Shown here piece by piece: positions 1 to 48,230 of a DNA stretch of 48,230 nucleotides. Source of the DNA: a virus; the IMG/VR virus record IMGVR_UViG_3300034121_001201, positions 1-48,230 of that record. One strand, given 5' to 3'. The notes under the pieces are model-generated. The model saw nothing but the letters and a program-made list of their open reading frames with translations. It was not told the origin of the DNA and made no database searches. The number at the start of each line of letters is the position of its first letter. Position 1 is the stretch's first letter. The translations under genes were made by a program, and so were the position numbers.

Positions 1-2
1 TC

Positions 3-494
3 GTAAGCAATATCCCTAGTGATACAAGCGACGAATCGTCAAACAATGTGCTGGCTGCTCTTAAGGCTGTTATCAGCAAGAGCGTAAAACGCCCTGACAT
101 TTATATTGAGATTCCAGAACGCCCAGGAGTTTCTGTGCGTGTTTCACCGAATATCACACAGCAACAGTTGAAAGCATGGCGCAAAAACGCTGGCGATGAC
201 ACTAAGGCTGGAATGGACACCGTCAAGTTTGCTTGTGCCGTTATTGGTCATACGACAACTGGCATCGCTTTCAACAACGAAATTGTTAGCGATGACCGTG
301 GAACTGCTGTCACTTTCGCTTCGCCAGAAATCCTTGCGATGACGAACACGACACGCCCACTGCCAGATTGTGTAAAAGCATTCTTTGGTATTGAGCCTCA
401 CGTTGAAGCAGCCGCTGTAGCCATCATGGAGGCTTCAGGTTACGGAGATACGGTGGAAACCGCGGACCCTACGAGGACGTCCTCTTCAGACTGA
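3..494 (+). CDS. Tail assembly chaperone, upstream frame (5' end outside window)
   Basis: The reading frame is open from the left edge of the window, so the true start probably lies upstream; a GTG at 48 is the first start-like codon inside. The roughly 160 visible residues directly precede the tape measure gene, which is the usual position of the tail assembly chaperone that coats the tape measure during tail polymerisation. The product is soluble and has no membrane segment. It ends in a Thr/Ser-rich tail at a TGA, while a second frame (-1) continues without a plausible start of its own, the classic G/GT arrangement of long-tailed phages. The identification rests on position, size and frame architecture rather than on a sequence motif. 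Confidence 0.6.
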   Translation, partial: VSNIPSDTSDESSNNVLAALKAVISKSVKRPDIYIEIPERPGVSVRVSPNITQQQLKAWRKNAGDDTKAGMDTVKFACAVIGHTTTGIAFNNEIVSDDRGTAVTFASPEILAMTNTTRPLPDCVKAFFGIEPHVEAAAVAIMEASGYGDTVETADPTRTSSSD

Positions 495-673
495 CTGAGG
501 ACGTCAGAATAGTAAATGCCGCCCGTTTGGGTGAATTATTTGGGACAGACCCCATAGCGTTGCTCAACTGCTCAGAAGATGAGTGGCTCATAAGATTTGC
601 CTGTGCTAAAGTTATAGAGCAAGACCGTGAGCGACAGGCTAAAGAGTCTGAAAGAACTCGTGGTAAATTTTAA
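407..673 (+). CDS. Tail assembly chaperone, -1 frameshift extension
   Basis: The -1 frame relative to the upstream chaperone is open from 407 to the TAA at 671-673. It encodes a charged C-terminal segment containing YEDVLFRLTEDV, DEWLIRFACAKV and EQDRERQAKE. There is no ATG or GTG at a sensible place, so it is most likely read only by programmed -1 frameshifting between 407 and 491. No textbook XXXYYYZ heptamer is visible; GGAAACC at 455-461 and GGACCCT at 464-470 are the nearest candidates and neither is convincing. A perfect 9-bp stem-loop (476-505) lies just downstream, as expected for a stimulatory structure. Such GT-type fusions recruit tail-tube subunits to the tape measure. Confidence 0.6.
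   Translation, partial: SSRCSHHGGFRLRRYGGNRGPYEDVLFRLTEDVRIVNAARLGELFGTDPIALLNCSEDEWLIRFACAKVIEQDRERQAKESERTRGKF
476..505 (+). promoter_or_regulatory. Putative frameshift-stimulating stem-loop
   Basis: GACGTCCTC (476-484) pairs perfectly with GAGGACGTC (497-505) across a 12-nt loop that contains the 0-frame stop codon. The left arm is also part of the 12-bp palindrome GAGGACGTCCTC at 473-484. It sits within the overlap of the two chaperone frames, where a ribosome-pausing structure would be expected. Confidence 0.45.
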
Positions 674-697
674 ATAGTTTACGCTTTTGGGGTTCGC

Positions 698-3600
698 ATG
701 GCTGAGCAAGTCACCATTAAAATTAATGTAAAGGCTGACACTGCTGCTATTGAACGCCTCAGGGCACAGTTAAAGTCGCTTTGCCGTGAAGCCGACGATT
801 GTAGCGACACTTTTGACAAGTACTCCAAAGGACTAAACACCACTAGTACTAGCCAAAAGAAGTTGACAAATACCACAGATGACAACTCTTCAGCAATAAA
901 AAGATTGTCTGGCGCTACACGTGGGGCAGGGAACGATAACCGCAAGTTTGGCAAGAGCATGGGGATGCTATCCAAGGTTGGAAAATTTTTTGGCAACATG
1001 CTCATGGGAGTAGCCAAGTTAGGTTTTAAATATCTTGCTATTGAAGCGGCTCTCGCGGCAGCAGTTATTGCCTCATCCGTAGTCTGGTTTAAGGTCGCTA
1101 GTGCTTCCGCTAAAGGCTATCAGATGGCTGTTGCAGGTGCTGGATACGCTTTAACGGTGTTTGCTGCGGCTGGGTCGGCATTTCTGGCTGCTCAAGAACA
1201 ATTTGCCTCCGTTCAATTTGCCCCCATGTTCACCGAAGGATTAGTGAACACTAGCGACAAGTTTGAAGCAGCGAACCTTGCTATGAAGTCGTTTGTTAAC
1301 GATTCGCAACTGGCAGTTTTTGGCACTAAAGCATTGTCGGGTGCATTTGCTGAAATGGCAAAAAACTTAGACGGTCAGAAACTTGGTCAAGCCACTGGCG
1401 CCCTGAGGCAAATGGGAAATGTTGCTGCTGGCATGGGCGGGGATATTGGTAAGAACTTTGGTGACGTATCCAAGTTTGTTACCTCGTTCATGAAGGAAGG
1501 AAAATTAACCGACAAGGTTAAGACGCAGGGTGAAGAACTTAGTCCGATATTCAAAAAAGTTATGGAAGAGCAAGTCAAGGCTGGCAACACGACTTATGAA
1601 AAGTTTATGGCGACGGTTGGGGACAACGAGACATTTAAGGAAGCATACGGCGGACAATTAGATGCGTTGAATGACACCGTTGTGGGTCGTTTCAAGTCTG
1701 CTATTACAGAAATTAAAAAGAGTTTTACTTCTATGGGTGCACCTATGCTCGGTCCTCTCACTAAGGCTATTGGTAAAATTAAGAATCTTATTTTGGCGAT
1801 GTTGATACGTGTCCGTGGAAGTGTTGAGGAGGTTGGTTCGGGGAGCCTTCTTAACGGACTGATTAAAGGGGTGGAAAAACTTACTCTCCTTATGGGGCGG
1901 ATGATGACATCCGACATGGCGCAGGCTGGTGGTGCTGTTGATAAAATAAAAAACGGGTGGAAGTCTGTTCTCAGGGTTTTTGAAAAAATTTCTGATTATC
2001 TGCGTCCTTTGCAGGAATCGGCACGAGTTCTGTTTGCTGCTCTGCAACCCATTCTTGGTGCGCTGTTTGGGAATCTTGATAACACAATTCAAGGCTTGTC
2101 TAAATCACTTATTGACAACAAAGACAAGTTCATTCAGTTCACCACAGGTATTGCCAACTTTATTAAACAGGTCGGCGCATTCGGCATGGTGATAAAAGAT
2201 ATTTTCATTTCGGCTATGCCATTTTTGAGCATAATGTTAAGTACTTTTACGTTGATTTTTAAGGCTGTAACTAATTTAGTTGACGCAATAATGGACCTTT
2301 CTGGACCTCTAGATGTTATTGCTGGTCCGATGCTTGCTATTGCTGGCATCGCTGGCGTCATGGGTGGAAAGGCATTATTTAAAGGCGCTGGAGGAGCCAC
2401 GGGCTTGTTGGGCAAAGGGATGCAGAAGGCAGGTGGCGGAGGGGCGCTATCAAAAATTGGGGGTGCGGTCGCAACTAATGCGGCAACGATGACTGTTAAT
2501 GCTGGTGTCGTGAATGTTTTGGGAGGTGCTGCAGGGGCGGCGGCAAGTTCAGCAGCAGACCTTGCTACTGGCGGAGGCAAGGCTGGCAAAGGTGGAATGT
2601 TGTCAAGAGTGAAAGGTTTTTTGAAGGGACCTGGAAAATTAGCGAAGATTGGCAAAGTGGCTGGTCCAGCCGCTTTATTGGCTGCTGGTGCTTATGGTGC
2701 TCACAAGATTGGCGACTTCGCAGGTAGTAAATTTAAAGACAACTCAATCAAGTCAAAGGCAGGCGGTGCGCTTACTGGTGCGGCAGGCGGAGCAGCGATT
2801 GGTGCAGCAGTTGGGTCAGTAGTACCAGTTGTTGGTACTGCCATGGGTGCAGTCGTTGGAGGAATTATTGGCGGTGTAAGCGGCTGGTTCTCGGCAGGAA
2901 AAAATAAAACAAAAGCCCAAAAAGCGGCAAAGAATATGGTGGAGTCTTACACGAGCGCGGTTGACGAGGCTTTCGCAGACGGTGATGTTGATGCTCTACT
3001 AGAGTTAAAAGACGGAATGTTGGCACAAATCGCGGAGTCTGCTGCGGGGGACATAGAGGTATACAACGCGGAAATTGCAAAACTCCAACCCGAATTAGAC
3101 AAAATCAATAATCGCATAGAAAAGTTCTCGTCAAACGCCGAACAAATGGCTAAATGGCTTGGCATAGATGGCGACAAAATGAACGAACTGACCGAAAAAT
3201 TTGGTTTCCAATTCCAAACCAGATTTGTCAGCATTTTTGAAGTCATTGGCAGGGCAGGCGAAGAACTTGGTACTGACCTCGCCACGTTCTTTAAAGATGT
3301 CATTGACGAAATGAATCAGAAACAGAACGCTGGAATTTTGGATTTGATGGACCAGCCAGCAAAAATTGCTGCACTTGGTAAGGAAGTTGATGCCTCGCAA
3401 GCCGCATATATGAGCGGCGACAACACTGATGAAGCAAAAGATAAACTAATCAAAGACCAATATGCGTATGCCTTAGAACAAACTGGTGGCGATGCGATGA
3501 AGGCTCTCGCTTTAACTCAAGACATGTTTAAGCAAGGTGACTTAGCGGGGGGCGCATACGAGGGTAAGGGTCAGGCTCTCCTAGACCGCATGGGTGCGGG

Positions 3601-4189
3601 TGGAATGGGTCTACTGGGCGACAGTACGGAAAGTAGGCAGAACCTAGTTAACTTGGCTAGAGATTCTGGTTCGGTAAGTCTTGGTGCGACGCAAGTTGCT
3701 GGATTGTCGGGGATTGACCAAAAGTCTGCAGAAAACCTGATGTTGAATCAGATTGCTACGGGTGGCATTGATGCAGCCATGATGCAGCAAGAGTTGGTGA
3801 AGAGTTATGCTTTGACTGCAGCAGGTGAAAAGGGCGGTATATCTCAGCAAGATTTCTTGACAGGTTTGAGTGGTGGAATTGAGCAACTCACGGCAATGAC
3901 TAATAAGGCGATGGAATTGCAATCGTATAGTGACCCGACTTATGGGGGTGGCGGAGTTTTGATGAACGCACCTGTTGCTCCTGGCTCTTTATCAACTGGT
4001 ACTGACGTGCTTAAACCGACTACGGCTACACAGACGATTACTGTTGGGGAAACGAAGGTTCAGGTTAGTGGCATTATGAGTCCGAGTGAAGCGCAACTGA
4101 TTGCTAACGCGATTATGAAGACGCAAACTGGCCTTTGGGAACGCATACGCTCTGGCACTCTTATTGGCAAACCGTTGCCAGTGGAATAA
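698..4189 (+). CDS. Tape measure protein
   Basis: 1163 residues. It is by far the longest gene of the tail block and directly follows the chaperone frames. The N-terminal 60 residues look helical or coiled (VKADTAAIERLRAQLKSL). Hydrophobic helices follow at about residues 105-165 and 490-560. A long Gly/Ala-rich stretch (about 550-740) carries AAGGAAIGAAVG-type segments. The C-terminal third is helical and rich in Gln and Met. This mix is typical of tape measure proteins, which set tail length and help cross the envelope at DNA ejection. At about 1.5 A per residue the length suggests a tail near 170 nm, which is an inference. No lysozyme or peptidase domain is evident. Confidence 0.9.
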   Translation: MAEQVTIKINVKADTAAIERLRAQLKSLCREADDCSDTFDKYSKGLNTTSTSQKKLTNTTDDNSSAIKRLSGATRGAGNDNRKFGKSMGMLSKVGKFFGNMLMGVAKLGFKYLAIEAALAAAVIASSVVWFKVASASAKGYQMAVAGAGYALTVFAAAGSAFLAAQEQFASVQFAPMFTEGLVNTSDKFEAANLAMKSFVNDSQLAVFGTKALSGAFAEMAKNLDGQKLGQATGALRQMGNVAAGMGGDIGKNFGDVSKFVTSFMKEGKLTDKVKTQGEELSPIFKKVMEEQVKAGNTTYEKFMATVGDNETFKEAYGGQLDALNDTVVGRFKSAITEIKKSFTSMGAPMLGPLTKAIGKIKNLILAMLIRVRGSVEEVGSGSLLNGLIKGVEKLTLLMGRMMTSDMAQAGGAVDKIKNGWKSVLRVFEKISDYLRPLQESARVLFAALQPILGALFGNLDNTIQGLSKSLIDNKDKFIQFTTGIANFIKQVGAFGMVIKDIFISAMPFLSIMLSTFTLIFKAVTNLVDAIMDLSGPLDVIAGPMLAIAGIAGVMGGKALFKGAGGATGLLGKGMQKAGGGGALSKIGGAVATNAATMTVNAGVVNVLGGAAGAAASSAADLATGGGKAGKGGMLSRVKGFLKGPGKLAKIGKVAGPAALLAAGAYGAHKIGDFAGSKFKDNSIKSKAGGALTGAAGGAAIGAAVGSVVPVVGTAMGAVVGGIIGGVSGWFSAGKNKTKAQKAAKNMVESYTSAVDEAFADGDVDALLELKDGMLAQIAESAAGDIEVYNAEIAKLQPELDKINNRIEKFSSNAEQMAKWLGIDGDKMNELTEKFGFQFQTRFVSIFEVIGRAGEELGTDLATFFKDVIDEMNQKQNAGILDLMDQPAKIAALGKEVDASQAAYMSGDNTDEAKDKLIKDQYAYALEQTGGDAMKALALTQDMFKQGDLAGGAYEGKGQALLDRMGAGGMGLLGDSTESRQNLVNLARDSGSVSLGATQVAGLSGIDQKSAENLMLNQIATGGIDAAMMQQELVKSYALTAAGEKGGISQQDFLTGLSGGIEQLTAMTNKAMELQSYSDPTYGGGGVLMNAPVAPGSLSTGTDVLKPTTATQTITVGETKVQVSGIMSPSEAQLIANAIMKTQTGLWERIRSGTLIGKPLPVE

Positions 4190-4197
4190 GGAATATA

Positions 4198-4998
4198 ATG
4201 GCTTATCAAATTGACAACACAAGAAATGCCACGCGCACTATTGGTACAACGGCAAGAGCAAAACTTGGTACAAAAGTCGTCAAAATTCAGCGCAGCAACA
4301 TTTCTAAAGCGATAAATCTTGACGAAAATAGAACTACTGCTTTCATGCGATTATTGCCAATTCAGGGCGAAGACACGATTTACGAATTTCATTTCCCGTT
4401 TTCTCCTATCAATATTTCTTATGATGGTTTATCAAACGAAATAGCAGAGATTGACAGACCTGGTGCAACTTCAATTCTTGCTTTCAAAAAACATCAATTG
4501 ATGAAAGTTTCTTTTGATTTCGTTGTTGCTGTACCATATGACGGAATAACCACTTCAATTGACTCAGACTTGTTTCTTTTGCGTACGATGGCTGAGCATA
4601 CGACTCGTCCTGTCCGTGTTTTTAATCTTGACCAAATGTTTGAGCGCACGGCGCGGCGTAGGTATCAACCCGCAAATACTCGGCATAGGTCATATCAGAC
4701 GAAATTTCGTATTGCCGAGTTAAACTTCACGAGTGTTAAAAGGAACATGGCGGGGAAAATTACTCAGGCTGACTGCAAGATTACATTGATTGAAGACGTG
4801 AACCCTAAAATTGATGTCGCGCTCATCCCAAGGTTTGTGCCGCCACCAACAATTCCCAAAAAGACCACTAAGACACCCCCACCAGGTAGCAAGAAGGGTC
4901 ATCCGAAGGCTTCCACTGGTACTGACGCTATGGCTAAATCAAACTTCCCATGGGTTGTTAAACCAGTAGTGCGAACTGTCGGCCCACGAGACCGTTAG
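4198..4998 (+). CDS. Baseplate hub-region protein, XkdP/gp53-like
   Basis: 266 residues. The frame is open further upstream, but the ATG at 4198 is preferred because it follows the tape measure stop by 8 nt and has a purine-rich AAGGAATA before it. Residues 55-110 contain the pattern YEFHFPFSPINISYDG, followed by DRPGATSILAFKKHQLMKVSFDF. This resembles the N-terminal domain of contractile-phage XkdP-type proteins, which sit between tape measure and hub and often carry a C-terminal LysM. Here the C-terminus is only a Pro/Lys-rich tail (FVPPPTIPKKTTKTPPP) with no clear LysM. The order tape measure, this gene, hub, spike, gp25, gpJ, gpI supports the role. Confidence 0.6.
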   Translation: MAYQIDNTRNATRTIGTTARAKLGTKVVKIQRSNISKAINLDENRTTAFMRLLPIQGEDTIYEFHFPFSPINISYDGLSNEIAEIDRPGATSILAFKKHQLMKVSFDFVVAVPYDGITTSIDSDLFLLRTMAEHTTRPVRVFNLDQMFERTARRRYQPANTRHRSYQTKFRIAELNFTSVKRNMAGKITQADCKITLIEDVNPKIDVALIPRFVPPPTIPKKTTKTPPPGSKKGHPKASTGTDAMAKSNFPWVVKPVVRTVGPRDR

Positions 4999-5008
4999 TG
5001 TGTGAAAA

Positions 5009-6286
5009 ATGATTGATGCAACAATTTTTCGTCCTGTTGGCGCACCCCCACCAGGTTACCCTTACGCCCAAGCAATAAATTCATACGGCAATATAGACAT
5101 GTTGAACCGCCCTAGAATTGTTAATGCGGACGGAAGTATTTCAACTGTTCGCAGTATAAGTATTTCGGAAAGTATTACTCGTGGTGACACAAAGTTTACG
5201 ATTCAAGTATTGATTCCTACAGTTTTTAAAGATGGAGTCGTTTCTGACGCAGTTGCTATAAGCAGGTATAAAAAAAGCGGTGAGCATCTTGGGAAGTTTT
5301 CTACCGTAAAAGACGTTAATCGTTATTCCATTATGTTGCACGATATGGAAGAAGCAAGAATTAATGGCGAAGAATACGAACAAAAATTTTCTAGTCCTGA
5401 CCAGACCGCCATTTATGATGCGGTAACTTCATTCAAAGTGAATTATGCGTTGACTGCTGGCGCGGAAATATCTGTTGATTTTGCCGACTATCAAGGACAG
5501 ATGTTCCTAAATAACTATTTTCAGATTGGTACACAATACTTTTATCGCGAAGAACCCTTTCAGATGGCATCTGTTGAAGTCTCGCAAGGAGAAGGTGAAT
5601 ACTGGAATGTTACGTGCAAACTGCGCACATGGCAACAGCAGCAGATGAAGGAAGATTTACATCCAGAAGTGTTGAAATCTGCTAACGGCTACGATTTTGC
5701 TAAAAAACTTGCTGACAAATATGGATTAAAATTTATTGGTGAAGAAGTTAAAGGTAAACAGCAGGAAATAAAAGTCAAAACTAAAAATAATAAAGAAAGT
5801 TCATGGGATGTACTTCAGCGTAGTGCTGGAGATAATCAGTATTATGCGTTTATTGCGCAGGGTTCTTTGTTTTTTTGTAGTCCACTTTTCCTGTTGGGTC
5901 AATGGGGTATTGACGAAACGCCTGGTGTCAAAAAAAAGTTGATTCGGTACGTACCTCTCGTGTATCCGACACCAGAATCTGAAACACGTTTTCTTCTTAT
6001 GGGGTTGCCTGAGATGCGTTCTTCGTTTGACTCTCCCAAAGAGGCTGAGGGTAGCGCGATGTTGTGGCGTGATAATGCAACACAACTTCGTGCTGGGATG
6101 ACGGTGTATGTTAAGCAAATGGGTATTTATGACGGCGCATATATTATTAGTTCGGTTGATTATGCTGAAGGTCAGCCCGAGCCTGTTTCTATCAGTTTTG
6201 CTACTGTTACAAAATTGGCTGATGAGGATAAGAAAAAAGTTGATGAAAAAATTTCAGAAACTACCGTTATTAGTGGGGCGAAATAA
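5009..6286 (+). CDS. Baseplate hub protein, gpD/XkdQ-like
   Basis: 425 residues. The N-terminal part has the pattern GNIDMLNRPRIVNADGSIST, common in phage virion proteins of unknown role and recalling an oligomerisation tag. The middle and C-terminal parts (about 150-420) carry hub-like features, including SANGYDFAKKLADKYGLKF followed by SSWDVLQRSAGDNQYYAFIAQGSLFF. This is the typical pattern of gpD/XkdQ-type late-control hub proteins, in which a phage-type beta-barrel domain recognises the spike. The downstream neighbour is the OB-fold spike, as expected. A fusion of the NID-NRP module to a hub is somewhat unusual and may be real or a sign of divergence. Confidence 0.65.
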   Translation: MIDATIFRPVGAPPPGYPYAQAINSYGNIDMLNRPRIVNADGSISTVRSISISESITRGDTKFTIQVLIPTVFKDGVVSDAVAISRYKKSGEHLGKFSTVKDVNRYSIMLHDMEEARINGEEYEQKFSSPDQTAIYDAVTSFKVNYALTAGAEISVDFADYQGQMFLNNYFQIGTQYFYREEPFQMASVEVSQGEGEYWNVTCKLRTWQQQQMKEDLHPEVLKSANGYDFAKKLADKYGLKFIGEEVKGKQQEIKVKTKNNKESSWDVLQRSAGDNQYYAFIAQGSLFFCSPLFLLGQWGIDETPGVKKKLIRYVPLVYPTPESETRFLLMGLPEMRSSFDSPKEAEGSAMLWRDNATQLRAGMTVYVKQMGIYDGAYIISSVDYAEGQPEPVSISFATVTKLADEDKKKVDEKISETTVISGAK

Positions 6287-6288
6287 TT

Positions 6289-6576
6289 ATGGCTTATGAT
6301 TTTCTTAGTGAACCGCAGTTTTATGGTGGTGGAGGAAGCGAGCCTCAGGCTGCTGGTCTTCATATTGGTATCGTAAAGACTGTTAGTTCAGCCACCAAAT
6401 CTGTGATGGTTCTTGTCCCTACTATTAACGAATCTGACATGATTGGTCCTTGTCGTATTGTTGTGCCTTTGGTTTCTGGTGCGACAGTTGTTATGCCAGC
6501 AATCAACTCAAAAGTTGTTGTTGGATTTCTTGACGGTAGTTATGACCAGATGGTCTGTTTCGGGAAACTGCTTTAG
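6289..6576 (+). CDS. Baseplate spike OB-fold protein (gpV/gp5 N-domain-like)
   Basis: 95 residues starting 2 nt after the hub stop. A short Gly-rich leader (FYGGGGSEP) precedes an OB-fold-like beta pattern: GIVKTVSSATKSVMVLVP, GPCRIVVPLVSGATVVMPAINSKVVVGFLDG. The final motif (VMP..N..V.VGF..G) is the hallmark of gp5/VgrG/gpV OB domains, where it closes with a glycine turn. It is short compared with P2 gpV and lacks a beta-helical needle, so the needle may be another protein or absent. Role inferred from fold pattern and gene order. Confidence 0.65.
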   Translation: MAYDFLSEPQFYGGGGSEPQAAGLHIGIVKTVSSATKSVMVLVPTINESDMIGPCRIVVPLVSGATVVMPAINSKVVVGFLDGSYDQMVCFGKLL

Positions 6577-6614
6577 ATAATGAAAATACTTGATTGTTGT
6601 GAGAGAATTGATTG

Positions 6615-6917
6615 ATGGACACACTATTACTACCCATGTCTTTTAGTTCTGGGCAAGCAAAAGTTCTAACTGACGGTACGGATGAGTATTACGCAACATT
6701 ACTGTCAAGACTTATGCAGATTGAACCAGGCGAATACCCGATTTCAATCTATTTTGGTGTCCCAGACCCCACATTTAGCAACATTAATCGTGCATCACTT
6801 GTAGAATTGGCTTCACAGTTTGTCCCTGAAATTGATATATCTTCTATTGAAAACACGATTGACGAAGATAATCCAGGCGAAGAAACTCTACTCATCTTCT
6901 TTGAGAGGGCAGAATGA
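6615..6917 (+). CDS. Baseplate wedge protein, gp25-like
   Basis: 100 residues. The frame also offers a TTG at 6612, but the ATG at 6615 is the natural start. The length, the position between spike and gpJ, the acidic C-terminus and the pattern PISIYFGVPDPTFSNI fit the gp25/XkdS family, which nucleates the sheath at the baseplate. The stop overlaps the start of the gpJ-like gene by 4 nt (ATGA), indicating translational coupling. Assignment is mainly contextual. Confidence 0.55.
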   Translation: MDTLLLPMSFSSGQAKVLTDGTDEYYATLLSRLMQIEPGEYPISIYFGVPDPTFSNINRASLVELASQFVPEIDISSIENTIDEDNPGEETLLIFFERAE

Positions 6918-8242
6918 CATCCCCAGATTTTAGACAATATATTGACTTAACCGTCTTTGACACAACACCACAAAAACTGTATGACGATTCCGTAACATAC
7001 GCACAGACAGCAATGCCAGAGTTTGACCCACGTATTGGAACAATTGAAGACGCCCTATTGCAGTCAATGTCCTTCGTTGGTGCGGTTCTTGCCACTGGAA
7101 TCAACAGGCTTCCAAACGGTTTAATGGAAGGCATTTTGCGTCTTGTTGGATTCACTCGGAACGAAGCAACATTCGCTACAGGTTCAGTACTAATAACAAC
7201 AAGCATTAACACTGGAGCAGTTATTCCTGCTGGCACCGTCGTTACATACGACGTGCTTGACGGGGACATTGTTACCTCTTATCCGTTCGCCACCGATACC
7301 GACTTAATCATCCCATTAGGTTCAGACAGCGGAACGATTGCCGTTACCGCCACTACAGCAGGAAAGTATCCTTCACTTCTTTCAGGGCAAGCACTGACAC
7401 TCGTGTCACAAGTTCAATATGTGTTGACTACAGCATTGACCGCCGACATAGCCGTTGGTACTGACACAGAAACACAAACAGCATACTTTAATCGTGCCTC
7501 ACAATATCTTGCATCTTTAAATACGACTCTCGCCACAGCGTCACATATGACAAACTATATTAGTTCAAACTATACTTCTGTTCCAGTTTTTAAAGTCTAT
7601 GATTTAATGAACAGTTCAAACATGTTGTTTGCGACCGCAGACGCACCAGGCTATGTCACCGTTGCTGTCTGCAACACGGACGGTGCTGCTTTAACTACGG
7701 ACGTCAAAAATGAACTTGATGCAGACTTGGAAGACAAGTGTGTTGCTGGGTTGGTTATAGACGTTGTCAACATGCTGAATTTTGGTGTCACAGTAACCAT
7801 TGCCATAGATGTTTTGGACGGCTTCACTCCAGCGACAGTTCAAGCAGACGTTGCCACAGTCATTGAGTCATACCTAAGTTATACGGGTTGGGATTTTAGC
7901 GAAACAATCAACAAAAACATTTTAATTGCCAAAGTGTCTCAAGTTTCTGGCGTAAAATTTGTTTCATCTTTATCTATAAATACAACAAAAACAGCAGGTA
8001 GTTTTGTTACTGGAACTAGTTATACTATTGCTACTGCTGGTACCACAAACTTTACGTTAATTGGCGCAGCAAACAACACTGTTGGCACCGTTTTTACCGC
8101 AACTGGTCCTGGTGCTGGAACTGGCACGGCAACCGCCACTTTCACTACACCCGAAATAGTGAGCAGCGTGGCAACTGGCAACATCACAATTCTTCGCGCT
8201 GGCTTAATCCCAGTTGGAGACGCAGAAGTAACGGTTATCTGA
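6914..8242 (+). CDS. Baseplate wedge protein J-like (gpJ/XkdT)
   Basis: 442 residues. The N-terminal region has the conserved gpJ-like FDPRIGTIEDALLQSMSFVGA, then NRLPNGLMEGILRLVGFTRN, followed by beta-rich domains with TVPAGT-like and GTIAV segments. Baseplate J proteins form the ring that connects hub to fibres. Residues about 360-412 are a Gly/Thr-rich insertion (TSYTIATAGTTNFTLIGA..., ending GAGTGTATAT) that does not belong to the J fold; similar stretches occur in many aquatic phage structural proteins. The gene overlaps gp25 by 4 nt and is followed after 2 nt by the gpI-like gene. Confidence 0.8.
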   Translation: MTSPDFRQYIDLTVFDTTPQKLYDDSVTYAQTAMPEFDPRIGTIEDALLQSMSFVGAVLATGINRLPNGLMEGILRLVGFTRNEATFATGSVLITTSINTGAVIPAGTVVTYDVLDGDIVTSYPFATDTDLIIPLGSDSGTIAVTATTAGKYPSLLSGQALTLVSQVQYVLTTALTADIAVGTDTETQTAYFNRASQYLASLNTTLATASHMTNYISSNYTSVPVFKVYDLMNSSNMLFATADAPGYVTVAVCNTDGAALTTDVKNELDADLEDKCVAGLVIDVVNMLNFGVTVTIAIDVLDGFTPATVQADVATVIESYLSYTGWDFSETINKNILIAKVSQVSGVKFVSSLSINTTKTAGSFVTGTSYTIATAGTTNFTLIGAANNTVGTVFTATGPGAGTGTATATFTTPEIVSSVATGNITILRAGLIPVGDAEVTVI

Positions 8243-8244
8243 CC

Positions 8245-9480
8245 GTGGGACTAACAGTTAATACCCTTGCATCGGATGATTCAAACTTTCTAGCCTTGAC
8301 CGTACCTACAGCATGGACTGTAGTAAATGGTGCACTAGGAATTGACCTCAACGAATACAAGAATGTTGGCTCAGGTTCTTTAAAACTAACCCCAAGTAGT
8401 GCTTCTCCTGTAGTTAGGTTTAACTATGACTTGGCGTCACTCACGGCGATAACGACAGCAGATTTTATTGGCGACAGAGCAGAGTCGTACGTATGGATAA
8501 GGGCAACAAAGAACGTAACTATCACCCCAATGATAACTTTGACTCGCGTAATGGCTGGCACGCCACAAGCGGAGGACATAATCACTGATACGGGCAGTTC
8601 AGTAAACATCACTTCTGGTGAATGGTATCTCGTACGCACTGACCCTTTTGATATCCCGCTATCTCCCGCGAACGCGCACTATAGGGTTACTTTGCAATAT
8701 ACATTTTCTTCCCCAGAGTACGCAACAACATTTATTTACATTAACAAGCCTACTATTTATAATCAACTGGCTTTTTTGCGTAACTTTTATGTTATGGATG
8801 TTTGGGATTTCTTGCCCCAAATTTTTATAGACAACGACCTTGAAACGCCACTACCCAGTTATCCGATGATTCGCCTAGCAGAAATTGGTATGTCGGCACA
8901 TGGCATTCTCTATGACCTCGCGCGCGGCTTTCAGTACAACGACATCTCAGAAGGCAAGGATGCGACAGACGCTGAAACATTGAGTCTGCTGGTTGAACCT
9001 GACAGAGTTCCACGTGAATATATGCCTTGGCTCGCCCAGTTCACAGGAACAAAACTCCTCAACCCTGTCGCTGGTGGTACCCCGTGGGCTAACTTGCCAG
9101 CAGGATGGCAAGGTATTGACGCTATTGACGTAACAGTAGACGCAAACGACTCTGTTGCGTGGGGTGCTCTGCAAGGGTTTGCACCAGAAATTGCTGGTTT
9201 GGATGAGTTTTTCCAATGGCAAATTGAGACTGGATATTACGGTTACGCGGCGGGTTCTATTGCGGCTATTCGTGAGGCTACAAAACGTGTTCTTACTGAC
9301 ACCAAAACATGCACTATTACTAAACGTTATACGGGTTCACCGTGGAAAATATTGATTGAAACAAAACTTGCGGAGACTCCTGACGCGACGACAGTCGGGC
9401 AGTCCATAGATGAGATGCTTCAATTAATGGAATTATCTCGCCCACTTGGTGTTTCTCTCACTCACGCCATAATCGCATAG
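8245..9480 (+). CDS. gpI-like tail protein with N-terminal jelly-roll-like domain
   Basis: 411 residues from a GTG two nt after gpJ. The C-terminal about 240 residues match the P2 gpI/XkdU type: YVMDVWDFLPQIFIDNDLE, LSLLVEPDRVPREYMPWLAQ, then a helical region (AAIREATKRVLTDTKTCTI) and a final beta segment. gpI links gpJ to the tail fibre. The N-terminal about 165 residues instead form a beta-rich module (GSGSLKLTPSS, SYVWIRATKNVTI, SGEWYLVRTDPF) resembling CBM-like or concanavalin-like jelly rolls, absent from classical gpI. That module could bind host glycans or seat a fibre; this is an inference. Confidence 0.7.
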   Translation: MGLTVNTLASDDSNFLALTVPTAWTVVNGALGIDLNEYKNVGSGSLKLTPSSASPVVRFNYDLASLTAITTADFIGDRAESYVWIRATKNVTITPMITLTRVMAGTPQAEDIITDTGSSVNITSGEWYLVRTDPFDIPLSPANAHYRVTLQYTFSSPEYATTFIYINKPTIYNQLAFLRNFYVMDVWDFLPQIFIDNDLETPLPSYPMIRLAEIGMSAHGILYDLARGFQYNDISEGKDATDAETLSLLVEPDRVPREYMPWLAQFTGTKLLNPVAGGTPWANLPAGWQGIDAIDVTVDANDSVAWGALQGFAPEIAGLDEFFQWQIETGYYGYAAGSIAAIREATKRVLTDTKTCTITKRYTGSPWKILIETKLAETPDATTVGQSIDEMLQLMELSRPLGVSLTHAIIA

Positions 9481-9524
9481 TTGTATAGTTGTATACTTAA
9501 AGAGTATCTGCTTAGGAGAATTGA

Positions 9525-11015
9525 ATGACAGCCATACAAACCGACCGTCTTGCACTCTATAAATGGGAAAGCAGCAACGACGAGTTCACCCGCGTGCAGA
9601 TGAACGACACCCATGAATCATTAGAATTCTTGGCAGCCAAATTCAGCACTGGTGCAGGAGCGCCAACATCAAGCACCACCGCAGATACTAAAGCATTCTA
9701 CTGGGATACAACAAGTGGTTCCTTATATTTCCGTGGAATAGTGGTCGGTGGCGTTGCCCCAACGTGGACACAACTCTCTCACAGTTACGCCACAGCAACA
9801 CAGATACAAAATACTACGGCGACTGCTGGTAGTGGCGTAAGCCTTGCTCGCGCCAACCATGTTCACTCAGTTGAAACAGCAACAGCCGTTGACATCAACG
9901 CTGCTTCGGGTACTGGTAGCGGCACTGCTCTTGCTCTGGCTAACCACACACACAAAATCCCACCACTATTTATTACCGATGCGATGATTTCTAATACTGC
10001 GGCTATCGCATCAACAAAAATTAGTGGCGCTGTTGCTTCTGCCACATCGTGGGCGACTGCACGAACAATCAACTTGGCGGGAGATTTAACTGGTTCTGTT
10101 TCCATTAACGGAACTGCAGACGTCACGCTTACAGCAGTTGTTGTTGACGAAAGCCATGCTCACGCATCCCAATATCAGCCTGTTGACGCCGACTTGACGG
10201 CGCTTGCAGCACTCGCCACTACAGGAATGGTTACGCGAACCGCAGCAAACACTTATGTTCCAAGAACAATAGTCGTTTCTGGTACTGGTTTAACTATCAC
10301 AAACGCAGACGGTGTTAGCGGAAACCCGACTATTGCTATTGCTACTGCTACATTAGCAACAGCAAACACTCTTGTTTTGCGTGACGGTACTGGTAGTTTT
10401 ACTGCAGGAACCATCACTGCTGCTCTCGCTGGCAACGCAAACACTGCCACAAAATGGGCTGCGACGCGGACAATCACTCTTTCAACTGATGCCACTGGTT
10501 CGGTAACTTTTGATGGTTCCGCTAACGCCACTTTGGCTATAACGGTAACTAACGCTGCACAAGCAACAAAACTTACTACCGCCCGCACAATCAGTCTCGG
10601 CGGTGATGCCTCTGGTTCAGTGTCTTTTGACGGAAGCAGCGCAACGAACACCATTACTGCGACTGTCGCTACGGCTACTGCTCTGCGTACTGCTCGTACG
10701 TTTACTTTTACTGGTGATGTTGCTACAACGAACGCTGGTACGACCGATGTTACTGCGTCGTTTGACGGTTCGGCTGCACCTACATTTAACCTTAAAATCA
10801 AGAACGACAGTCACACACACAATACTCAGCACTACACCGAAACAGAAATTAACAGCGCAAAGTTGTACCAATACGGAAATACAACATCTGGACAAGGTGT
10901 CGGACTTCCATCCGATGCGGCACGCACAACACCACGAGTATATGTTCAGGCAACAGAACCGACATACCCTGCTGGTCAAGTAGCCGTAACTGGTGACATC
11001 TGGTTCCAAATCTAA
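9525..11015 (+). CDS. Tail fibre protein with repeated beta modules
   Basis: 496 residues with an ATG preceded by AGGAG at good spacing. The N-terminus (TDRLALYKWESSNDEFTRVQ) looks like a baseplate-attachment segment and a W/Y-rich module follows (KAFYWDTTSGSLYFRG). From about residue 85 it is built of repeats of the type NHTHK, then ATARTINLAGDLTGSVSING, present about four times in variant form (GDATGSVTFDGSANATL and so on). This pattern is frequent in trimeric phage fibres. The C-terminus has YVQATEPTYPAGQVAVTGDIW, a common fibre-tip motif. As the first gene after the baseplate block it probably encodes the proximal fibre. Confidence 0.8.
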   Translation: MTAIQTDRLALYKWESSNDEFTRVQMNDTHESLEFLAAKFSTGAGAPTSSTTADTKAFYWDTTSGSLYFRGIVVGGVAPTWTQLSHSYATATQIQNTTATAGSGVSLARANHVHSVETATAVDINAASGTGSGTALALANHTHKIPPLFITDAMISNTAAIASTKISGAVASATSWATARTINLAGDLTGSVSINGTADVTLTAVVVDESHAHASQYQPVDADLTALAALATTGMVTRTAANTYVPRTIVVSGTGLTITNADGVSGNPTIAIATATLATANTLVLRDGTGSFTAGTITAALAGNANTATKWAATRTITLSTDATGSVTFDGSANATLAITVTNAAQATKLTTARTISLGGDASGSVSFDGSSATNTITATVATATALRTARTFTFTGDVATTNAGTTDVTASFDGSAAPTFNLKIKNDSHTHNTQHYTETEINSAKLYQYGNTTSGQGVGLPSDAARTTPRVYVQATEPTYPAGQVAVTGDIWFQI

Positions 11016-11020
11016 TAGCC

Positions 11021-11215
11021 ATGGGAACTTCACGAGTATTTTTTGATGGTGAATGGAAGCACATTCTGAATGCCTATGCGTGGCATGACGGCTGGGTTCA
11101 GGTAAAAGCACTCCGCGTCATGGGTGATAGTGGATGGGTTCAAATCCAATTTGAAAACTCAACTGCTATTGCACCAATTGAAGAATGGCGCACAATGTTG
11201 GCGATGGCGGCGTGA
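11021..11215 (+). CDS. Small Trp-rich protein, unknown function
   Basis: 64 residues, 5 nt after the fibre stop, rich in Trp (WKHIL, WHDGWVQVK, SGWVQIQF, EEWRTML). It contains two or three copies of a W-x-x-V short beta pattern, suggesting a compact beta-sheet protein. No recognised family. Its place between a fibre and membrane proteins suggests a minor tail component. No strong ribosome-binding site is visible, so translation may be coupled to the fibre. Confidence 0.5.
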   Translation: MGTSRVFFDGEWKHILNAYAWHDGWVQVKALRVMGDSGWVQIQFENSTAIAPIEEWRTMLAMAA

Positions 11216-11216
11216 C

Positions 11217-11549
11217 ATGTCTGATTTACAAAAGATTGATATTCAACTTGATATTGCTTTAACTTTAAGGCTCGTGTTGGCATTGATGGGATTTATGGCT
11301 TTTTCACAAAACAGCATGATTATTCCAGGGTTTTTTGCACTCGTCGCTGTCGGTTTTGTTCTTTTTCATATGCTTGTAGGTGTTTATGTTGAGCATAAGC
11401 ACATGTATCTTGCCGCTATGTGTATGTGGGCTAGTGCGAGTGTCGCAACCGCTGTTCATGGAGAGGCGGTTTGGCTTACTGTTTTGTTTGCCTGTTTATA
11501 TTTATACGAAATGTTGGTTCTCAATAAATGGGGTTACGTAAATGCCTGA
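11217..11549 (+). CDS. Small membrane protein with about four helices
   Basis: 110 residues from ATG 11217, 1 nt after the previous stop; the frame is open further upstream but that would overlap the neighbour by about 90 nt. Four hydrophobic stretches are visible: LTLRLVLALMGFMAF, FFALVAVGFVLFHMLVGVYV, MYLAAMCMWASASVATAV and WLTVLFACLYLYEMLVL. Holin-like or otherwise membrane-disturbing functions are possible, but the gene is far from the endolysin. Its end overlaps the next start by 8 nt. Confidence 0.6.
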   Translation: MSDLQKIDIQLDIALTLRLVLALMGFMAFSQNSMIIPGFFALVAVGFVLFHMLVGVYVEHKHMYLAAMCMWASASVATAVHGEAVWLTVLFACLYLYEMLVLNKWGYVNA

Positions 11550-11871
11550 CATGACAAATATAGTTGTTGTCTGTGGTTCGCTTGCTACAGCAGCAATTTC
11601 TTCGTTCGTTGTTTTACGCGGGCAGAAGTTAGCAGCAAAAGTTGACTTCAAAGGTGTTGAGAACGAGCAAGTCAAAACAATTTTTGATGGCTACGGAAGT
11701 ATTGTTGACGACCTACGGAATGAAGTTATGCGCCTCAAGGATGTGATTGAGGGACTACAATTAGAACAAGACGAATGTTTGAAAAAGAATAATGAACTTT
11801 TGGCTGAAGTTGAATTGTTGAAGCAACGCATTGACTACTTGGAGGTCGGAAATGGAAGAGTCGCTGAGTGA
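11542..11871 (+). CDS. Membrane-anchored coiled-coil protein, unknown function
   Basis: 109 residues. One N-terminal hydrophobic helix (IVVVCGSLATAAISSFVVL) is followed by a charged region with a heptad-like coiled coil from about residue 50 (IVDDLRNEVMRLKDVIEGLQ, then LLAEVELLKQRIDYLEV). The topology resembles small phage envelope proteins such as Rz-type spanins or holin partners, without a diagnostic motif. It overlaps the preceding membrane-protein gene by 8 nt, and the following gene starts inside it. Confidence 0.55.
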   Translation: MPDMTNIVVVCGSLATAAISSFVVLRGQKLAAKVDFKGVENEQVKTIFDGYGSIVDDLRNEVMRLKDVIEGLQLEQDECLKKNNELLAEVELLKQRIDYLEVGNGRVAE

Positions 11872-12103
11872 AGAACAGATACTCCAAAATTTTACTGAGA
11901 TGGTTAGGGACACGCTTCCTAGTCGGGTAGTGACTAATTTTATTCTTATAGCCGAGGTTGTTGGTTCGTCTGCTAATGAATTGAGTATTGCGACTTCGGA
12001 CGGTATGACGCCGTGGTTGGCTACTGGGATGCTCAGGGCTGGTATGGACATGATTGTTATGGGTACCGATGCTTTTAGCGATGACGAAGAATTGGATAGT
12101 TAA
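11852..12103 (+). CDS. Small acidic protein, unknown function
   Basis: 84 residues from ATG 11852, chosen because GGAGG lies about 5 nt upstream; a longer frame starts at 11831. The gene overlaps the preceding coiled-coil gene by 20 nt. The product is acidic with a hydrophobic centre (VVTNFILIAEVVGSSANE, TGMLRAGMDMIVMGTDAF) and no membrane helix of clear length. Not recognised. The last of a four-gene mini-operon of small proteins between two fibre genes. The 85-bp gap that follows is A/T rich and holds only weak promoter-like hexamers. Confidence 0.55.
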   Translation: MEESLSEEQILQNFTEMVRDTLPSRVVTNFILIAEVVGSSANELSIATSDGMTPWLATGMLRAGMDMIVMGTDAFSDDEELDS

Positions 12104-12191
12104 TAATTGTATTGATTTTTACTACGTTGATATGGGTATGTTTACGCTGTTTTGTAGTCTAAAATCTAAATATTGAGTTCTTGGAGAAATG

Positions 12192-12566
12192 ATGATTGCA
12201 GGAAATTACAACATACTGTGCGAACAGGGAGTTAGTTTTGCGCGCGTCATAGCACTTGAGCAGCCAAGGACACCAACGGAACAGAACCCAGCAGAATATG
12301 AGCCTTACCCGCTTGCAAACCATACGGCACGGATGCAGGTCAGAAGGACGATTGAGTCAACAACTCCAATGATTTCGTTGACAACAGAGAACGGCAGAAT
12401 CAACATAAATGGTGGCTCTGGTTTCATAACCATCACCCTTAGTGCTGCGGATACTGCAGCCCTCACTTCTAGTGGGGTTTACGACTTAGAAATTATTAGT
12501 TCCACAGGAGTCGTGTCAAGAGTTATCCAAGGAACATTTACTCTTTCCATGGAGGTAACGCGATGA
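12192..12566 (+). CDS. Phage baseplate-upper/fibre-adaptor-like beta protein
   Basis: 124 residues. ATG codons occur at 12189 and 12192; the second has better spacing to GGAG at 12183. The pattern YNILCEQGVSFARVIALEQ, then ARMQVRR, then ISLTTENGRININGG, GFITITLSAADTAAL, VYDLEIIS and VIQGTFTLSMEVTR is that of a common small structural family near tail fibres, sometimes annotated as BppU-like. It overlaps the next gene by 4 nt (ATGA), and the pair likely form a fibre-tip or adaptor unit. Confidence 0.65.
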   Translation: MIAGNYNILCEQGVSFARVIALEQPRTPTEQNPAEYEPYPLANHTARMQVRRTIESTTPMISLTTENGRININGGSGFITITLSAADTAALTSSGVYDLEIISSTGVVSRVIQGTFTLSMEVTR

Positions 12567-12877
12567 GCAATACGATTCCAAACAATGTAAATGTTTATCA
12601 AGATACCCCAAACAAGGTAACCGTTGACCAAGATGCACCAAACCTTGTTGTTGTTCGCTCTAATTCTGCTTCAGGTGCATTTACAAACAGATATGAGTTC
12701 ACTCAGCAAGCAGCAGCGGCAACATGGGTGATAACTCACTCGCTTGGAGGCAAACCAACCGTAACCATTGTGGACTCTGCAGATACACACGTATTTGGTG
12801 AGGTACAATACAATAGTACGACTCAGGTCACGGTGACGTTCTCTGCGGCATTCTCGGGAAAAGCATATCTCACTTAA
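12563..12877 (+). CDS. Short fibre-tip-like structural protein
   Basis: 104 residues. Residues 1-35 hold short repeats (NNVNVYQDTPNKVTVDQDAP). From residue 40 the sequence follows the fibre-tip pattern YEFTQQAAAATWVITHSLGG then PTVTIVDSADTHVFG and VTVTFSAAFSGKAYL. The same kind of domain occurs at the C-terminus of the 431-residue fibre downstream, with a 19-nt identical DNA segment shared between the two ends (12827-12845 and 14123-14141). Probably a separately encoded receptor-binding tip domain. Confidence 0.65.
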   Translation: MSNTIPNNVNVYQDTPNKVTVDQDAPNLVVVRSNSASGAFTNRYEFTQQAAAATWVITHSLGGKPTVTIVDSADTHVFGEVQYNSTTQVTVTFSAAFSGKAYLT

Positions 12878-12889
12878 GGTAGAGGAAAA

Positions 12890-14185
12890 ATGGCTCAAAA
12901 ATTTCTAACTAATATTGACCTTAATCAGAACCAACTGATTAACGCCAAATTTGAGGCACTGGCTACCAACCCATCCTCAGGCAACTTTGAAGGTCGGATG
13001 TACTTCAATACCGCAACATTCACCCTTATGGTGTATGCAAATGCTGGCTGGAAGAAGTCGGTTCATTCTATTGTTTCGGGTGGCGGCGCAGGCATCGCTG
13101 AAGCCCTTACGGTTTCTGAGTCAAACGGTACAGTAACTCTCACCCTTAATGTTGCTGATACAGATAGTGCTGGTTTGCTGCCTGCCGCAATGTGGAACAT
13201 GCTTACGGACGCAACTCCTGACGCTACTTCTTCCAAGTTGGTTAAAAGAGACGGAAGTGGGAACGCCAAAGTTGCCACACCAACTGACCCTGCCCATATT
13301 GCTACCAAGGGTTATGTTGATGCTGCCCGCCAAGGTCTTGATGTCAAGCAGTCGGTAAGAGTTGCTACAACGGCGGCAGTTAACCTCGCCGCTGACCTAC
13401 AAACTGGCGATGTTATTGACGGTGTTACTTTGGCTGCTGGTGACCGCGTTCTTGTCAAGAATCAGGTATCAGGAAGCGAAAACGGCATTTATGTTGCTGT
13501 CGCTAGTGGTACTGCATTGCGTTCATCTGACGCTAACGGCACTGTTGATACGGGAGAACTAAAGCCTGGAACTTTCGCCTTTGTTGAAGAAGGTACTGTC
13601 AACTCGGATAAGGGCTTTGTTGTTTCCACAAACGGAGCAATCACTATTGACTCTACGGCTATTGCGTGGACACAGTTCTCTGGCGCTGGCTCGTTTGAGG
13701 CTGGAGATGGTCTTTCCCAGAGCGGAAATACAATCAATGTCAACGTCACCTCAAACCGTACCGCGATTACTGCAGACGCTATTGATATTTCAGCCAACTA
13801 TGTTGGTCAGACATCAATCACGACACTTGGAACAATTACCACGGGTGTTTGGGATGGTACAGATGTAGCGGTTACTGCTGGTGGTACTAACTCATCCACA
13901 GCATCTGGCGCTCGTACAAACCTTGCCGCTGACGGCACACAGGGTGCTGGCGTATCCGTTCCTGTTTTGGCACGAGTTGTTGCAAAAGTAATCGGAGACG
14001 GCTCAGCAACATCATTTGGTGTCCAGCACGGTTTTGCCACTCGTGATGTTCTCGTTCAAGTTTACGACGCAGCCACCTACGACACCGTAATTTGCGATGT
14101 AGTACGAACCGATACAAATAACGTCACGGTGACGTTCTCTGTTGCTCCAACACTGAACAGTTACCGCGTAGTAATCACAGGATAA
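12890..14185 (+). CDS. Tail fibre protein
   Basis: 431 residues, ATG after AGAGGAAAA. The N-terminal segment KFLTNIDLNQNQLINAKFEA with EGRMYFNTATFTLMVYANAGW is the typical start of many phage fibre and tip proteins. The middle contains the common module HIATKGYVDAARQGLDVKQS, then DRVLVKNQVSGSENGIYVAV, found in fibres of diverse tailed phages. Repeats like ITTLGTITTGVWDGT follow. The C-terminus ends with a tip domain (GDGSATSFGVQHGFATRDV, VQVYDAATYDTVICDV). It probably mediates receptor binding. Confidence 0.85.
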   Translation: MAQKFLTNIDLNQNQLINAKFEALATNPSSGNFEGRMYFNTATFTLMVYANAGWKKSVHSIVSGGGAGIAEALTVSESNGTVTLTLNVADTDSAGLLPAAMWNMLTDATPDATSSKLVKRDGSGNAKVATPTDPAHIATKGYVDAARQGLDVKQSVRVATTAAVNLAADLQTGDVIDGVTLAAGDRVLVKNQVSGSENGIYVAVASGTALRSSDANGTVDTGELKPGTFAFVEEGTVNSDKGFVVSTNGAITIDSTAIAWTQFSGAGSFEAGDGLSQSGNTINVNVTSNRTAITADAIDISANYVGQTSITTLGTITTGVWDGTDVAVTAGGTNSSTASGARTNLAADGTQGAGVSVPVLARVVAKVIGDGSATSFGVQHGFATRDVLVQVYDAATYDTVICDVVRTDTNNVTVTFSVAPTLNSYRVVITG

Positions 14186-14193
14186 GAGGAAAT

Positions 14194-14388
14194 ATGAAAC
14201 TTACAGAACAACACAAATCAATGCTTGCATCGTATGCTCGCACAGCAATCTCTGCTGGTATCGCCGTCTACTTGGCTGGCAATCATGACGCTAAAGCGAT
14301 TGGTGCTGCTGCTTTTGCAGCCGTATCTGGTCCGTTAATGCGCTGGTTAAATCCAAACGACAAGGCTTTCGGGCGAGGCGCAGCCTAA
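14194..14388 (+). CDS. Small holin-like membrane protein
   Basis: 64 residues, ATG after AGAGGAAAT. The N-terminus is KLTEQHKSMLASYARTAISA, then a hydrophobic helix to about residue 30, a short polar stretch (GNHDAKA), a second hydrophobic helix (IGAAAFAAVSGPLMRWL), and the charged end NPNDKAFGRGAA. Small two-helix proteins ending in RWLNPNDKAFG recur in phages of actinobacteria and are usually called holins or left unnamed. It lies among fibre genes, 22 kb from the endolysin, so a lysis role is unproven. Confidence 0.55.
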   Translation: MKLTEQHKSMLASYARTAISAGIAVYLAGNHDAKAIGAAAFAAVSGPLMRWLNPNDKAFGRGAA

Positions 14389-14439
14389 TCACAATTTGAC
14401 CTCGCGGGGTCAGCATCAACATAGGAAGCGATTGAGGTC

Positions 14440-17400
14440 GTGACAAGATTTTTGGGAACACCCCTCAAGGGGGAAGGTTTTAGTTCATCTAGCGACGAGG
14501 CTTTTTCAGCCAAGGTCGCTGCTGATACGCAACCAAGAATACGTATTGATGCTGGCGGAAGAATTACGTGGGGTGGCGGGTCTGCCGCTGGCGATGTTTA
14601 TGTGTATCGCTATGGCGCGGACATCATTAAGTTTGTTGGCAATGTTGCTGTTGACGCATTGTTTGTTGATGGTATTGAAGTTGATACTACTGGTGCCACT
14701 CTTGACCAAGTGCTCAAATACAACGGCACTAAATTTGCTCCTGGTACGAACGTTGCGACAGTTGCTTCTATTGACGCTATTGGTGATGTTGTTATTACAT
14801 CTCCACTTCAATTCCAAGGATTGATGTATGACGGAACCAACTGGGTAAACAGCAACATCCCAAATGTATACCTTGTCAGGAATAATACTGGCTCAACCAT
14901 ACTCAAAGGAACCTTGGTTGGTGCTGTTGACGCAGAACCTAGCGGAAGAATAGATGTTGCACCGTTTCAAGTAACAGGAACAGAAAACTCAGAACTTCGT
15001 GCGATGGGCATTGCTACAAGCAATATATCTAGCGGCGTTAACGGCGAAGTGATGAATTTTGGAACTCTAACTGGTCTTGACACAAGAGGAAGCACCGCCA
15101 GTGCACTTGCGGTTGGTGACGAGACTTGGGCTGCTGGTGACATCCTTTTTGCCCACCCAACCGTTGATGGAAAACTCACAAATGTAAGACCACAACATGA
15201 CCTTGCTGTTGCATTCATTACCGTTCGTCATGCTTCCACTGGTCAAATTGCAATAAGAATTATTCCTGGCAACAACCACCTTGAGTGGATGCACGATGTT
15301 TCACTTGTTGATAAAACATCAGGAGACTTCCTTAAGTACAACGGAACTCTTTGGGTTAATGATGCAATTGACCTCGGTACAGACACGACAGGTAACTACA
15401 TGTCGGGCATCTCTGGAACAAGCCCTGTATCTGTGGCGCATACTGCTGGCGAAGGTTCATCGGCTACCGTTTCTTTGGCGGCTAGTTATGGCGATACTCA
15501 GAACCCATATGCATCCAAGACTGCCAACTATGTTTTAGCAGCCCCTGATGGCACCTCTGGCGTTCCTACATTTAGAGCAATTGTTGCTGCCGACATCCCG
15601 ACTCTCAACCAAAACACAACTGGCACCGCCGCCACTGTTACTGGAGCGGCTCAAACAGCAATTACTTCTGTAGGTACTCTTAGTTCTTTGGCGGTCACTG
15701 GTGGCGTGACAGCAGCGAGCCTAACTCTCTCTGGAAATCTTATAGTCAATGGCTCTACTACGACTGTCAACTCAACTGTCACCACGATTGACGACCCTGT
15801 AATTACTCTTGGTGGTGACACTGCTCCAAGTTCCGACGACAATAAAGACCGCGGTATTGAGTTTAGATACCACAATGGTGCAGCAGCAAAAATAGGTTTC
15901 TTTGGTTACGACGACTCTACTGGTCGTTTCGTAATGATTCCCGACGCAACGAATACGAGCGAAGTTTTTGCTGGAACAGTTGGTGACATTCAGGCTGGAA
16001 CTTTTTTTGGTGACCTTTCTGGTACTGCCACAAACATTACTGCTTCATCTAATACTTCTTTAACATCGTTATCCAACTTAACGACTGTGGGCACGCTTGG
16101 GTCACTTATAGTAAGTGGGGCTACTGCTGGTGACCTTGTTCGTATTACCCAGACTGGTGCTGGTAATGCTTTTGTTGTTGAGGATTCAACAAACCCTGAC
16201 TCCACACCTTTTGTTATTAGTGCAAACGGAAATGTTGGTATTGGCACAACCTCACTCACAATTTCAAATCTTGCGATTGCAAGACCTATAACGGGAGGCA
16301 CAACTGCTTACGGGGTTGTTAGCACTGGAGCGATTCAGTCGGATGTAACCACGCAGGCTAACGGTTTTATTTCTTCAATAAATACCACAACAGCAGCGTT
16401 CACTCTTAGTAATCTTAATCACTTTGCTGTTTCTGGTGTTACAACTCCTGGTGCTGGTTCAACAATTACAAACCAGTACGGTTATCTCGTAACTTCACAA
16501 CTTACTGGTGGAACAAACAACTATGCGTTTGCCAGCAACGTTGCTGCTGCTACTGGTCGCTGGAACCTATACATGGGCGGTACAGCCCAAAACTATATGG
16601 CTGGCGGTTTAGGGATTGGCACCCCAACCCCTGCCTCTATGCTCCATGTTGCGGGCGGCGCATTGGGGGGTACCGCAGGTAACGAACTTATTGTTTCGCA
16701 AATTCGTTCAACGAACGCAAACCAAGACATTGTTTATACAAAATATAGGCGTGTATCTACTGGTGCTGACTGGACTACTGCACAGGCTAAAATCCAAAGA
16801 ACCATTGATGCAACCGATATGGGTTATATCGCATTTGGTGGAACCTCAGCACTTGATGTTCGTATCGGTTCAGGCACTACAGACATGGCAGTATTTGCAT
16901 CTACTGGTGTTGATATTGTGGGCAACGTCTCCCTAACAGGGTCAGTTATTTTTGAAGGTGCAACTGCTAACAACTTTGAGACAACTGTCTCGGTTACTGA
17001 CCCGACTGCCGATAGAACAATCACTTTCCCCGATGCCACAGGAACCGTGGCGGTCAGTGGACAGAACGTATCGTTCAACGACGTAACCGTTGCGGGTAAC
17101 CTGAACGTCACTGGTAGTACTTTCGGTAGTGCAACACTTGACGTTGATAACTTCAAAATTACCCTCAACGCCTCTGTTGCAGGAGCCCCAACTCTTAACG
17201 GTGAAATTGAAGTCAACCGTGGCACCTCAACTGATGTCCGTATCCGTTGGAATGAAGTCTCCGACCTCTGGGAATACACAAACGACGGCACCAACTATTC
17301 ACGTATTGGTTCCGCCCTAATGACGGTTTCAGACACCCCGCCATCAAGCCCATACACAGGCGACCTATGGTTTGAATCAGACAGTGGTATTACTTTTGTT

Positions 17401-17766
17401 CGCTACGACAGTCATTGGATTGAAATTGGTGCATCAGGAATTGGTGCAGTTACCTCAGATACCGCCCCATCCAGCCCTGCCAATGGACAAATTTGGTTTG
17501 AATCTGACACAAACCAACTAAAGATTTATTATTCGGGAACTTGGATTCAAGTCGGTGGCTCAGATGCCGTTAACGTTATTAACGCAATTAACGCTAAAGG
17601 CGACCTTGTCGTCGGAACCGCAAATGACACGGTGACAAGACTTGGTGCTGGCGCTAATGGTTCAGTGTTATCTGCCAACTCGTCCACGGCATCTGGTCTA
17701 GAGTGGGTTTCACGTGCAGCCATCGTTGACGACTTTGCTGTGGCGAGTATAATGGGTGCTTACTGA
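14440..17766 (+). CDS. Large tail fibre protein
   Basis: 1108 residues from a GTG preceded by GAGG. It contains classical fibre modules in order: two copies of a LKYNGT..W/F pattern (about 90 and 300), a beta segment VYLVRNNTGSTILKGTLVGA, GTAATVTGAAQTAITSVGTL near 400, LSGNLIVNGSTTTVNSTVTT with DDPVITLGGD near 430, NGNVGIGTTS near 600, then PTADRTITFPDATGTVAVSG near 860. The C-terminal 140 residues have two repeats of the type DTPPSSPYTGDLWFESDSG and SDTAPSSPANGQIWFESDTN, followed by a compact end. Such multi-module trimers form long distal fibres. Confidence 0.85.
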   Translation: MTRFLGTPLKGEGFSSSSDEAFSAKVAADTQPRIRIDAGGRITWGGGSAAGDVYVYRYGADIIKFVGNVAVDALFVDGIEVDTTGATLDQVLKYNGTKFAPGTNVATVASIDAIGDVVITSPLQFQGLMYDGTNWVNSNIPNVYLVRNNTGSTILKGTLVGAVDAEPSGRIDVAPFQVTGTENSELRAMGIATSNISSGVNGEVMNFGTLTGLDTRGSTASALAVGDETWAAGDILFAHPTVDGKLTNVRPQHDLAVAFITVRHASTGQIAIRIIPGNNHLEWMHDVSLVDKTSGDFLKYNGTLWVNDAIDLGTDTTGNYMSGISGTSPVSVAHTAGEGSSATVSLAASYGDTQNPYASKTANYVLAAPDGTSGVPTFRAIVAADIPTLNQNTTGTAATVTGAAQTAITSVGTLSSLAVTGGVTAASLTLSGNLIVNGSTTTVNSTVTTIDDPVITLGGDTAPSSDDNKDRGIEFRYHNGAAAKIGFFGYDDSTGRFVMIPDATNTSEVFAGTVGDIQAGTFFGDLSGTATNITASSNTSLTSLSNLTTVGTLGSLIVSGATAGDLVRITQTGAGNAFVVEDSTNPDSTPFVISANGNVGIGTTSLTISNLAIARPITGGTTAYGVVSTGAIQSDVTTQANGFISSINTTTAAFTLSNLNHFAVSGVTTPGAGSTITNQYGYLVTSQLTGGTNNYAFASNVAAATGRWNLYMGGTAQNYMAGGLGIGTPTPASMLHVAGGALGGTAGNELIVSQIRSTNANQDIVYTKYRRVSTGADWTTAQAKIQRTIDATDMGYIAFGGTSALDVRIGSGTTDMAVFASTGVDIVGNVSLTGSVIFEGATANNFETTVSVTDPTADRTITFPDATGTVAVSGQNVSFNDVTVAGNLNVTGSTFGSATLDVDNFKITLNASVAGAPTLNGEIEVNRGTSTDVRIRWNEVSDLWEYTNDGTNYSRIGSALMTVSDTPPSSPYTGDLWFESDSGITFVRYDSHWIEIGASGIGAVTSDTAPSSPANGQIWFESDTNQLKIYYSGTWIQVGGSDAVNVINAINAKGDLVVGTANDTVTRLGAGANGSVLSANSSTASGLEWVSRAAIVDDFAVASIMGAY

Positions 17767-17785
17767 GATGATTGAGGTTGACTAA

Positions 17786-18091
17786 ATGGCTAATACAGCA
17801 AAAGTTCTTTTTAGAGGGGCTGCGACAACTAATACAAACACTACTTTGTATACGGTTCCTGCCTCAACGTCTACGGTTATAACGAATATTGTTGTTACTA
17901 ATACGACATCAAGCCCAGCAACATTCACTTTTTCCCTAAACGGCGTAGTCATTGCACCCACTGTCGCAATTAGTGGCTTCTCAATGACGTCACTGGATAT
18001 CAAACAAGTTATAGCAACCACGCAAACACTTACTGGTGGAGCATCAGCAGCAACAGTCAACTTTCACGTTAGCGGAATGGAAATCGCGTAA
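17786..18091 (+). CDS. Small beta-rich virion-associated protein, paralogue A
   Basis: 101 residues. Sequence pattern: LYTVPASTSTVITNIVVTN, then FTFSLNGVVIAP and FHVSGMEIA. It is a beta-sandwich-like small protein that accompanies fibre genes in many aquatic phages. The product of 21104-21463 has a similar pattern (YYTTP..STTTIVKQIILTNTTSSA), suggesting duplication. The stop overlaps the next gene by 1 nt (TAATG). The function is probably a trimeric adaptor or decoration domain, inferred from context only. Confidence 0.6.
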   Translation: MANTAKVLFRGAATTNTNTTLYTVPASTSTVITNIVVTNTTSSPATFTFSLNGVVIAPTVAISGFSMTSLDIKQVIATTQTLTGGASAATVNFHVSGMEIA

Positions 18092-20847
18092 TGGGTATTC
18101 AACAGTTCCCTATTGGTGATACAACGATTGAAGCAAACGAACTTCTTTACGACCCAGTAAACAAGTTGCGTGTTTCAATGCCGCAGTCACTTATTGACAC
18201 CGACTTTGAGTACGGTACACAGATTTCTAAGTGGGAAAACCTTACAATGACGGACAACCGTCCGTTTGTTTACAACGCACAAACACAATTGGGCGGCATT
18301 ACAGCAATATCTTTACCCAACCTTTCGCGCACAGTAACGGTAAGCACCTCATCTACACCAGCAGTCGGAACGCCAATTTCTGTTACAGATACTCATTTGT
18401 CTATTGCTAACGGAAACTTTATTGTTGAATCAATTTCTTCTGGAGTGTCATTCACATATACTGCGCGTGCAGAAAACACGACAACAGTAACTTCTATCTA
18501 TGACACAAACAAAACACAGATTTTTCAAGGCGCATTTTACACTGGCGCAGCAATCGGTGCTGCTCCTACTGTCACCTATTCTGGAACAAAAGTAACTGTA
18601 ACAACAACAGTTCCTCACGGTCTTTCTATCGGCAACGAAATAGCACTCACTGGCATCACGACCTCTGGAGCCAACCCACCAAACGGAGCACACTTTGTCG
18701 CAGGTGTTTCCAGTGCGACAGTATTCTTTTATTATGTCCCAACTGCACCGACTGGAACATTGACCGCAACTTCTGCACTCTGTTATGCTCGCCCACAAGG
18801 GCAGTTTTTGCATCGTCCGTTTGATGGTGGAGTAATTTTTTCCAGCAACTCAACATCAAATCATCAGACAGCAATCCGTCAAACACGACGTTACTTCCGA
18901 TACCAGTCTGGTAAAGGTATTCAGATGAGTTCAGGAACACTCATCAAACCATCGCTACAACTAGAATCATTGACCTCATCAGGCACTTTGGTTACTGTTC
19001 AAACAAAAGAGAAGCACAACCTTCAACCTGGTTCAACTATTGAAGTATTCGGCGCAAACGAGACTGCCTACAACGGCAACTTTACGGTCTACACCGTTAC
19101 TGGTTATAACACATTTACATATACGGCATTAAGTGTCCCATCATCAGCAACAGCATCAGGTCTTTACTACGCAAACATTAGCGAATGGTACGGTTGCGCA
19201 AACCGCATTGGTTTGTTTGATAATCAGAACGGGATGTTCTTTGAACATGATGGTCAAGAACTAACAGCAGTTCTCAGAAATTCCACGTATCAGATATCAG
19301 GGCGCGTAAGTGTCACGAACGGTTCTCCAAGCGTCACCCAAACAAACGCATCATTCCCAACACGCTTTGCTAAGCAACTAGACATCGGCGACCACATAGT
19401 CATCCGAGGACAGTCATACCGCATCATTGACATTGCGAGCGATACATCGTTAACAATTAGTCCTGCATATCGTGGAATAACATCCACAATGGTTATTGCT
19501 TCAAAAACGGTTGATACACACTATAAGCAATCAGAGTGGAACATTGACAAAATGGACGGCACGGGTCCTTCTGGATACAACGCCAACTTTACAAAAATGC
19601 AAATGTTCTACATTGACTATTCATGGTATGGCGCTGGTGCAGTTCGCTTTGGCATGCGTGGAACTGATGGTGAAATTAAATATTGTCACAAGTTAGTCAA
19701 CAACAACGTTAACTCAGAAGCGTACATGCGTTCAGGAAACCTTCCAGCACGCTACGAGTCAATAACTCAACCTCCATATACAAAACTTTCAGCAACGCTA
19801 TCAAACGTGGGAACTACCGCGTCTGTTGTTTCAACATATGGTTTCCCTGCAGCAGGAACACTACTTGTATCAAACAACCTTTCTGGCTACGAATTTGTGA
19901 ACTACACAGGAAAAACTTCAACGTCTTTCACTGGTCTCACTCGGGCACAAACAGGCGTAGCATCACTTGCTACGACCGTAGCGTCTGGTTCAAACGTTCT
20001 TACTGTTTCTTCTACGGCTGGTATTCAGGTTGGGCAGCGTGTGTTTGGAATAGGTAGTCCTGATGTTCCAGAAAACACATTTGTTTCATCAATTACCTCT
20101 GGAACTGTGCTTGCTTTAAGTCAGGCAGTAACAGCAACTAACCCAACACTATTATTCGCACCGATGAATGATGGCACAGCAAAAACTTTCACATATTCTG
20201 CGACCAACCCGATTGGTGTTGAACTTGCTTGGCCGACATATGCGCCAACTATCTCTCACTGGGGTACTTCGGCAATCATGGATGGTCGTTACGACGACGA
20301 TAAATCTTTGTTGTTCACGTACGGTCAGGTAACAAGTACGGCTGTTGCTTCTGGTGCAACGAACTGTTTACTTGCGATTCGTGTAGCACCTTCGGTTGAT
20401 AATGGTACTTCTGGTGCTTTTGGTAGTCGCGAACTTGTCAACCGTATGCAGTTGATTTTGCGTGCGCTTGATATCACAACAACTACAGCAAACTCAAACC
20501 TGCTTATTACGGCTGTTCTTAACGGCACACCAAGCGCAGCCGCTACATGGATTTCACCTGCGACAGTCACTTCAAGTCTTGCTCAAGTCGCAGACTACAG
20601 CGGTACAGTCAGGACTATCTCTGGTGGCGAAACAACAGGTGGTTTCTTCGTAGGTACAGGCGCCAACTCTATTGACCTTACGACAGTACGAGACCTCGGT
20701 AACTCTATTCTTGGTGGCGGAACAACGACCACTAATACTGGCATCTACCCTGACGGTCCAGACACGCTACATATTATGGTACGTAACCTTGGTTCCTTAT
20801 CAGCAAACGTGTTCTCACGTCTTTCATGGACGGAAGCGCAGGCATAA
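18091..20847 (+). CDS. Large fibre/baseplate-associated structural protein
   Basis: 918 residues. The first 60 residues (IQQFPIGDTTIEANELLYDP, then DTDFEYGTQISKWE) and the block FLHRPFDGGVIFSSNSTSNH with QTRRYFRYQSGKGIQMSSGT match a recurring family of large virion proteins in aquatic myoviruses. Inserted beta modules of the type VPHGLSIGNEIALTGI and KHNLQPGSTIEVFGANETAY appear twice, and a related module is in the gene at 30947. A conserved middle region follows (QMFYIDYSWYGAGAVRFGMR, EAYMRSGNLPARYE). It may form a peripheral baseplate or fibre component. Confidence 0.7.
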   Translation: MGIQQFPIGDTTIEANELLYDPVNKLRVSMPQSLIDTDFEYGTQISKWENLTMTDNRPFVYNAQTQLGGITAISLPNLSRTVTVSTSSTPAVGTPISVTDTHLSIANGNFIVESISSGVSFTYTARAENTTTVTSIYDTNKTQIFQGAFYTGAAIGAAPTVTYSGTKVTVTTTVPHGLSIGNEIALTGITTSGANPPNGAHFVAGVSSATVFFYYVPTAPTGTLTATSALCYARPQGQFLHRPFDGGVIFSSNSTSNHQTAIRQTRRYFRYQSGKGIQMSSGTLIKPSLQLESLTSSGTLVTVQTKEKHNLQPGSTIEVFGANETAYNGNFTVYTVTGYNTFTYTALSVPSSATASGLYYANISEWYGCANRIGLFDNQNGMFFEHDGQELTAVLRNSTYQISGRVSVTNGSPSVTQTNASFPTRFAKQLDIGDHIVIRGQSYRIIDIASDTSLTISPAYRGITSTMVIASKTVDTHYKQSEWNIDKMDGTGPSGYNANFTKMQMFYIDYSWYGAGAVRFGMRGTDGEIKYCHKLVNNNVNSEAYMRSGNLPARYESITQPPYTKLSATLSNVGTTASVVSTYGFPAAGTLLVSNNLSGYEFVNYTGKTSTSFTGLTRAQTGVASLATTVASGSNVLTVSSTAGIQVGQRVFGIGSPDVPENTFVSSITSGTVLALSQAVTATNPTLLFAPMNDGTAKTFTYSATNPIGVELAWPTYAPTISHWGTSAIMDGRYDDDKSLLFTYGQVTSTAVASGATNCLLAIRVAPSVDNGTSGAFGSRELVNRMQLILRALDITTTTANSNLLITAVLNGTPSAAATWISPATVTSSLAQVADYSGTVRTISGGETTGGFFVGTGANSIDLTTVRDLGNSILGGGTTTTNTGIYPDGPDTLHIMVRNLGSLSANVFSRLSWTEAQA

Positions 20848-20849
20848 CA

Positions 20850-21104
20850 ATGGCTATTGACTTCCCTAACTCCCCAGCAACCAACGATACCTTCTCTGAT
20901 TCTGGTAAAACTTGGAAGTACAACGGATATGCATGGTTGTTGCAAACCATTCCTACTGCTCTCGCGAATGGTTCTATTTCTTTAGCGCAGATTGCACAAG
21001 GTGGGGCAACTGCAGGGCAGGCTCTAGTGTGGAGTGGTTCTGTTTGGGCTCCGAATGATGCGTTGCGCGACAATCTTATCAAGTTCTACATGGAGGTCAT
21101 CTGA
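20850..21104 (+). CDS. Short structural protein with fibre-tip motif
   Basis: 84 residues; ATG 20850 lies 2 nt after the previous stop. The N-terminal pattern IDFPNSPATNDTFSDSGKTW then KYNGYAWLL is a widespread short module in fibre and tip proteins of aquatic phages. The second half (ISLAQIAQGGATAGQALVW, then WAPNDALRDNLIKFYMEV) also resembles fibre linker repeats. The stop overlaps the next start by 1 nt (TGATG). Probably a stand-alone fibre segment. Confidence 0.6.
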   Translation: MAIDFPNSPATNDTFSDSGKTWKYNGYAWLLQTIPTALANGSISLAQIAQGGATAGQALVWSGSVWAPNDALRDNLIKFYMEVI

Positions 21105-21463
21105 TGGCTGTAACACAAAAACGTCTTGCTGGTCCTGCCCAGTTGACTGCAACAACCGCTGTCTATTACACGACACCAATCAGCACTACCACGATTGTCA
21201 AACAAATTATTCTAACGAACACTACTTCGTCAGCAAAAACTGTGACTGTTCGTTTGAAACCCCTTGGTGTGGCTGAGGCTGCCACACACGACATTATTAG
21301 CGGTATGACTATCAACGCTAACGAAACTATGGCTTTCAACTGTTCGCTAGTTCTCAACAACAATGGTTCTACAGCAAACGCAACTAACAGCGACCAGTTG
21401 ACAGCATTGTGTAGTTCGGCAACGTCAGTCAATATTACGATTGTAGGTATTCAAGAGGCATAA
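21104..21463 (+). CDS. Small beta-rich virion-associated protein, paralogue B
   Basis: 119 residues. Pattern: AVYYTTPISTTTIVKQIILT, NTTSSAKTVTVRL, NANETMAFNCSLVL, VNITIVGIQEA. It is similar in organisation to the 101-residue product of 17786-18091, so the two are likely diverged duplicates serving adjacent fibres. It is overlapped by 1 nt on both sides, indicating tight coupling with the adhesin genes around it. Confidence 0.6.
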   Translation: MAVTQKRLAGPAQLTATTAVYYTTPISTTTIVKQIILTNTTSSAKTVTVRLKPLGVAEAATHDIISGMTINANETMAFNCSLVLNNNGSTANATNSDQLTALCSSATSVNITIVGIQEA

Positions 21464-22170
21464 TGGCTGGCATGGTTCGCTACCCGGCGTTGAACGCCAT
21501 GGCGTCATTTATTGATGCCCCTGACTCCGTCTATGGCACTGGCAATGACGGTTCTGTAACCATGGACGGAAGTACTATCGTTATCGGTATTACGCCCTCT
21601 TCAAATGTTTATACGATGGCTCGCGACACATATTTCTATAATCTGACCATTAGTTCGGGTGTGCGTTTAAACCCAAATGGTTATCGTGTTTTTGTAAAGA
21701 ATCAGTTAATACTCGGTAGCAGCGCAATGATTGGTTATACGACAGGTTTTGCTTCTGCTGGTTCTATCCAACAGGGTGGGGCAGCAAGCACTCCAGTTAC
21801 TCATAGTCTTGGAGGTGCGTCGCAAACACAAACTGCCACATTGCCAATCGCTTCGCTTGGCGGCTCGCAATACTTTCAACAGCCGTTGCAGGCAATAGAT
21901 GGTTTTTCTGTTACCGCATCTGGCGGACCAACATTTTTACGCGGTGGCGCTGGAGGAGTAGGTCAGGCTGGTGGAGGGGTAGTAATTCTTGCTGCCCGCT
22001 ACATCTCTGGACCGACATCTGGGAGCGCAACAATTTCTGCTAAAGCAACATCTCCTGCTGGTGGTGGAGTGATTCTTCTTGTTTCATCTGGCGCAACATT
22101 GCCTACGACTGTAACAACAGACGTGACTGGTTATGCCTCTGGGATATTCTACTATATGCAGTTGGTATAA
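21463..22170 (+). CDS. Glycine-rich adhesin / fibre-tip protein
   Basis: 235 residues. Residues 15-90 carry DSVYGTGNDGSVTMDGSTI then YFYNLTISSGVRLNPNGYRV and FVKNQLIL. A closely similar block occurs at about residues 410-480 of the next, much larger protein, so the two are paralogous. A Gly-rich region (about 155-215: LRGGAGGVGQAGGGVVILAA) is followed by TTDVTGYASGIFYYMQLV. Gly-rich tips of this sort, resembling polyglycine-II sandwiches, bind receptors in T4-like and other phages; that comparison is an inference. Confidence 0.65.
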   Translation: MAGMVRYPALNAMASFIDAPDSVYGTGNDGSVTMDGSTIVIGITPSSNVYTMARDTYFYNLTISSGVRLNPNGYRVFVKNQLILGSSAMIGYTTGFASAGSIQQGGAASTPVTHSLGGASQTQTATLPIASLGGSQYFQQPLQAIDGFSVTASGGPTFLRGGAGGVGQAGGGVVILAARYISGPTSGSATISAKATSPAGGGVILLVSSGATLPTTVTTDVTGYASGIFYYMQLV

Positions 22171-22171
22171 A

Positions 22172-25100
22172 ATGGCTGCGCTTGAAAGAACAGGAACAAA
22201 TAGGGAACTGTACAGGATTGGAGATATCGGTCCTGGTGGTGGGACGATTTTCCTTACCCCAAGTTCAACAGATAACACTACTGGTAAATATTTTGAAGTC
22301 GCTCCTCCCACGTGGACGGGGTCACTTGGGAATACGTTAACGCGAACGAACCTATGTAAAACAAGTTCTTTTGATGGTGGTGTTGGTTTATGGACTGCCA
22401 ATAGTGGGGCAGTAATCACAACTGATACAAACGAGCATCTTGTCAGTGGAAGTTCACTAAAAATTACGTCTTCAACAAGTAATTACAACAACGCCATACA
22501 TGCCCTGATACCCATTACTGCTGGTCAGAAATATGTTTATAGTGCGTACGTAAAAAATGTTGGCGGAAATACGCGACCTGTTTACCTCGCTGTTATTTGG
22601 TTTGCATCAAACGGTTCAACTGTTGTAGGAAGCGAAATGAACTCTGTTTCTCAGGGAGACCTTGCTATTGCAGACGGCTGGCGGCGCAGATGGGTTGCTG
22701 GAACAGCACCAATTGGCTCTGCATTCGCTCGTCTGCATATTTTAAGTGGCACCACGGGTCTGACAACAGCCGACATCACGCGTGCTGACGGTGTTTTGTT
22801 TGAACAAAGTTCTTTTTCTTTTTTATATCCGTTTTTTGATGGTGTGAAATCATATTTAGATTCGTCAATGGCATATACGGCTTTACCAAACCCTGGTACC
22901 GCAGATATTAGAACTCTTACTAATGAGGGTTACAGTATTATTCCAGAAACACGAGCGTGGTCTGGCAGTGCATATAACTCGTCATCAACGAGCACATGGA
23001 TTGGTGGGACAGCAACACCAAAACTTAGAACAAGCAACGTTTCTTTAACTGGATACACTTTATATCCTGATATTGGATTAGGGGCGTCACAGACAGATAT
23101 CATATTTAATTTTGGTTCACAAGAAAATACTGCAGCATATGTTGCAAAACAATATTCTGGCGGTGGTTATACAGACTGGTTTCTTCCATCAACATATGAA
23201 CTCAAGGCACTCGGTGAGGCGCAATTTGCCACTTATAGCGTCGGGGTAGTTTCTACCTCTACGACTACATATGCCACTTCTTCTACTTCTTCTTCTATAT
23301 TGATGAGAAGTTGGGTTGGTAGCACAAGTAGTAATGTGGGTATTTATGAGCCAGTCAATGTGCGTCCAGTACGAATGTTTTCTGCAACACCGTCAACGCA
23401 TGTGCAACGTGCAGGTAACGACTCGGTGTATGGGAACGGATATGACGGCGATGTCACCATTCTTGGTTCAGGACAAATAACTTATCTTTCCAGAGATATG
23501 TATTACAACAATTTGGTTATACCATCGCAAACAATGCTTCACACTAATGGTTACAGAGTTTTTGTTCGTAACAAACTAACTGTTAATGGATACATTGGCG
23601 TCAGCAGTGGTTCAAACACGATATTTGGTTTACTTTATGGAGAACCAAGCGCAGTTACGTCAAGGACAGTCTCTGGAACGACATCCACGAATGCTATTAC
23701 ATATCGTATTGGCGGCAAGGGTGGGGGCGCTACCGCTGATGGTACGAGTCTTCTCCCTACAGGAATTCTGTATTCTTTAGATGTTGCTACTAAAGGTTTG
23801 TTCATTGACCCTAATAACAGTCAGTTGACACCTTTGACTGGTGGTGCTCTTGGTACGCAAGGAAGTCAAGGAACAACATATCCAGCGTTAACTGATTCTG
23901 ATACTTGGTCTGGTAAAACTGCTCCTACGTCTTGGCCTAGCCAGTCTGGTAATGCGGGTAATGCGGGTAATGCGGGTGGTGCTGGTGGAACTGTTGTTGC
24001 TGGTGCGTTAGGTGGTGCTGGTGGATATCCACCAAATGCCCATACTGGCACTGGTACCACTCCTGGTGGAAGAGGCAGTACAGGTAACTCTGGTAATCCG
24101 GGTACGGCTGGAAATCCTGGTGCGACAGGCAACTCAGGAAATCCTGGTACGGCAGGCAACCCTGGTACGGCAACTGGAGCAAATCCGAGTGTAGGTGGTG
24201 CTGGAGGTTCGGCTGGGCAAGGTGGCGCTGTCGTTGTTATTGCAGCCAAAACTATTACTGGTACTGGAAGAATTGTTTCGCTAGGTATTTCTGGCGCATT
24301 AGGTTCTGCTGGAACTACTGGTACTGGTGGTACGGCTGGTACGGCTGGTACGGCTGGAAACGCAGGTACTACTGGCGCAGCGGGCAATGCTGGTAGTGCT
24401 GGCACGGCTGGAAATACTGGAGACGCGGCACCAGGTATTAACACAAGTCCATATCATGCTCATCACCGTCTCGGTTCTGGACATATGAATACTCAGTACG
24501 CAAATGGCGGAGGGCATGATAGCGAACCTGGCGCGCATATTCCGCATGCTCATCTTTCGCAGGATTATCATGACCAGCATCGCGGCTCGCGACTTCATTT
24601 TCATATGCCTCACGGCGGCAATACGGTAAACCATAACCCTCCTGTAGTTACGAGTAACAAGCCATTGACACATGGACCAGGTACGGTCTTTCATAATCCT
24701 TCACACATTCACCATGCAGGTCACACGCACAACCCGCATCATGATGCTCCTCACGGACATAACCATCACACACATAGAAACGATGGGGCGACTTTACACA
24801 GTCCTCATACTTTCGGACCACACCACGGTGCTGCAAACGGGCAGGGCAATGACGGAACTCATGCCTACTACTACTGGGGCGGACATCACGGAACACAACA
24901 TGCAGGCGGACCTCACACCCATGGGTCGGCAGGCAAACATATCGGGTCACCCCACACTGGTACTCATTATGCAGGAGGTGCTGGTGGCGCAGGCGGACCC
25001 GCTGGCATTGCTGGAACGGCAGGAACAGGTGGTACGGGGGGCACAGGGGGTCTCGCTGGACCAGGAGGCACTGCGGCACCCGCACAACCTCAGGGCGGCA

Positions 25101-25261
25101 CAGGTAAGCGTGGGGGTGCAGGCGGTGGAGGAGGTATCATTGTGATAACCGATAGCACCTCATTGGGAAGCGTAACTACCGACGTTACTGCTGGTGCAAC
25201 TCAAGACTCAGATTTCAACACAGCCTCTTCAGGGTTTGTATACTTAATTCAGAACACATAG
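22172..25261 (+). CDS. Giant mosaic adhesin with Lcl-type, CBM-like, glycine- and histidine-rich regions
   Basis: 1029 residues from ATG 22172. In order: the first half of a DUF1566/Lcl-type domain (RIGDIGPGGGTIFL, KYFEVAPPTWTG, residues 12-52); a beta-rich CBM-like insertion (about 55-220: SSLKITSSTSNYNN, AGQKYVYSAYVKN); the second Lcl half (about 238-400: ETRAWSGSAY, GGYTDWFLPSTYELKAL, RPVRMFS); a block paralogous to the preceding gene product (about 410-490); Gly-rich collagen-like repeats (about 560-750); a His-rich tract (756-935, about 41 His); and a second Gly-rich stretch before a TTDVT-type end. Likely the receptor-binding tip of a fibre. The length and the domain inserted within a domain are unusual. 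Confidence 0.75.
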   Translation: MAALERTGTNRELYRIGDIGPGGGTIFLTPSSTDNTTGKYFEVAPPTWTGSLGNTLTRTNLCKTSSFDGGVGLWTANSGAVITTDTNEHLVSGSSLKITSSTSNYNNAIHALIPITAGQKYVYSAYVKNVGGNTRPVYLAVIWFASNGSTVVGSEMNSVSQGDLAIADGWRRRWVAGTAPIGSAFARLHILSGTTGLTTADITRADGVLFEQSSFSFLYPFFDGVKSYLDSSMAYTALPNPGTADIRTLTNEGYSIIPETRAWSGSAYNSSSTSTWIGGTATPKLRTSNVSLTGYTLYPDIGLGASQTDIIFNFGSQENTAAYVAKQYSGGGYTDWFLPSTYELKALGEAQFATYSVGVVSTSTTTYATSSTSSSILMRSWVGSTSSNVGIYEPVNVRPVRMFSATPSTHVQRAGNDSVYGNGYDGDVTILGSGQITYLSRDMYYNNLVIPSQTMLHTNGYRVFVRNKLTVNGYIGVSSGSNTIFGLLYGEPSAVTSRTVSGTTSTNAITYRIGGKGGGATADGTSLLPTGILYSLDVATKGLFIDPNNSQLTPLTGGALGTQGSQGTTYPALTDSDTWSGKTAPTSWPSQSGNAGNAGNAGGAGGTVVAGALGGAGGYPPNAHTGTGTTPGGRGSTGNSGNPGTAGNPGATGNSGNPGTAGNPGTATGANPSVGGAGGSAGQGGAVVVIAAKTITGTGRIVSLGISGALGSAGTTGTGGTAGTAGTAGNAGTTGAAGNAGSAGTAGNTGDAAPGINTSPYHAHHRLGSGHMNTQYANGGGHDSEPGAHIPHAHLSQDYHDQHRGSRLHFHMPHGGNTVNHNPPVVTSNKPLTHGPGTVFHNPSHIHHAGHTHNPHHDAPHGHNHHTHRNDGATLHSPHTFGPHHGAANGQGNDGTHAYYYWGGHHGTQHAGGPHTHGSAGKHIGSPHTGTHYAGGAGGAGGPAGIAGTAGTGGTGGTGGLAGPGGTAAPAQPQGGTGKRGGAGGGGGIIVITDSTSLGSVTTDVTAGATQDSDFNTASSGFVYLIQNT
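23949..24420 (+). repeat. Glycine-codon repeats encoding collagen-like tracts
   Basis: Nine-bp units of the type GGTAATGCG occur three times in tandem at 23949-23975. They are followed by degenerate 9- and 18-bp units encoding GN-S/P-G and GTAGNPG (24087-24177) and three GGTACGGCT-like units at 24330-24356. They encode Gly-X-X tracts inside the giant adhesin and are likely prone to slippage. Confidence 0.7.
24437..24978 (+). other. Histidine-rich segment of the giant adhesin
   Basis: Codons here specify about 41 His in 180 residues, with many H-x-H and HH motifs (HAHH, HIHH, HGHNHHTH, HTH). It lies between two Gly-rich tracts. H-x-H motifs in phage fibre tips are known to bind iron in trimeric needles; metal binding here is an inference from composition. 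Confidence 0.75.
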
Positions 25262-25269
25262 GAGAAAAA

Positions 25270-25512
25270 ATGCCTTTATTTGACGAAATTGACACTAAGC
25301 AGCGTCTACAGATTTTGCGTGGAACTTACAAATCTTTAGAAATTGAACTTTTTGAAGTTTTAACACGTCTGGGAATTGATGTTGATGACTACACTTATGG
25401 TGAGCATCCAGAATTTGCTGATTCAGAAGATAACTGGAATAAACGTCGCGTTATTGAACTAGAAGCAACTTTGGCTACAATTAAGGCAAAGATTGACTCG
25501 CTGGCGGCATAA
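25270..25512 (+). CDS. Small helical protein, unknown function
   Basis: 80 residues after a good AGGAGA ribosome-binding site. Predicted helices: KQRLQILRGTYKSLEIELFE at the start and NKRRVIELEATLATIKAKID at the end, joined by an acidic Tyr-containing loop (DYTYGEHPEFADSED). Possibly a coiled-coil adaptor or fibre-assembly helper given its place directly after the giant adhesin. No recognised family. Confidence 0.55.
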   Translation: MPLFDEIDTKQRLQILRGTYKSLEIELFEVLTRLGIDVDDYTYGEHPEFADSEDNWNKRRVIELEATLATIKAKIDSLAA

Positions 25513-25515
25513 GTA

Positions 25516-25935
25516 ATGCAAAGAGTCTTCTATGTGCCTGCATCAACACCAATTACTGCTGAACTAAGCGAGCAAGCGGAATTGCTTGCTCTATCTGTGC
25601 TGCATGGTGAAAGTGCTTTATCGCGTTATGTTGACTTTGACCGCGACATTGCGCAGCCTATTTCTTTGCCATCCGAAAAAATATGCCTTTTCGCTAACGA
25701 AGTCCCAATAATGCTTCATCAAAGCATTGAGGTAACTAATGATTTTGTTGATATGCGTGACGGCGTAACCCTTGTTTTGAATGGTAAAAAAATTATTGAG
25801 CCGTTGATACTTGAAAAACACTACGCTCGTTATGCCATTGAGTGCACTGGATACGGTGTTCAAGTGTTTGACATATTTGATAAATCTATGCGAATTTTAG
25901 AACACGGGGAGTATTATGTCGTTAACCCTGAGTAA
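25516..25935 (+). CDS. Unknown protein, first gene of the modification cassette
   Basis: 139 residues, mixed alpha/beta, no membrane segment. The C-terminal part (TLVLNGKKIIEPLILEKHY, then YGVQVFDIFDKSMRILEHGE) looks like a small beta domain. It overlaps the following oxygenase gene by 20 nt, so it is probably co-translated with it. Not recognised; a substrate-binding or chaperone partner for the downstream enzymes is possible but unsupported. Confidence 0.5.
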   Translation: MQRVFYVPASTPITAELSEQAELLALSVLHGESALSRYVDFDRDIAQPISLPSEKICLFANEVPIMLHQSIEVTNDFVDMRDGVTLVLNGKKIIEPLILEKHYARYAIECTGYGVQVFDIFDKSMRILEHGEYYVVNPE

Positions 25936-26503
25936 ACCAGCGCCATGTATTTTTGTTTACGAAAATGCTTTGACCGATGGCGAAAAGTTTATTTCAATGC
26001 TTGAAGAGCAAACCAATGACGAATGGTCACCACTGTCTTGGGATTATTCAAAAACTGGTTCAGGACAAATCAGTGAGTACCGCTCATCGCGCATATGTTC
26101 ACTGTTGGACATTACACGCCCCTGTCCAAGTACGCCAATCTCAGATTTGTTAAATAAATCTATTCTCAAAGATATAGATACGTGCCTTAGTGATTACAGC
26201 ACATATCACGGGATTACTGCGTTTATCGGCAATGAAGGTTGGATTGTTCTCAAATATGAGGGTCAAGCGCAATATCGCACCCACTGGGACCACGCACCAG
26301 ATAACGCCAGAACAGTTTCTATTGTGGCATTCCCTTACTCAACAACCAAGGTTGGCGGAGAACTAACATTCCCGCATTTCGGGATAACAATTAAACCCAA
26401 AACTGGTTCAGTAGTTATATTTCCATCTAATTTCCCCTACACGCATACGGCGCATCCAGTTGAAGATGGTGTCAAGTATTCACTTGTTACGTGGTTGAGG
26501 TAG
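25916..26503 (+). CDS. Fe(II)/2-oxoglutarate-dependent oxygenase (prolyl-hydroxylase type), copy 1
   Basis: 195 residues. The double-stranded beta-helix signature is complete: His123 and Asp125 in THWDHAPDNART, then GGELTFPHFGITIKPKTGSV (the GG-L-F-P and PK-G segments), a distal histidine in THTAHPV (His177 or His180), and Lys187 in KYSLVTWL for 2-oxoglutarate. The fold couples O2 and 2-oxoglutarate to hydroxylation or related oxidation of protein side chains, nucleotides or small molecules. The substrate is not evident. The start overlaps the previous gene by 20 nt, and a second oxygenase closes the cassette at 30023. Confidence 0.8.
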   Translation: MSLTLSKPAPCIFVYENALTDGEKFISMLEEQTNDEWSPLSWDYSKTGSGQISEYRSSRICSLLDITRPCPSTPISDLLNKSILKDIDTCLSDYSTYHGITAFIGNEGWIVLKYEGQAQYRTHWDHAPDNARTVSIVAFPYSTTKVGGELTFPHFGITIKPKTGSVVIFPSNFPYTHTAHPVEDGVKYSLVTWLR

Positions 26504-26505
26504 AG

Positions 26506-26766
26506 ATGGAATACGAAAACATTCCAAATGAAAGATTTGCATGGCTCGGCATTGCACCGCCACCAGATGGTGTTGTTGTTCCAGAAGATAATCCCGTCCC
26601 AATTGTTAAGGACATATTGCCACCTAATCAAGTGACTGGCGCAGACGAAGGTCTTGGTATATTCAGGTGGCTTATGGCAGACGAAGATGAGCGACAAGAC
26701 ACATTGTCAGGGTGTAGATTGCTTGACAACTTCGTTTATATGCAAATACCAAAGGAAGACGATTGA
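26506..26766 (+). CDS. Small acidic Pro-rich protein, unknown function
   Basis: 86 residues. ATG 26506 was chosen because GAGGTAGAG lies just upstream across the previous stop; an in-frame GTG at 26491 would overlap the oxygenase. The product is acidic and Pro-rich (IAPPPDGVVVPEDNPVPIV), then helical (LGIFRWLMADEDERQD). The stop overlaps the next ATG by 1 nt. No family recognised; small partner of the surrounding enzymes by context. Confidence 0.5.
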   Translation: MEYENIPNERFAWLGIAPPPDGVVVPEDNPVPIVKDILPPNQVTGADEGLGIFRWLMADEDERQDTLSGCRLLDNFVYMQIPKEDD

Positions 26767-26996
26767 TGGCTATAACATTTGACTACTCTGATAGTAACAA
26801 TCATATTCAGGCTTTAACGGCACAGGTTAAAACTTTGATTGATGTTGACTACGATTTTGTTGACGCTAACAACGTTGAGGCTTTTAGGGTTGCTGCAAAA
26901 GCAGTGAATGAACCAGTGCGCAGTAAATTGCTTCACATGCTCAACTTTATTGTTTTTAATAGTCAAGTAAATAGCGTGTATGGAGATAAACAATGA
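26766..26996 (+). CDS. Small protein, unknown function
   Basis: 76 residues from ATG 26766, which shares its A with the previous TGA (a TTG at 26763 is also in frame). The sequence is helical (HIQALTAQVKTLIDVDYDFV, RSKLLHMLNFIVFN) and not membrane-like. It overlaps the next start by 4 nt (ATGA). Unrecognised. The chain of overlaps makes it part of the modification operon. Confidence 0.5.
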   Translation: MAITFDYSDSNNHIQALTAQVKTLIDVDYDFVDANNVEAFRVAAKAVNEPVRSKLLHMLNFIVFNSQVNSVYGDKQ

Positions 26997-27736
26997 GTGA
27001 GATTAATATTGTCACAGTCGGGAATGCGACTCATCGCATAAGTTCATTTTCGTGTCCTCCACAGTTGCCCTCTATTATTGAGTTCAAGGATTTTAGTCGT
27101 GCTATCTATTCTCGGTTGACAGAATCAGATAAATTTGATTTACGTACTTCTTCACGTTCTGAAGAGTTTCTTGCTTATGGTTTGGTAGGAGCCCCTGGTG
27201 GCGAGGACATTGCCCCAGTTGTTTGGAGTTCACATGGGCAAGCAGAAATGTATGGACGGCTATGTGGGGCAAAGGACGTTTTTATACATAGCGTTCCGTA
27301 CGCTATTTATTTTGCTGCCCATAACTACGAAAATGTTTATGTTCTAAATTGTGCTTCAACACTTATTGCGGGTTCGCATGATACTGCGAGTGATGCAGAT
27401 ATCACAAATGTAACAACACTTTCATGGGACGATGCTTACAACAATATGCCCGAACTTGATATGGCTGTTGTGATGTATTCACATATCTGTGCCGACGATT
27501 CCTTATTTGATGCAATCATGAACGCTATGAAGCCAAACGGAGTAGTTATCATCCACAACTCAAGCAATGGTGGTGCCCTGTATGAGGTACTTGGAGACAA
27601 GAAGCCTCTAGATATGGCTGCACAGGTTTCTCTTTCCGCTCTGCTACACAAAAAGATTCTTGACAGAGGCGATTTTTTGACGCAACATTTTCAGGGCTGG
27701 GTTTCTCACACTGTCTGCGTTAAACTGCCATCATGA
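26993..27736 (+). CDS. Possible SAM-dependent methyltransferase-like (Rossmann) protein
   Basis: 247 residues. The C-terminal half has a beta-alpha-beta order like class I methyltransferases: ENVYVLNCASTLIAGSHD at the motif I position, LDMAVVMYSHICADDSLFD (post-motif strand and helix), and AMKPNGVVIIHNSSNGGALY (the motif III KPGG-like turn). The glycine-rich motif I is poorly conserved, so SAM binding is uncertain; a glycosyltransferase-like or inactive Rossmann protein is an alternative. It is coupled by 4-nt overlaps to the small gene before and the halogenase after. Confidence 0.4.
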   Translation: MSEINIVTVGNATHRISSFSCPPQLPSIIEFKDFSRAIYSRLTESDKFDLRTSSRSEEFLAYGLVGAPGGEDIAPVVWSSHGQAEMYGRLCGAKDVFIHSVPYAIYFAAHNYENVYVLNCASTLIAGSHDTASDADITNVTTLSWDDAYNNMPELDMAVVMYSHICADDSLFDAIMNAMKPNGVVIIHNSSNGGALYEVLGDKKPLDMAAQVSLSALLHKKILDRGDFLTQHFQGWVSHTVCVKLPS

Positions 27737-29223
27737 CTAACGAACACGAACCTATAAGTTTTGGGATTGTTGGCTCTGGTACGGCAGGGCTAATTTCTGC
27801 AATCATGCTCAGGCAGGCATTTCCGTTATCTAAAGTAACGATTATTTCCTCAAGTACAATCGGCATCATTGGGGTCGGAGAAGGAAGCACTGAACATTGG
27901 CGCGAATTTATGAATTTGTGCGATATTCCGCTTGAACAGATGTTAGTGAAAACAGCCGCTACACATAAATACGGTATTCGTTTTGAAGGTTGGTCAGGTT
28001 CGTTCCCTGATTATTTTCATAGTGTTTCTGGCGATGAACAACTTTACGGGTGGGGTCATTACCCGACATATGCGGGCATTCTTGAGAATGGCGACTCATT
28101 AACGAGCCAGACGAGCAGTATTGGTTTAATTCAAAACAAAATTAAACGCGAGAATTTACATTCCAATACTAACCAATACCATTTTGACACTTTCAAACTT
28201 AATAACTATTTTACCGAACTATGCTTTAAGCGTTCCATCAAAATGATTGATGGTCAAGTTACCGATGTTAAGCGCCACAGTGAAACAGGAAACATCTCTA
28301 GCGTACTTCTTGATAACGGAAGTTCTGTAGAAGCAGACCTTTGGATTGACGCAAGTGGATTCTCCCGTGTATTAATGAACAAACTAGATGCTTCTAATTG
28401 GAATTCATTCTCTGACTACCTCCTCGTTGATTCTGCAATAGCCGCCCCATCCGAATCATCATCAGACGGAATACGTCCATACACGAGAGCAATAGCCAAA
28501 GATGCTGGATGGATATGGGAAATCCCAACACAAGAACGGCGTGGAAATGGATACGTTTACTCATCGCAGTTTGTTTCTGACGATGAGGCTATTGCAACTT
28601 TAGAGAAACAAATCGGACCGCTATCTATTGCTCCACGAACATTCAAATTTGATGCAGGTCATGTTAAGGAAGTTTGGGTCAAGAATTGTATGGCTATCGG
28701 TTTGGCTGCTGCTTTTGTTGAACCGCTAGAAGCAACATCAATTGGTAGTGCAATTCAGCAAATAAAATATGCAATACCGTATTTTGCGTCATTTGAGCAA
28801 AAACATACGGCATCGCAAAAGCATTACAACAAACTGTTCACAACAATGATGGATAACATTTTGACGATGATTCGCCTTCATTACATATCGGATAGGCGTG
28901 ATACTCCATTCTGGACTGCTTCTTCTGAAATGAAAATTAATGACTCGCTTCAAGAACTTCTTGACCTTTGGCAAGAGAGAGTTCCATGTCGTAATGACGT
29001 AGGAACAATCAATGGGGAGATGTTCCATGCACCTCACTTATTCCACGTTGCACAAGGACAAGGTGTTTTAAATAGTCGCGCAGCAACCTTGATGATTGAC
29101 AATTTTAATCTTCGCAAACAAGTGGAGTTAGATATTTCAAATCGTCGCCATGCCCGTTTTAATCATGAGTTGGTTGACCATCGTGAATCGCTTGATATGC
29201 AATTTGAGGACAAACTACTGTGA
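27733..29223 (+). CDS. Flavin-dependent halogenase (tryptophan-halogenase family) homologue
   Basis: 496 residues, close to the usual 500-540 of the family. The FAD-binding G-S-G-T-A-G is at residues 14-19. GVGEGST is at 48-53. The catalytic lysine of the family falls at Lys79 in THKYGIRFEGW, the same number as in PrnA. The halogenase hallmark W-x-W-x-I-P is present as WIWEIP (260-265), followed by NGYVYSSQFVSDDEA, and FVEPLEATSIGSAIQQI near the chloride and flavin site (329-343). Family members use FADH2, O2 and halide to make hypohalous acid that reaches the substrate through the lysine. No flavin reductase is visible. A viral relative, cyanophage VirX1, iodinates substrates in vitro. It overlaps both neighbours by 4 nt. 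Confidence 0.85.
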   Translation: MTNEHEPISFGIVGSGTAGLISAIMLRQAFPLSKVTIISSSTIGIIGVGEGSTEHWREFMNLCDIPLEQMLVKTAATHKYGIRFEGWSGSFPDYFHSVSGDEQLYGWGHYPTYAGILENGDSLTSQTSSIGLIQNKIKRENLHSNTNQYHFDTFKLNNYFTELCFKRSIKMIDGQVTDVKRHSETGNISSVLLDNGSSVEADLWIDASGFSRVLMNKLDASNWNSFSDYLLVDSAIAAPSESSSDGIRPYTRAIAKDAGWIWEIPTQERRGNGYVYSSQFVSDDEAIATLEKQIGPLSIAPRTFKFDAGHVKEVWVKNCMAIGLAAAFVEPLEATSIGSAIQQIKYAIPYFASFEQKHTASQKHYNKLFTTMMDNILTMIRLHYISDRRDTPFWTASSEMKINDSLQELLDLWQERVPCRNDVGTINGEMFHAPHLFHVAQGQGVLNSRAATLMIDNFNLRKQVELDISNRRHARFNHELVDHRESLDMQFEDKLL

Positions 29224-30026
29224 GCCTGCGGAAAATTGATAAGTATAGCGATATTAAAGTTCCTGAGGGAAAGATTGTTATTGTCCCTTGGGATAACCGT
29301 CTCCTTGAACTGCCTCCTTATTCTAACGATAGGGCTCCAGTTCCTCAGTGGATTAAAGATTCTCCTAGCACGCAAGGTTCAATTAGGCGCTGTGCAGCAA
29401 CAATGGATTTTGTTTCTTCTGGCATAACAATCCCTGCTTGGACAAACTTTCGTTTTAACAAAACCGAAGGTGAAGATTCATGGGATTTTACTTGCGACCA
29501 GTTTGATGGCTTTGGGGCACATGAACATTTTGTGAATCAACCGTTTGCTTTTGAGCAAACAGGCTCATGTCCTATGACTAAAGTGCGGGCGATGGAAAAT
29601 GTGGGGTACCCAAAGTTGGTTAACCCTTTTAGAATCATTACTGCACCAGGTTGGTCAACAATGATTTTGCCAGTTCTTTATGAGCCATCACGACATTTTT
29701 CTGTATTACCAGGCATTGTAAACACCGACTATTATCATGAATCAAACTGTGTGCTTAATTTGCTTGGCAAAGAGTCATTCACTATCCCGTGGGGCGCACC
29801 CTTGATGCATCTAATTCCAATTAAAAGAAGCACGATGGCGCACAGTATTGAATTCCTTGATGAAAGTGCATTCAAGTATGTTGTTGGGCGCGGATTTGGT
29901 TCTGGTGCTTTAAAACCCACTGGGGATGGATGGTCTTCTGCTCGTCTTTATCGCGGTTATAGGTTTAGGCGCGATGCAGAACTCGCTGAAGATAGCCAGA
30001 AAAAAAAGTGGTGGAAAACTAAATGA
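29220..30026 (+). CDS. Phage protein of unknown function associated with the halogenase (possibly DUF6065-like)
   Basis: 268 residues from a GTG that overlaps the halogenase stop (GTGA). Features: IVIVPWDNRLLELPPYSNDR, APVPQWIKDSP, SSGITIPAWTNFRF, YPKLVNPFRIITAPGWSTMI, IPWGAPLMHLIPIKRSTM. The final PxGxPLxxLIPIKR pattern and P-W motifs recall a family of phage and bacterial proteins of unknown function (I think DUF6065, from memory), with cupin-like beta strands. It consistently looks enzymatic or ligand-binding rather than structural. It also overlaps the second oxygenase by 4 nt, so it is part of the cassette. Confidence 0.55.
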   Translation: MSLRKIDKYSDIKVPEGKIVIVPWDNRLLELPPYSNDRAPVPQWIKDSPSTQGSIRRCAATMDFVSSGITIPAWTNFRFNKTEGEDSWDFTCDQFDGFGAHEHFVNQPFAFEQTGSCPMTKVRAMENVGYPKLVNPFRIITAPGWSTMILPVLYEPSRHFSVLPGIVNTDYYHESNCVLNLLGKESFTIPWGAPLMHLIPIKRSTMAHSIEFLDESAFKYVVGRGFGSGALKPTGDGWSSARLYRGYRFRRDAELAEDSQKKKWWKTK

Positions 30027-30718
30027 TTTTCCCTTCTGGCGTTGGTGGCGCTATTGCTTACAAAGATAATGTTTTAAGCGATTCGTTGTGCGCTGACATT
30101 ATTGAATATGCGGAAACACACAGCAGCATGATGTACGAAGGTCCAACTATTAGTGGAATTAACAAGCATATAAAGAATTGTTACGATTTTTCTTTGTCGT
30201 ATTACAGTGACCATGCAGAAACTGATGAGCAGCGAAAAGAATTGGCTGCTCTTAATGATTTGGTGTTTGAATCTTTTTCTCCTGCATTGGAAGAATATTG
30301 CTCATACTACGAAGGCTTAAATAACTGGACTAACAGATACGACACTGGATATCAATTTCAAAAATATGCCGCCAATGAAGGGTTCTACAAGCCTCATTGT
30401 GATGGCGGAGTATATGAGGCTGAGGGTCTTGGAAATCGGGTACTTGGTGTCGTCATGTATCTGAACACCGTAACCAAAGGTGGGGGGACAAACTTTCCGC
30501 TGCATGAAGTTACTGTTGATTCTGTTTGTGGACGTATTTCGTTTTTCCCTGCTAACTTCACGCATCCTCATGCTGGGTTGATGCCGCTGTCTTCTCCCAA
30601 GTACATTATTAGTACTTTTTGCTATACGGTTCCGAGTGCCCCTAGTGTGGATACTGCGGTTGCGGAACTTGCTTTGAACTATGATGAGCAGTTCAAGCAG
30701 ACGCCAGATGCATTATAA
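30023..30718 (+). CDS. Fe(II)/2-oxoglutarate-dependent oxygenase, copy 2
   Basis: 231 residues. The catalytic set is clear: His125 and Asp127 in YKPHCDGG, the core strand VVMYLNTVTKGGGTNFPLHE, the distal His in FTHPHAG (His181 or His183) after GRISFFPANF, and Lys193 in PKYIISTF. This is a prolyl-4-hydroxylase-type enzyme, similar in plan but not close in sequence to the first copy at 25916. It closes the coupled run of five overlapping genes (26766-30718). Its likely target is unknown; fibre proteins encoded on either side or the product of the halogenase are candidates. Confidence 0.8.
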   Translation: MIFPSGVGGAIAYKDNVLSDSLCADIIEYAETHSSMMYEGPTISGINKHIKNCYDFSLSYYSDHAETDEQRKELAALNDLVFESFSPALEEYCSYYEGLNNWTNRYDTGYQFQKYAANEGFYKPHCDGGVYEAEGLGNRVLGVVMYLNTVTKGGGTNFPLHEVTVDSVCGRISFFPANFTHPHAGLMPLSSPKYIISTFCYTVPSAPSVDTAVAELALNYDEQFKQTPDAL

Positions 30719-30760
30719 TTTTATTCCTTAACAACAAACACCTAACTACGGAGTGGTAAA

Positions 30761-30943
30761 ATGACAGAACAACTTAATCCCCAAATCATTATTGATGAGT
30801 TGGTAAAGCGAGTCAATTCCTTGACGATTGAAAACGTCGTGTTGTCGGCACGAGTACAAATGCTGGCAGACCTCGTTAATTCGCTTAACCATTCACACGA
30901 TGACGAGGTGGTTTCGGTAATTGGAGAACCAACGGAGGACTAA
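30761..30943 (+). CDS. Small coiled-coil protein, unknown function
   Basis: 60 residues after a good GGAGTGGTAAA ribosome-binding site. Almost all of it is a heptad coiled coil (IIIDELVKRVNSLTIENVVL, SARVQMLADLVNSLN) ending in an acidic tail. It directly precedes a fibre gene by 3 nt. A trimerisation or chaperone helper for that fibre is plausible. Confidence 0.55.
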   Translation: MTEQLNPQIIIDELVKRVNSLTIENVVLSARVQMLADLVNSLNHSHDDEVVSVIGEPTED

Positions 30944-30946
30944 CAA

Positions 30947-33025
30947 ATGCCTGGTGCCAACGTATTTGCCTACGATGGCACTGGCTATAAGCCCACCAAC
31001 CGCTCCCTAACGGCTGCTATAGCGTCACGTACTGCCTCTGCATACACGGCGGTTTCGTACGCTTATAAGTTAAGTAAAGTGCCTGTAGCAATATCTGGCG
31101 CTGCACTCGGTACTGGAGCGACAAACTACACGACATCCACACCTCATGGGTTTGTCAATGGCGAAATTATTGCTATTACTGGAATAACTCCAAGTTCTTA
31201 TAACACAACAGCCGCAGTCATGGTGGTTAATACTACCCAATTTTATATTGTGGGATTTAACGGTACAACGGGTGGCGCTTACGCATCTGGCGGTGTTGCC
31301 ACTATTGTTACTAACGTCAAGGCAGTTAGTCAGATTTGGCAGGGTTTCCCACCTACTCCGTCACAAGTAACTTTCGTACAGAGTTTTACGGGCACTGCCC
31401 CAGACTCAACAAACCGTACGACTATTTCGTGGACATGCGCAGCAACCACTACTCTTAACCGATTTGAGTTATACCGAAAAGTTGGTGCTGGAGCATTCAC
31501 TGCTGTCAACACAAATATAGGAGCGGGTGTGCGTTCATATGTTGTGGATGGACATGCGGCTGCGACTACATACACTTATTTTGTGAAGTCGGTAGCGAAC
31601 TCTGGTCTTACTTTAAGCGGTGCAGAAAACTCGTTTACTTTGACGGCGTCGGCTCAACCAACCGACTTTATTTTGCAGCAAGGAGTTACTTCTAATTCTG
31701 CTACTTGGCGCGCACGTTTTCCTGCTGGGGTATTCCAAAAAATTCAGTGGTACAACCTTTCTTATGATGGCGTAAATCTGTATTGGGAATTGATAACTTC
31801 TGCCACTTTGGCTAGTAATGCTACGACTAATGACTATACGCGGACTGGTTTGGCTGAACGGGCTGGATATTGGGCGCGATATGTTTTAACTAACTACAAT
31901 AATCATACGACGGGCTCAGATGTAGAAAATCAAAACTATAAATCAATCACAACTCTTAATGCTCCGCCTAATTCACCATCGCTAAATGGGATTAGTACTG
32001 GTCCTGCTCAAAACCCTATACCAGCAGTGGGTTCAAACTCTGGATTCGCAACATCTGGTGAGGTGTTGAAATATATTGGTGTCAACTATACGTTGGCAGC
32101 GGATACTGATTTCTTGAACTGTGAAGTTTATTTGTATTCAGGTACGTCAGCCCCAACAACTTTCGTTAGTAGTCAAGTGTTTACTACGGCACCAGGGGCT
32201 GCTCAGGCTGCGTGGTTTTACGTTTTACCTAACACTAAATATTGGGCTCTCGTCAGACAACGCGACAACAACGGTGGTGAAACTGACAACGCTACTGGCT
32301 GGCAGAGTGTTACTACCCCCATCGTCTACTCTTTCACGAACGCTAACGCTTTTGACACTGCTACGGGAACAACGTATTCCGAAAGCGCTGCAACGACGGG
32401 GATGTATACAGGTGTTAATTATTTAACAACTGCTATCACTTATGACAGTAATTATAGTGGGACGTTATTGCACGGCGGAAGCACAGCAAACACCACTGAC
32501 AGAAGTTTGACCTCATATCTTTCTTGGAAAGTTGTTAGTTCTGCAACTTCGGGTCAGGATACTGTTGGAAACATCAATTTTGCGATGAGAGACGCCCGCG
32601 ATAGTTTTCTTGACTACGGGATTTATGCAACATGGCTGGTTTTTTCTGTAAGAAAGCATAACGTTGTTCTTCAAATGTATAACTCTGCTGGCACATGGCT
32701 TGGCGGAGGGGCGTCGTCACTAGTAAACACAAGAAATAATCAGCCAACTGTTATTGCAAGTTTAAATAACTTTGATTGGGACCATAACTTCAGTTTTGCT
32801 ACTCAGTCTGTAAAATCTACGGCTGCTAAAGGCGCGACAACATATGGTGGGGCAGGCAACGGAGGAACACCTTCTTGGAATATGTATTTATCAATAAGAA
32901 ACCCAGTTAACGTGAGCCCCCCTTATGTTCACCTTACGGAATATGAAAGAATAGGACTTCAGTACACTACTGAAACTTCCGTCACAACCTACACAACCAC
33001 CCCAGCAGTAACAAGATATTATTAA
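30947..33025 (+). CDS. Tail fibre/adhesin with fibronectin-III-like modules
   Basis: 692 residues. After an N-terminal fibre segment (ANVFAYDGTGYKPTNRSLTA), residues 45-125 carry a module with STPHGFVNGEIIAITGI, related to the modules of the 918-residue protein. FnIII-like beta domains follow: TISWTCAATTTLNRFELYRK with TYTYFVKSVANSGL, then WYNLSYDGVNLYWELI and GYWARYVLTNYNNH. The remainder is a beta-rich C-terminal domain (YSESAATTGMYTGVNYL, VVLQMYNSAGTWLGGG). It is the last fibre gene before the secreted protein and lysis block. The stop codon lies in an 18-bp palindrome. Confidence 0.7.
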   Translation: MPGANVFAYDGTGYKPTNRSLTAAIASRTASAYTAVSYAYKLSKVPVAISGAALGTGATNYTTSTPHGFVNGEIIAITGITPSSYNTTAAVMVVNTTQFYIVGFNGTTGGAYASGGVATIVTNVKAVSQIWQGFPPTPSQVTFVQSFTGTAPDSTNRTTISWTCAATTTLNRFELYRKVGAGAFTAVNTNIGAGVRSYVVDGHAAATTYTYFVKSVANSGLTLSGAENSFTLTASAQPTDFILQQGVTSNSATWRARFPAGVFQKIQWYNLSYDGVNLYWELITSATLASNATTNDYTRTGLAERAGYWARYVLTNYNNHTTGSDVENQNYKSITTLNAPPNSPSLNGISTGPAQNPIPAVGSNSGFATSGEVLKYIGVNYTLAADTDFLNCEVYLYSGTSAPTTFVSSQVFTTAPGAAQAAWFYVLPNTKYWALVRQRDNNGGETDNATGWQSVTTPIVYSFTNANAFDTATGTTYSESAATTGMYTGVNYLTTAITYDSNYSGTLLHGGSTANTTDRSLTSYLSWKVVSSATSGQDTVGNINFAMRDARDSFLDYGIYATWLVFSVRKHNVVLQMYNSAGTWLGGGASSLVNTRNNQPTVIASLNNFDWDHNFSFATQSVKSTAAKGATTYGGAGNGGTPSWNMYLSIRNPVNVSPPYVHLTEYERIGLQYTTETSVTTYTTTPAVTRYY

Positions 33026-33039
33026 TAACTAGTTATTAA
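33022..33039. repeat. 18-bp perfect palindrome at the fibre/secreted-protein junction
   Basis: TTAATAACTAGTTATTAA is its own reverse complement and includes the stop codon of the fibre gene (33023-33025). It is A/T rich, so a weak terminator, or more likely a protein-binding site such as an operator of the following gene. It lies 27 nt before the next ATG. Confidence 0.6.
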
Positions 33040-33040
33040 G

Positions 33041-33066
33041 TGCTACACTGTATTGGAGGTGTAGCA
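33041..33066 (+). promoter_or_regulatory. Hairpin around the ribosome-binding site, with an overlapping extended -10
   Basis: TGCTACAC (33041-33048) pairs perfectly with GTGTAGCA (33059-33066). The loop carries GGAG of the Shine-Dalgarno sequence and the right arm ends on the A of the start codon. The same left arm reads TGC-TACACT (33041-33049), an extended -10 hexamer like that of a minus-strand promoter at 46471. No good -35 is present. If the hairpin acts in mRNA, read-through transcripts would be poorly translated, while transcripts from the local promoter would lack the left arm and be free; this is an inference. Confidence 0.45.
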
Positions 33067-35777
33067 TGGGGAAAATATCGCGGTTAACACGGCTGCTCAT
33101 ATTCATACCTGTAGCAGTAATGGCATGGGTCGTACCCCCTATTTCCTCTGTCCACGCAACAGGATATCCCGAAGACCAAAACTGGGAAGCCGTCACCTAT
33201 GGGGACGGAAAATTTGTTGCTGTTGCCTCATCTGGTAACGGTAACCGTGTGATGACGTCAACAGATGGCGACTACTGGGTTTCAAGAACTTCTGCTTCCG
33301 ACAGCAACTGGCAAGGGATTACATACGCCGACAATCAGTTTGTTGCAGTTGGCTCAAATGCGGTCATGACCTCGCCTGACGGTGTTACGTGGACATCAAG
33401 AACTGCACCAACAGGAGAATGGCAAGCAATCACGAACTGTGGCGGTCTTTTTGTTGCTACCGCGACTTGGGGGAGTAGTTATGTAATGTCTTCCACGGAT
33501 GGTGTTGAATGGACATTGCGCACTCCCGCCTATGGATGGTCACATGATGCGGTTGCCTGTAGTGCAGAAGTTCCACGGTTTGTTTCCGTGTCTCAGTTCG
33601 GTAGAGCATGGTCTTCCGCTAATGGCACTACTGGCTGGTCTACTCAAAACCCTGGTGCAATTGTAGATATCCGAACAGTTGCGTTTGGCAATGGTCGCTT
33701 TACATGGCTTGAGTACAGCACAAACTCGGGAAATAGATATGGTGGTTACTCCACGAACGGATTGAACTGGTCTGCTGGAATTGTTCCATCTAATCAATGG
33801 AAGTACATCACCTACGGCGGAGATAAATTTATTGCGGTAGCGGAAGGCGGATTAAATTCCCGTTCTGCTTATTCAACTGATGGCGCGAACTGGACGCTAG
33901 GTTCTGGGGTTCCGAATAACTCGTGGCAAGGTGTTGCTTATGGGGCTGGGAAATATGTTGCTGTAGCAAACTCTGGAACAGACAACAGGGTTATGACTTC
34001 TACGGATGGTCAATCATGGGAGAGTTTGTCTGTCACGCCACCTCCGTACTTTAATGCGGTCACAAACTTGACGGCTGTTGCCAACGCAGATGGAAGCGTT
34101 GACCTTGATTGGGATGCGCCAACGTCAAGCAATGTTGATATCTACGCCTACGCGGTTACGTTCTATGACCTTGACGAAATTGACGGTACCACCTCTGGCG
34201 GTTGGGGGGTTTGGACTAACCAAGGAACTACTTACTCACTGGGTGAATGGATGTTCTCTGGAGGCAACCCCGTAACTACTGGATTCGGACCCGTTCGTTT
34301 TGGTATCAAAGCGGGAAATCAAAGTTGTTTCTCTAACGAAGGTGTGGGTCCATGCGTTTACGGACCCGAAACCACTGTTGATGTAACGGTTCTTGACCCA
34401 ACTCCACCTTCAACTACAACAACTGAACCTGAAACAACTACGACCACTCAACCAGAACCAACCACTACTACTCAACCAGAACCAGAAATTACTCAACCAG
34501 AAACAACTACAACAGAGCCAGAAACTGTTGTAACCATTCCAGAAACCACGACTACCGTTCCAGAATCACCGCCTTCAGGAACAACAACAACCGTTCCATT
34601 AGAGGAGGAAACGACAGTTGAGACACCCACGAACACGGATAATTCCGAAGATACAGAATCCACCACCTCGCTACCACAATATGCCCCAGAACAAGAGGCA
34701 ACAACGGATGAAACGCCGATAGTTGTTCCCGAAGATACGCAAGACGCAGCCGATACTGCGGTTGCAGACATTTTTGACGGTCCTATGTCAGACGACAAAC
34801 TCGCGGACGCTGTTGATGATTTGGTTGCTGACGCTGAAACACCTGAAGAACTAACGGCGGTTGTTACTGCGCTTCTTGACCAAGAACTATCGGATGAACA
34901 GTTCTCTACCGTTATTGATTCTGTTTTCTCTGAACCTTTATCTGATGAAAATTTTGCTGCTGCTATAGACGCTGTGTTTGAAGACCCGACTCAACTATCG
35001 GAAGCACAGTTTGAGGATGCAGTTGCCGCAGTGTTTGATGCACCTCTTTCTGATGAGCAGTTCCAAGACGCCGTTGCAGCAGTCTTTGAAGACACCGAGT
35101 CTCTGAGTGACGAGCAGTTTGATACCGCAGTACAGGCAGTCTTTGATGAGCCTCTAAGTACAGAGCAATTCGCTGAAGCCCTTAGTGCAGTCTTTGATGA
35201 ACCTATTTCTGACGATAAATTTGATGCGATTATTGATGCTGTTTTGGATGAACCAATTTCCGATGAGCAATTTGAGGAACTGGTTAATGTCTTGGAATCT
35301 GACACAGTTACTGAGGAGCAGGTTTCGGCTGCTGTTGACTCGGTTATTGAAAATGGGGTTACGGAAGACCAAGCCGTTGACCTCGCTACGAGCGAAAAAG
35401 TTTTGCAAAGTATTGACGGTGAGCAGGCAGCAGAAATCTTTGATGCTGTTGATATCTCAAATGTAAACCCAGAAGAGGCAGCGCAACTGGTTGCAGCGGT
35501 TCAAGACGCCCCAACCGAGGTTAGGGAATCTCTGGAATCTGAAATTAACGTTTTTGACGGAGCCATTGATATCTATGTTCCGCTCGGCTCTGGGGTTGAC
35601 GTCGGCACACGTCGCGTCATTGTTGCTGCTGCTGGTGTATTATTTGTAGCACCAACTATTATGCCTATTACTCCAACAGCCCCATTAAATGGTAGTGGTA
35701 ATAATAATCCATCTCCAAATGGTGGCGGAGGTGCTTCGGTGTCAACAGAACCACGCAGAAGGGTTAGAGGAAAATGA
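33066..35777 (+). CDS. Secreted beta-propeller / FnIII surface protein with acidic repeats
   Basis: 903 residues. It has a Sec signal peptide (basic KISRLTR, then LLIFIPVAVMAWVVPPI, likely cleaved near SVHA). Residues 35-320 hold seven repeats of about 42 residues of the type WQGITYADNQFVAVG...VMTSPDGVTW, a seven-bladed propeller. A FnIII-like domain follows (about 330-440), then a Thr/Pro/Glu linker (TTTTEPETTTTTQPEP) common in actinobacterial surface proteins. About eleven acidic repeats of 17-18 residues (LSDEQF..AV.AVFDEP) follow, then a hydrophobic helix near residue 855 (VIVAAAGVLFVAPTIMPI) and a basic end. It is exported by the host rather than being an ordinary virion protein. It may alter the host surface or exclude other phages; these roles are inferred. 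Confidence 0.7.
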   Translation: MGKISRLTRLLIFIPVAVMAWVVPPISSVHATGYPEDQNWEAVTYGDGKFVAVASSGNGNRVMTSTDGDYWVSRTSASDSNWQGITYADNQFVAVGSNAVMTSPDGVTWTSRTAPTGEWQAITNCGGLFVATATWGSSYVMSSTDGVEWTLRTPAYGWSHDAVACSAEVPRFVSVSQFGRAWSSANGTTGWSTQNPGAIVDIRTVAFGNGRFTWLEYSTNSGNRYGGYSTNGLNWSAGIVPSNQWKYITYGGDKFIAVAEGGLNSRSAYSTDGANWTLGSGVPNNSWQGVAYGAGKYVAVANSGTDNRVMTSTDGQSWESLSVTPPPYFNAVTNLTAVANADGSVDLDWDAPTSSNVDIYAYAVTFYDLDEIDGTTSGGWGVWTNQGTTYSLGEWMFSGGNPVTTGFGPVRFGIKAGNQSCFSNEGVGPCVYGPETTVDVTVLDPTPPSTTTTEPETTTTTQPEPTTTTQPEPEITQPETTTTEPETVVTIPETTTTVPESPPSGTTTTVPLEEETTVETPTNTDNSEDTESTTSLPQYAPEQEATTDETPIVVPEDTQDAADTAVADIFDGPMSDDKLADAVDDLVADAETPEELTAVVTALLDQELSDEQFSTVIDSVFSEPLSDENFAAAIDAVFEDPTQLSEAQFEDAVAAVFDAPLSDEQFQDAVAAVFEDTESLSDEQFDTAVQAVFDEPLSTEQFAEALSAVFDEPISDDKFDAIIDAVLDEPISDEQFEELVNVLESDTVTEEQVSAAVDSVIENGVTEDQAVDLATSEKVLQSIDGEQAAEIFDAVDISNVNPEEAAQLVAAVQDAPTEVRESLESEINVFDGAIDIYVPLGSGVDVGTRRVIVAAAGVLFVAPTIMPITPTAPLNGSGNNNPSPNGGGGASVSTEPRRRVRGK
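34770..35390 (+). repeat. Repeated acidic 17-18-residue units in the secreted protein
   Basis: DNA units of about 51-57 bp encode LSDEQF-x(2)-A-x(2)-AVFDEP-type repeats about eleven times. They share segments such as GATGAGCAGTT and GCAGTCTTTGA. Copy number could vary by recombination. Confidence 0.7.
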
Positions 35778-35953
35778 AATATTTGAAAAAACTAGTAAAT
35801 GAGGGTCACGCTCTTGCATGGACTTTGGCTGGAACTGCGTTAGTTCTCATCACCCTTTCAGGTGAAACAAAAACCAAGGGGCTTTGGATTAGTGGCGTTG
35901 CTTTACTTATTCACATTATTGGTGTCCTTCTCAAGAAGGAAGAAAACGAGTAA
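35774..35953 (+). CDS. Small two-helix membrane protein, candidate holin
   Basis: 59 residues. The ATG overlaps the stop of the secreted protein (ATGA). Sequence plan: basic start KYLKKLVNEGH, first hydrophobic helix ALAWTLAGTALVLITLSG, a short charged turn (ETKTKG), second helix LWISGVALLIHIIGVLL, and charged end KKEENE. This is the class II/III small-holin topology, directly upstream of another small membrane protein and the endolysin. It is easily missed because of its length. Confidence 0.6.
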   Translation: MKYLKKLVNEGHALAWTLAGTALVLITLSGETKTKGLWISGVALLIHIIGVLLKKEENE

Positions 35954-35956
35954 AAT

Positions 35957-36211
35957 ATGAAAATTCTAAATAATGTTCTGCTGCGCATCGTTGCAGTATT
36001 CGCAGCATCGGGTCTGGGTGTTATTGGTGCTGGCGCAATTGCTGGTGTCACCTTGTGGAAAGCCTGCTTCATGGCTGGCATGGCTGGCGTCGCAACTGTT
36101 GTTGAAGGTCTCGCCAGAGAATTCTTAGATGACGGCAAACTTGAACTCGCTGAAATAAACAGTGTTTTTACAAGGGTTGACAAAAAGGCGCAACAATCAG
36201 TATCTGAATAA
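35957..36211 (+). CDS. Small membrane protein of the lysis cassette (holin-like)
   Basis: 84 residues starting 3 nt after the preceding gene. It has an N-terminal hydrophobic helix (LLRIVAVFAASGLGVIGAGA), a second (IAGVTLWKACFMAGMAGVAT) and an amphipathic C-terminal half (EGLAREFLDDGKLELAEINS). Proteins with this layout commonly lie beside endolysin genes in actinobacteriophages. It may be the holin, with the preceding 59-residue protein as antiholin, or the reverse. Confidence 0.6.
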   Translation: MKILNNVLLRIVAVFAASGLGVIGAGAIAGVTLWKACFMAGMAGVATVVEGLAREFLDDGKLELAEINSVFTRVDKKAQQSVSE

Positions 36212-36226
36212 TAGGTTCAAACGGTT

Positions 36227-36235
36227 TGGTATAAT
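36227..36235 (+). promoter_or_regulatory. Extended -10 promoter upstream of the endolysin
   Basis: TGGTATAAT is a perfect extended -10 (TGn plus TATAAT). No -35 hexamer of quality is seen at the expected distance, as is usual for extended -10 promoters. It lies 49 nt before the endolysin ATG, giving a leader that begins near 36242. Confidence 0.55.
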
Positions 36236-36238
36236 ATA

Positions 36239-36260
36239 GTTGAGGGACAAAACCCCCAAC
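36239..36260 (+). other. Hairpin in the endolysin leader
   Basis: GTTGAGGG (36239-36246) pairs with CCCCCAAC (36253-36260) apart from one A-C mismatch, around a 6-nt A-rich loop. It falls at the predicted transcript start. Without a T-run it is unlikely to be a terminator; it could stabilise the 5' end or attenuate read-through. Confidence 0.4.
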
Positions 36261-36283
36261 GAAATATCAACCGAAGGAAAACC

Positions 36284-37078
36284 ATGAGCCTCCCATACAT
36301 CAAACTCGTAGTCCCAACTGCACTCAAGCAGTATAAGAACGGTCAGTTGGCTGACAGCGTTTTGGCTTCCGTTAAAACTGGCGGAAAGATGTACGCACCA
36401 GTCGCAGCGCAATTCAATAAGTTGTACGACGCCGCCCTGGCTGCTGGTCATAAACTCAGGAATGTTGGCGACTACCGTTCGTTTGAAGGTCAACTCGCAA
36501 TGTTCCGTGACCGCTATGTGCTTGAAAATACTGGTACTGGCGTAACCCGCACTTTTGAAGGAAAGACTTGGTACCTCAAGAAGGGCAAGGCTCCTTCTGC
36601 GGCTCCAGACCCAACAGGTCTCAAAGGCTCAAATCATGGCTGGGGGCTGGCTATTGACCTCGGATACGAGTCTCGCGGTCAGTTGCTTGGCATGGGTGGC
36701 GCTTGTTTTGACTGGATGTGTGCAAACGCTCCCAAGTACGGTTTCTATCTCCAAGGTAACGATAAGAAATCTAAAGAGTTTGAAGCATGGCACTGGCAGT
36801 ATGCTCTCGGAGATGCATCGCCTGATGGCTCGGCTCCAGCCGCTGCTCCTGCTGCTGCTCCTGTAGCAGGCGGACTTCACTTTGATTACCCTGGCTTTGA
36901 TGTCAAAAAAGGTTACAAGGGCGATGTCGCGAAACTGGTACAAGCAGTTATCGGCGCTAAGCCCGATGGCGACTTCGGTGCTAAGTCTGAGGCTTCACTC
37001 AAGGCATGGCAAACAAGTAAGGGTCTTCACGCTAACGGCGTAGTTTGCAAAGATTGCTGGAAGGTAATGTTCGGCTGA
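36284..37078 (+). CDS. Endolysin: M15 (VanY-type) peptidase with peptidoglycan-binding domain
   Basis: 264 residues with a good AAGGAAAA ribosome-binding site. The N-terminal catalytic domain shows the zinc-binding M15 layout: GSNHGWGLAIDLG (His118, Asp125) and FEAWHWQYA (His170), with the earlier conserved RSFEGQ. These enzymes cut the peptide stem of peptidoglycan (L-Ala-D-Glu or D-Ala-D-Ala type). An Ala/Pro linker (APAAAPAAAPVAG) leads to a PG_binding_1 repeat (VKKGYKGDVAKLVQAVIGAK, then SEASLKAWQTSKG). There is no signal peptide, so export relies on the holins just upstream. Confidence 0.85.
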   Translation: MSLPYIKLVVPTALKQYKNGQLADSVLASVKTGGKMYAPVAAQFNKLYDAALAAGHKLRNVGDYRSFEGQLAMFRDRYVLENTGTGVTRTFEGKTWYLKKGKAPSAAPDPTGLKGSNHGWGLAIDLGYESRGQLLGMGGACFDWMCANAPKYGFYLQGNDKKSKEFEAWHWQYALGDASPDGSAPAAAPAAAPVAGGLHFDYPGFDVKKGYKGDVAKLVQAVIGAKPDGDFGAKSEASLKAWQTSKGLHANGVVCKDCWKVMFG

Positions 37079-37088
37079 TTATCTATCA

Positions 37089-37121
37089 CCTAGCCGAATG
37101 GTTAGGGTACGCCTGATTTTT
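37089..37121 (+). terminator. Possible intrinsic terminator after the endolysin
   Basis: CCTAGCC-GAAT-GGTTAGG forms a 7-bp stem (one G-T wobble) with a tetraloop at 37089-37106. A five-T run follows at 37117-37121. The 10-nt gap between stem and T-run is longer than ideal, so activity is uncertain, but the position at the end of the lysis block fits. Confidence 0.35.
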
Positions 37122-37167
37122 CAAATTTACATAGTGCTCAAGAGTTCTAGTGTAATGTGTTCCCAGT

Positions 37168-37500
37168 ATGGAAGATGACAAAGAGGTCTCGTGGCACAAT
37201 GACGGGCATATTCTTGTCATGCAACTCAACCACAGTGCCGTAAAAATCATTGAAGTCATCTGTCCTCACGCTTCCTCAGATGAAGCGACGTGCCGTCACG
37301 CTGACGCCAAATGCGCAGTTGAATGGTTCATCAACAGGTTTGGTCTTGACTGCAACGTTGGCGTATGTCCACCTCAGGAAAACCTTCAAGTCGCTTGGAC
37401 TTTCGCTGGAGAGTGGCACCATGAACTTGACCAAGGTCAAATATGGGTTATGCCAGTAGATGATGAGGCTTTTTCTGCTTGGATTATCACTCAGCAGTAG
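37168..37500 (+). CDS. Cys/His-rich protein, unknown function
   Basis: 110 residues. The central part holds CPH...CRH...C...C...C (VICPHASSDEATCRHADAKC, then LDCNVGVCPP), consistent with a metal-binding or disulphide-rich region. Trp-rich strands follow (VAWTFAGEWHHELDQGQIWV). Small Cys/His proteins of this kind recur in phages of actinobacteria. No Shine-Dalgarno is visible, and a TTTACA at 37126 with TAGTGT or TGTAAT 16-19 nt further on suggests a promoter with a very short leader. It converges with the winged-helix gene. Confidence 0.55.
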   Translation: MEDDKEVSWHNDGHILVMQLNHSAVKIIEVICPHASSDEATCRHADAKCAVEWFINRFGLDCNVGVCPPQENLQVAWTFAGEWHHELDQGQIWVMPVDDEAFSAWIITQQ

Positions 37501-37514
37501 GTGCTATCACTCTG

Positions 37515-37949
37515 CTATTCGGCTGACCTTTTCATGAGTCGCTTAATGACGGTAAATAAGCCTCTGATATCACTGTGATTTTCAAGAGTTGACCCGACAA
37601 TTTGATATTCATTTCTTCCATTGACTTTTGTTCTTGCTATGAGCGAATCATCAAGGAGTTTTGCTATTGCTTTCCCAACGTTTGTTTCCGTCGTACCTAA
37701 CAAAACAGACATCTCGCGAATAGTTAAGTAAGGCTTTTGAATAAGCAACGAAATAACTCGTCCTGCTGGAGTCAACAAACTCGTTACGTTGTTGTCGCCG
37801 TATTGAATAATGTTTTGTTCGCCAAGAGTTTGAAGTATTGATTCAACCATTGACACAACATCATCACCATTTTTCACACACTCGTCAACTGTATGTTCAA
37901 GAGGCGTGCGTAAAACATGGTCTCTTTTATTTGAATAACGTGAAGACAT
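37515..37949 (-). CDS. Winged helix-turn-helix regulator (MarR-like)
   Basis: 144 residues. The frame is open to 37976, but AGGAG lies 5 nt before the ATG at 37949, which is therefore preferred; a TATACT -10-like box at 37977-37982 also suggests transcription starts just downstream of 37976. The HTH is clear: GRVISLLIQKPYLTIREMSV, then LLGTTETNVGKAIAKLLDDS, and the wing LIARTKVNGRNEYQIV. This is the layout of MarR-type or ArsR-type repressors. Divergent to the 38036 gene and converging with 37168, it may act as a control switch between the two transcript directions. Confidence 0.75.
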   Translation of the reverse strand: MSSRYSNKRDHVLRTPLEHTVDECVKNGDDVVSMVESILQTLGEQNIIQYGDNNVTSLLTPAGRVISLLIQKPYLTIREMSVLLGTTETNVGKAIAKLLDDSLIARTKVNGRNEYQIVGSTLENHSDIRGLFTVIKRLMKRSAE

Positions 37950-38035
37950 TGAACTCCTAGACATAGACGCAAACATAGTATATAGTTACACCTGTCCACG
38001 TGCGTTTCCAATTGCACGATTAGTGGGGGTCACAT
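37950..38035. promoter_or_regulatory. Divergent control region between winged-helix and HTH genes
   Basis: A TATACT (complement of 37977-37982) faces the minus gene. CACGTG (37997-38002) is a palindrome, and CGTGC (37999-38003) is repeated inverted as GCACG (38014-38018). These could be operator half-sites for the winged-helix protein. A GGGGGT purine stretch precedes the plus-strand ATG. Confidence 0.35.
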
Positions 38036-38278
38036 ATGTCAGAACTTGCATCAAGGTTAATGAGATTAGATGCCGAGCAAAATCAACCATGCCCTGTAAC
38101 AAAACTTCTCAATTCACTAGATGGTGAAACATCAGAAGTTTTAAAAAGAGTAATGGATGGTAGGGCATCTACGCGAGAAATACATAGTGAACTTACTGCT
38201 GGTGGATACAGGATAGGTAGAGACACAATAGCCGCACATCGCAACGGCTGGTGCCGCTGTCAAGGAGAAACCAAATGA
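38036..38278 (+). CDS. Small helix-turn-helix DNA-binding-like protein
   Basis: 80 residues. Pattern: CPVTKLLNSLDGETSEVLKR, VMDGRASTREIHSELTAGG, YRIGRDTIAAHRNGWCRC. The REIHSELTAGGYRIGRDTIAAHR portion is HTH-like. The Cys pair near each end (CPV ... WCRCQ) may bind metal. Similar small proteins occur in actinobacteriophages, where they precede enzymes or terminases. It overlaps the metallophosphoesterase by 4 nt (ATGA), so the two are likely functionally linked. Confidence 0.6.
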   Translation: MSELASRLMRLDAEQNQPCPVTKLLNSLDGETSEVLKRVMDGRASTREIHSELTAGGYRIGRDTIAAHRNGWCRCQGETK

Positions 38279-39522
38279 GTAAGAAACCAACGACATTGGC
38301 AGCCCGTCTTGCAGCGGTAGAAAATAAAGCAGAACATGAGGATGATGTTAAAAGTCGCAAGACTCCGCCAGGTTGGGAACCTGGTGTTATCTGGGATGGA
38401 AAAACTGGAACTATCACAACTGACACAATCTATGAGACTCCAGAAGATTGGTCAGATTTATTACGTGCTCGCGGTTTAGACCCAGAGAAGTACGAAATTG
38501 TTGGAGACACAATCAAATGGTGTTCCTACGATGGCTGGAAACGAGAGAGCCAAGAGGACACTGCAACGAGTGCTATCTGCTACTCGTTCAAAGCAGAGAT
38601 TCGCTTGAAGTCAAAGAACCGTTATAGCGGTGATTTGGAGGCGTTATATCACGACGTTCGCAAGAAGAAGAAGGGTGCTAAAGTCGCCCCAACTGGTGAC
38701 AGTACTTTTGTAGTTGCTCTAAGCGACTGGCAAGTCGGAAACAGAGATGGTGGCGGAGTAGAGCGTCAAGCCGAAAAAATCGCCACTCTCGTAGACGCAA
38801 TTCCCCAGCGTATTGCGGATTTGCGCCGTGCAGGCAACAAAATCGGACATATTGTTATTGCTGGATTAGGTGACCTTTGCGAAGGAACTTGCGGACATTA
38901 TCCAGCACAGCAATTCCGAATTGAGTTAGACCGACGCGAACAACTCAAACTTGTCCGTCGTGGAGTCCGAGACATCATCATGGCTTGTGCACCGTTAGCG
39001 GAAAAGGTAACAGTGACCGCAGTAGGCGGAAACCATGGCGAGAACCGTGGCTTAACTGGCAAAGCATTCACAACTACTGGCGACAACGACGATGTAGCAA
39101 TCTTTGAACAGATTGCCGAAATCCTTTCAATCAACCCAGAGGTTTATGGGCATGTCGGATTCAGACTTCCGCTAGAACGCCTTACTGTTTCGTTAAATCT
39201 GTCTGGACATAATGTCGCATTCACGCACGGACACCTATCCAAAGCAAGTGGTAACGCTGCGCAATCAGTATGGAACTGGTGGAAAGACCAGACTTTAGGT
39301 CGCGCCCACGCAGGAGTAGCCGACGCAGACATCCTTATCACAGGGCATTATCACCACTTGAACGTTAAAGAGCAGGAAGGACGCGCCGTTTTTGTTTGTC
39401 CAAGTCTCACATCTGTTGGTGAATACTTCCAAGATGCCTATGGAGTGAGAACCCGTGAAGGGACATTGTCAATTCTTATCTCTGAAGAAAACGGGTGGGG
39501 CGAACTCCACCTTATTAACTGA
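38275..39522 (+). CDS. Calcineurin-like metallophosphoesterase
   Basis: 415 residues, ATG 38275 with AGGAG upstream and an ATGA overlap with the HTH gene. An about 140-residue N-terminal region contains ETPEDWSDLLRARGLDPEKY. The phosphoesterase core follows: VALSDWQVGNRDGG (motif I, D-W-Q replacing D-x-H), VIAGLGDLCEG (GD), VGGNHGENRG (GNHE-like), VAFTHGHLSK (H), ITGHYHHLNV (GHxH). Metal ligands are therefore mostly present. Members hydrolyse phosphodiesters of nucleic acids or nucleotides; in phages some act in recombination. The substrate is not clear here. Confidence 0.8.
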   Translation: MSKKPTTLAARLAAVENKAEHEDDVKSRKTPPGWEPGVIWDGKTGTITTDTIYETPEDWSDLLRARGLDPEKYEIVGDTIKWCSYDGWKRESQEDTATSAICYSFKAEIRLKSKNRYSGDLEALYHDVRKKKKGAKVAPTGDSTFVVALSDWQVGNRDGGGVERQAEKIATLVDAIPQRIADLRRAGNKIGHIVIAGLGDLCEGTCGHYPAQQFRIELDRREQLKLVRRGVRDIIMACAPLAEKVTVTAVGGNHGENRGLTGKAFTTTGDNDDVAIFEQIAEILSINPEVYGHVGFRLPLERLTVSLNLSGHNVAFTHGHLSKASGNAAQSVWNWWKDQTLGRAHAGVADADILITGHYHHLNVKEQEGRAVFVCPSLTSVGEYFQDAYGVRTREGTLSILISEENGWGELHLIN

Positions 39523-39529
39523 GGCGACC

Positions 39530-39922
39530 ATGGCAAAAGAGGAAACTGAAGTTGAACGCAAGATAGCCCACATTGAATCCTTGATGCACAAGGACTATGC
39601 GGGTTACATTGAATGTGACCACGGCTGGGATGAACTCATCATCAAATGCCATGAGGAACTGATAGCACTAGACCCCAACTATGTGCTTATACAAATTAAA
39701 CAGAAGTTTGGTGGTCTTCGCTACTACTTTGAAACAGAGGCAGACAACAGAATACGCCTCAAAATGTATGAAGTAACAGGGAGATACGAGGCGCTATCAC
39801 TCAAAACTTGTGAAGTCACAGGCGAAGCAGGCATCCTCATGAAACATCAAGGACAATACTTTACAGTCAACCCCGACTACGCCCCAGACGGAGCAGTGGA
39901 AGTAAACCGTGATGGACAATGA
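39530..39922 (+). CDS. Conserved phage protein of unknown function (IKxKFGGLRxY type)
   Basis: 130 residues, ATG 39530 after GAGG. The frame is open upstream but would overlap the phosphoesterase. Pattern: DHGWDELIIKCHEELIALDP, QIKQKFGGLRYYFETEADNR, then TCEVTGEAGILMKHQGQYFT. The IKEKFGGLRFYY-type motif followed by a C-x-x-x-G pattern is widespread in small phage and bacterial proteins, with no assigned activity. It is part of a run of overlapping genes (39530-40276). Confidence 0.6.
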   Translation: MAKEETEVERKIAHIESLMHKDYAGYIECDHGWDELIIKCHEELIALDPNYVLIQIKQKFGGLRYYFETEADNRIRLKMYEVTGRYEALSLKTCEVTGEAGILMKHQGQYFTVNPDYAPDGAVEVNRDGQ

Positions 39923-40070
39923 AGAATACGAAAGCGTAGAAGAAACCCTACGCATCATGGCTGACGTCATGAACAAAGAAGCCGTGCAATTCAACATTGC
40001 CCCAGAGTTCCTACAAGAAGTAGCCGACGAAATCGCCAACCTCAAACGACAGTTAGCCGAAAAATCGTGA
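39912..40070 (+). CDS. Small acidic helical protein, unknown function
   Basis: 52 residues. The ATG lies 11 nt inside the end of the preceding gene and the stop overlaps the next start (GTGA). Sequence: MDNEEYESVEETLRIM..., then FLQEVADEIANLKRQLAEKS, a short coiled coil. Its overlaps on both sides and coherent helical composition support translation. Confidence 0.5.
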   Translation: MDNEEYESVEETLRIMADVMNKEAVQFNIAPEFLQEVADEIANLKRQLAEKS

Positions 40071-40276
40071 ACGACACAGCAGACATCATCCACAGAGAAC
40101 CGAACTACCGTTGGGCAGTCATTGTACAGGAACCCCTAGAAGAATGGGGAACCCCCGAATTCCTAGTCGTCAAAGGCGACGGATTCAAATATACGGCAGT
40201 AGCCAGAACAGACTTCCTAGCAGAAGCCGAAGAAATGGCAACAGCCCTCAACTACTGGGAAACACGCCCACTGTAA
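40067..40276 (+). CDS. Small protein, unknown function
   Basis: 69 residues from a GTG overlapping the previous TGA (GTGA). Pattern: NYRWAVIVQEPLEEWGTPEF, LVVKGDGFKYTAVARTDFLA, EAEEMATALNYWETRPL. It has the look of a small alpha/beta protein with a conserved Trp-rich core. Not recognised. The following 75 bp have no gene and hold a TATATA box before the next ribosome-binding site. Confidence 0.5.
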   Translation: MNDTADIIHREPNYRWAVIVQEPLEEWGTPEFLVVKGDGFKYTAVARTDFLAEAEEMATALNYWETRPL

Positions 40277-40351
40277 CCCTATGAACAAAGCGCCGCATTC
40301 CTCCTCCACGTACCCAAATGCTGGATTGTCCTATATACGGAGACACTACTG

Positions 40352-40975
40352 ATGACGACGATTGTGGGTATTCAGGGGGATGGTTTTGCTTTGCTTGCGA
40401 CGGATAGTCGTATCTCTAGTTTTGATGAGAAGGGTACTGCGTATCAGTATACGACTTTGGGTGGGGGGTCTAGCAAACTTGCTTATAACGGGAAGTATCT
40501 GTTAGGTGCAGCAGGGGATGTGAGAGCAATTAACATTTTGCATCATGCTTTCCATCCGCCGTTGTGTGCTCTGACTCTTAAAGGGAAACGGTTGGATACT
40601 TTTATTACAACCAAATTCATTCCTGCTTTACGTCACTGCTTTGAAGAACAGGGGTATGCGGCTCCTAACGATAAGGAGAACAGTCATATCGCTGAGCATG
40701 ATTCAACAATCATCGCCGTCATCAACGCAACCATTTACATCATAGATGGTGACTACTCATGGACAAACGACGCCACAGGACTATACGCAGCAGGCACAGG
40801 GTCAAGTTACGCACTAGGCGCACTACAAGCACTCAACCACAAAAACCCCACACCCCAACAAGCCAAAACAATCGCACTCAAAGCACTCAACATCGCAGCC
40901 AAATACGACCCCTACACAGGGGCACCACACCACACATACCTGCAAGAACACAACCGAAACAGCACCCAACAATGA
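40352..40975 (+). CDS. Proteasome/HslV-like Ntn-hydrolase subunit
   Basis: 207 residues with GGAG at 40341. After removal of Met1 the chain begins Thr-Thr-Ile-Val, as in HslV. Counting that Thr as 1, Asp17 falls in LLATDSR, the conserved Asp of proteasome beta subunits, and Lys41 in SSKLAYNGKYLLGAAGD corresponds by context to the catalytic Lys33. GAAGD matches the conserved glycine turn after strand S4. The rest is alpha/beta (DSTIIAVINATIYIIDGDYS, TGLYAAGTGSSYALGALQAL), like the proteasome core GSG-x-x-A-x-GAL. The family forms stacked rings that degrade proteins when fed by an ATPase. No ATPase partner is seen here. The DNA composition switches midway (see findings). Confidence 0.7.
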   Translation: MTTIVGIQGDGFALLATDSRISSFDEKGTAYQYTTLGGGSSKLAYNGKYLLGAAGDVRAINILHHAFHPPLCALTLKGKRLDTFITTKFIPALRHCFEEQGYAAPNDKENSHIAEHDSTIIAVINATIYIIDGDYSWTNDATGLYAAGTGSSYALGALQALNHKNPTPQQAKTIALKALNIAAKYDPYTGAPHHTYLQEHNRNSTQQ

Positions 40976-41493
40976 CACACCCAAACCAAATAAACTTAAC
41001 CGATATACAGGGAATACCCCCCACCCCACAGACATGGTACGACCAAGCCAACTGCAAAGGGAAAACCCACCTCATGTTCCCAAAAGAACACAAAGACATC
41101 ACATACATCAAACAAGCACGCAACATCTGCAAACAATGCACAGTCAAAGAACAATGCCTCACCACCGCACTCCAATACCCAGCAATAGACATGCACGGAG
41201 TATGGGCAGGACTCACCAGCAGACAACTAGCAACAGAACAAAAACGCAGAGGCATCAAAGCCACCCGCCCATCACTAGCCCAAATGTTCCCCGCTACCCA
41301 CAACGCACCCCGCACAAATCGCAAAACAAAAGCCCACCAAACTCAACAGGCACAGGAACACAATCCGAACGACCACACGGATTCAACACCCTCTCCCCAG
41401 CAAGATACGCACGCAACACAGAACCAGCATCAGGAAGAACCCTCCCATCAACAAGACGAGGCAACCCCCGACCCTCACGAACAGCAGACATAA
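40972..41493 (+). CDS. WhiB-family [4Fe-4S] transcription regulator
   Basis: 173 residues. ATG 40972 overlaps the previous stop (ATGA), although the frame is open further upstream. The four cluster cysteines are Cys28 (YDQANCKG), Cys53 and Cys56 (NICKQC), and Cys62 (KEQCL), giving C-x24-CxxC-x5-C. The G-V-W-A-G-L-T turn (76-82) and a basic stretch follow. WhiB proteins are confined to actinobacteria and their phages and act by binding the main sigma factor. The final 80 residues are Gln/His/Asn/Pro-rich and overlap an opposing gene by 200 bp. Confidence 0.85.
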   Translation: MTHPNQINLTDIQGIPPTPQTWYDQANCKGKTHLMFPKEHKDITYIKQARNICKQCTVKEQCLTTALQYPAIDMHGVWAGLTSRQLATEQKRRGIKATRPSLAQMFPATHNAPRTNRKTKAHQTQQAQEHNPNDHTDSTPSPQQDTHATQNQHQEEPSHQQDEATPDPHEQQT

Positions 41494-41638
41494 CCACAAC
41501 CGACAACCACTGCTGCAAAGACACACCCTCCGCCGCACACAAATCAATCACAGCATTCTTATCCGCACCAGACAACACAAACTCCATACGATAAGAAACA
41601 TCAAGATTCCTAGCCCGCTCAGGAACCCTCGGCATCAC
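41294..41638 (-). CDS. Ribbon-helix-helix-like protein with C-terminal Cys motif
   Basis: 114 residues (GTG 41638 or ATG 41635). The middle part SYRMEFVLSGADKNAVIDLC then EGVSLQQWLSVVVMSAVREG resembles a ribbon-helix-helix unit. The C-terminus ends in a Cys pattern (NPCGRSDCVPVP, FCDLCGVRCG) that may bind zinc. It starts 20 nt inside the preceding minus gene, and its last 200 bp oppose the low-complexity tail of the WhiB gene. Both frames are open, so one of the two ends may not be translated. Confidence 0.5.
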   Translation of the reverse strand: MMPRVPERARNLDVSYRMEFVLSGADKNAVIDLCAAEGVSLQQWLSVVVMSAVREGRGLPRLVDGRVLPDAGSVLRAYLAGERVLNPCGRSDCVPVPVEFGGLLFCDLCGVRCG

Positions 41639-41789
41639 GCCTCACCAACGTCGTCACATACTCAGTCAACGTCATGTCATAACCATCAGCCAACGAAACC
41701 ATCAAATTTTTAAGTTCGCCGTCTATTTTGAGGGTGAGGGTTGTTTTGTGTTTGGTTGTTGTTTGGGGTGGGCGTCCGTTGCGTTTCAT
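41619..41789 (-). CDS. Small ribbon-helix-helix protein
   Basis: 56 residues from ATG 41789, which overlaps the stop of the upstream gene as ATGA; an in-frame ATG at 41807 is the alternative. After a basic arm (KRNGRPPQTTTKHK) comes the RHH pattern TTLTLKIDGELKNLMVSLAD then YDMTLTEYVTTLVRRDA. Such proteins dimerise and bind operator DNA through the N-terminal strand. Likely an early regulator. The gene also contains an abrupt change of base composition near 41705. Confidence 0.65.
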   Translation of the reverse strand: MKRNGRPPQTTTKHKTTLTLKIDGELKNLMVSLADGYDMTLTEYVTTLVRRDAEGS

Positions 41790-42217
41790 TGGTAGGTCTC
41801 GTTCCATTGTTTCGTATAGATTTGTATGAAGTGTTCTCTGTCTGAGTTTGTGTGCAACGCGTAGCCGCCTACCGTTTTGATGGCTTGTTGTAGAACAGGA
41901 TGCAAATTGGCGGGGGTGTAGTTCCCTGAGTCTAGTTGTGAGGCGAGGTCACGGTAGATTGCCCATGCTTCGTGTGGGGTTGGGGCGAGGGTGTCGGTGT
42001 GCATGTCTCGGACACGACGGTATACGGTGCCTGCTCTGGGCATGTAGGTGTCTTCTCTGGCTATGACGTCTATAGCAGTGTGGCATTCAGTGGCGTCAAG
42101 TTCTCCGATGATTCTCCACCAAGCGTTATACGTCGCCTTAGGGGCACCAGTGTTAGCCAACTGGTTCCAATGCGCGAGCACACGGTCAACTATCTCTACA
42201 CATTCTTCCTTAGTCAT
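41786..42217 (-). CDS. Putative replicative helicase loader
   Basis: 143 residues. The N-terminal two thirds follow the pattern of G40P-type helicase loaders: EECVEIVDRVLAHWNQLAN, YNAWWRIIGELDATECHTAI, DVIAREDTYMPRAGTVYRRV. This is a helical domain with W-x-x-x-L-x-D and P-x-x-G-x-I/V motifs. The C-terminus (HEAWAIYRDLASQLDSGNYT) is also helical. It overlaps by 8 nt the upstream gene encoding a replication-protein-type domain, which strengthens the assignment. Direct function is an inference from family pattern and neighbour. Confidence 0.5.
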   Translation of the reverse strand: MTKEECVEIVDRVLAHWNQLANTGAPKATYNAWWRIIGELDATECHTAIDVIAREDTYMPRAGTVYRRVRDMHTDTLAPTPHEAWAIYRDLASQLDSGNYTPANLHPVLQQAIKTVGGYALHTNSDREHFIQIYTKQWNETYQ

Positions 42218-42596
42218 CTAAGAACCCTTTCGCACCTAAGTTACCGTCCGCTTCAGTGAGGTCACAGAACTTCTCAATATGGTCTGCGTCCCTGAAGATG
42301 AGTTCTAGGCTGTCATACCGTTTCTTGTTACGGTTCGCTCCCATATGGAAGGGTGACTTGGAACAGCCTGTGATTGCTTTCATGCAGTCGTCTATGCCGT
42401 AGTCGTGTATCGCTGCGCCGATGAAGAGTTTGCGCTTGTCATCCAACTTAGTTCTGCTAGATTTATTTGAACGCAGTGTGGTGACCCAGAAGTCAAACAC
42501 TTTCTGGATGTCAGCATCAGCCACAGTTCTGCACTTGGCAGCCTGACCAACAGCGCGACCTTTTCTTACGGGTTCAGTAGAAGGAAGAGAGTCCAT
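42210..42596 (-). CDS. Phage replication protein (conserved replication C-terminal-type domain)
   Basis: 128 residues. The frame extends to 42659, but the residues before ATG 42596 look non-native and a TATACT box sits just upstream of this ATG. The core DIQKVFDFWVTTLRSNK, RTKLDDKRKLFIGAAIHDYG, IDDCMKAITGCSKSPFHMGA, YDSLELIFRDADHIEKF is the conserved C-terminal domain of many phage replication-initiation (O-like) proteins: W, L-x-x-x-R, AI-x-G, FH-x-G, L-x-x-I-x-R. The N-terminal DNA-binding domain of O proteins is absent, so it may be a split or reduced initiator. Confidence 0.6.
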   Translation of the reverse strand: MDSLPSTEPVRKGRAVGQAAKCRTVADADIQKVFDFWVTTLRSNKSSRTKLDDKRKLFIGAAIHDYGIDDCMKAITGCSKSPFHMGANRNKKRYDSLELIFRDADHIEKFCDLTEADGNLGAKGFLDD

Positions 42597-42603
42597 AGGT
42601 TTC

Positions 42604-42632
42604 AGTATACCCAGTTGGACCACATCAAGCAA
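42604..42632 (-). promoter_or_regulatory. Promoter for the replication genes, likely leaderless
   Basis: On the minus strand TTGCTT (complement of 42627-42632), a 17-bp spacer and TATACT (complement of 42604-42609). The -10 ends only 7 nt before ATG 42596, so the transcript would begin at or next to the start codon. There is no Shine-Dalgarno sequence. Leaderless mRNAs are common in actinobacteria. Confidence 0.5.
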
Positions 42633-42659
42633 TAGGAAGAAGAGACCAAATACGAGCAA

Positions 42660-42864
42660 TACAATCCAAGTAGAAAAGAACTTGGAAGAACATCTTCATC
42701 AATAACCCATTTGAAGGGGGTCTGGGGGAAACTTTACGAATCCTCAAAACCTTTTCGGCCATGCAGTGGCTGACCCTCGTATCTGTCTGGGAATGAGAGT
42801 TCATTTGGTTTCGGCGCCGAATGAATTTGTTTACGCCACCGTCGCTCTTGGGGAGAGACGATAA
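42660..42864. other. Noncoding region rich in inverted repeats, possible replication origin
   Basis: No credible gene. It holds CCAAGT...ACTTGG (42666-42671/42680-42685), GAAG...CTTC (42685-42697), the perfect 12-bp palindrome TTCGGCGCCGAA (42810-42821) flanked by TTCAT...ATGAA, and one copy of the repeated hairpin element (42830-42843). It lies directly upstream of the replication genes, a common place for an origin. No iterons in tandem are seen. Confidence 0.4.
42830..42843 (-). repeat. Repeated hairpin element, copy A (intergenic)
   Basis: Minus-strand core GACGGTGGCGTAAA, matching the consensus GACGGTGGCGTATAGCCA over its first 12 nt. It sits in the noncoding segment upstream of the replication genes. 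Confidence 0.6.
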
Positions 42865-42891
42865 CTATGCAGAACTGAAGATAGCAGCATG

Positions 42892-43063
42892 AGCCCCGCT
42901 CCGCAAGCATCTAAGCAACAAAAATAGACAAGGTGTAATATTTGTTGCGGGACTGTCTATGTTATTCTTGACTAAGACCGCATGCCCCCCGTGCGGCTCT
43001 AAGGCGTTGTAGACGGGACGGGTATGTGAGAGTTCCTCGTCCCGTCTCCGCTTTAGCGGGGCT
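42892..43063. ncRNA. Candidate structured RNA
   Basis: The segment is bounded by AGCCCCGCT (42892-42900) and its exact inverted repeat AGCGGGGCT (43055-43063). Inside are GCAACAAA/TTTGTTGC (42915-42922/42941-42948), ATAGACA/TGTCTAT (42924-42930/42954-42960) in interlocked order, CCGCATG/CGTGCGG (42978-42984/42990-42996), GACGGGACG/CGTCCCGTC (43012-43020/43038-43046), and CCGC-TTTA-GCGG (43048-43059), which competes with the outer stem. No protein gene fits it; a 79-codon minus frame overlaps but has no family features. The strand is undetermined. The nearest genes read on the minus strand, where it would follow the NMAD1 stop. Confidence 0.45.
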
Positions 43064-43064
43064 G

Positions 43065-43544
43065 TTACTCTGCCAGTGGTAGAAGGAACAGGCGGGACTC
43101 CCACATGATTCCGATGGCTGCGTATCCGATGACATCCATAATGTTGTCTTCTATAGATTCGTTGTTGGGCTTTACGCCACCGTCAGGACTTGAGAGTAGG
43201 TTTTCTAGTCTTGCGACTTTGTCGTGCATTCTGACCATGAGTCCTTGCCGCCCGAAGCGGCGGATGTTCTCGTGTCCGTAGTCGCGCTGCTTCCTTATGA
43301 GGGTCGCATGAACGTTGTCAATCGTTTGCGGGATGCCGCGCTTGATTGAGAGTTCTACTGCATCGCCGCCGATGACAGCCCACATTGCTGTGGCTTTCTG
43401 GAATCCTGCTGGCGCGTGGAATAGGTCGTCTATGAAACCATCCAAATCGCTGCGTACTTGTAGGAGGTCAGCGCGAGGCTTCTTCCTTACTTGAGTGAAG
43501 ATTCCGTCTAGTGCCCAACGTGCTGCTTCGTCCCATGTTTCCAT
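43065..43544 (-). CDS. DUF1599 / nucleotide-modification-associated domain 1 (NMAD1) protein
   Basis: 159 residues. The C-terminal half has the NMAD1 signature: RKQRDYGHENIRRFGRQGLM, RMHDKVARLENLL, then ESIEDNIMDVIGYAAIGIMW. The family occurs with DNA base modification systems in phages and is proposed to act in modified-nucleotide metabolism. The N-terminal half (RSDLDGFIDDLFHAPAGFQK, WAVIGGDAVELSIKRG) is helical and not recognised. Between RLENLL and ESIED the repeated element is read in frame as PDGGVKPNN. The last codons abut the structured noncoding segment. Confidence 0.75.
   Translation of the reverse strand: METWDEAARWALDGIFTQVRKKPRADLLQVRSDLDGFIDDLFHAPAGFQKATAMWAVIGGDAVELSIKRGIPQTIDNVHATLIRKQRDYGHENIRRFGRQGLMVRMHDKVARLENLLSSPDGGVKPNNESIEDNIMDVIGYAAIGIMWESRLFLLPLAE
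43171..43184 (-). repeat. Repeated hairpin element, copy B (inside the NMAD1 gene)
   Basis: Minus-strand GACGGTGGCGTAAA, translated as DGGVK in a loop of the NMAD1 domain. The flanking CTCAAGTCCT resembles the GCAAGTAA that precedes the intergenic copies. Confidence 0.65.
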
Positions 43545-43561
43545 TTAGTATTTTTATCACA

Positions 43562-43590
43562 TGGCTATACGCCACCGTCGTTACTTGCAA
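43562..43590 (-). repeat. Repeated hairpin element, copy C (after a stop codon)
   Basis: Minus strand: TTGCAAGTAAC then GACGGTGGCGTATAGCCA. It begins directly after the TAG of the 43591-43899 gene. TGGC-GTATA-GCCA forms a small stem-loop. Close match to copy D. Confidence 0.7.
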
Positions 43591-43899
43591 CTACTCTTCA
43601 TCAAACTTTTTTGATGCTGCCAGTAGTGCCATCTGCATCAGGTTGGACATCGCCATCGCTGCTGCTGTTGCTTCTCCGAACTCTTCTGCATTCCGTTCAA
43701 TTGCACGTGCGAACTTCTCTTCTACGAAACGTTCGTTATATAACACGACAATATTATCGTCTGTTAACTGGATGACGACTGGTCCGTCTTCGTCCATTGT
43801 TTCTGGGGGTGCGGTGATTACCGCGACATGCTGTCCTGTTTCTGGGTTTTCAAACCGAAACATTACTTCTGGGTCTTCGCTACCAAATGACATTTCCAT
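43591..43899 (-). CDS. Small protein, unknown function
   Basis: 102 residues, ATG after a good AGGAG (spacing 8); a second ATG follows two codons later. The first half is beta-rich (DPEVMFRFENPETGQHVAVI, GPVVIQLTDDNIVVLYNERF), the second helical (EEKFARAIERNAEEFGEATA, MAMSNLMQMALLAASKKF). Not recognised. Flanked on both sides by copies of the repeated hairpin element. Confidence 0.6.
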   Translation of the reverse strand: MEMSFGSEDPEVMFRFENPETGQHVAVITAPPETMDEDGPVVIQLTDDNIVVLYNERFVEEKFARAIERNAEEFGEATAAAMAMSNLMQMALLAASKKFDEE

Positions 43900-43930
43900 A
43901 TTTAATTCTCCTGTGTTTAAGTTTACAGCG

Positions 43931-43960
43931 GGTGGCTATACGCCACCGTCATTACTTGCG
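43931..43960 (-). repeat. Repeated hairpin element, copy D (after a stop codon)
   Basis: Minus strand: CGCAAGTAAT then GACGGTGGCGTATAGCCA, continuing CC. GGTGGC (43931-43936) and GCCACC (43942-43947) form a perfect 6-bp stem around a 5-nt loop. The stop TAA of the 43952 gene lies within the element. Confidence 0.75.
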
Positions 43961-44152
43961 AATGATTTCCCAGTCTTCTTTTTTTGTGCATCCTCCTTCA
44001 AGGAAGTCTTGTAGTGCTTCTGCTGTTCCGCACTCGGAGCAGATTTCTGTTTTGTTGTCGGTTCGTGAGATTGCACCAGGGTATTCGCCTGGTTGAAGAT
44101 TGTTGGGAATCCAGTTGTCGCAACACCGTGGACATATGTTTGGGATTTTCAT
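43952..44152 (-). CDS. Small zinc-ribbon-like protein
   Basis: 66 residues from ATG 44152, which overlaps the stop of the tiny upstream gene (ATGA). Cys positions CPRCC near the start and CSECG in the middle (PNICPRCCDNW ... KTEICSECGTAEALQDF) make a C-x2-C / C-x2-C zinc ribbon likely. The C-terminus (GGCTKKEDWEIIRK) is basic. Possibly a nucleic-acid-binding or host-takeover protein. Confidence 0.6.
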   Translation of the reverse strand: MKIPNICPRCCDNWIPNNLQPGEYPGAISRTDNKTEICSECGTAEALQDFLEGGCTKKEDWEIIRK

Positions 44153-44262
44153 GAGTTTGCCTTCCATTCGCAATATGCGTTGTAGTTTTCGTCGTTGTCT
44201 GGGTTTAAACCGTTTTCTTTACACCAGTCGTCGTACGTTGGTGTCGCTTCAAAAATCACCAT
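44149..44262 (-). CDS. 37-residue protein, unknown function
   Basis: A very short gene with 4-7-nt overlaps at both ends. Sequence: MVIFEATPTYDDWCKENGLN, then PDNDENYNAYCEWKANS. The T-Y-D-D-W-C-x-E-N-G-x-N-P pattern looks like a real helical motif, and without this gene a 100-bp hole would break the chain of overlapping genes. No family recognised. Confidence 0.55.
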   Translation of the reverse strand: MVIFEATPTYDDWCKENGLNPDNDENYNAYCEWKANS

Positions 44263-44528
44263 AGCGGGTTCTCCTTGTTTATTTTCCAGTTGGTTGGGTG
44301 GTTGGCGCGCGACTCCATGGCTGATTGTGATTCATCATGCCATTCTTCGTATGTGCGTGCCATGGTTGAAGTGAGTTCGCCGTCTTCATAGAAGTCAAAT
44401 ATTACACCTTCGTTAGTTACAACAAGAATCAAAATGTTTTGACTGATGTCGTCTGCGTCTGGTGGAAGTTGAATAACGATTTCTTGGCGTGAATCAAACC
44501 TGCAGTTGAAATCAATGCTGTTGTTCAT
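44256..44528 (-). CDS. Small acidic protein, unknown function
   Basis: 90 residues, overlapping the upstream gene by 4 nt and the 37-residue gene by 7 nt. Beta strands (DSRQEIVIQLPPDAD, NILILVVTNEGVIFDFYEDG) are followed by a helical part (ARTYEEWHDESQSAMESRAN). The YEEWHDE element recurs in small phage proteins of unknown role. Acidic overall, perhaps DNA-mimicking or host-interacting. Confidence 0.55.
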   Translation of the reverse strand: MNNSIDFNCRFDSRQEIVIQLPPDADDISQNILILVVTNEGVIFDFYEDGELTSTMARTYEEWHDESQSAMESRANHPTNWKINKENPLW

Positions 44529-44758
44529 ACGCGCTCCTCCGACTTTTCAATGACTGCATCTGCTATCCATTCGGAGAGTTCTACGCCTGCGTCTTCCCAG
44601 TCGTCAAACTCTTTGCAGATTTCTGCCCATGCTTCTTTGGTGAGAACATTCTCGTCGTCGCTGTCGTAATCGTACGATGGCTTTTCCCAGTACAACACAC
44701 AGATGTCGTCGTCTGGATTTAGTAGTTTGATTTGTCTAACAAGGTCTGCAACTTTCAT
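44525..44758 (-). CDS. Small acidic protein, unknown function
   Basis: 77 residues in the coupled run. The opening MKVADLVRQIKLLNPDDDIC then VLYWEKPSYDYDSDDENVLT is a widespread phage pattern (V..L...L...NPD..V.V) of unknown function. A helical acidic end follows (EICKEFDDWEDAGVELSEWI). It overlaps both neighbours by 4 nt. Confidence 0.6.
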   Translation of the reverse strand: MKVADLVRQIKLLNPDDDICVLYWEKPSYDYDSDDENVLTKEAWAEICKEFDDWEDAGVELSEWIADAVIEKSEERV

Positions 44759-45006
44759 GATGCGTACTCCTCTACGAATAGGTGACCTGCGTCGTTTCCT
44801 TCTTGGTCTGAACTTACGATTACATAAGTGTTGTCAGTGAACTCAATAACGATTGTGTTTACATAACAGTTGTTGTGGGCTCGTTGGTACCAACCCATTC
44901 CTTTGACTTCTTCTTCAACCATGTGGCGCACTCGCTTGATTGTTTTACCTGCGAGTCCCCTGATGGCGGGGTCAAAGTGTTCCGTGTGTTTAAGTGTTGC
45001 GGGCAT
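44755..45006 (-). CDS. Small protein, first gene of an early operon
   Basis: 83 residues, with GGAG at good spacing before the ATG. It contains AIRGLAGKTIKRVRHMVEEE, VKGMGWYQRAHNNCYVNTIV, FTDNTYVIVSSDQEGNDAGH. The GxTIxxVRxM and LxFxDGTxLxI-like layout is common in small phage proteins. It is preceded by a leader of about 115 nt running from a consensus promoter and starts the chain of seven minus genes to 43065. Confidence 0.6.
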   Translation of the reverse strand: MPATLKHTEHFDPAIRGLAGKTIKRVRHMVEEEVKGMGWYQRAHNNCYVNTIVIEFTDNTYVIVSSDQEGNDAGHLFVEEYAS

Positions 45007-45129
45007 TACTCCTGCTTTCGTTTAGTAGTTTTACAGCGAGGATGGAACGATTCCCCGACGGAACCTTTTTAGACTCTCGTTTACCCACTTGATTGCGGGC
45101 GTATAAGTGTCTACCATCCAGCAACAGAG

Positions 45130-45158
45130 AGTATAACACCTCTCTGTGTATTTGTCAA
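45130..45158 (-). promoter_or_regulatory. Consensus promoter of the 45006-43065 operon
   Basis: Minus strand TTGACA (complement of 45153-45158), 17-bp spacer, TATACT (complement of 45130-45135) preceded by TGT, an extended -10. The -35 overlaps the stop codon of the upstream gene. The leader to ATG 45006 is about 115 nt long. Confidence 0.8.
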
Positions 45159-45355
45159 TCCATCTCAAAGATGAGATGCTCGCTATTGACATCACGAGCG
45201 ATACCAGTAACCCATGCAGGATTTTCTGTGGGGTTTACGCCACCGTCACCTCTTGCAATGAGTACTTCAACTTTGTCAATCCCATTTGTGATTGCATCGT
45301 TAAAGTTTTCTGCTTCAACATCTGTTGTGACCATTACTGTTACTCGGTATTTCAT
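45155..45355 (-). CDS. Small protein carrying the repeated element in frame
   Basis: 66 residues from ATG 45355, chosen for the strong GGAGGT upstream and the overlap with the previous stop; the frame is open much further. MKYRVTVMVTTDVEAENFND then AITNGIDKVEVLIARGD is a small ferredoxin-like pattern (beta, helix, beta). GGVNP comes from the repeated element. The end is AWVTGIARDVNSEHLIFEMD. Not recognised. Confidence 0.6.
   Translation of the reverse strand: MKYRVTVMVTTDVEAENFNDAITNGIDKVEVLIARGDGGVNPTENPAWVTGIARDVNSEHLIFEMD
45234..45247 (-). repeat. Repeated hairpin element, copy E (inside a small gene)
   Basis: Minus-strand GACGGTGGCGTAAA, preceded by TTGCAAGAGGT, read in frame as ARGDGGVNP inside the 45155-45355 gene. 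Confidence 0.65.
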
Positions 45356-45687
45356 ATTGCTACCTCCGTGAACTTGCCGTACTGTTGTACGAACTCTGTT
45401 GGTGTGTGTGTGAACCCTTTCTCCCATGCGGATTCTCCGCACGCTTGTAGGAGAGCGAGTCTTGCGATGGCAAGAGAGACAGTTGGATAATGTTCCAACC
45501 ATTCGTTGGCAACAAAGTCAGTCCACCACAGATAACCGCTGTCGTCTGCGCCTTGTGAAACTATTGCTTTCGCATCGTCGTTGATGATGACAGAGAACAG
45601 TTCTTTTGCTGATTCCCAGTCATGTTGGTTTGGTGTGTAATCGGGGTGTGCCGATTCAATGAGTTCTTGTAAGTTTGTCATGTTCAT
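45352..45687 (-). CDS. Small protein, unknown function
   Basis: 111 residues. The start overlaps the previous stop (ATGA) and the end overlaps the next start. Pattern: HDWESAKELFSVIINDDAKA, GYLWWTDFVANEWLEHYPTV, SLAIARLALLQACGESAWEK. It is helical and Trp-rich with a compact LARLALLxA helix, seen in small phage proteins of unknown role. Middle gene of a three-gene coupled set (45920-45155). Confidence 0.55.
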   Translation of the reverse strand: MNMTNLQELIESAHPDYTPNQHDWESAKELFSVIINDDAKAIVSQGADDSGYLWWTDFVANEWLEHYPTVSLAIARLALLQACGESAWEKGFTHTPTEFVQQYGKFTEVAI

Positions 45688-45920
45688 CCCATTTCTTCTA
45701 GTAGTTCGTCTAATGCTTCGTAGTCAAGTAAGTCGCTGAGCCACGGAACACCATCGGGTGTACCTGCTGAGACATATACGAGATAGTTTGTTGCGAAGTC
45801 TCGGTAGTTCACTTCTTTGCCGTAGGTCATAACCATTCGGTATAGTTGTTCGTCGTTAGCGAGCCACAGGTTTACATTCCATGTCTCTCGGTTTTTCCAA
45901 CCGTTGTAAGTCGTTTCCAT
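45684..45920 (-). CDS. Conserved phage protein (NGWxNRETWxVxLW family)
   Basis: 78 residues after AAGGAAAACC. The opening NGWKNRETWNVNLWLANDEQ is a highly recognisable signature of a widespread small phage and plasmid protein family of unknown function. The rest is helical (YRMVMTYGKEVNYRDFATNY, LLDYEALDELLEEMG). It heads a three-gene overlapping set. No promoter of the consensus type is seen before it, so it may be read from the 46471 promoter. Confidence 0.7.
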   Translation of the reverse strand: METTYNGWKNRETWNVNLWLANDEQLYRMVMTYGKEVNYRDFATNYLVYVSAGTPDGVPWLSDLLDYEALDELLEEMG

Positions 45921-45982
45921 GGTTTTCCTTTTCTAGTAGATTTATTTATTACAGCACCCACTTTACAGTGGGGGTGTGACAT

Positions 45983-46009
45983 GGTTATATGCCACCGTTA
46001 GATGTTGCG
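45983..46009 (-). repeat. Repeated hairpin element, copy F (over a stop codon)
   Basis: Minus strand: CGCAACATCTAACGGTGGCA then TATAACCAT, a diverged copy that includes the TAA of the 45998-46441 gene. A second inverted repeat (CCCAC...GTGGG, 45958-45974 region) follows. Confidence 0.55.
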
Positions 46010-46441
46010 ATTGTTGTAGATGTGAACGAGCCATTCCATCAGGTTGGACTTGTATCCATCCCACACGCTGTCGCCACTCATAATCCAGTCAGAGAGGTCT
46101 TCTAAGTCTGTCTTGGTTGCTTCAGTCTGAATCCACTGGAGTGCTTTCCACTCTTTGTCTTCTTCTGTGTAAACTCCGCCCTCAACGAGCATTTGTGTTT
46201 CGTCTTTGATTGAGAGTGGAGAGTACGAGACTGCCCACTTATATTTGTTGTCGCCCCAACCAGTGTCTCTGCCCATCTGTTCAATGGAGATTCCGCAACG
46301 CTCGCCGATATCGGAGAGTTCGCTGTCGCTCGCTTCTTCAAGTAGGTGAGAGTCGTAGTCGTTTAAGTCGTCTGTTTCCACAATGACGCAACCCTCAAGG
46401 TTGAGCACTGTTCCAGTTGTTTTGTCAATGATGAGTTTCAT
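45998..46441 (-). CDS. Acidic protein, unknown function
   Basis: 147 residues with AAAGG upstream. It begins KLIIDKTTGTVLNLEGCVIV then acidic ETDDLNDYDSHLLEEASDSE, and the C-terminal half is helical and Trp-rich (KEWKALQWIQTEATKTDLED, WIMSGDSVWDGYKSNLMEWL). A strongly acidic pI is expected. Not recognised; small acidic early phage proteins are often host-takeover or anti-defence factors, but nothing here shows that. Confidence 0.6.
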   Translation of the reverse strand: MKLIIDKTTGTVLNLEGCVIVETDDLNDYDSHLLEEASDSELSDIGERCGISIEQMGRDTGWGDNKYKWAVSYSPLSIKDETQMLVEGGVYTEEDKEWKALQWIQTEATKTDLEDLSDWIMSGDSVWDGYKSNLMEWLVHIYNNRNI

Positions 46442-46442
46442 G

Positions 46443-46459
46443 GTTTACCTTTCTAGTAA
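46443..46459 (-). repeat. Conserved leader motif, copy 1
   Basis: GTTTACCTTTCTAGTAA on the plus strand (minus: TTACTAGAAAGGTAAAC) immediately upstream of the ATG at 46441, covering the ribosome-binding site. Identical over 17 nt to the copy at 46794-46810. A similar motif lies at 45922-45938, and looser forms at 45009-45028 and 47019-47037. Confidence 0.65.
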
Positions 46460-46470
46460 ATACTTTAAGG

Positions 46471-46499
46471 AGTGTAACATACTCCCAGCCGTGTGTCAA
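46471..46499 (-). promoter_or_regulatory. Near-consensus promoter upstream of the 45998-46441 gene
   Basis: Minus strand TTGACA (complement of 46494-46499), 17-bp spacer, TGT then TACACT (complement of 46471-46476). The -35 overlaps the last codons of the upstream gene. The leader is about 25 nt. Confidence 0.75.
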
Positions 46500-46789
46500 A
46501 TAGACACACCAGTTGATATTTGTGAAACGAGTTCGTAGTCCTCGCACAAGTCAATAGCCCATTCTGAGTGAGCAATGTTCCATGCGTTGGCGTAGTCCGT
46601 GTTAATCGCCTTAAGGAGACTGGCTAGTTCCTCGTGGGTCATGTGATAGAAGTACTCCTCGTGGAACTCGTTTTGCGTATCAGGGTTCCAAGTGTCTCCA
46701 TCAAATGCGATGCGGACAACCTCAAATGAGTCTTGGTCGCCATCCCAAAAGATTTGGCACTCTATTTCTTTGTAGTGTTTAAGTTCCAT
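46496..46789 (-). CDS. Small acidic protein, unknown function
   Basis: 97 residues. A beta-rich start (ECQIFWDGDQDSFEVVRIAF) is followed by a helical half (EYFYHMTHEELASLLKAINT, YANAWNIAHSEWAIDLCEDY). Acidic and soluble. It has its own promoter (46820-46848) and the conserved 17-nt leader motif. No family recognised. Confidence 0.6.
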   Translation of the reverse strand: MELKHYKEIECQIFWDGDQDSFEVVRIAFDGDTWNPDTQNEFHEEYFYHMTHEELASLLKAINTDYANAWNIAHSEWAIDLCEDYELVSQISTGVSI

Positions 46790-46793
46790 TGTC

Positions 46794-46810
46794 GTTTACC
46801 TTTCTAGTAA
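46794..46810 (-). repeat. Conserved leader motif, copy 2
   Basis: The exact 17-nt twin of the motif at 46443-46459, located just upstream of ATG 46789 and containing its AAAGG ribosome-binding site. Confidence 0.65.
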
Positions 46811-46819
46811 GTTGAAATG

Positions 46820-46848
46820 AGTATAACACATGGGTGTTATATTTGCAA
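46820..46848 (-). promoter_or_regulatory. Promoter upstream of the 46496-46789 gene
   Basis: Minus strand TTGCAA (46843-46848, self-complementary), 17-bp spacer, TGT then TATACT (complement of 46820-46825), an extended -10. It starts directly after the stop of the upstream gene. The leader is about 25 nt. Confidence 0.75.
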
Positions 46849-47016
46849 CTATTGGTTGCTTTCCTCTATAACGACTGGAGAGTCCGAAAGTGTGCTCTCG
46901 CCCTTGAGTTGAGCGATAGTCGCAAGAATCTCGTCGCACTGGCGGTTGATATCCGCACAGATAGCGAGAGCCTTAGCCCGCTCGTCAAGTGTTAGTAGTT
47001 CAATGATGGGGTTCAT
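46849..47016 (-). CDS. Small helical protein, unknown function
   Basis: 55 residues from ATG 47016, with AAAGGAAC upstream; the longer frame to 47070 would include the promoter. Sequence: MNPIIELLTLDERAKALAIC, ADINRQCDEILATIAQLKGE, then a Ser/Glu-rich end. It is mostly one or two helices. Unrecognised. It is the first gene of the minus-strand region. Confidence 0.55.
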   Translation of the reverse strand: MNPIIELLTLDERAKALAICADINRQCDEILATIAQLKGESTLSDSPVVIEESNQ

Positions 47017-47042
47017 ATCTGTTCCTTTGTTTAGTAGGTATG

Positions 47043-47062
47043 CCCCCATTATATCAAGGGGG
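47043..47062 (-). promoter_or_regulatory. Extended -10 inside a C5/G5 inverted repeat
   Basis: Minus strand TGA then TATAAT (complement of 47048-47053) lies in the loop of an inverted repeat CCCCC (47043-47047) and GGGGG (47058-47062). This is a likely promoter for ATG 47016, and the dyad could be an operator. The -35 (GTTACT or similar) is poor. Confidence 0.55.
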
Positions 47063-47116
47063 TGTAACACAGTAACGATTGGTAGCCGTCAAAGTGTGCG
47101 CTCGTAAGCAAGACAC

Positions 47117-47145
47117 AATCTAGCATAGATTTATCCGAATGTCAA
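47117..47145 (-). promoter_or_regulatory. Upstream promoter of the minus-strand early region
   Basis: Minus strand TTGACA (complement of 47140-47145), 17-bp spacer, TGC then TAGATT (complement of 47117-47122). Together with the extended -10 at 47048 this gives tandem promoters for the first minus-strand gene. Confidence 0.65.
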
Positions 47146-47330
47146 GTTATGTAGAAAATATAACCAGAACCAGAAGACCAGATTCTGGATGCGCCCGAGC
47201 GCGAGCCCCGTACACAAAACACAGCACAACAGCCCCGTATCGCTGCGGCGGCAGCGGGACTAGTAAGGTAAGTCAAGAAATGTTCCCAGAGTTCACGCAT
47301 GGCGGGGCTAACACGAACTAGTGTTCGCTC
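47146..47330. other. Divergent noncoding region with inverted repeats
   Basis: No convincing gene; a 60-codon plus frame and a 77-codon minus frame overlap here without family features. Seen: CCAGAA...TTCTGG (about 47172-47190), GCCCCGTA twice (47205 and 47232 region), and CGAAC-TAGT-GTTCG (47314-47327) just before the HTH gene, a possible operator. Confidence 0.4.
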
Positions 47331-47732
47331 ATGAACGTTTCTCGCATTGACAACGCCACTCGCTGGCAAACACATCTGACTGCTTTACAACAGTTTGCTA
47401 CCCGCACAGGTTCAGCCCGTGTACCCGCTTCCCATACAGAAGTCGTGGACGGACGCAACATTGCTCTCGGAGCATGGGTTGGGTACATGAGGCAACGCAA
47501 CCGTGCTGGCTTGCTGTCGGCAGAACGCAAGTCAAACCTTGAGGCAATCTCAGGTTGGACTTGGGGTCCGCTTCGCCCAGGGCCAGCAACGAACACCGAA
47601 CGAGATGAGAACATTCTCGTGCTTCGCTCTGAAGGTCTAAGCCTTGAGAAAATCGCAATGAAGTTCGGTATCTCCCGTCAGCGAGTTCATCAGATTGCTC
47701 GCTCTCACGCCTCATCAGATAACAATGGCTGA
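47331..47732 (+). CDS. Helicase-associated-domain protein with sigma-like HTH
   Basis: 133 residues. The N-terminal about 75 residues match the helicase-associated (HA) domain: HLTALQQFATRTGSARVPAS, RNIALGAWVGYMRQRNRAGL, AERKSNLEAISGWTWGP. The C-terminal part is an HTH like sigma region 4: RDENILVLRSEGLSLEKIAM, KFGISRQRVHQIARSHA. Both parts suggest DNA binding. No Shine-Dalgarno is seen before the ATG, so it could be leaderless. The inverted repeat CGAAC-TAGT-GTTCG just upstream is a candidate autoregulatory site. Confidence 0.75.
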   Translation: MNVSRIDNATRWQTHLTALQQFATRTGSARVPASHTEVVDGRNIALGAWVGYMRQRNRAGLLSAERKSNLEAISGWTWGPLRPGPATNTERDENILVLRSEGLSLEKIAMKFGISRQRVHQIARSHASSDNNG

Positions 47733-48021
47733 CAACGACCAAAGTAAGTGGCGACTCGTAGACCCGAACTGGCGCATACCAGTTCATGAGTCAGAGATTC
47801 TCGCACCACCAACACCGCCTGATAAAGTTCCATTCATGATTGCTCTCATGAAAATGCTTTGGGGATTCCTAACGCTTATTTCTTTTTGTGCTTTTGGTGT
47901 GTTTATAATCGCTCAGTTGTTGGAACTAGAACAAGTTGGTTACCGTGACGCTGTAGGAATCTCAGTAGTCCTTATCTTTCTGCGCGCGATAGACAAAACA
48001 ACTTTCGGCAAAGTTTCGTAG
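47725..48021 (+). CDS. Small membrane protein, unknown function
   Basis: 98 residues from ATG 47725, overlapping the previous gene by 8 nt. After a hydrophilic N-terminus (SKWRLVDPNWRIPVHESEIL) there are two hydrophobic helices (IALMKMLWGFLTLISFCAFG with VFIIAQLL, and VGISVVLIFLRAI). Not recognised. Coupling to the HTH protein suggests joint expression. Confidence 0.6.
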   Translation: MADNDQSKWRLVDPNWRIPVHESEILAPPTPPDKVPFMIALMKMLWGFLTLISFCAFGVFIIAQLLELEQVGYRDAVGISVVLIFLRAIDKTTFGKVS

Positions 48022-48030
48022 ATACAAAAC

Positions 48031-48058
48031 AACCCCTCAGGCTTTCGCCGTTGGGGTT
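48031..48058 (+). terminator. Stem-loop after the membrane protein gene
   Basis: AACCCC (48031-48036) pairs with GGGGTT (48053-48058), with an inner GGC-TTTC-GCC stem (48040-48049). The structure lies 10 nt after the stop codon. There is no clear T-run, so it may be a terminator or an mRNA-stabilising structure. Confidence 0.45.
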
Positions 48059-48230
48059 ATCTCGGAGCAGATGAAGGGTGAAAGGAGTAAAGTCCCTCAC
48101 CTCTCTATTGGTCGTACGCCGACTAAACGCCGTACCAGCAGGGTCAGAGGTTTTCCCCCTGAACCTTTCGCCATGTTTGCTTCCAACAATGTGGATACCA
48201 CATGACTGGTTTCGTACCTGACTTCAGTTG
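48059..48230. other. Noncoding, hairpin-rich end of window
   Basis: No gene could be supported. GTACGCCG and CGCCGTAC (48114-48121 and about 48128-48135) form a stem with one mismatch around ACTAAA, and GGTCAGAGG...CCCTGAACC (about 48142-48165) a second imperfect one. The region may belong to a leader or structured RNA continuing beyond the window. Confidence 0.35.

Follow-up and report, generated by a model that had tools for sequence, protein, structure and literature searches.

What a halogenase-like enzyme does when its gene stands among the tail genes of a phage is the question raised by this locus. From 2010 at the latest, halogenase genes of cyanophages have been counted among the auxiliary metabolic genes, in passages that show no agreed purpose for them (PMC2984593, PMC3037559). 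The window analysed here is the whole of IMG/VR virus record IMGVR_UViG_3300034121_001201, 48,230 bases in length; two other contigs (L002 and L005) are 100% identical to it across the halogenase. A sequence-only reading had described eight co-directional genes, and the open reading frame coordinates agree, all eight being on the + strand: 25516–25935, 25916–26503, 26491–26766, 26763 or 26766–26996, 26993–27736, 27733–29223, 29220–30026 and 30023–30718. The last five were said to be joined by 4-nt overlaps, and four such overlaps can be read directly from the sequence (ATGA at 26993, 27733 and 30023; GTGA at 29220), while the junction preceding them is TGATG, an overlap of 1 nt from the ATG at 26766 or of 4 nt from a TTG at 26763. 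Pfam and PHROG matches of the surrounding genes place the cassette among tail and fibre genes. In comparison with L003, dN/dS is 0.03–0.07 for five of the eight genes; two small genes lay outside the calculation and the value for the second oxygenase was saturated. Since purifying selection is joined by recurrence of the same gene set in other contigs, the cassette goes beyond chance, and its observation in the window is confirmed as real.

The halogenase homologue (27733–29223, +) scores far above the curated threshold of PF04820 (E 4.6e-105; 352.5 bits against a cut-off of 21) and matches phrog_2928 (5e-109). GSGTAG, Lys79 and WIWEIP, all previously picked out, are present in the window protein. 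K79, W260 and E333, the last of which we take to be equivalent to the active-site glutamate of PrnA, are conserved in all 34 distinct sequences (window included), although the second W of the WxW motif is F in eight of them; K79 is also present in 19/19 aligned phage enzymes. The halide-site stretch of flavin-dependent halogenases is canonically EPLESTG, whereas the window protein carries EPLEATS, and A334 occurs in 34/34 clade sequences; because the canonical stretch is replaced, we call the protein a halogenase homologue, and the same deviation leaves the earlier suggestion of halogenation unsupported. The clade enzyme might instead have lost halogenation and act as a PF04820-fold flavin oxidase or monooxygenase, hydroxylating or cross-linking the fibre together with the 2-oxoglutarate (2OG) oxygenase. 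The altered stretch is what such a change could look like, given that the active enzyme VirX1 has EPLESTG, but the invariance of K79, E333 and W260 argues against it, as does the occurrence of the alanine in two enzymes of the VirX1 branch (EPLEATG in S-SZBM1 and S-WAM1) and of EPLEATS itself in P-SSM2, S-H38 and HTVC008M (S-SCSM2R has EPLEASS); we regard this explanation as unlikely.

Two 2OG oxygenases with intact sites had been reported, and both are upheld. The first (25916–26503, +; prolyl-4-hydroxylase-like, PF13640 E 1.5e-11) has H123, D125, H177 and K187, and the second (30023–30718, +; PF13640 E 7.1e-9) has H125, D127, H183 and K193; at 45.5 and 37 bits they exceed the family cut-off of 27. 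Among aligned relatives of the first, H123 is kept in 29/29 rows, D125 and H177 in 28/29 each, and K or R at 187 in 29/29; for the second, H125 and D127 are kept in 12/12 and H183 and K193 in all 11 rows with letters. Loss of catalytic residues across the clade, which the earlier reading had named as telling against it, was limited to a single additional copy of an oxygenase (L031). The pairing of two oxygenases is another matter: one is usual, the second type amounts to 12 distinct copies, and a window-type 2OG gene of any kind is absent from some full loci (for example L110, L114, L123 and L180). The window's oxygenases share the HxD...H...K site with phage prolyl-4-hydroxylase-like enzymes generally (PF13640, phrog_61), but ten of 12 reference phages searched have 7–11 PF13640 matches per genome, whereas window-clade contigs hold 0–3 (these may be fragments), and 19 of 23 matches lie within 4.5 kb of the halogenase against 2.85 expected, as counted on 17 contigs of at least 40 kb from 34 IMG/VR records searched.

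The remaining cassette genes are more variable. The supposed trio of small orphans does not hold for the 139-aa gene at 25516–25935 (+), which lacks a Pfam or PHROG match and whose family is nevertheless found in 9/14 loci with both flanks; the 91-aa (26491–26766, +) and 77-aa (26763–26996, +, ATG at 26766) genes are lineage-specific, being found by blastp in L002–L005 only, of L002–L045. The 247-aa protein at 26993–27736 (+; dN/dS 0.027 against L003) had been read as a possible Rossmann/SAM enzyme, a reading we rejected: neither the window protein nor seven relatives has a significant Pfam family, and the resemblance to methyltransferases is confined to weak matches in the relatives (Methyltransf_12, E 0.04 in two of the seven). 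It is hardly a core member either, since relatives occupy this position in the smaller part of the loci (about 20 of 80 located through the partner gene described below).

That partner (29220–30026, +; phrog_7084) had been called a conserved phage protein of unknown function. Its conservation stands and a fold can now be assigned: an AF2 model (pLDDT 78.3) matched 73 PDB chains at E<=0.001 in Foldseek (best 3.1e-5), and the best 50 of the 73 are all dUTPase or dCTP deaminase. The VIA fold comparison gave Z 9.6 for 123 residues at an rmsd of 4.3, and Z 9.5 for 106 at an rmsd of 2.2. No Pfam family matches the window protein at E<=1; among 19 aligned members, PF00692 appears in five at that threshold (best 1.1e-6) and DUF6065 (PF19541) in two, under its cut-off (best 0.19). 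The partner is thus predicted to share with these families the fold and the motif-3/4 region. Motif 3 of dUTPases holds the catalytic Asp, and the partner differs here, the position being N or H in its aligned relatives; white-spot virus dUTPase likewise has N. With this altered catalytic position, we file it as a dUTPase-fold protein and not as a dUTPase. A nucleotide-binding partner working with oxidative enzymes to decorate phage DNA bases would suit the predicted fold, and a distant homologue in S-RIM4 (24.9% identity) is near ribonucleotide reductase genes, with no annotated halogenase within 8 kb of it, the latter being a point against the fibre-modification reading given below. Against modification of DNA are the motif-3 substitution (notwithstanding the white-spot virus enzyme), the position of the cassette with tail genes and the oxygenase family, PF13640 being, to our knowledge, different from the thymine/5mC dioxygenase family; we consider it the most improbable of the explanations weighed here. 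DUF6065 was also tried as a bacterial clue to function and dropped: it occurs in 2/274 genomes of one class, one of these being the centre genome. Contig L215 combines DUF6065 with seven open reading frames matching 2OG profiles and a long one resembling, by eye, a tail fibre, and has no halogenase; on L216 nothing matched the five profiles used.

Upstream of the cassette lie two fibre genes. Fibre 1 (21463–22170, +) is a 235-aa glycine-rich beta protein (AF2 pLDDT 88.4) whose alignment, A2, has 48 invariant columns over 18 rows. It belongs to no Pfam or PHROG family and its model matched nothing in the PDB at E<=0.001, but in BFVD it resembles giant-virus proteins of the collagen-like kind. 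Since 50,697 deposited phage records yielded a single weak match to it (E 4e-4, coverage 24%), we found no isolate of the window clade. Fibre 2 (22133–25261, +; 1042 aa) contains a fibre-1-like domain, a CBM_4_9 domain (Pfam), a collagen-like match slightly below the Pfam cut-off, and a stretch with 37 His in 175 aa between glycine-rich flanks. Histidine makes up 4.5% of the window protein and a median of 7.83% across 71 distinct fibre-2 proteins, compared with 1.12% in 393 other open reading frames of at least 300 aa from the same loci; in 66 of the 71 cases fibre 2 is the most histidine-rich long frame of its locus. The metal needle of T4 gp37-like proteins has an HxH signature; this was sought in the histidine-rich stretch and rejected, with 8 instances seen against 7.6 expected from composition. 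Beyond the clade, the proteins compared from S-SRM01 and DSL-LC01 contain 0.0% and 0.7% histidine, and because histidine-richness is not general, no single target residue emerges. Fibre 2 is followed by an 80-aa gene (25270–25512, +) that has a weak match to phrog_28768 and none in Pfam.

The association of these genes proved stronger than claimed, and no homologue in the window clade occurs only singly. Starting from the partner alone, the halogenase adjoins in 80/80 loci of viral contigs (best 80 of 193), 71 of which have the window-type 2OG gene and 67 fibre 1; many of those without either end at a contig edge. A search of genome contigs gave an adjacent halogenase in 2/2. Starting from fibre 1 alone (best 80 of 340), the halogenase is found in 63/63 loci whose contigs continue for 3.5 kb or more downstream, corresponding to 40/40 distinct fibres, and loci with at least 6 kb have the partner in 58/58 and the 2OG gene in 56/58. 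A search from a distant fibre (best 80 of 322) recovered the halogenase in 62/63, and in 55/55 with 6 kb; as the three scans share contigs, their counts are not independent. In the 14 loci with both flanks, the fibre pair, halogenase, partner, 2OG gene and 80-aa gene are each present in 12–14 (fibre-1-type 13, partner 13, 2OG 12, 80-aa gene 12) and every other family in at most nine; redundancy among these loci was reduced by a rough comparison without gaps, and L024 and L025 are 97% identical (13 loci if counted as one) and L043 and L180 88%. The 43-locus comparison does not include L045, whose halogenase is truncated where its contig stops.

Such linkage would say little about function if a single lineage simply carried the genes at one constant position, and most loci do belong to a single broad group of uncultured phages. 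Against mere hitch-hiking, neighbours outside the set fail to reach the same constancy, and rearranged loci still pair fibre with enzymes: the module is inverted next to the fibres in L143–L146, the 2OG gene lies upstream or downstream of the halogenase, and fibre and module are present twice in one phage (L036/L038 and L151/L152). Furthermore, glycine-rich neighbours recur in separate branches of the halogenase tree. We consider this explanation very improbable. In L032, L035 and L039, the three members of the clade that lack fibre 1 or partner, the halogenase adjoins a PF21722 (Gly_rich_2) fibre and a probable 2OG gene.

The sequence-only reading had offered modification of a fibre protein or synthesis of a small compound that modifies the host, and the former is the better supported. 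For the latter, the cassette would make a halogenated antibiotic or signal, as proposed for cyanophage prnA, a gene speculated to confer antibiotic protection (PMC2984593, PMC9146016) and of a type treated as metabolic (PMC2984593, PMC10452541). VirX1 is described as halogenating many small aromatics in vitro (PMC8407142), and some lineages keep the gene among metabolic ones (psbA and hli in S-MbCM6; talC and hli in Syn1). The constant companions here are fibres, however, and a Pfam scan of nine further recurrent families recognised only a glycosyltransferase and an endolysin, and no known biosynthetic enzyme; synthesis of a small compound seems quite unlikely.

Alternatively, the enzymes could change a host receptor or surface and thereby prevent the adsorption of further phages that share the fibre type, in which case an exclusion enzyme would be matched to fibre specificity and the same linkage to fibres is predicted. 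Because a PF00534 glycosyltransferase follows the halogenase, 2.5–7.8 kb downstream, in 6/14 loci, we keep a change of the host surface under consideration; another glycosyltransferase adjoins the DSL-LC01 halogenase. Against it, both types of enzyme depend on cosubstrates from the cytoplasm, and the halogenase also on an aromatic target, which surface glycans do not offer. Glycosyltransferases in the variable host-recognition islands of pelagiphages have been proposed to alter the host surface (PMC7029224). The glycosyltransferase is missing from the other eight loci, the window included, and the window genes lie among tail and fibre genes; superinfection exclusion is unlikely, if the least so of the rival readings.

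The most likely reading, close to an even chance in our judgement, is that the target of the enzymes is the tip of the phage's own fibre, rich in glycine and histidine. Modification would occur in the cytoplasm, before or during assembly, by enzymes encoded among the tail genes: the prolyl-4-hydroxylase-like oxygenase would hydroxylate side chains of the fibre 2 tip, and the flavin-dependent enzyme would halogenate or otherwise oxidise the same glycine-rich, histidine-rich, aromatic tip. The dUTPase-fold partner might serve, instead of as a dUTPase, as a scaffold docking the halogenase on the fibre, the host would supply reduced flavin and 2-oxoglutarate, and the gain could be a stabler tip or altered receptor binding. 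What is observed is the gene set, its conservation, its linkage to the fibre pair, the oxygenase catalytic residues, K79 and E333, and the partner's predicted fold; that the fibre is the substrate, which reactions it undergoes, that the partner is a scaffold and what the phage gains are inferred. MibH-type halogenases act on ribosomal peptides and phages glycosylate their own virions; the likeness would be one of function, with a ribosomally made chain as substrate in the first case, here a large fibre, and a phage enzyme acting on its own virion in the second. In the clade the halogenase is tied to fibre genes wherever examined contigs are long enough, bar one short contig, and a literature search found no published description of such a link. 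If the reading is right, halogenation and hydroxylation would join the known ways in which a virus finishes its receptor-binding protein, and the partner might be a protein that directs halogenation to proteins. Together with the similar VirX1 locus, the fibre tie provides a concrete substrate for virion mass spectrometry in a culturable phage.

VirX1, whose structure has been solved (6qgm) and whose locus in cyanophage Syn10 we identified through identity to that entry, is like the window enzyme viral, of PF04820 fold and provided with K79, and its locus likewise has adjoining glycine-rich genes of tail-fibre type (phrog_863) and PF13640 2OG genes downstream. It differs in its halide motif and its separate, supported branch of the tree, so that the window clade does not group with it, and the three phage records matching the partner do not include Syn10. 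Cyanophage PrnA-type genes (P-SSM2, S-PM2, Syn1) belong to the same enzyme family, and the halogenases of P-SSM2, S-H38 and S-SCSM2R form the sister branch to the window clade; unlike the window, P-SSM2, S-PM2 and Syn1 have no glycine-rich gene within 6 kb. Possibly, though we put it well below an even chance, there is a dedicated line of protein halogenation in tailed phages, in which a trimeric dUTPase-fold adaptor would dock the flavin halogenase, and this enzyme and a prolyl-hydroxylase-like oxygenase would place halogen and hydroxyl marks on the fibre tip; this would be the natural job of fibre-linked viral halogenases, VirX1 included, and would have evolved or been re-coupled several times with unrelated glycine-rich adhesins.

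Reference phages bear on this in part. A glycine-rich gene lies within 6 kb of a halogenase in 10/21 records, including Syn10, and adjoins it in S-SZBM1, Sf-CH3, S-WAM1, P-RSM6, S-RIM44 and P-TIM40; the other eleven have none within that distance (P-SSM2, HTVC008M, S-SCSM2R, S-PM2, S-B64, AG-345-E02, S-SSM7, S-MbCM6, Syn1, MT835646 and AG-345-O18). Records were chosen for species spread before contexts were seen, except Syn10, as the phage of VirX1, and DSL-LC01, for its host, and one was counted if any halogenase in the fetched region qualified. S-RIM44 has halogenases in three places, of which one region was taken; for S-SCSM2R the region stops 0.5 kb downstream; a glycine-rich frame overlapping the MT835646 halogenase in another frame was left out of the ten; and the halogenases of P-SSM2 and AG-345-E02 are nearly the same. 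With a glycine threshold fixed after a first look at six reference loci, such frames occur within 6 kb at 6/12 loci against 1.24 expected (P 0.0005), or at 7/13 against 1.32 when two Syn10 halogenases sharing one fibre region are taken apart, whereas the excess of 2OG genes is small (7/13 against 3.51); the background is 11 genomes, S-SCSM2R not included. Section 3.4 of PMC9146016 describes S-SZBM1 virions in which proteomics showed no long-tail-fibre protein and electron microscopy no long tail fibres, and reports the same lack for S-WAM1, P-RSM6 and P-TIM40; because of this, the glycine-rich proteins of these four phages, counted here as fibre-linked, may belong to other tail parts. Sf-CH3 has a second halogenase away from the fibres, and S-SRM01 and DSL-LC01 have fibre and halogenase but no 2OG gene within 6 kb. 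The S-SRM01 halogenase has a tail fibre on one side, at a distance of one gene, and an annotated gp37–gp38 adhesin tip on the other.

Open reading frames in the window, an IMG/VR virus record of 48,230 bases, include all eight cassette genes (25516-30718) on a single strand, and ATGA or GTGA overlaps, read from the sequence at the junctions, couple the last five. The halogenase homologue (27733-29223) is clear (PF04820, E 4.6e-105), as are the two 2-oxoglutarate (2OG) oxygenases (oxygenase 1 at 25916-26503, oxygenase 2 at 30023-30718), both of PF13640. Upstream of the cassette are genes that match tail and baseplate PHROGs, downstream is a VanY endolysin, and long fibre-like genes flank the cassette on both sides. 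The observation made in the sequence-only reading is confirmed, and its interpretation, that the enzymes may modify a virion protein or make a halogenated compound acting on the host, is partly supported. Relative to L003 (L numbers denote related contig loci), dN/dS is 0.03 for the halogenase, 0.04 for oxygenase 1, 0.06 for the partner protein (29220-30026), 0.03 for 26993-27736 and 0.07 for 25516-25935, synonymous sites being saturated for oxygenase 2 and in most comparisons with L004. Further downstream, a linker rich in Thr, Glu and Pro precedes several degenerate LSDEQF-type repeats in a 903-aa protein (33066-35777).

What is new is a recurrent set comprising a fibre pair, the halogenase, the dUTPase-fold partner and, usually, a 2OG oxygenase. 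A halogenase search of viral contigs produced 44 loci, 43 with the full gene; 40 of these 43 have the partner adjoining the halogenase, and 40 have a window-type 2OG oxygenase in its vicinity; L032, L035 and L039 are the exceptions in both respects. When the partner alone was the query, the halogenase adjoined it in 80/80 loci (the best 80 of 193 matches, some cut by contig ends), of which 71 had a window-type 2OG gene and 67 had fibre 1 (21463-22170 in the window, 235 aa). Two partner matches were found in 84,980 cellular genomes, both with a halogenase present. Fibre 1 alone, taken over the best 80 of 340 matches, recovered the halogenase in 64 of 79 loci; in the other 15 the contig continues for no more than 3.1 kb downstream, and among these matches the halogenase is present in all 63 loci with at least 3.5 kb downstream (40/40 distinct fibres), while loci with at least 6 kb have the partner in 58/58 cases and the 2OG gene in 56/58. 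With a distant fibre 1 as the query (best 80 of 322), the halogenase occurs in 62/63 loci with 3.5 kb and 55/55 with 6 kb, the locus lists of these separate searches overlapping; the sole miss, L377, has 3.6 kb of sequence and contains the 2OG gene. Some complete loci (e.g. L110, L114, L123, L180) have no window-type 2OG gene, and the oxygenase is therefore usual, not universal.

This gene set is a cassette, and more than mere shared synteny. Across 14 long-flank loci (13 if L024 and L025, 97% identical, are counted once), the near-universal families are fibre-1-type genes (13 loci, two or three per locus), the partner (13), the 2OG gene (12) and an 80-aa gene (12), with no other family above 9/14. 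A Pfam scan of nine of the recurrent and following families left seven with no match and identified one VanY endolysin and one glycosyltransferase. The halogenase, partner and oxygenase are inverted next to the fibres in L143-L146, the 2OG gene may stand before the halogenase or after the partner, and fibre pair and enzymes are doubled in one phage (L036/L038, L151/L152). The search of 34 IMG/VR records included 17 contigs of 40 kb or longer; on these, 19 of the 23 PF13640 matches are no further than 4.5 kb from the halogenase used as reference, where 2.85 would be expected, and two of the remaining four adjoin a second halogenase on the same contig. L032, L035 and L039, which lack fibre 1 and the partner, have another type of glycine-rich fibre (PF21722). 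Immediately before their halogenase stands a probable 2OG gene, and the fibre is one gene away from it; this 2OG gene matches PF13640 below the cut-off in two of the three and not in the third, and matches phrog_274, as both window oxygenases do more weakly. The label of phrog_274, 'DNA endonuclease V', looks doubtful given these matches. A separate locus, L215 (genome G035, contig 74), has seven ORFs that match 2OG profiles, together with a DUF6065 protein and a long ORF resembling a fibre, and no halogenase.

All 34 distinct halogenase sequences retain K79, E333 and W260, the clade has a C-terminal HVxQGQ-like motif of its own, and K79 is kept in 19/19 aligned phage enzymes; most PDB relatives align only up to residue 400-446. 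The halide-site stretch reads EPLEATS in the window, EPLESTG in VirX1, the halogenase of cyanophage Syn10, and EPLEATG in S-SZBM1 and S-WAM1, and because the window's stretch deviates, the enzymes of this clade may or may not halogenate. An AF2 model of the partner (pLDDT 78.3, pTM 0.70, 19-row alignment) matched dUTPases both in Foldseek, with 73 chains at E<=0.001, and in VIA-align, with Z 9.6 over 123 residues (rmsd 4.3) and Z 9.5 over 106 residues (rmsd 2.2). PF00692 matches 5/19 partner members at E<=1 (best 1.1e-6), and the partner profile finds dUTPases in the PDB weakly (best E 0.0097); the motif-3 Asp position of dUTPases is N or H in the partner family. Fibre 1 yielded a confident model (pLDDT 88.4) with no PDB match at E<=0.001, and is similar to portions of collagen-like proteins from the giant viruses Pandoravirus and Orpheovirus. 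Fibre 2 (22133-25261, 1042 aa) is rich in histidine: 71 distinct fibre-2 proteins have a median of 7.83% (2.84-16.0), compared with 1.12% for 393 other long ORFs, and fibre 2 ranks first by histidine in 66/71 loci.

Beyond the clade, the comparison took in 21 reference records that contain a PF04820 gene, selected so as to represent different species. Glycine-rich ORFs were defined as having at least 150 aa and 18% Gly, a threshold fixed after an initial inspection of six loci from this comparison; such an ORF lies within 6 kb of the halogenase in 10 records and is absent from that interval in 11. In a background test of 11 genomes such an ORF is near 6/12 loci against 1.24 expected (P 0.0005); for 2OG genes within 6 kb the excess is weak (7/13 halogenases, 3.51 expected). 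VirX1's own locus counts among these cases, because Syn10 AGH56623.1 matches 6qgm, the VirX1 structure, over its full length; its upstream proteins match Gly_rich_2 and phrog_863 'tail fiber assembly', a likeness to the fibre-linked clade loci that is a new fact. Syn10 also has a second halogenase, AGH56624.1, and the glycine-rich proteins AGH56626.1 and AGH56627.1. The S-SRM01 halogenase follows a tail fibre, one gene apart, and is immediately succeeded by an annotated gp37-gp38 adhesin tip; DSL-LC01, an actinobacterial phage, has collagen-like genes upstream of its halogenase. The adhesin-tip protein next to the S-SRM01 halogenase (L222, 8485-9573) contains a loop rich in Trp and Cys and lacks histidine. 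In the tree, the window clade, the VirX1 clade, S-SRM01 and DSL-LC01 occupy separate branches, the last two long and uncertain, and between them are lineages lacking such neighbours (the P-SSM2 group apart from S-H38, S-PM2/Syn1, HTVC008M); S-B64 lies inside the VirX1 branch, yet has no glycine-rich neighbour. The fibre link is thus strong in two clades, suggestive elsewhere and absent in those 11 records. Counting against a fibre reading, the authors of the S-SZBM1 study report that microscopy showed no long tail fibres and that the virion proteome contained no long-tail-fibre protein, and they cite S-WAM1, P-RSM6 and P-TIM40 as lacking them too (PMC9146016 section 3.4).

On the best reading, the enzymes would modify the fibre tip inside the cytoplasm, because substrate and enzymes are neighbours, no export would be needed, and they stay together through inversion, duplication and fibre-type exchange. 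Candidate target residues are His, Tyr and Trp, all contained in the window's fibre tip, and the S-SRM01 protein has the Trp/Cys-rich loop noted above. A threefold docking complex of halogenase, partner and fibre is an attractive if conjectural idea, because canonical dUTPases and phage fibres are trimers and so is VirX1. The VirX1 trimer is described with an open active site (PMC8407142). It is possible instead that the enzymes change the host surface, a reading kept open by, and compatible with, a glycosyltransferase family (PF00534) in 6/14 loci, the window's locus being without it; this enzyme might alternatively modify the fibre further. In L024 the gene (14125-15192, E 1.9e-17) follows the cassette at a distance of a few kb, and it has relatives in L025, L026, L043, L044 and L180.

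In the parts of the open-licence literature on phage halogenases that we consulted, no description was found of a halogenase acting on or linked to fibres, and a search on oxygenase modification of tail fibres gave no halogenase-fibre link. Cyanophage prnA is regarded there as metabolic or protective (PMC2984593, PMC9146016, PMC10452541, PMC3037559), and the DSL-LC01 halogenase is noted without fibre context (PMC10611076). Freshwater Nanopelagicales actinophages are described with a variable island containing collagen-like proteins (PMC10202952). In the window, a proteasome-subunit match (40352-40975; PF00227, E 1.8e-9) would fit an actinobacterial host, and another hint at such hosts is that the contig L133 (RHAS01000028.1), assigned to an Actinomycetota MAG by binning, contains 2OG, halogenase and partner genes.
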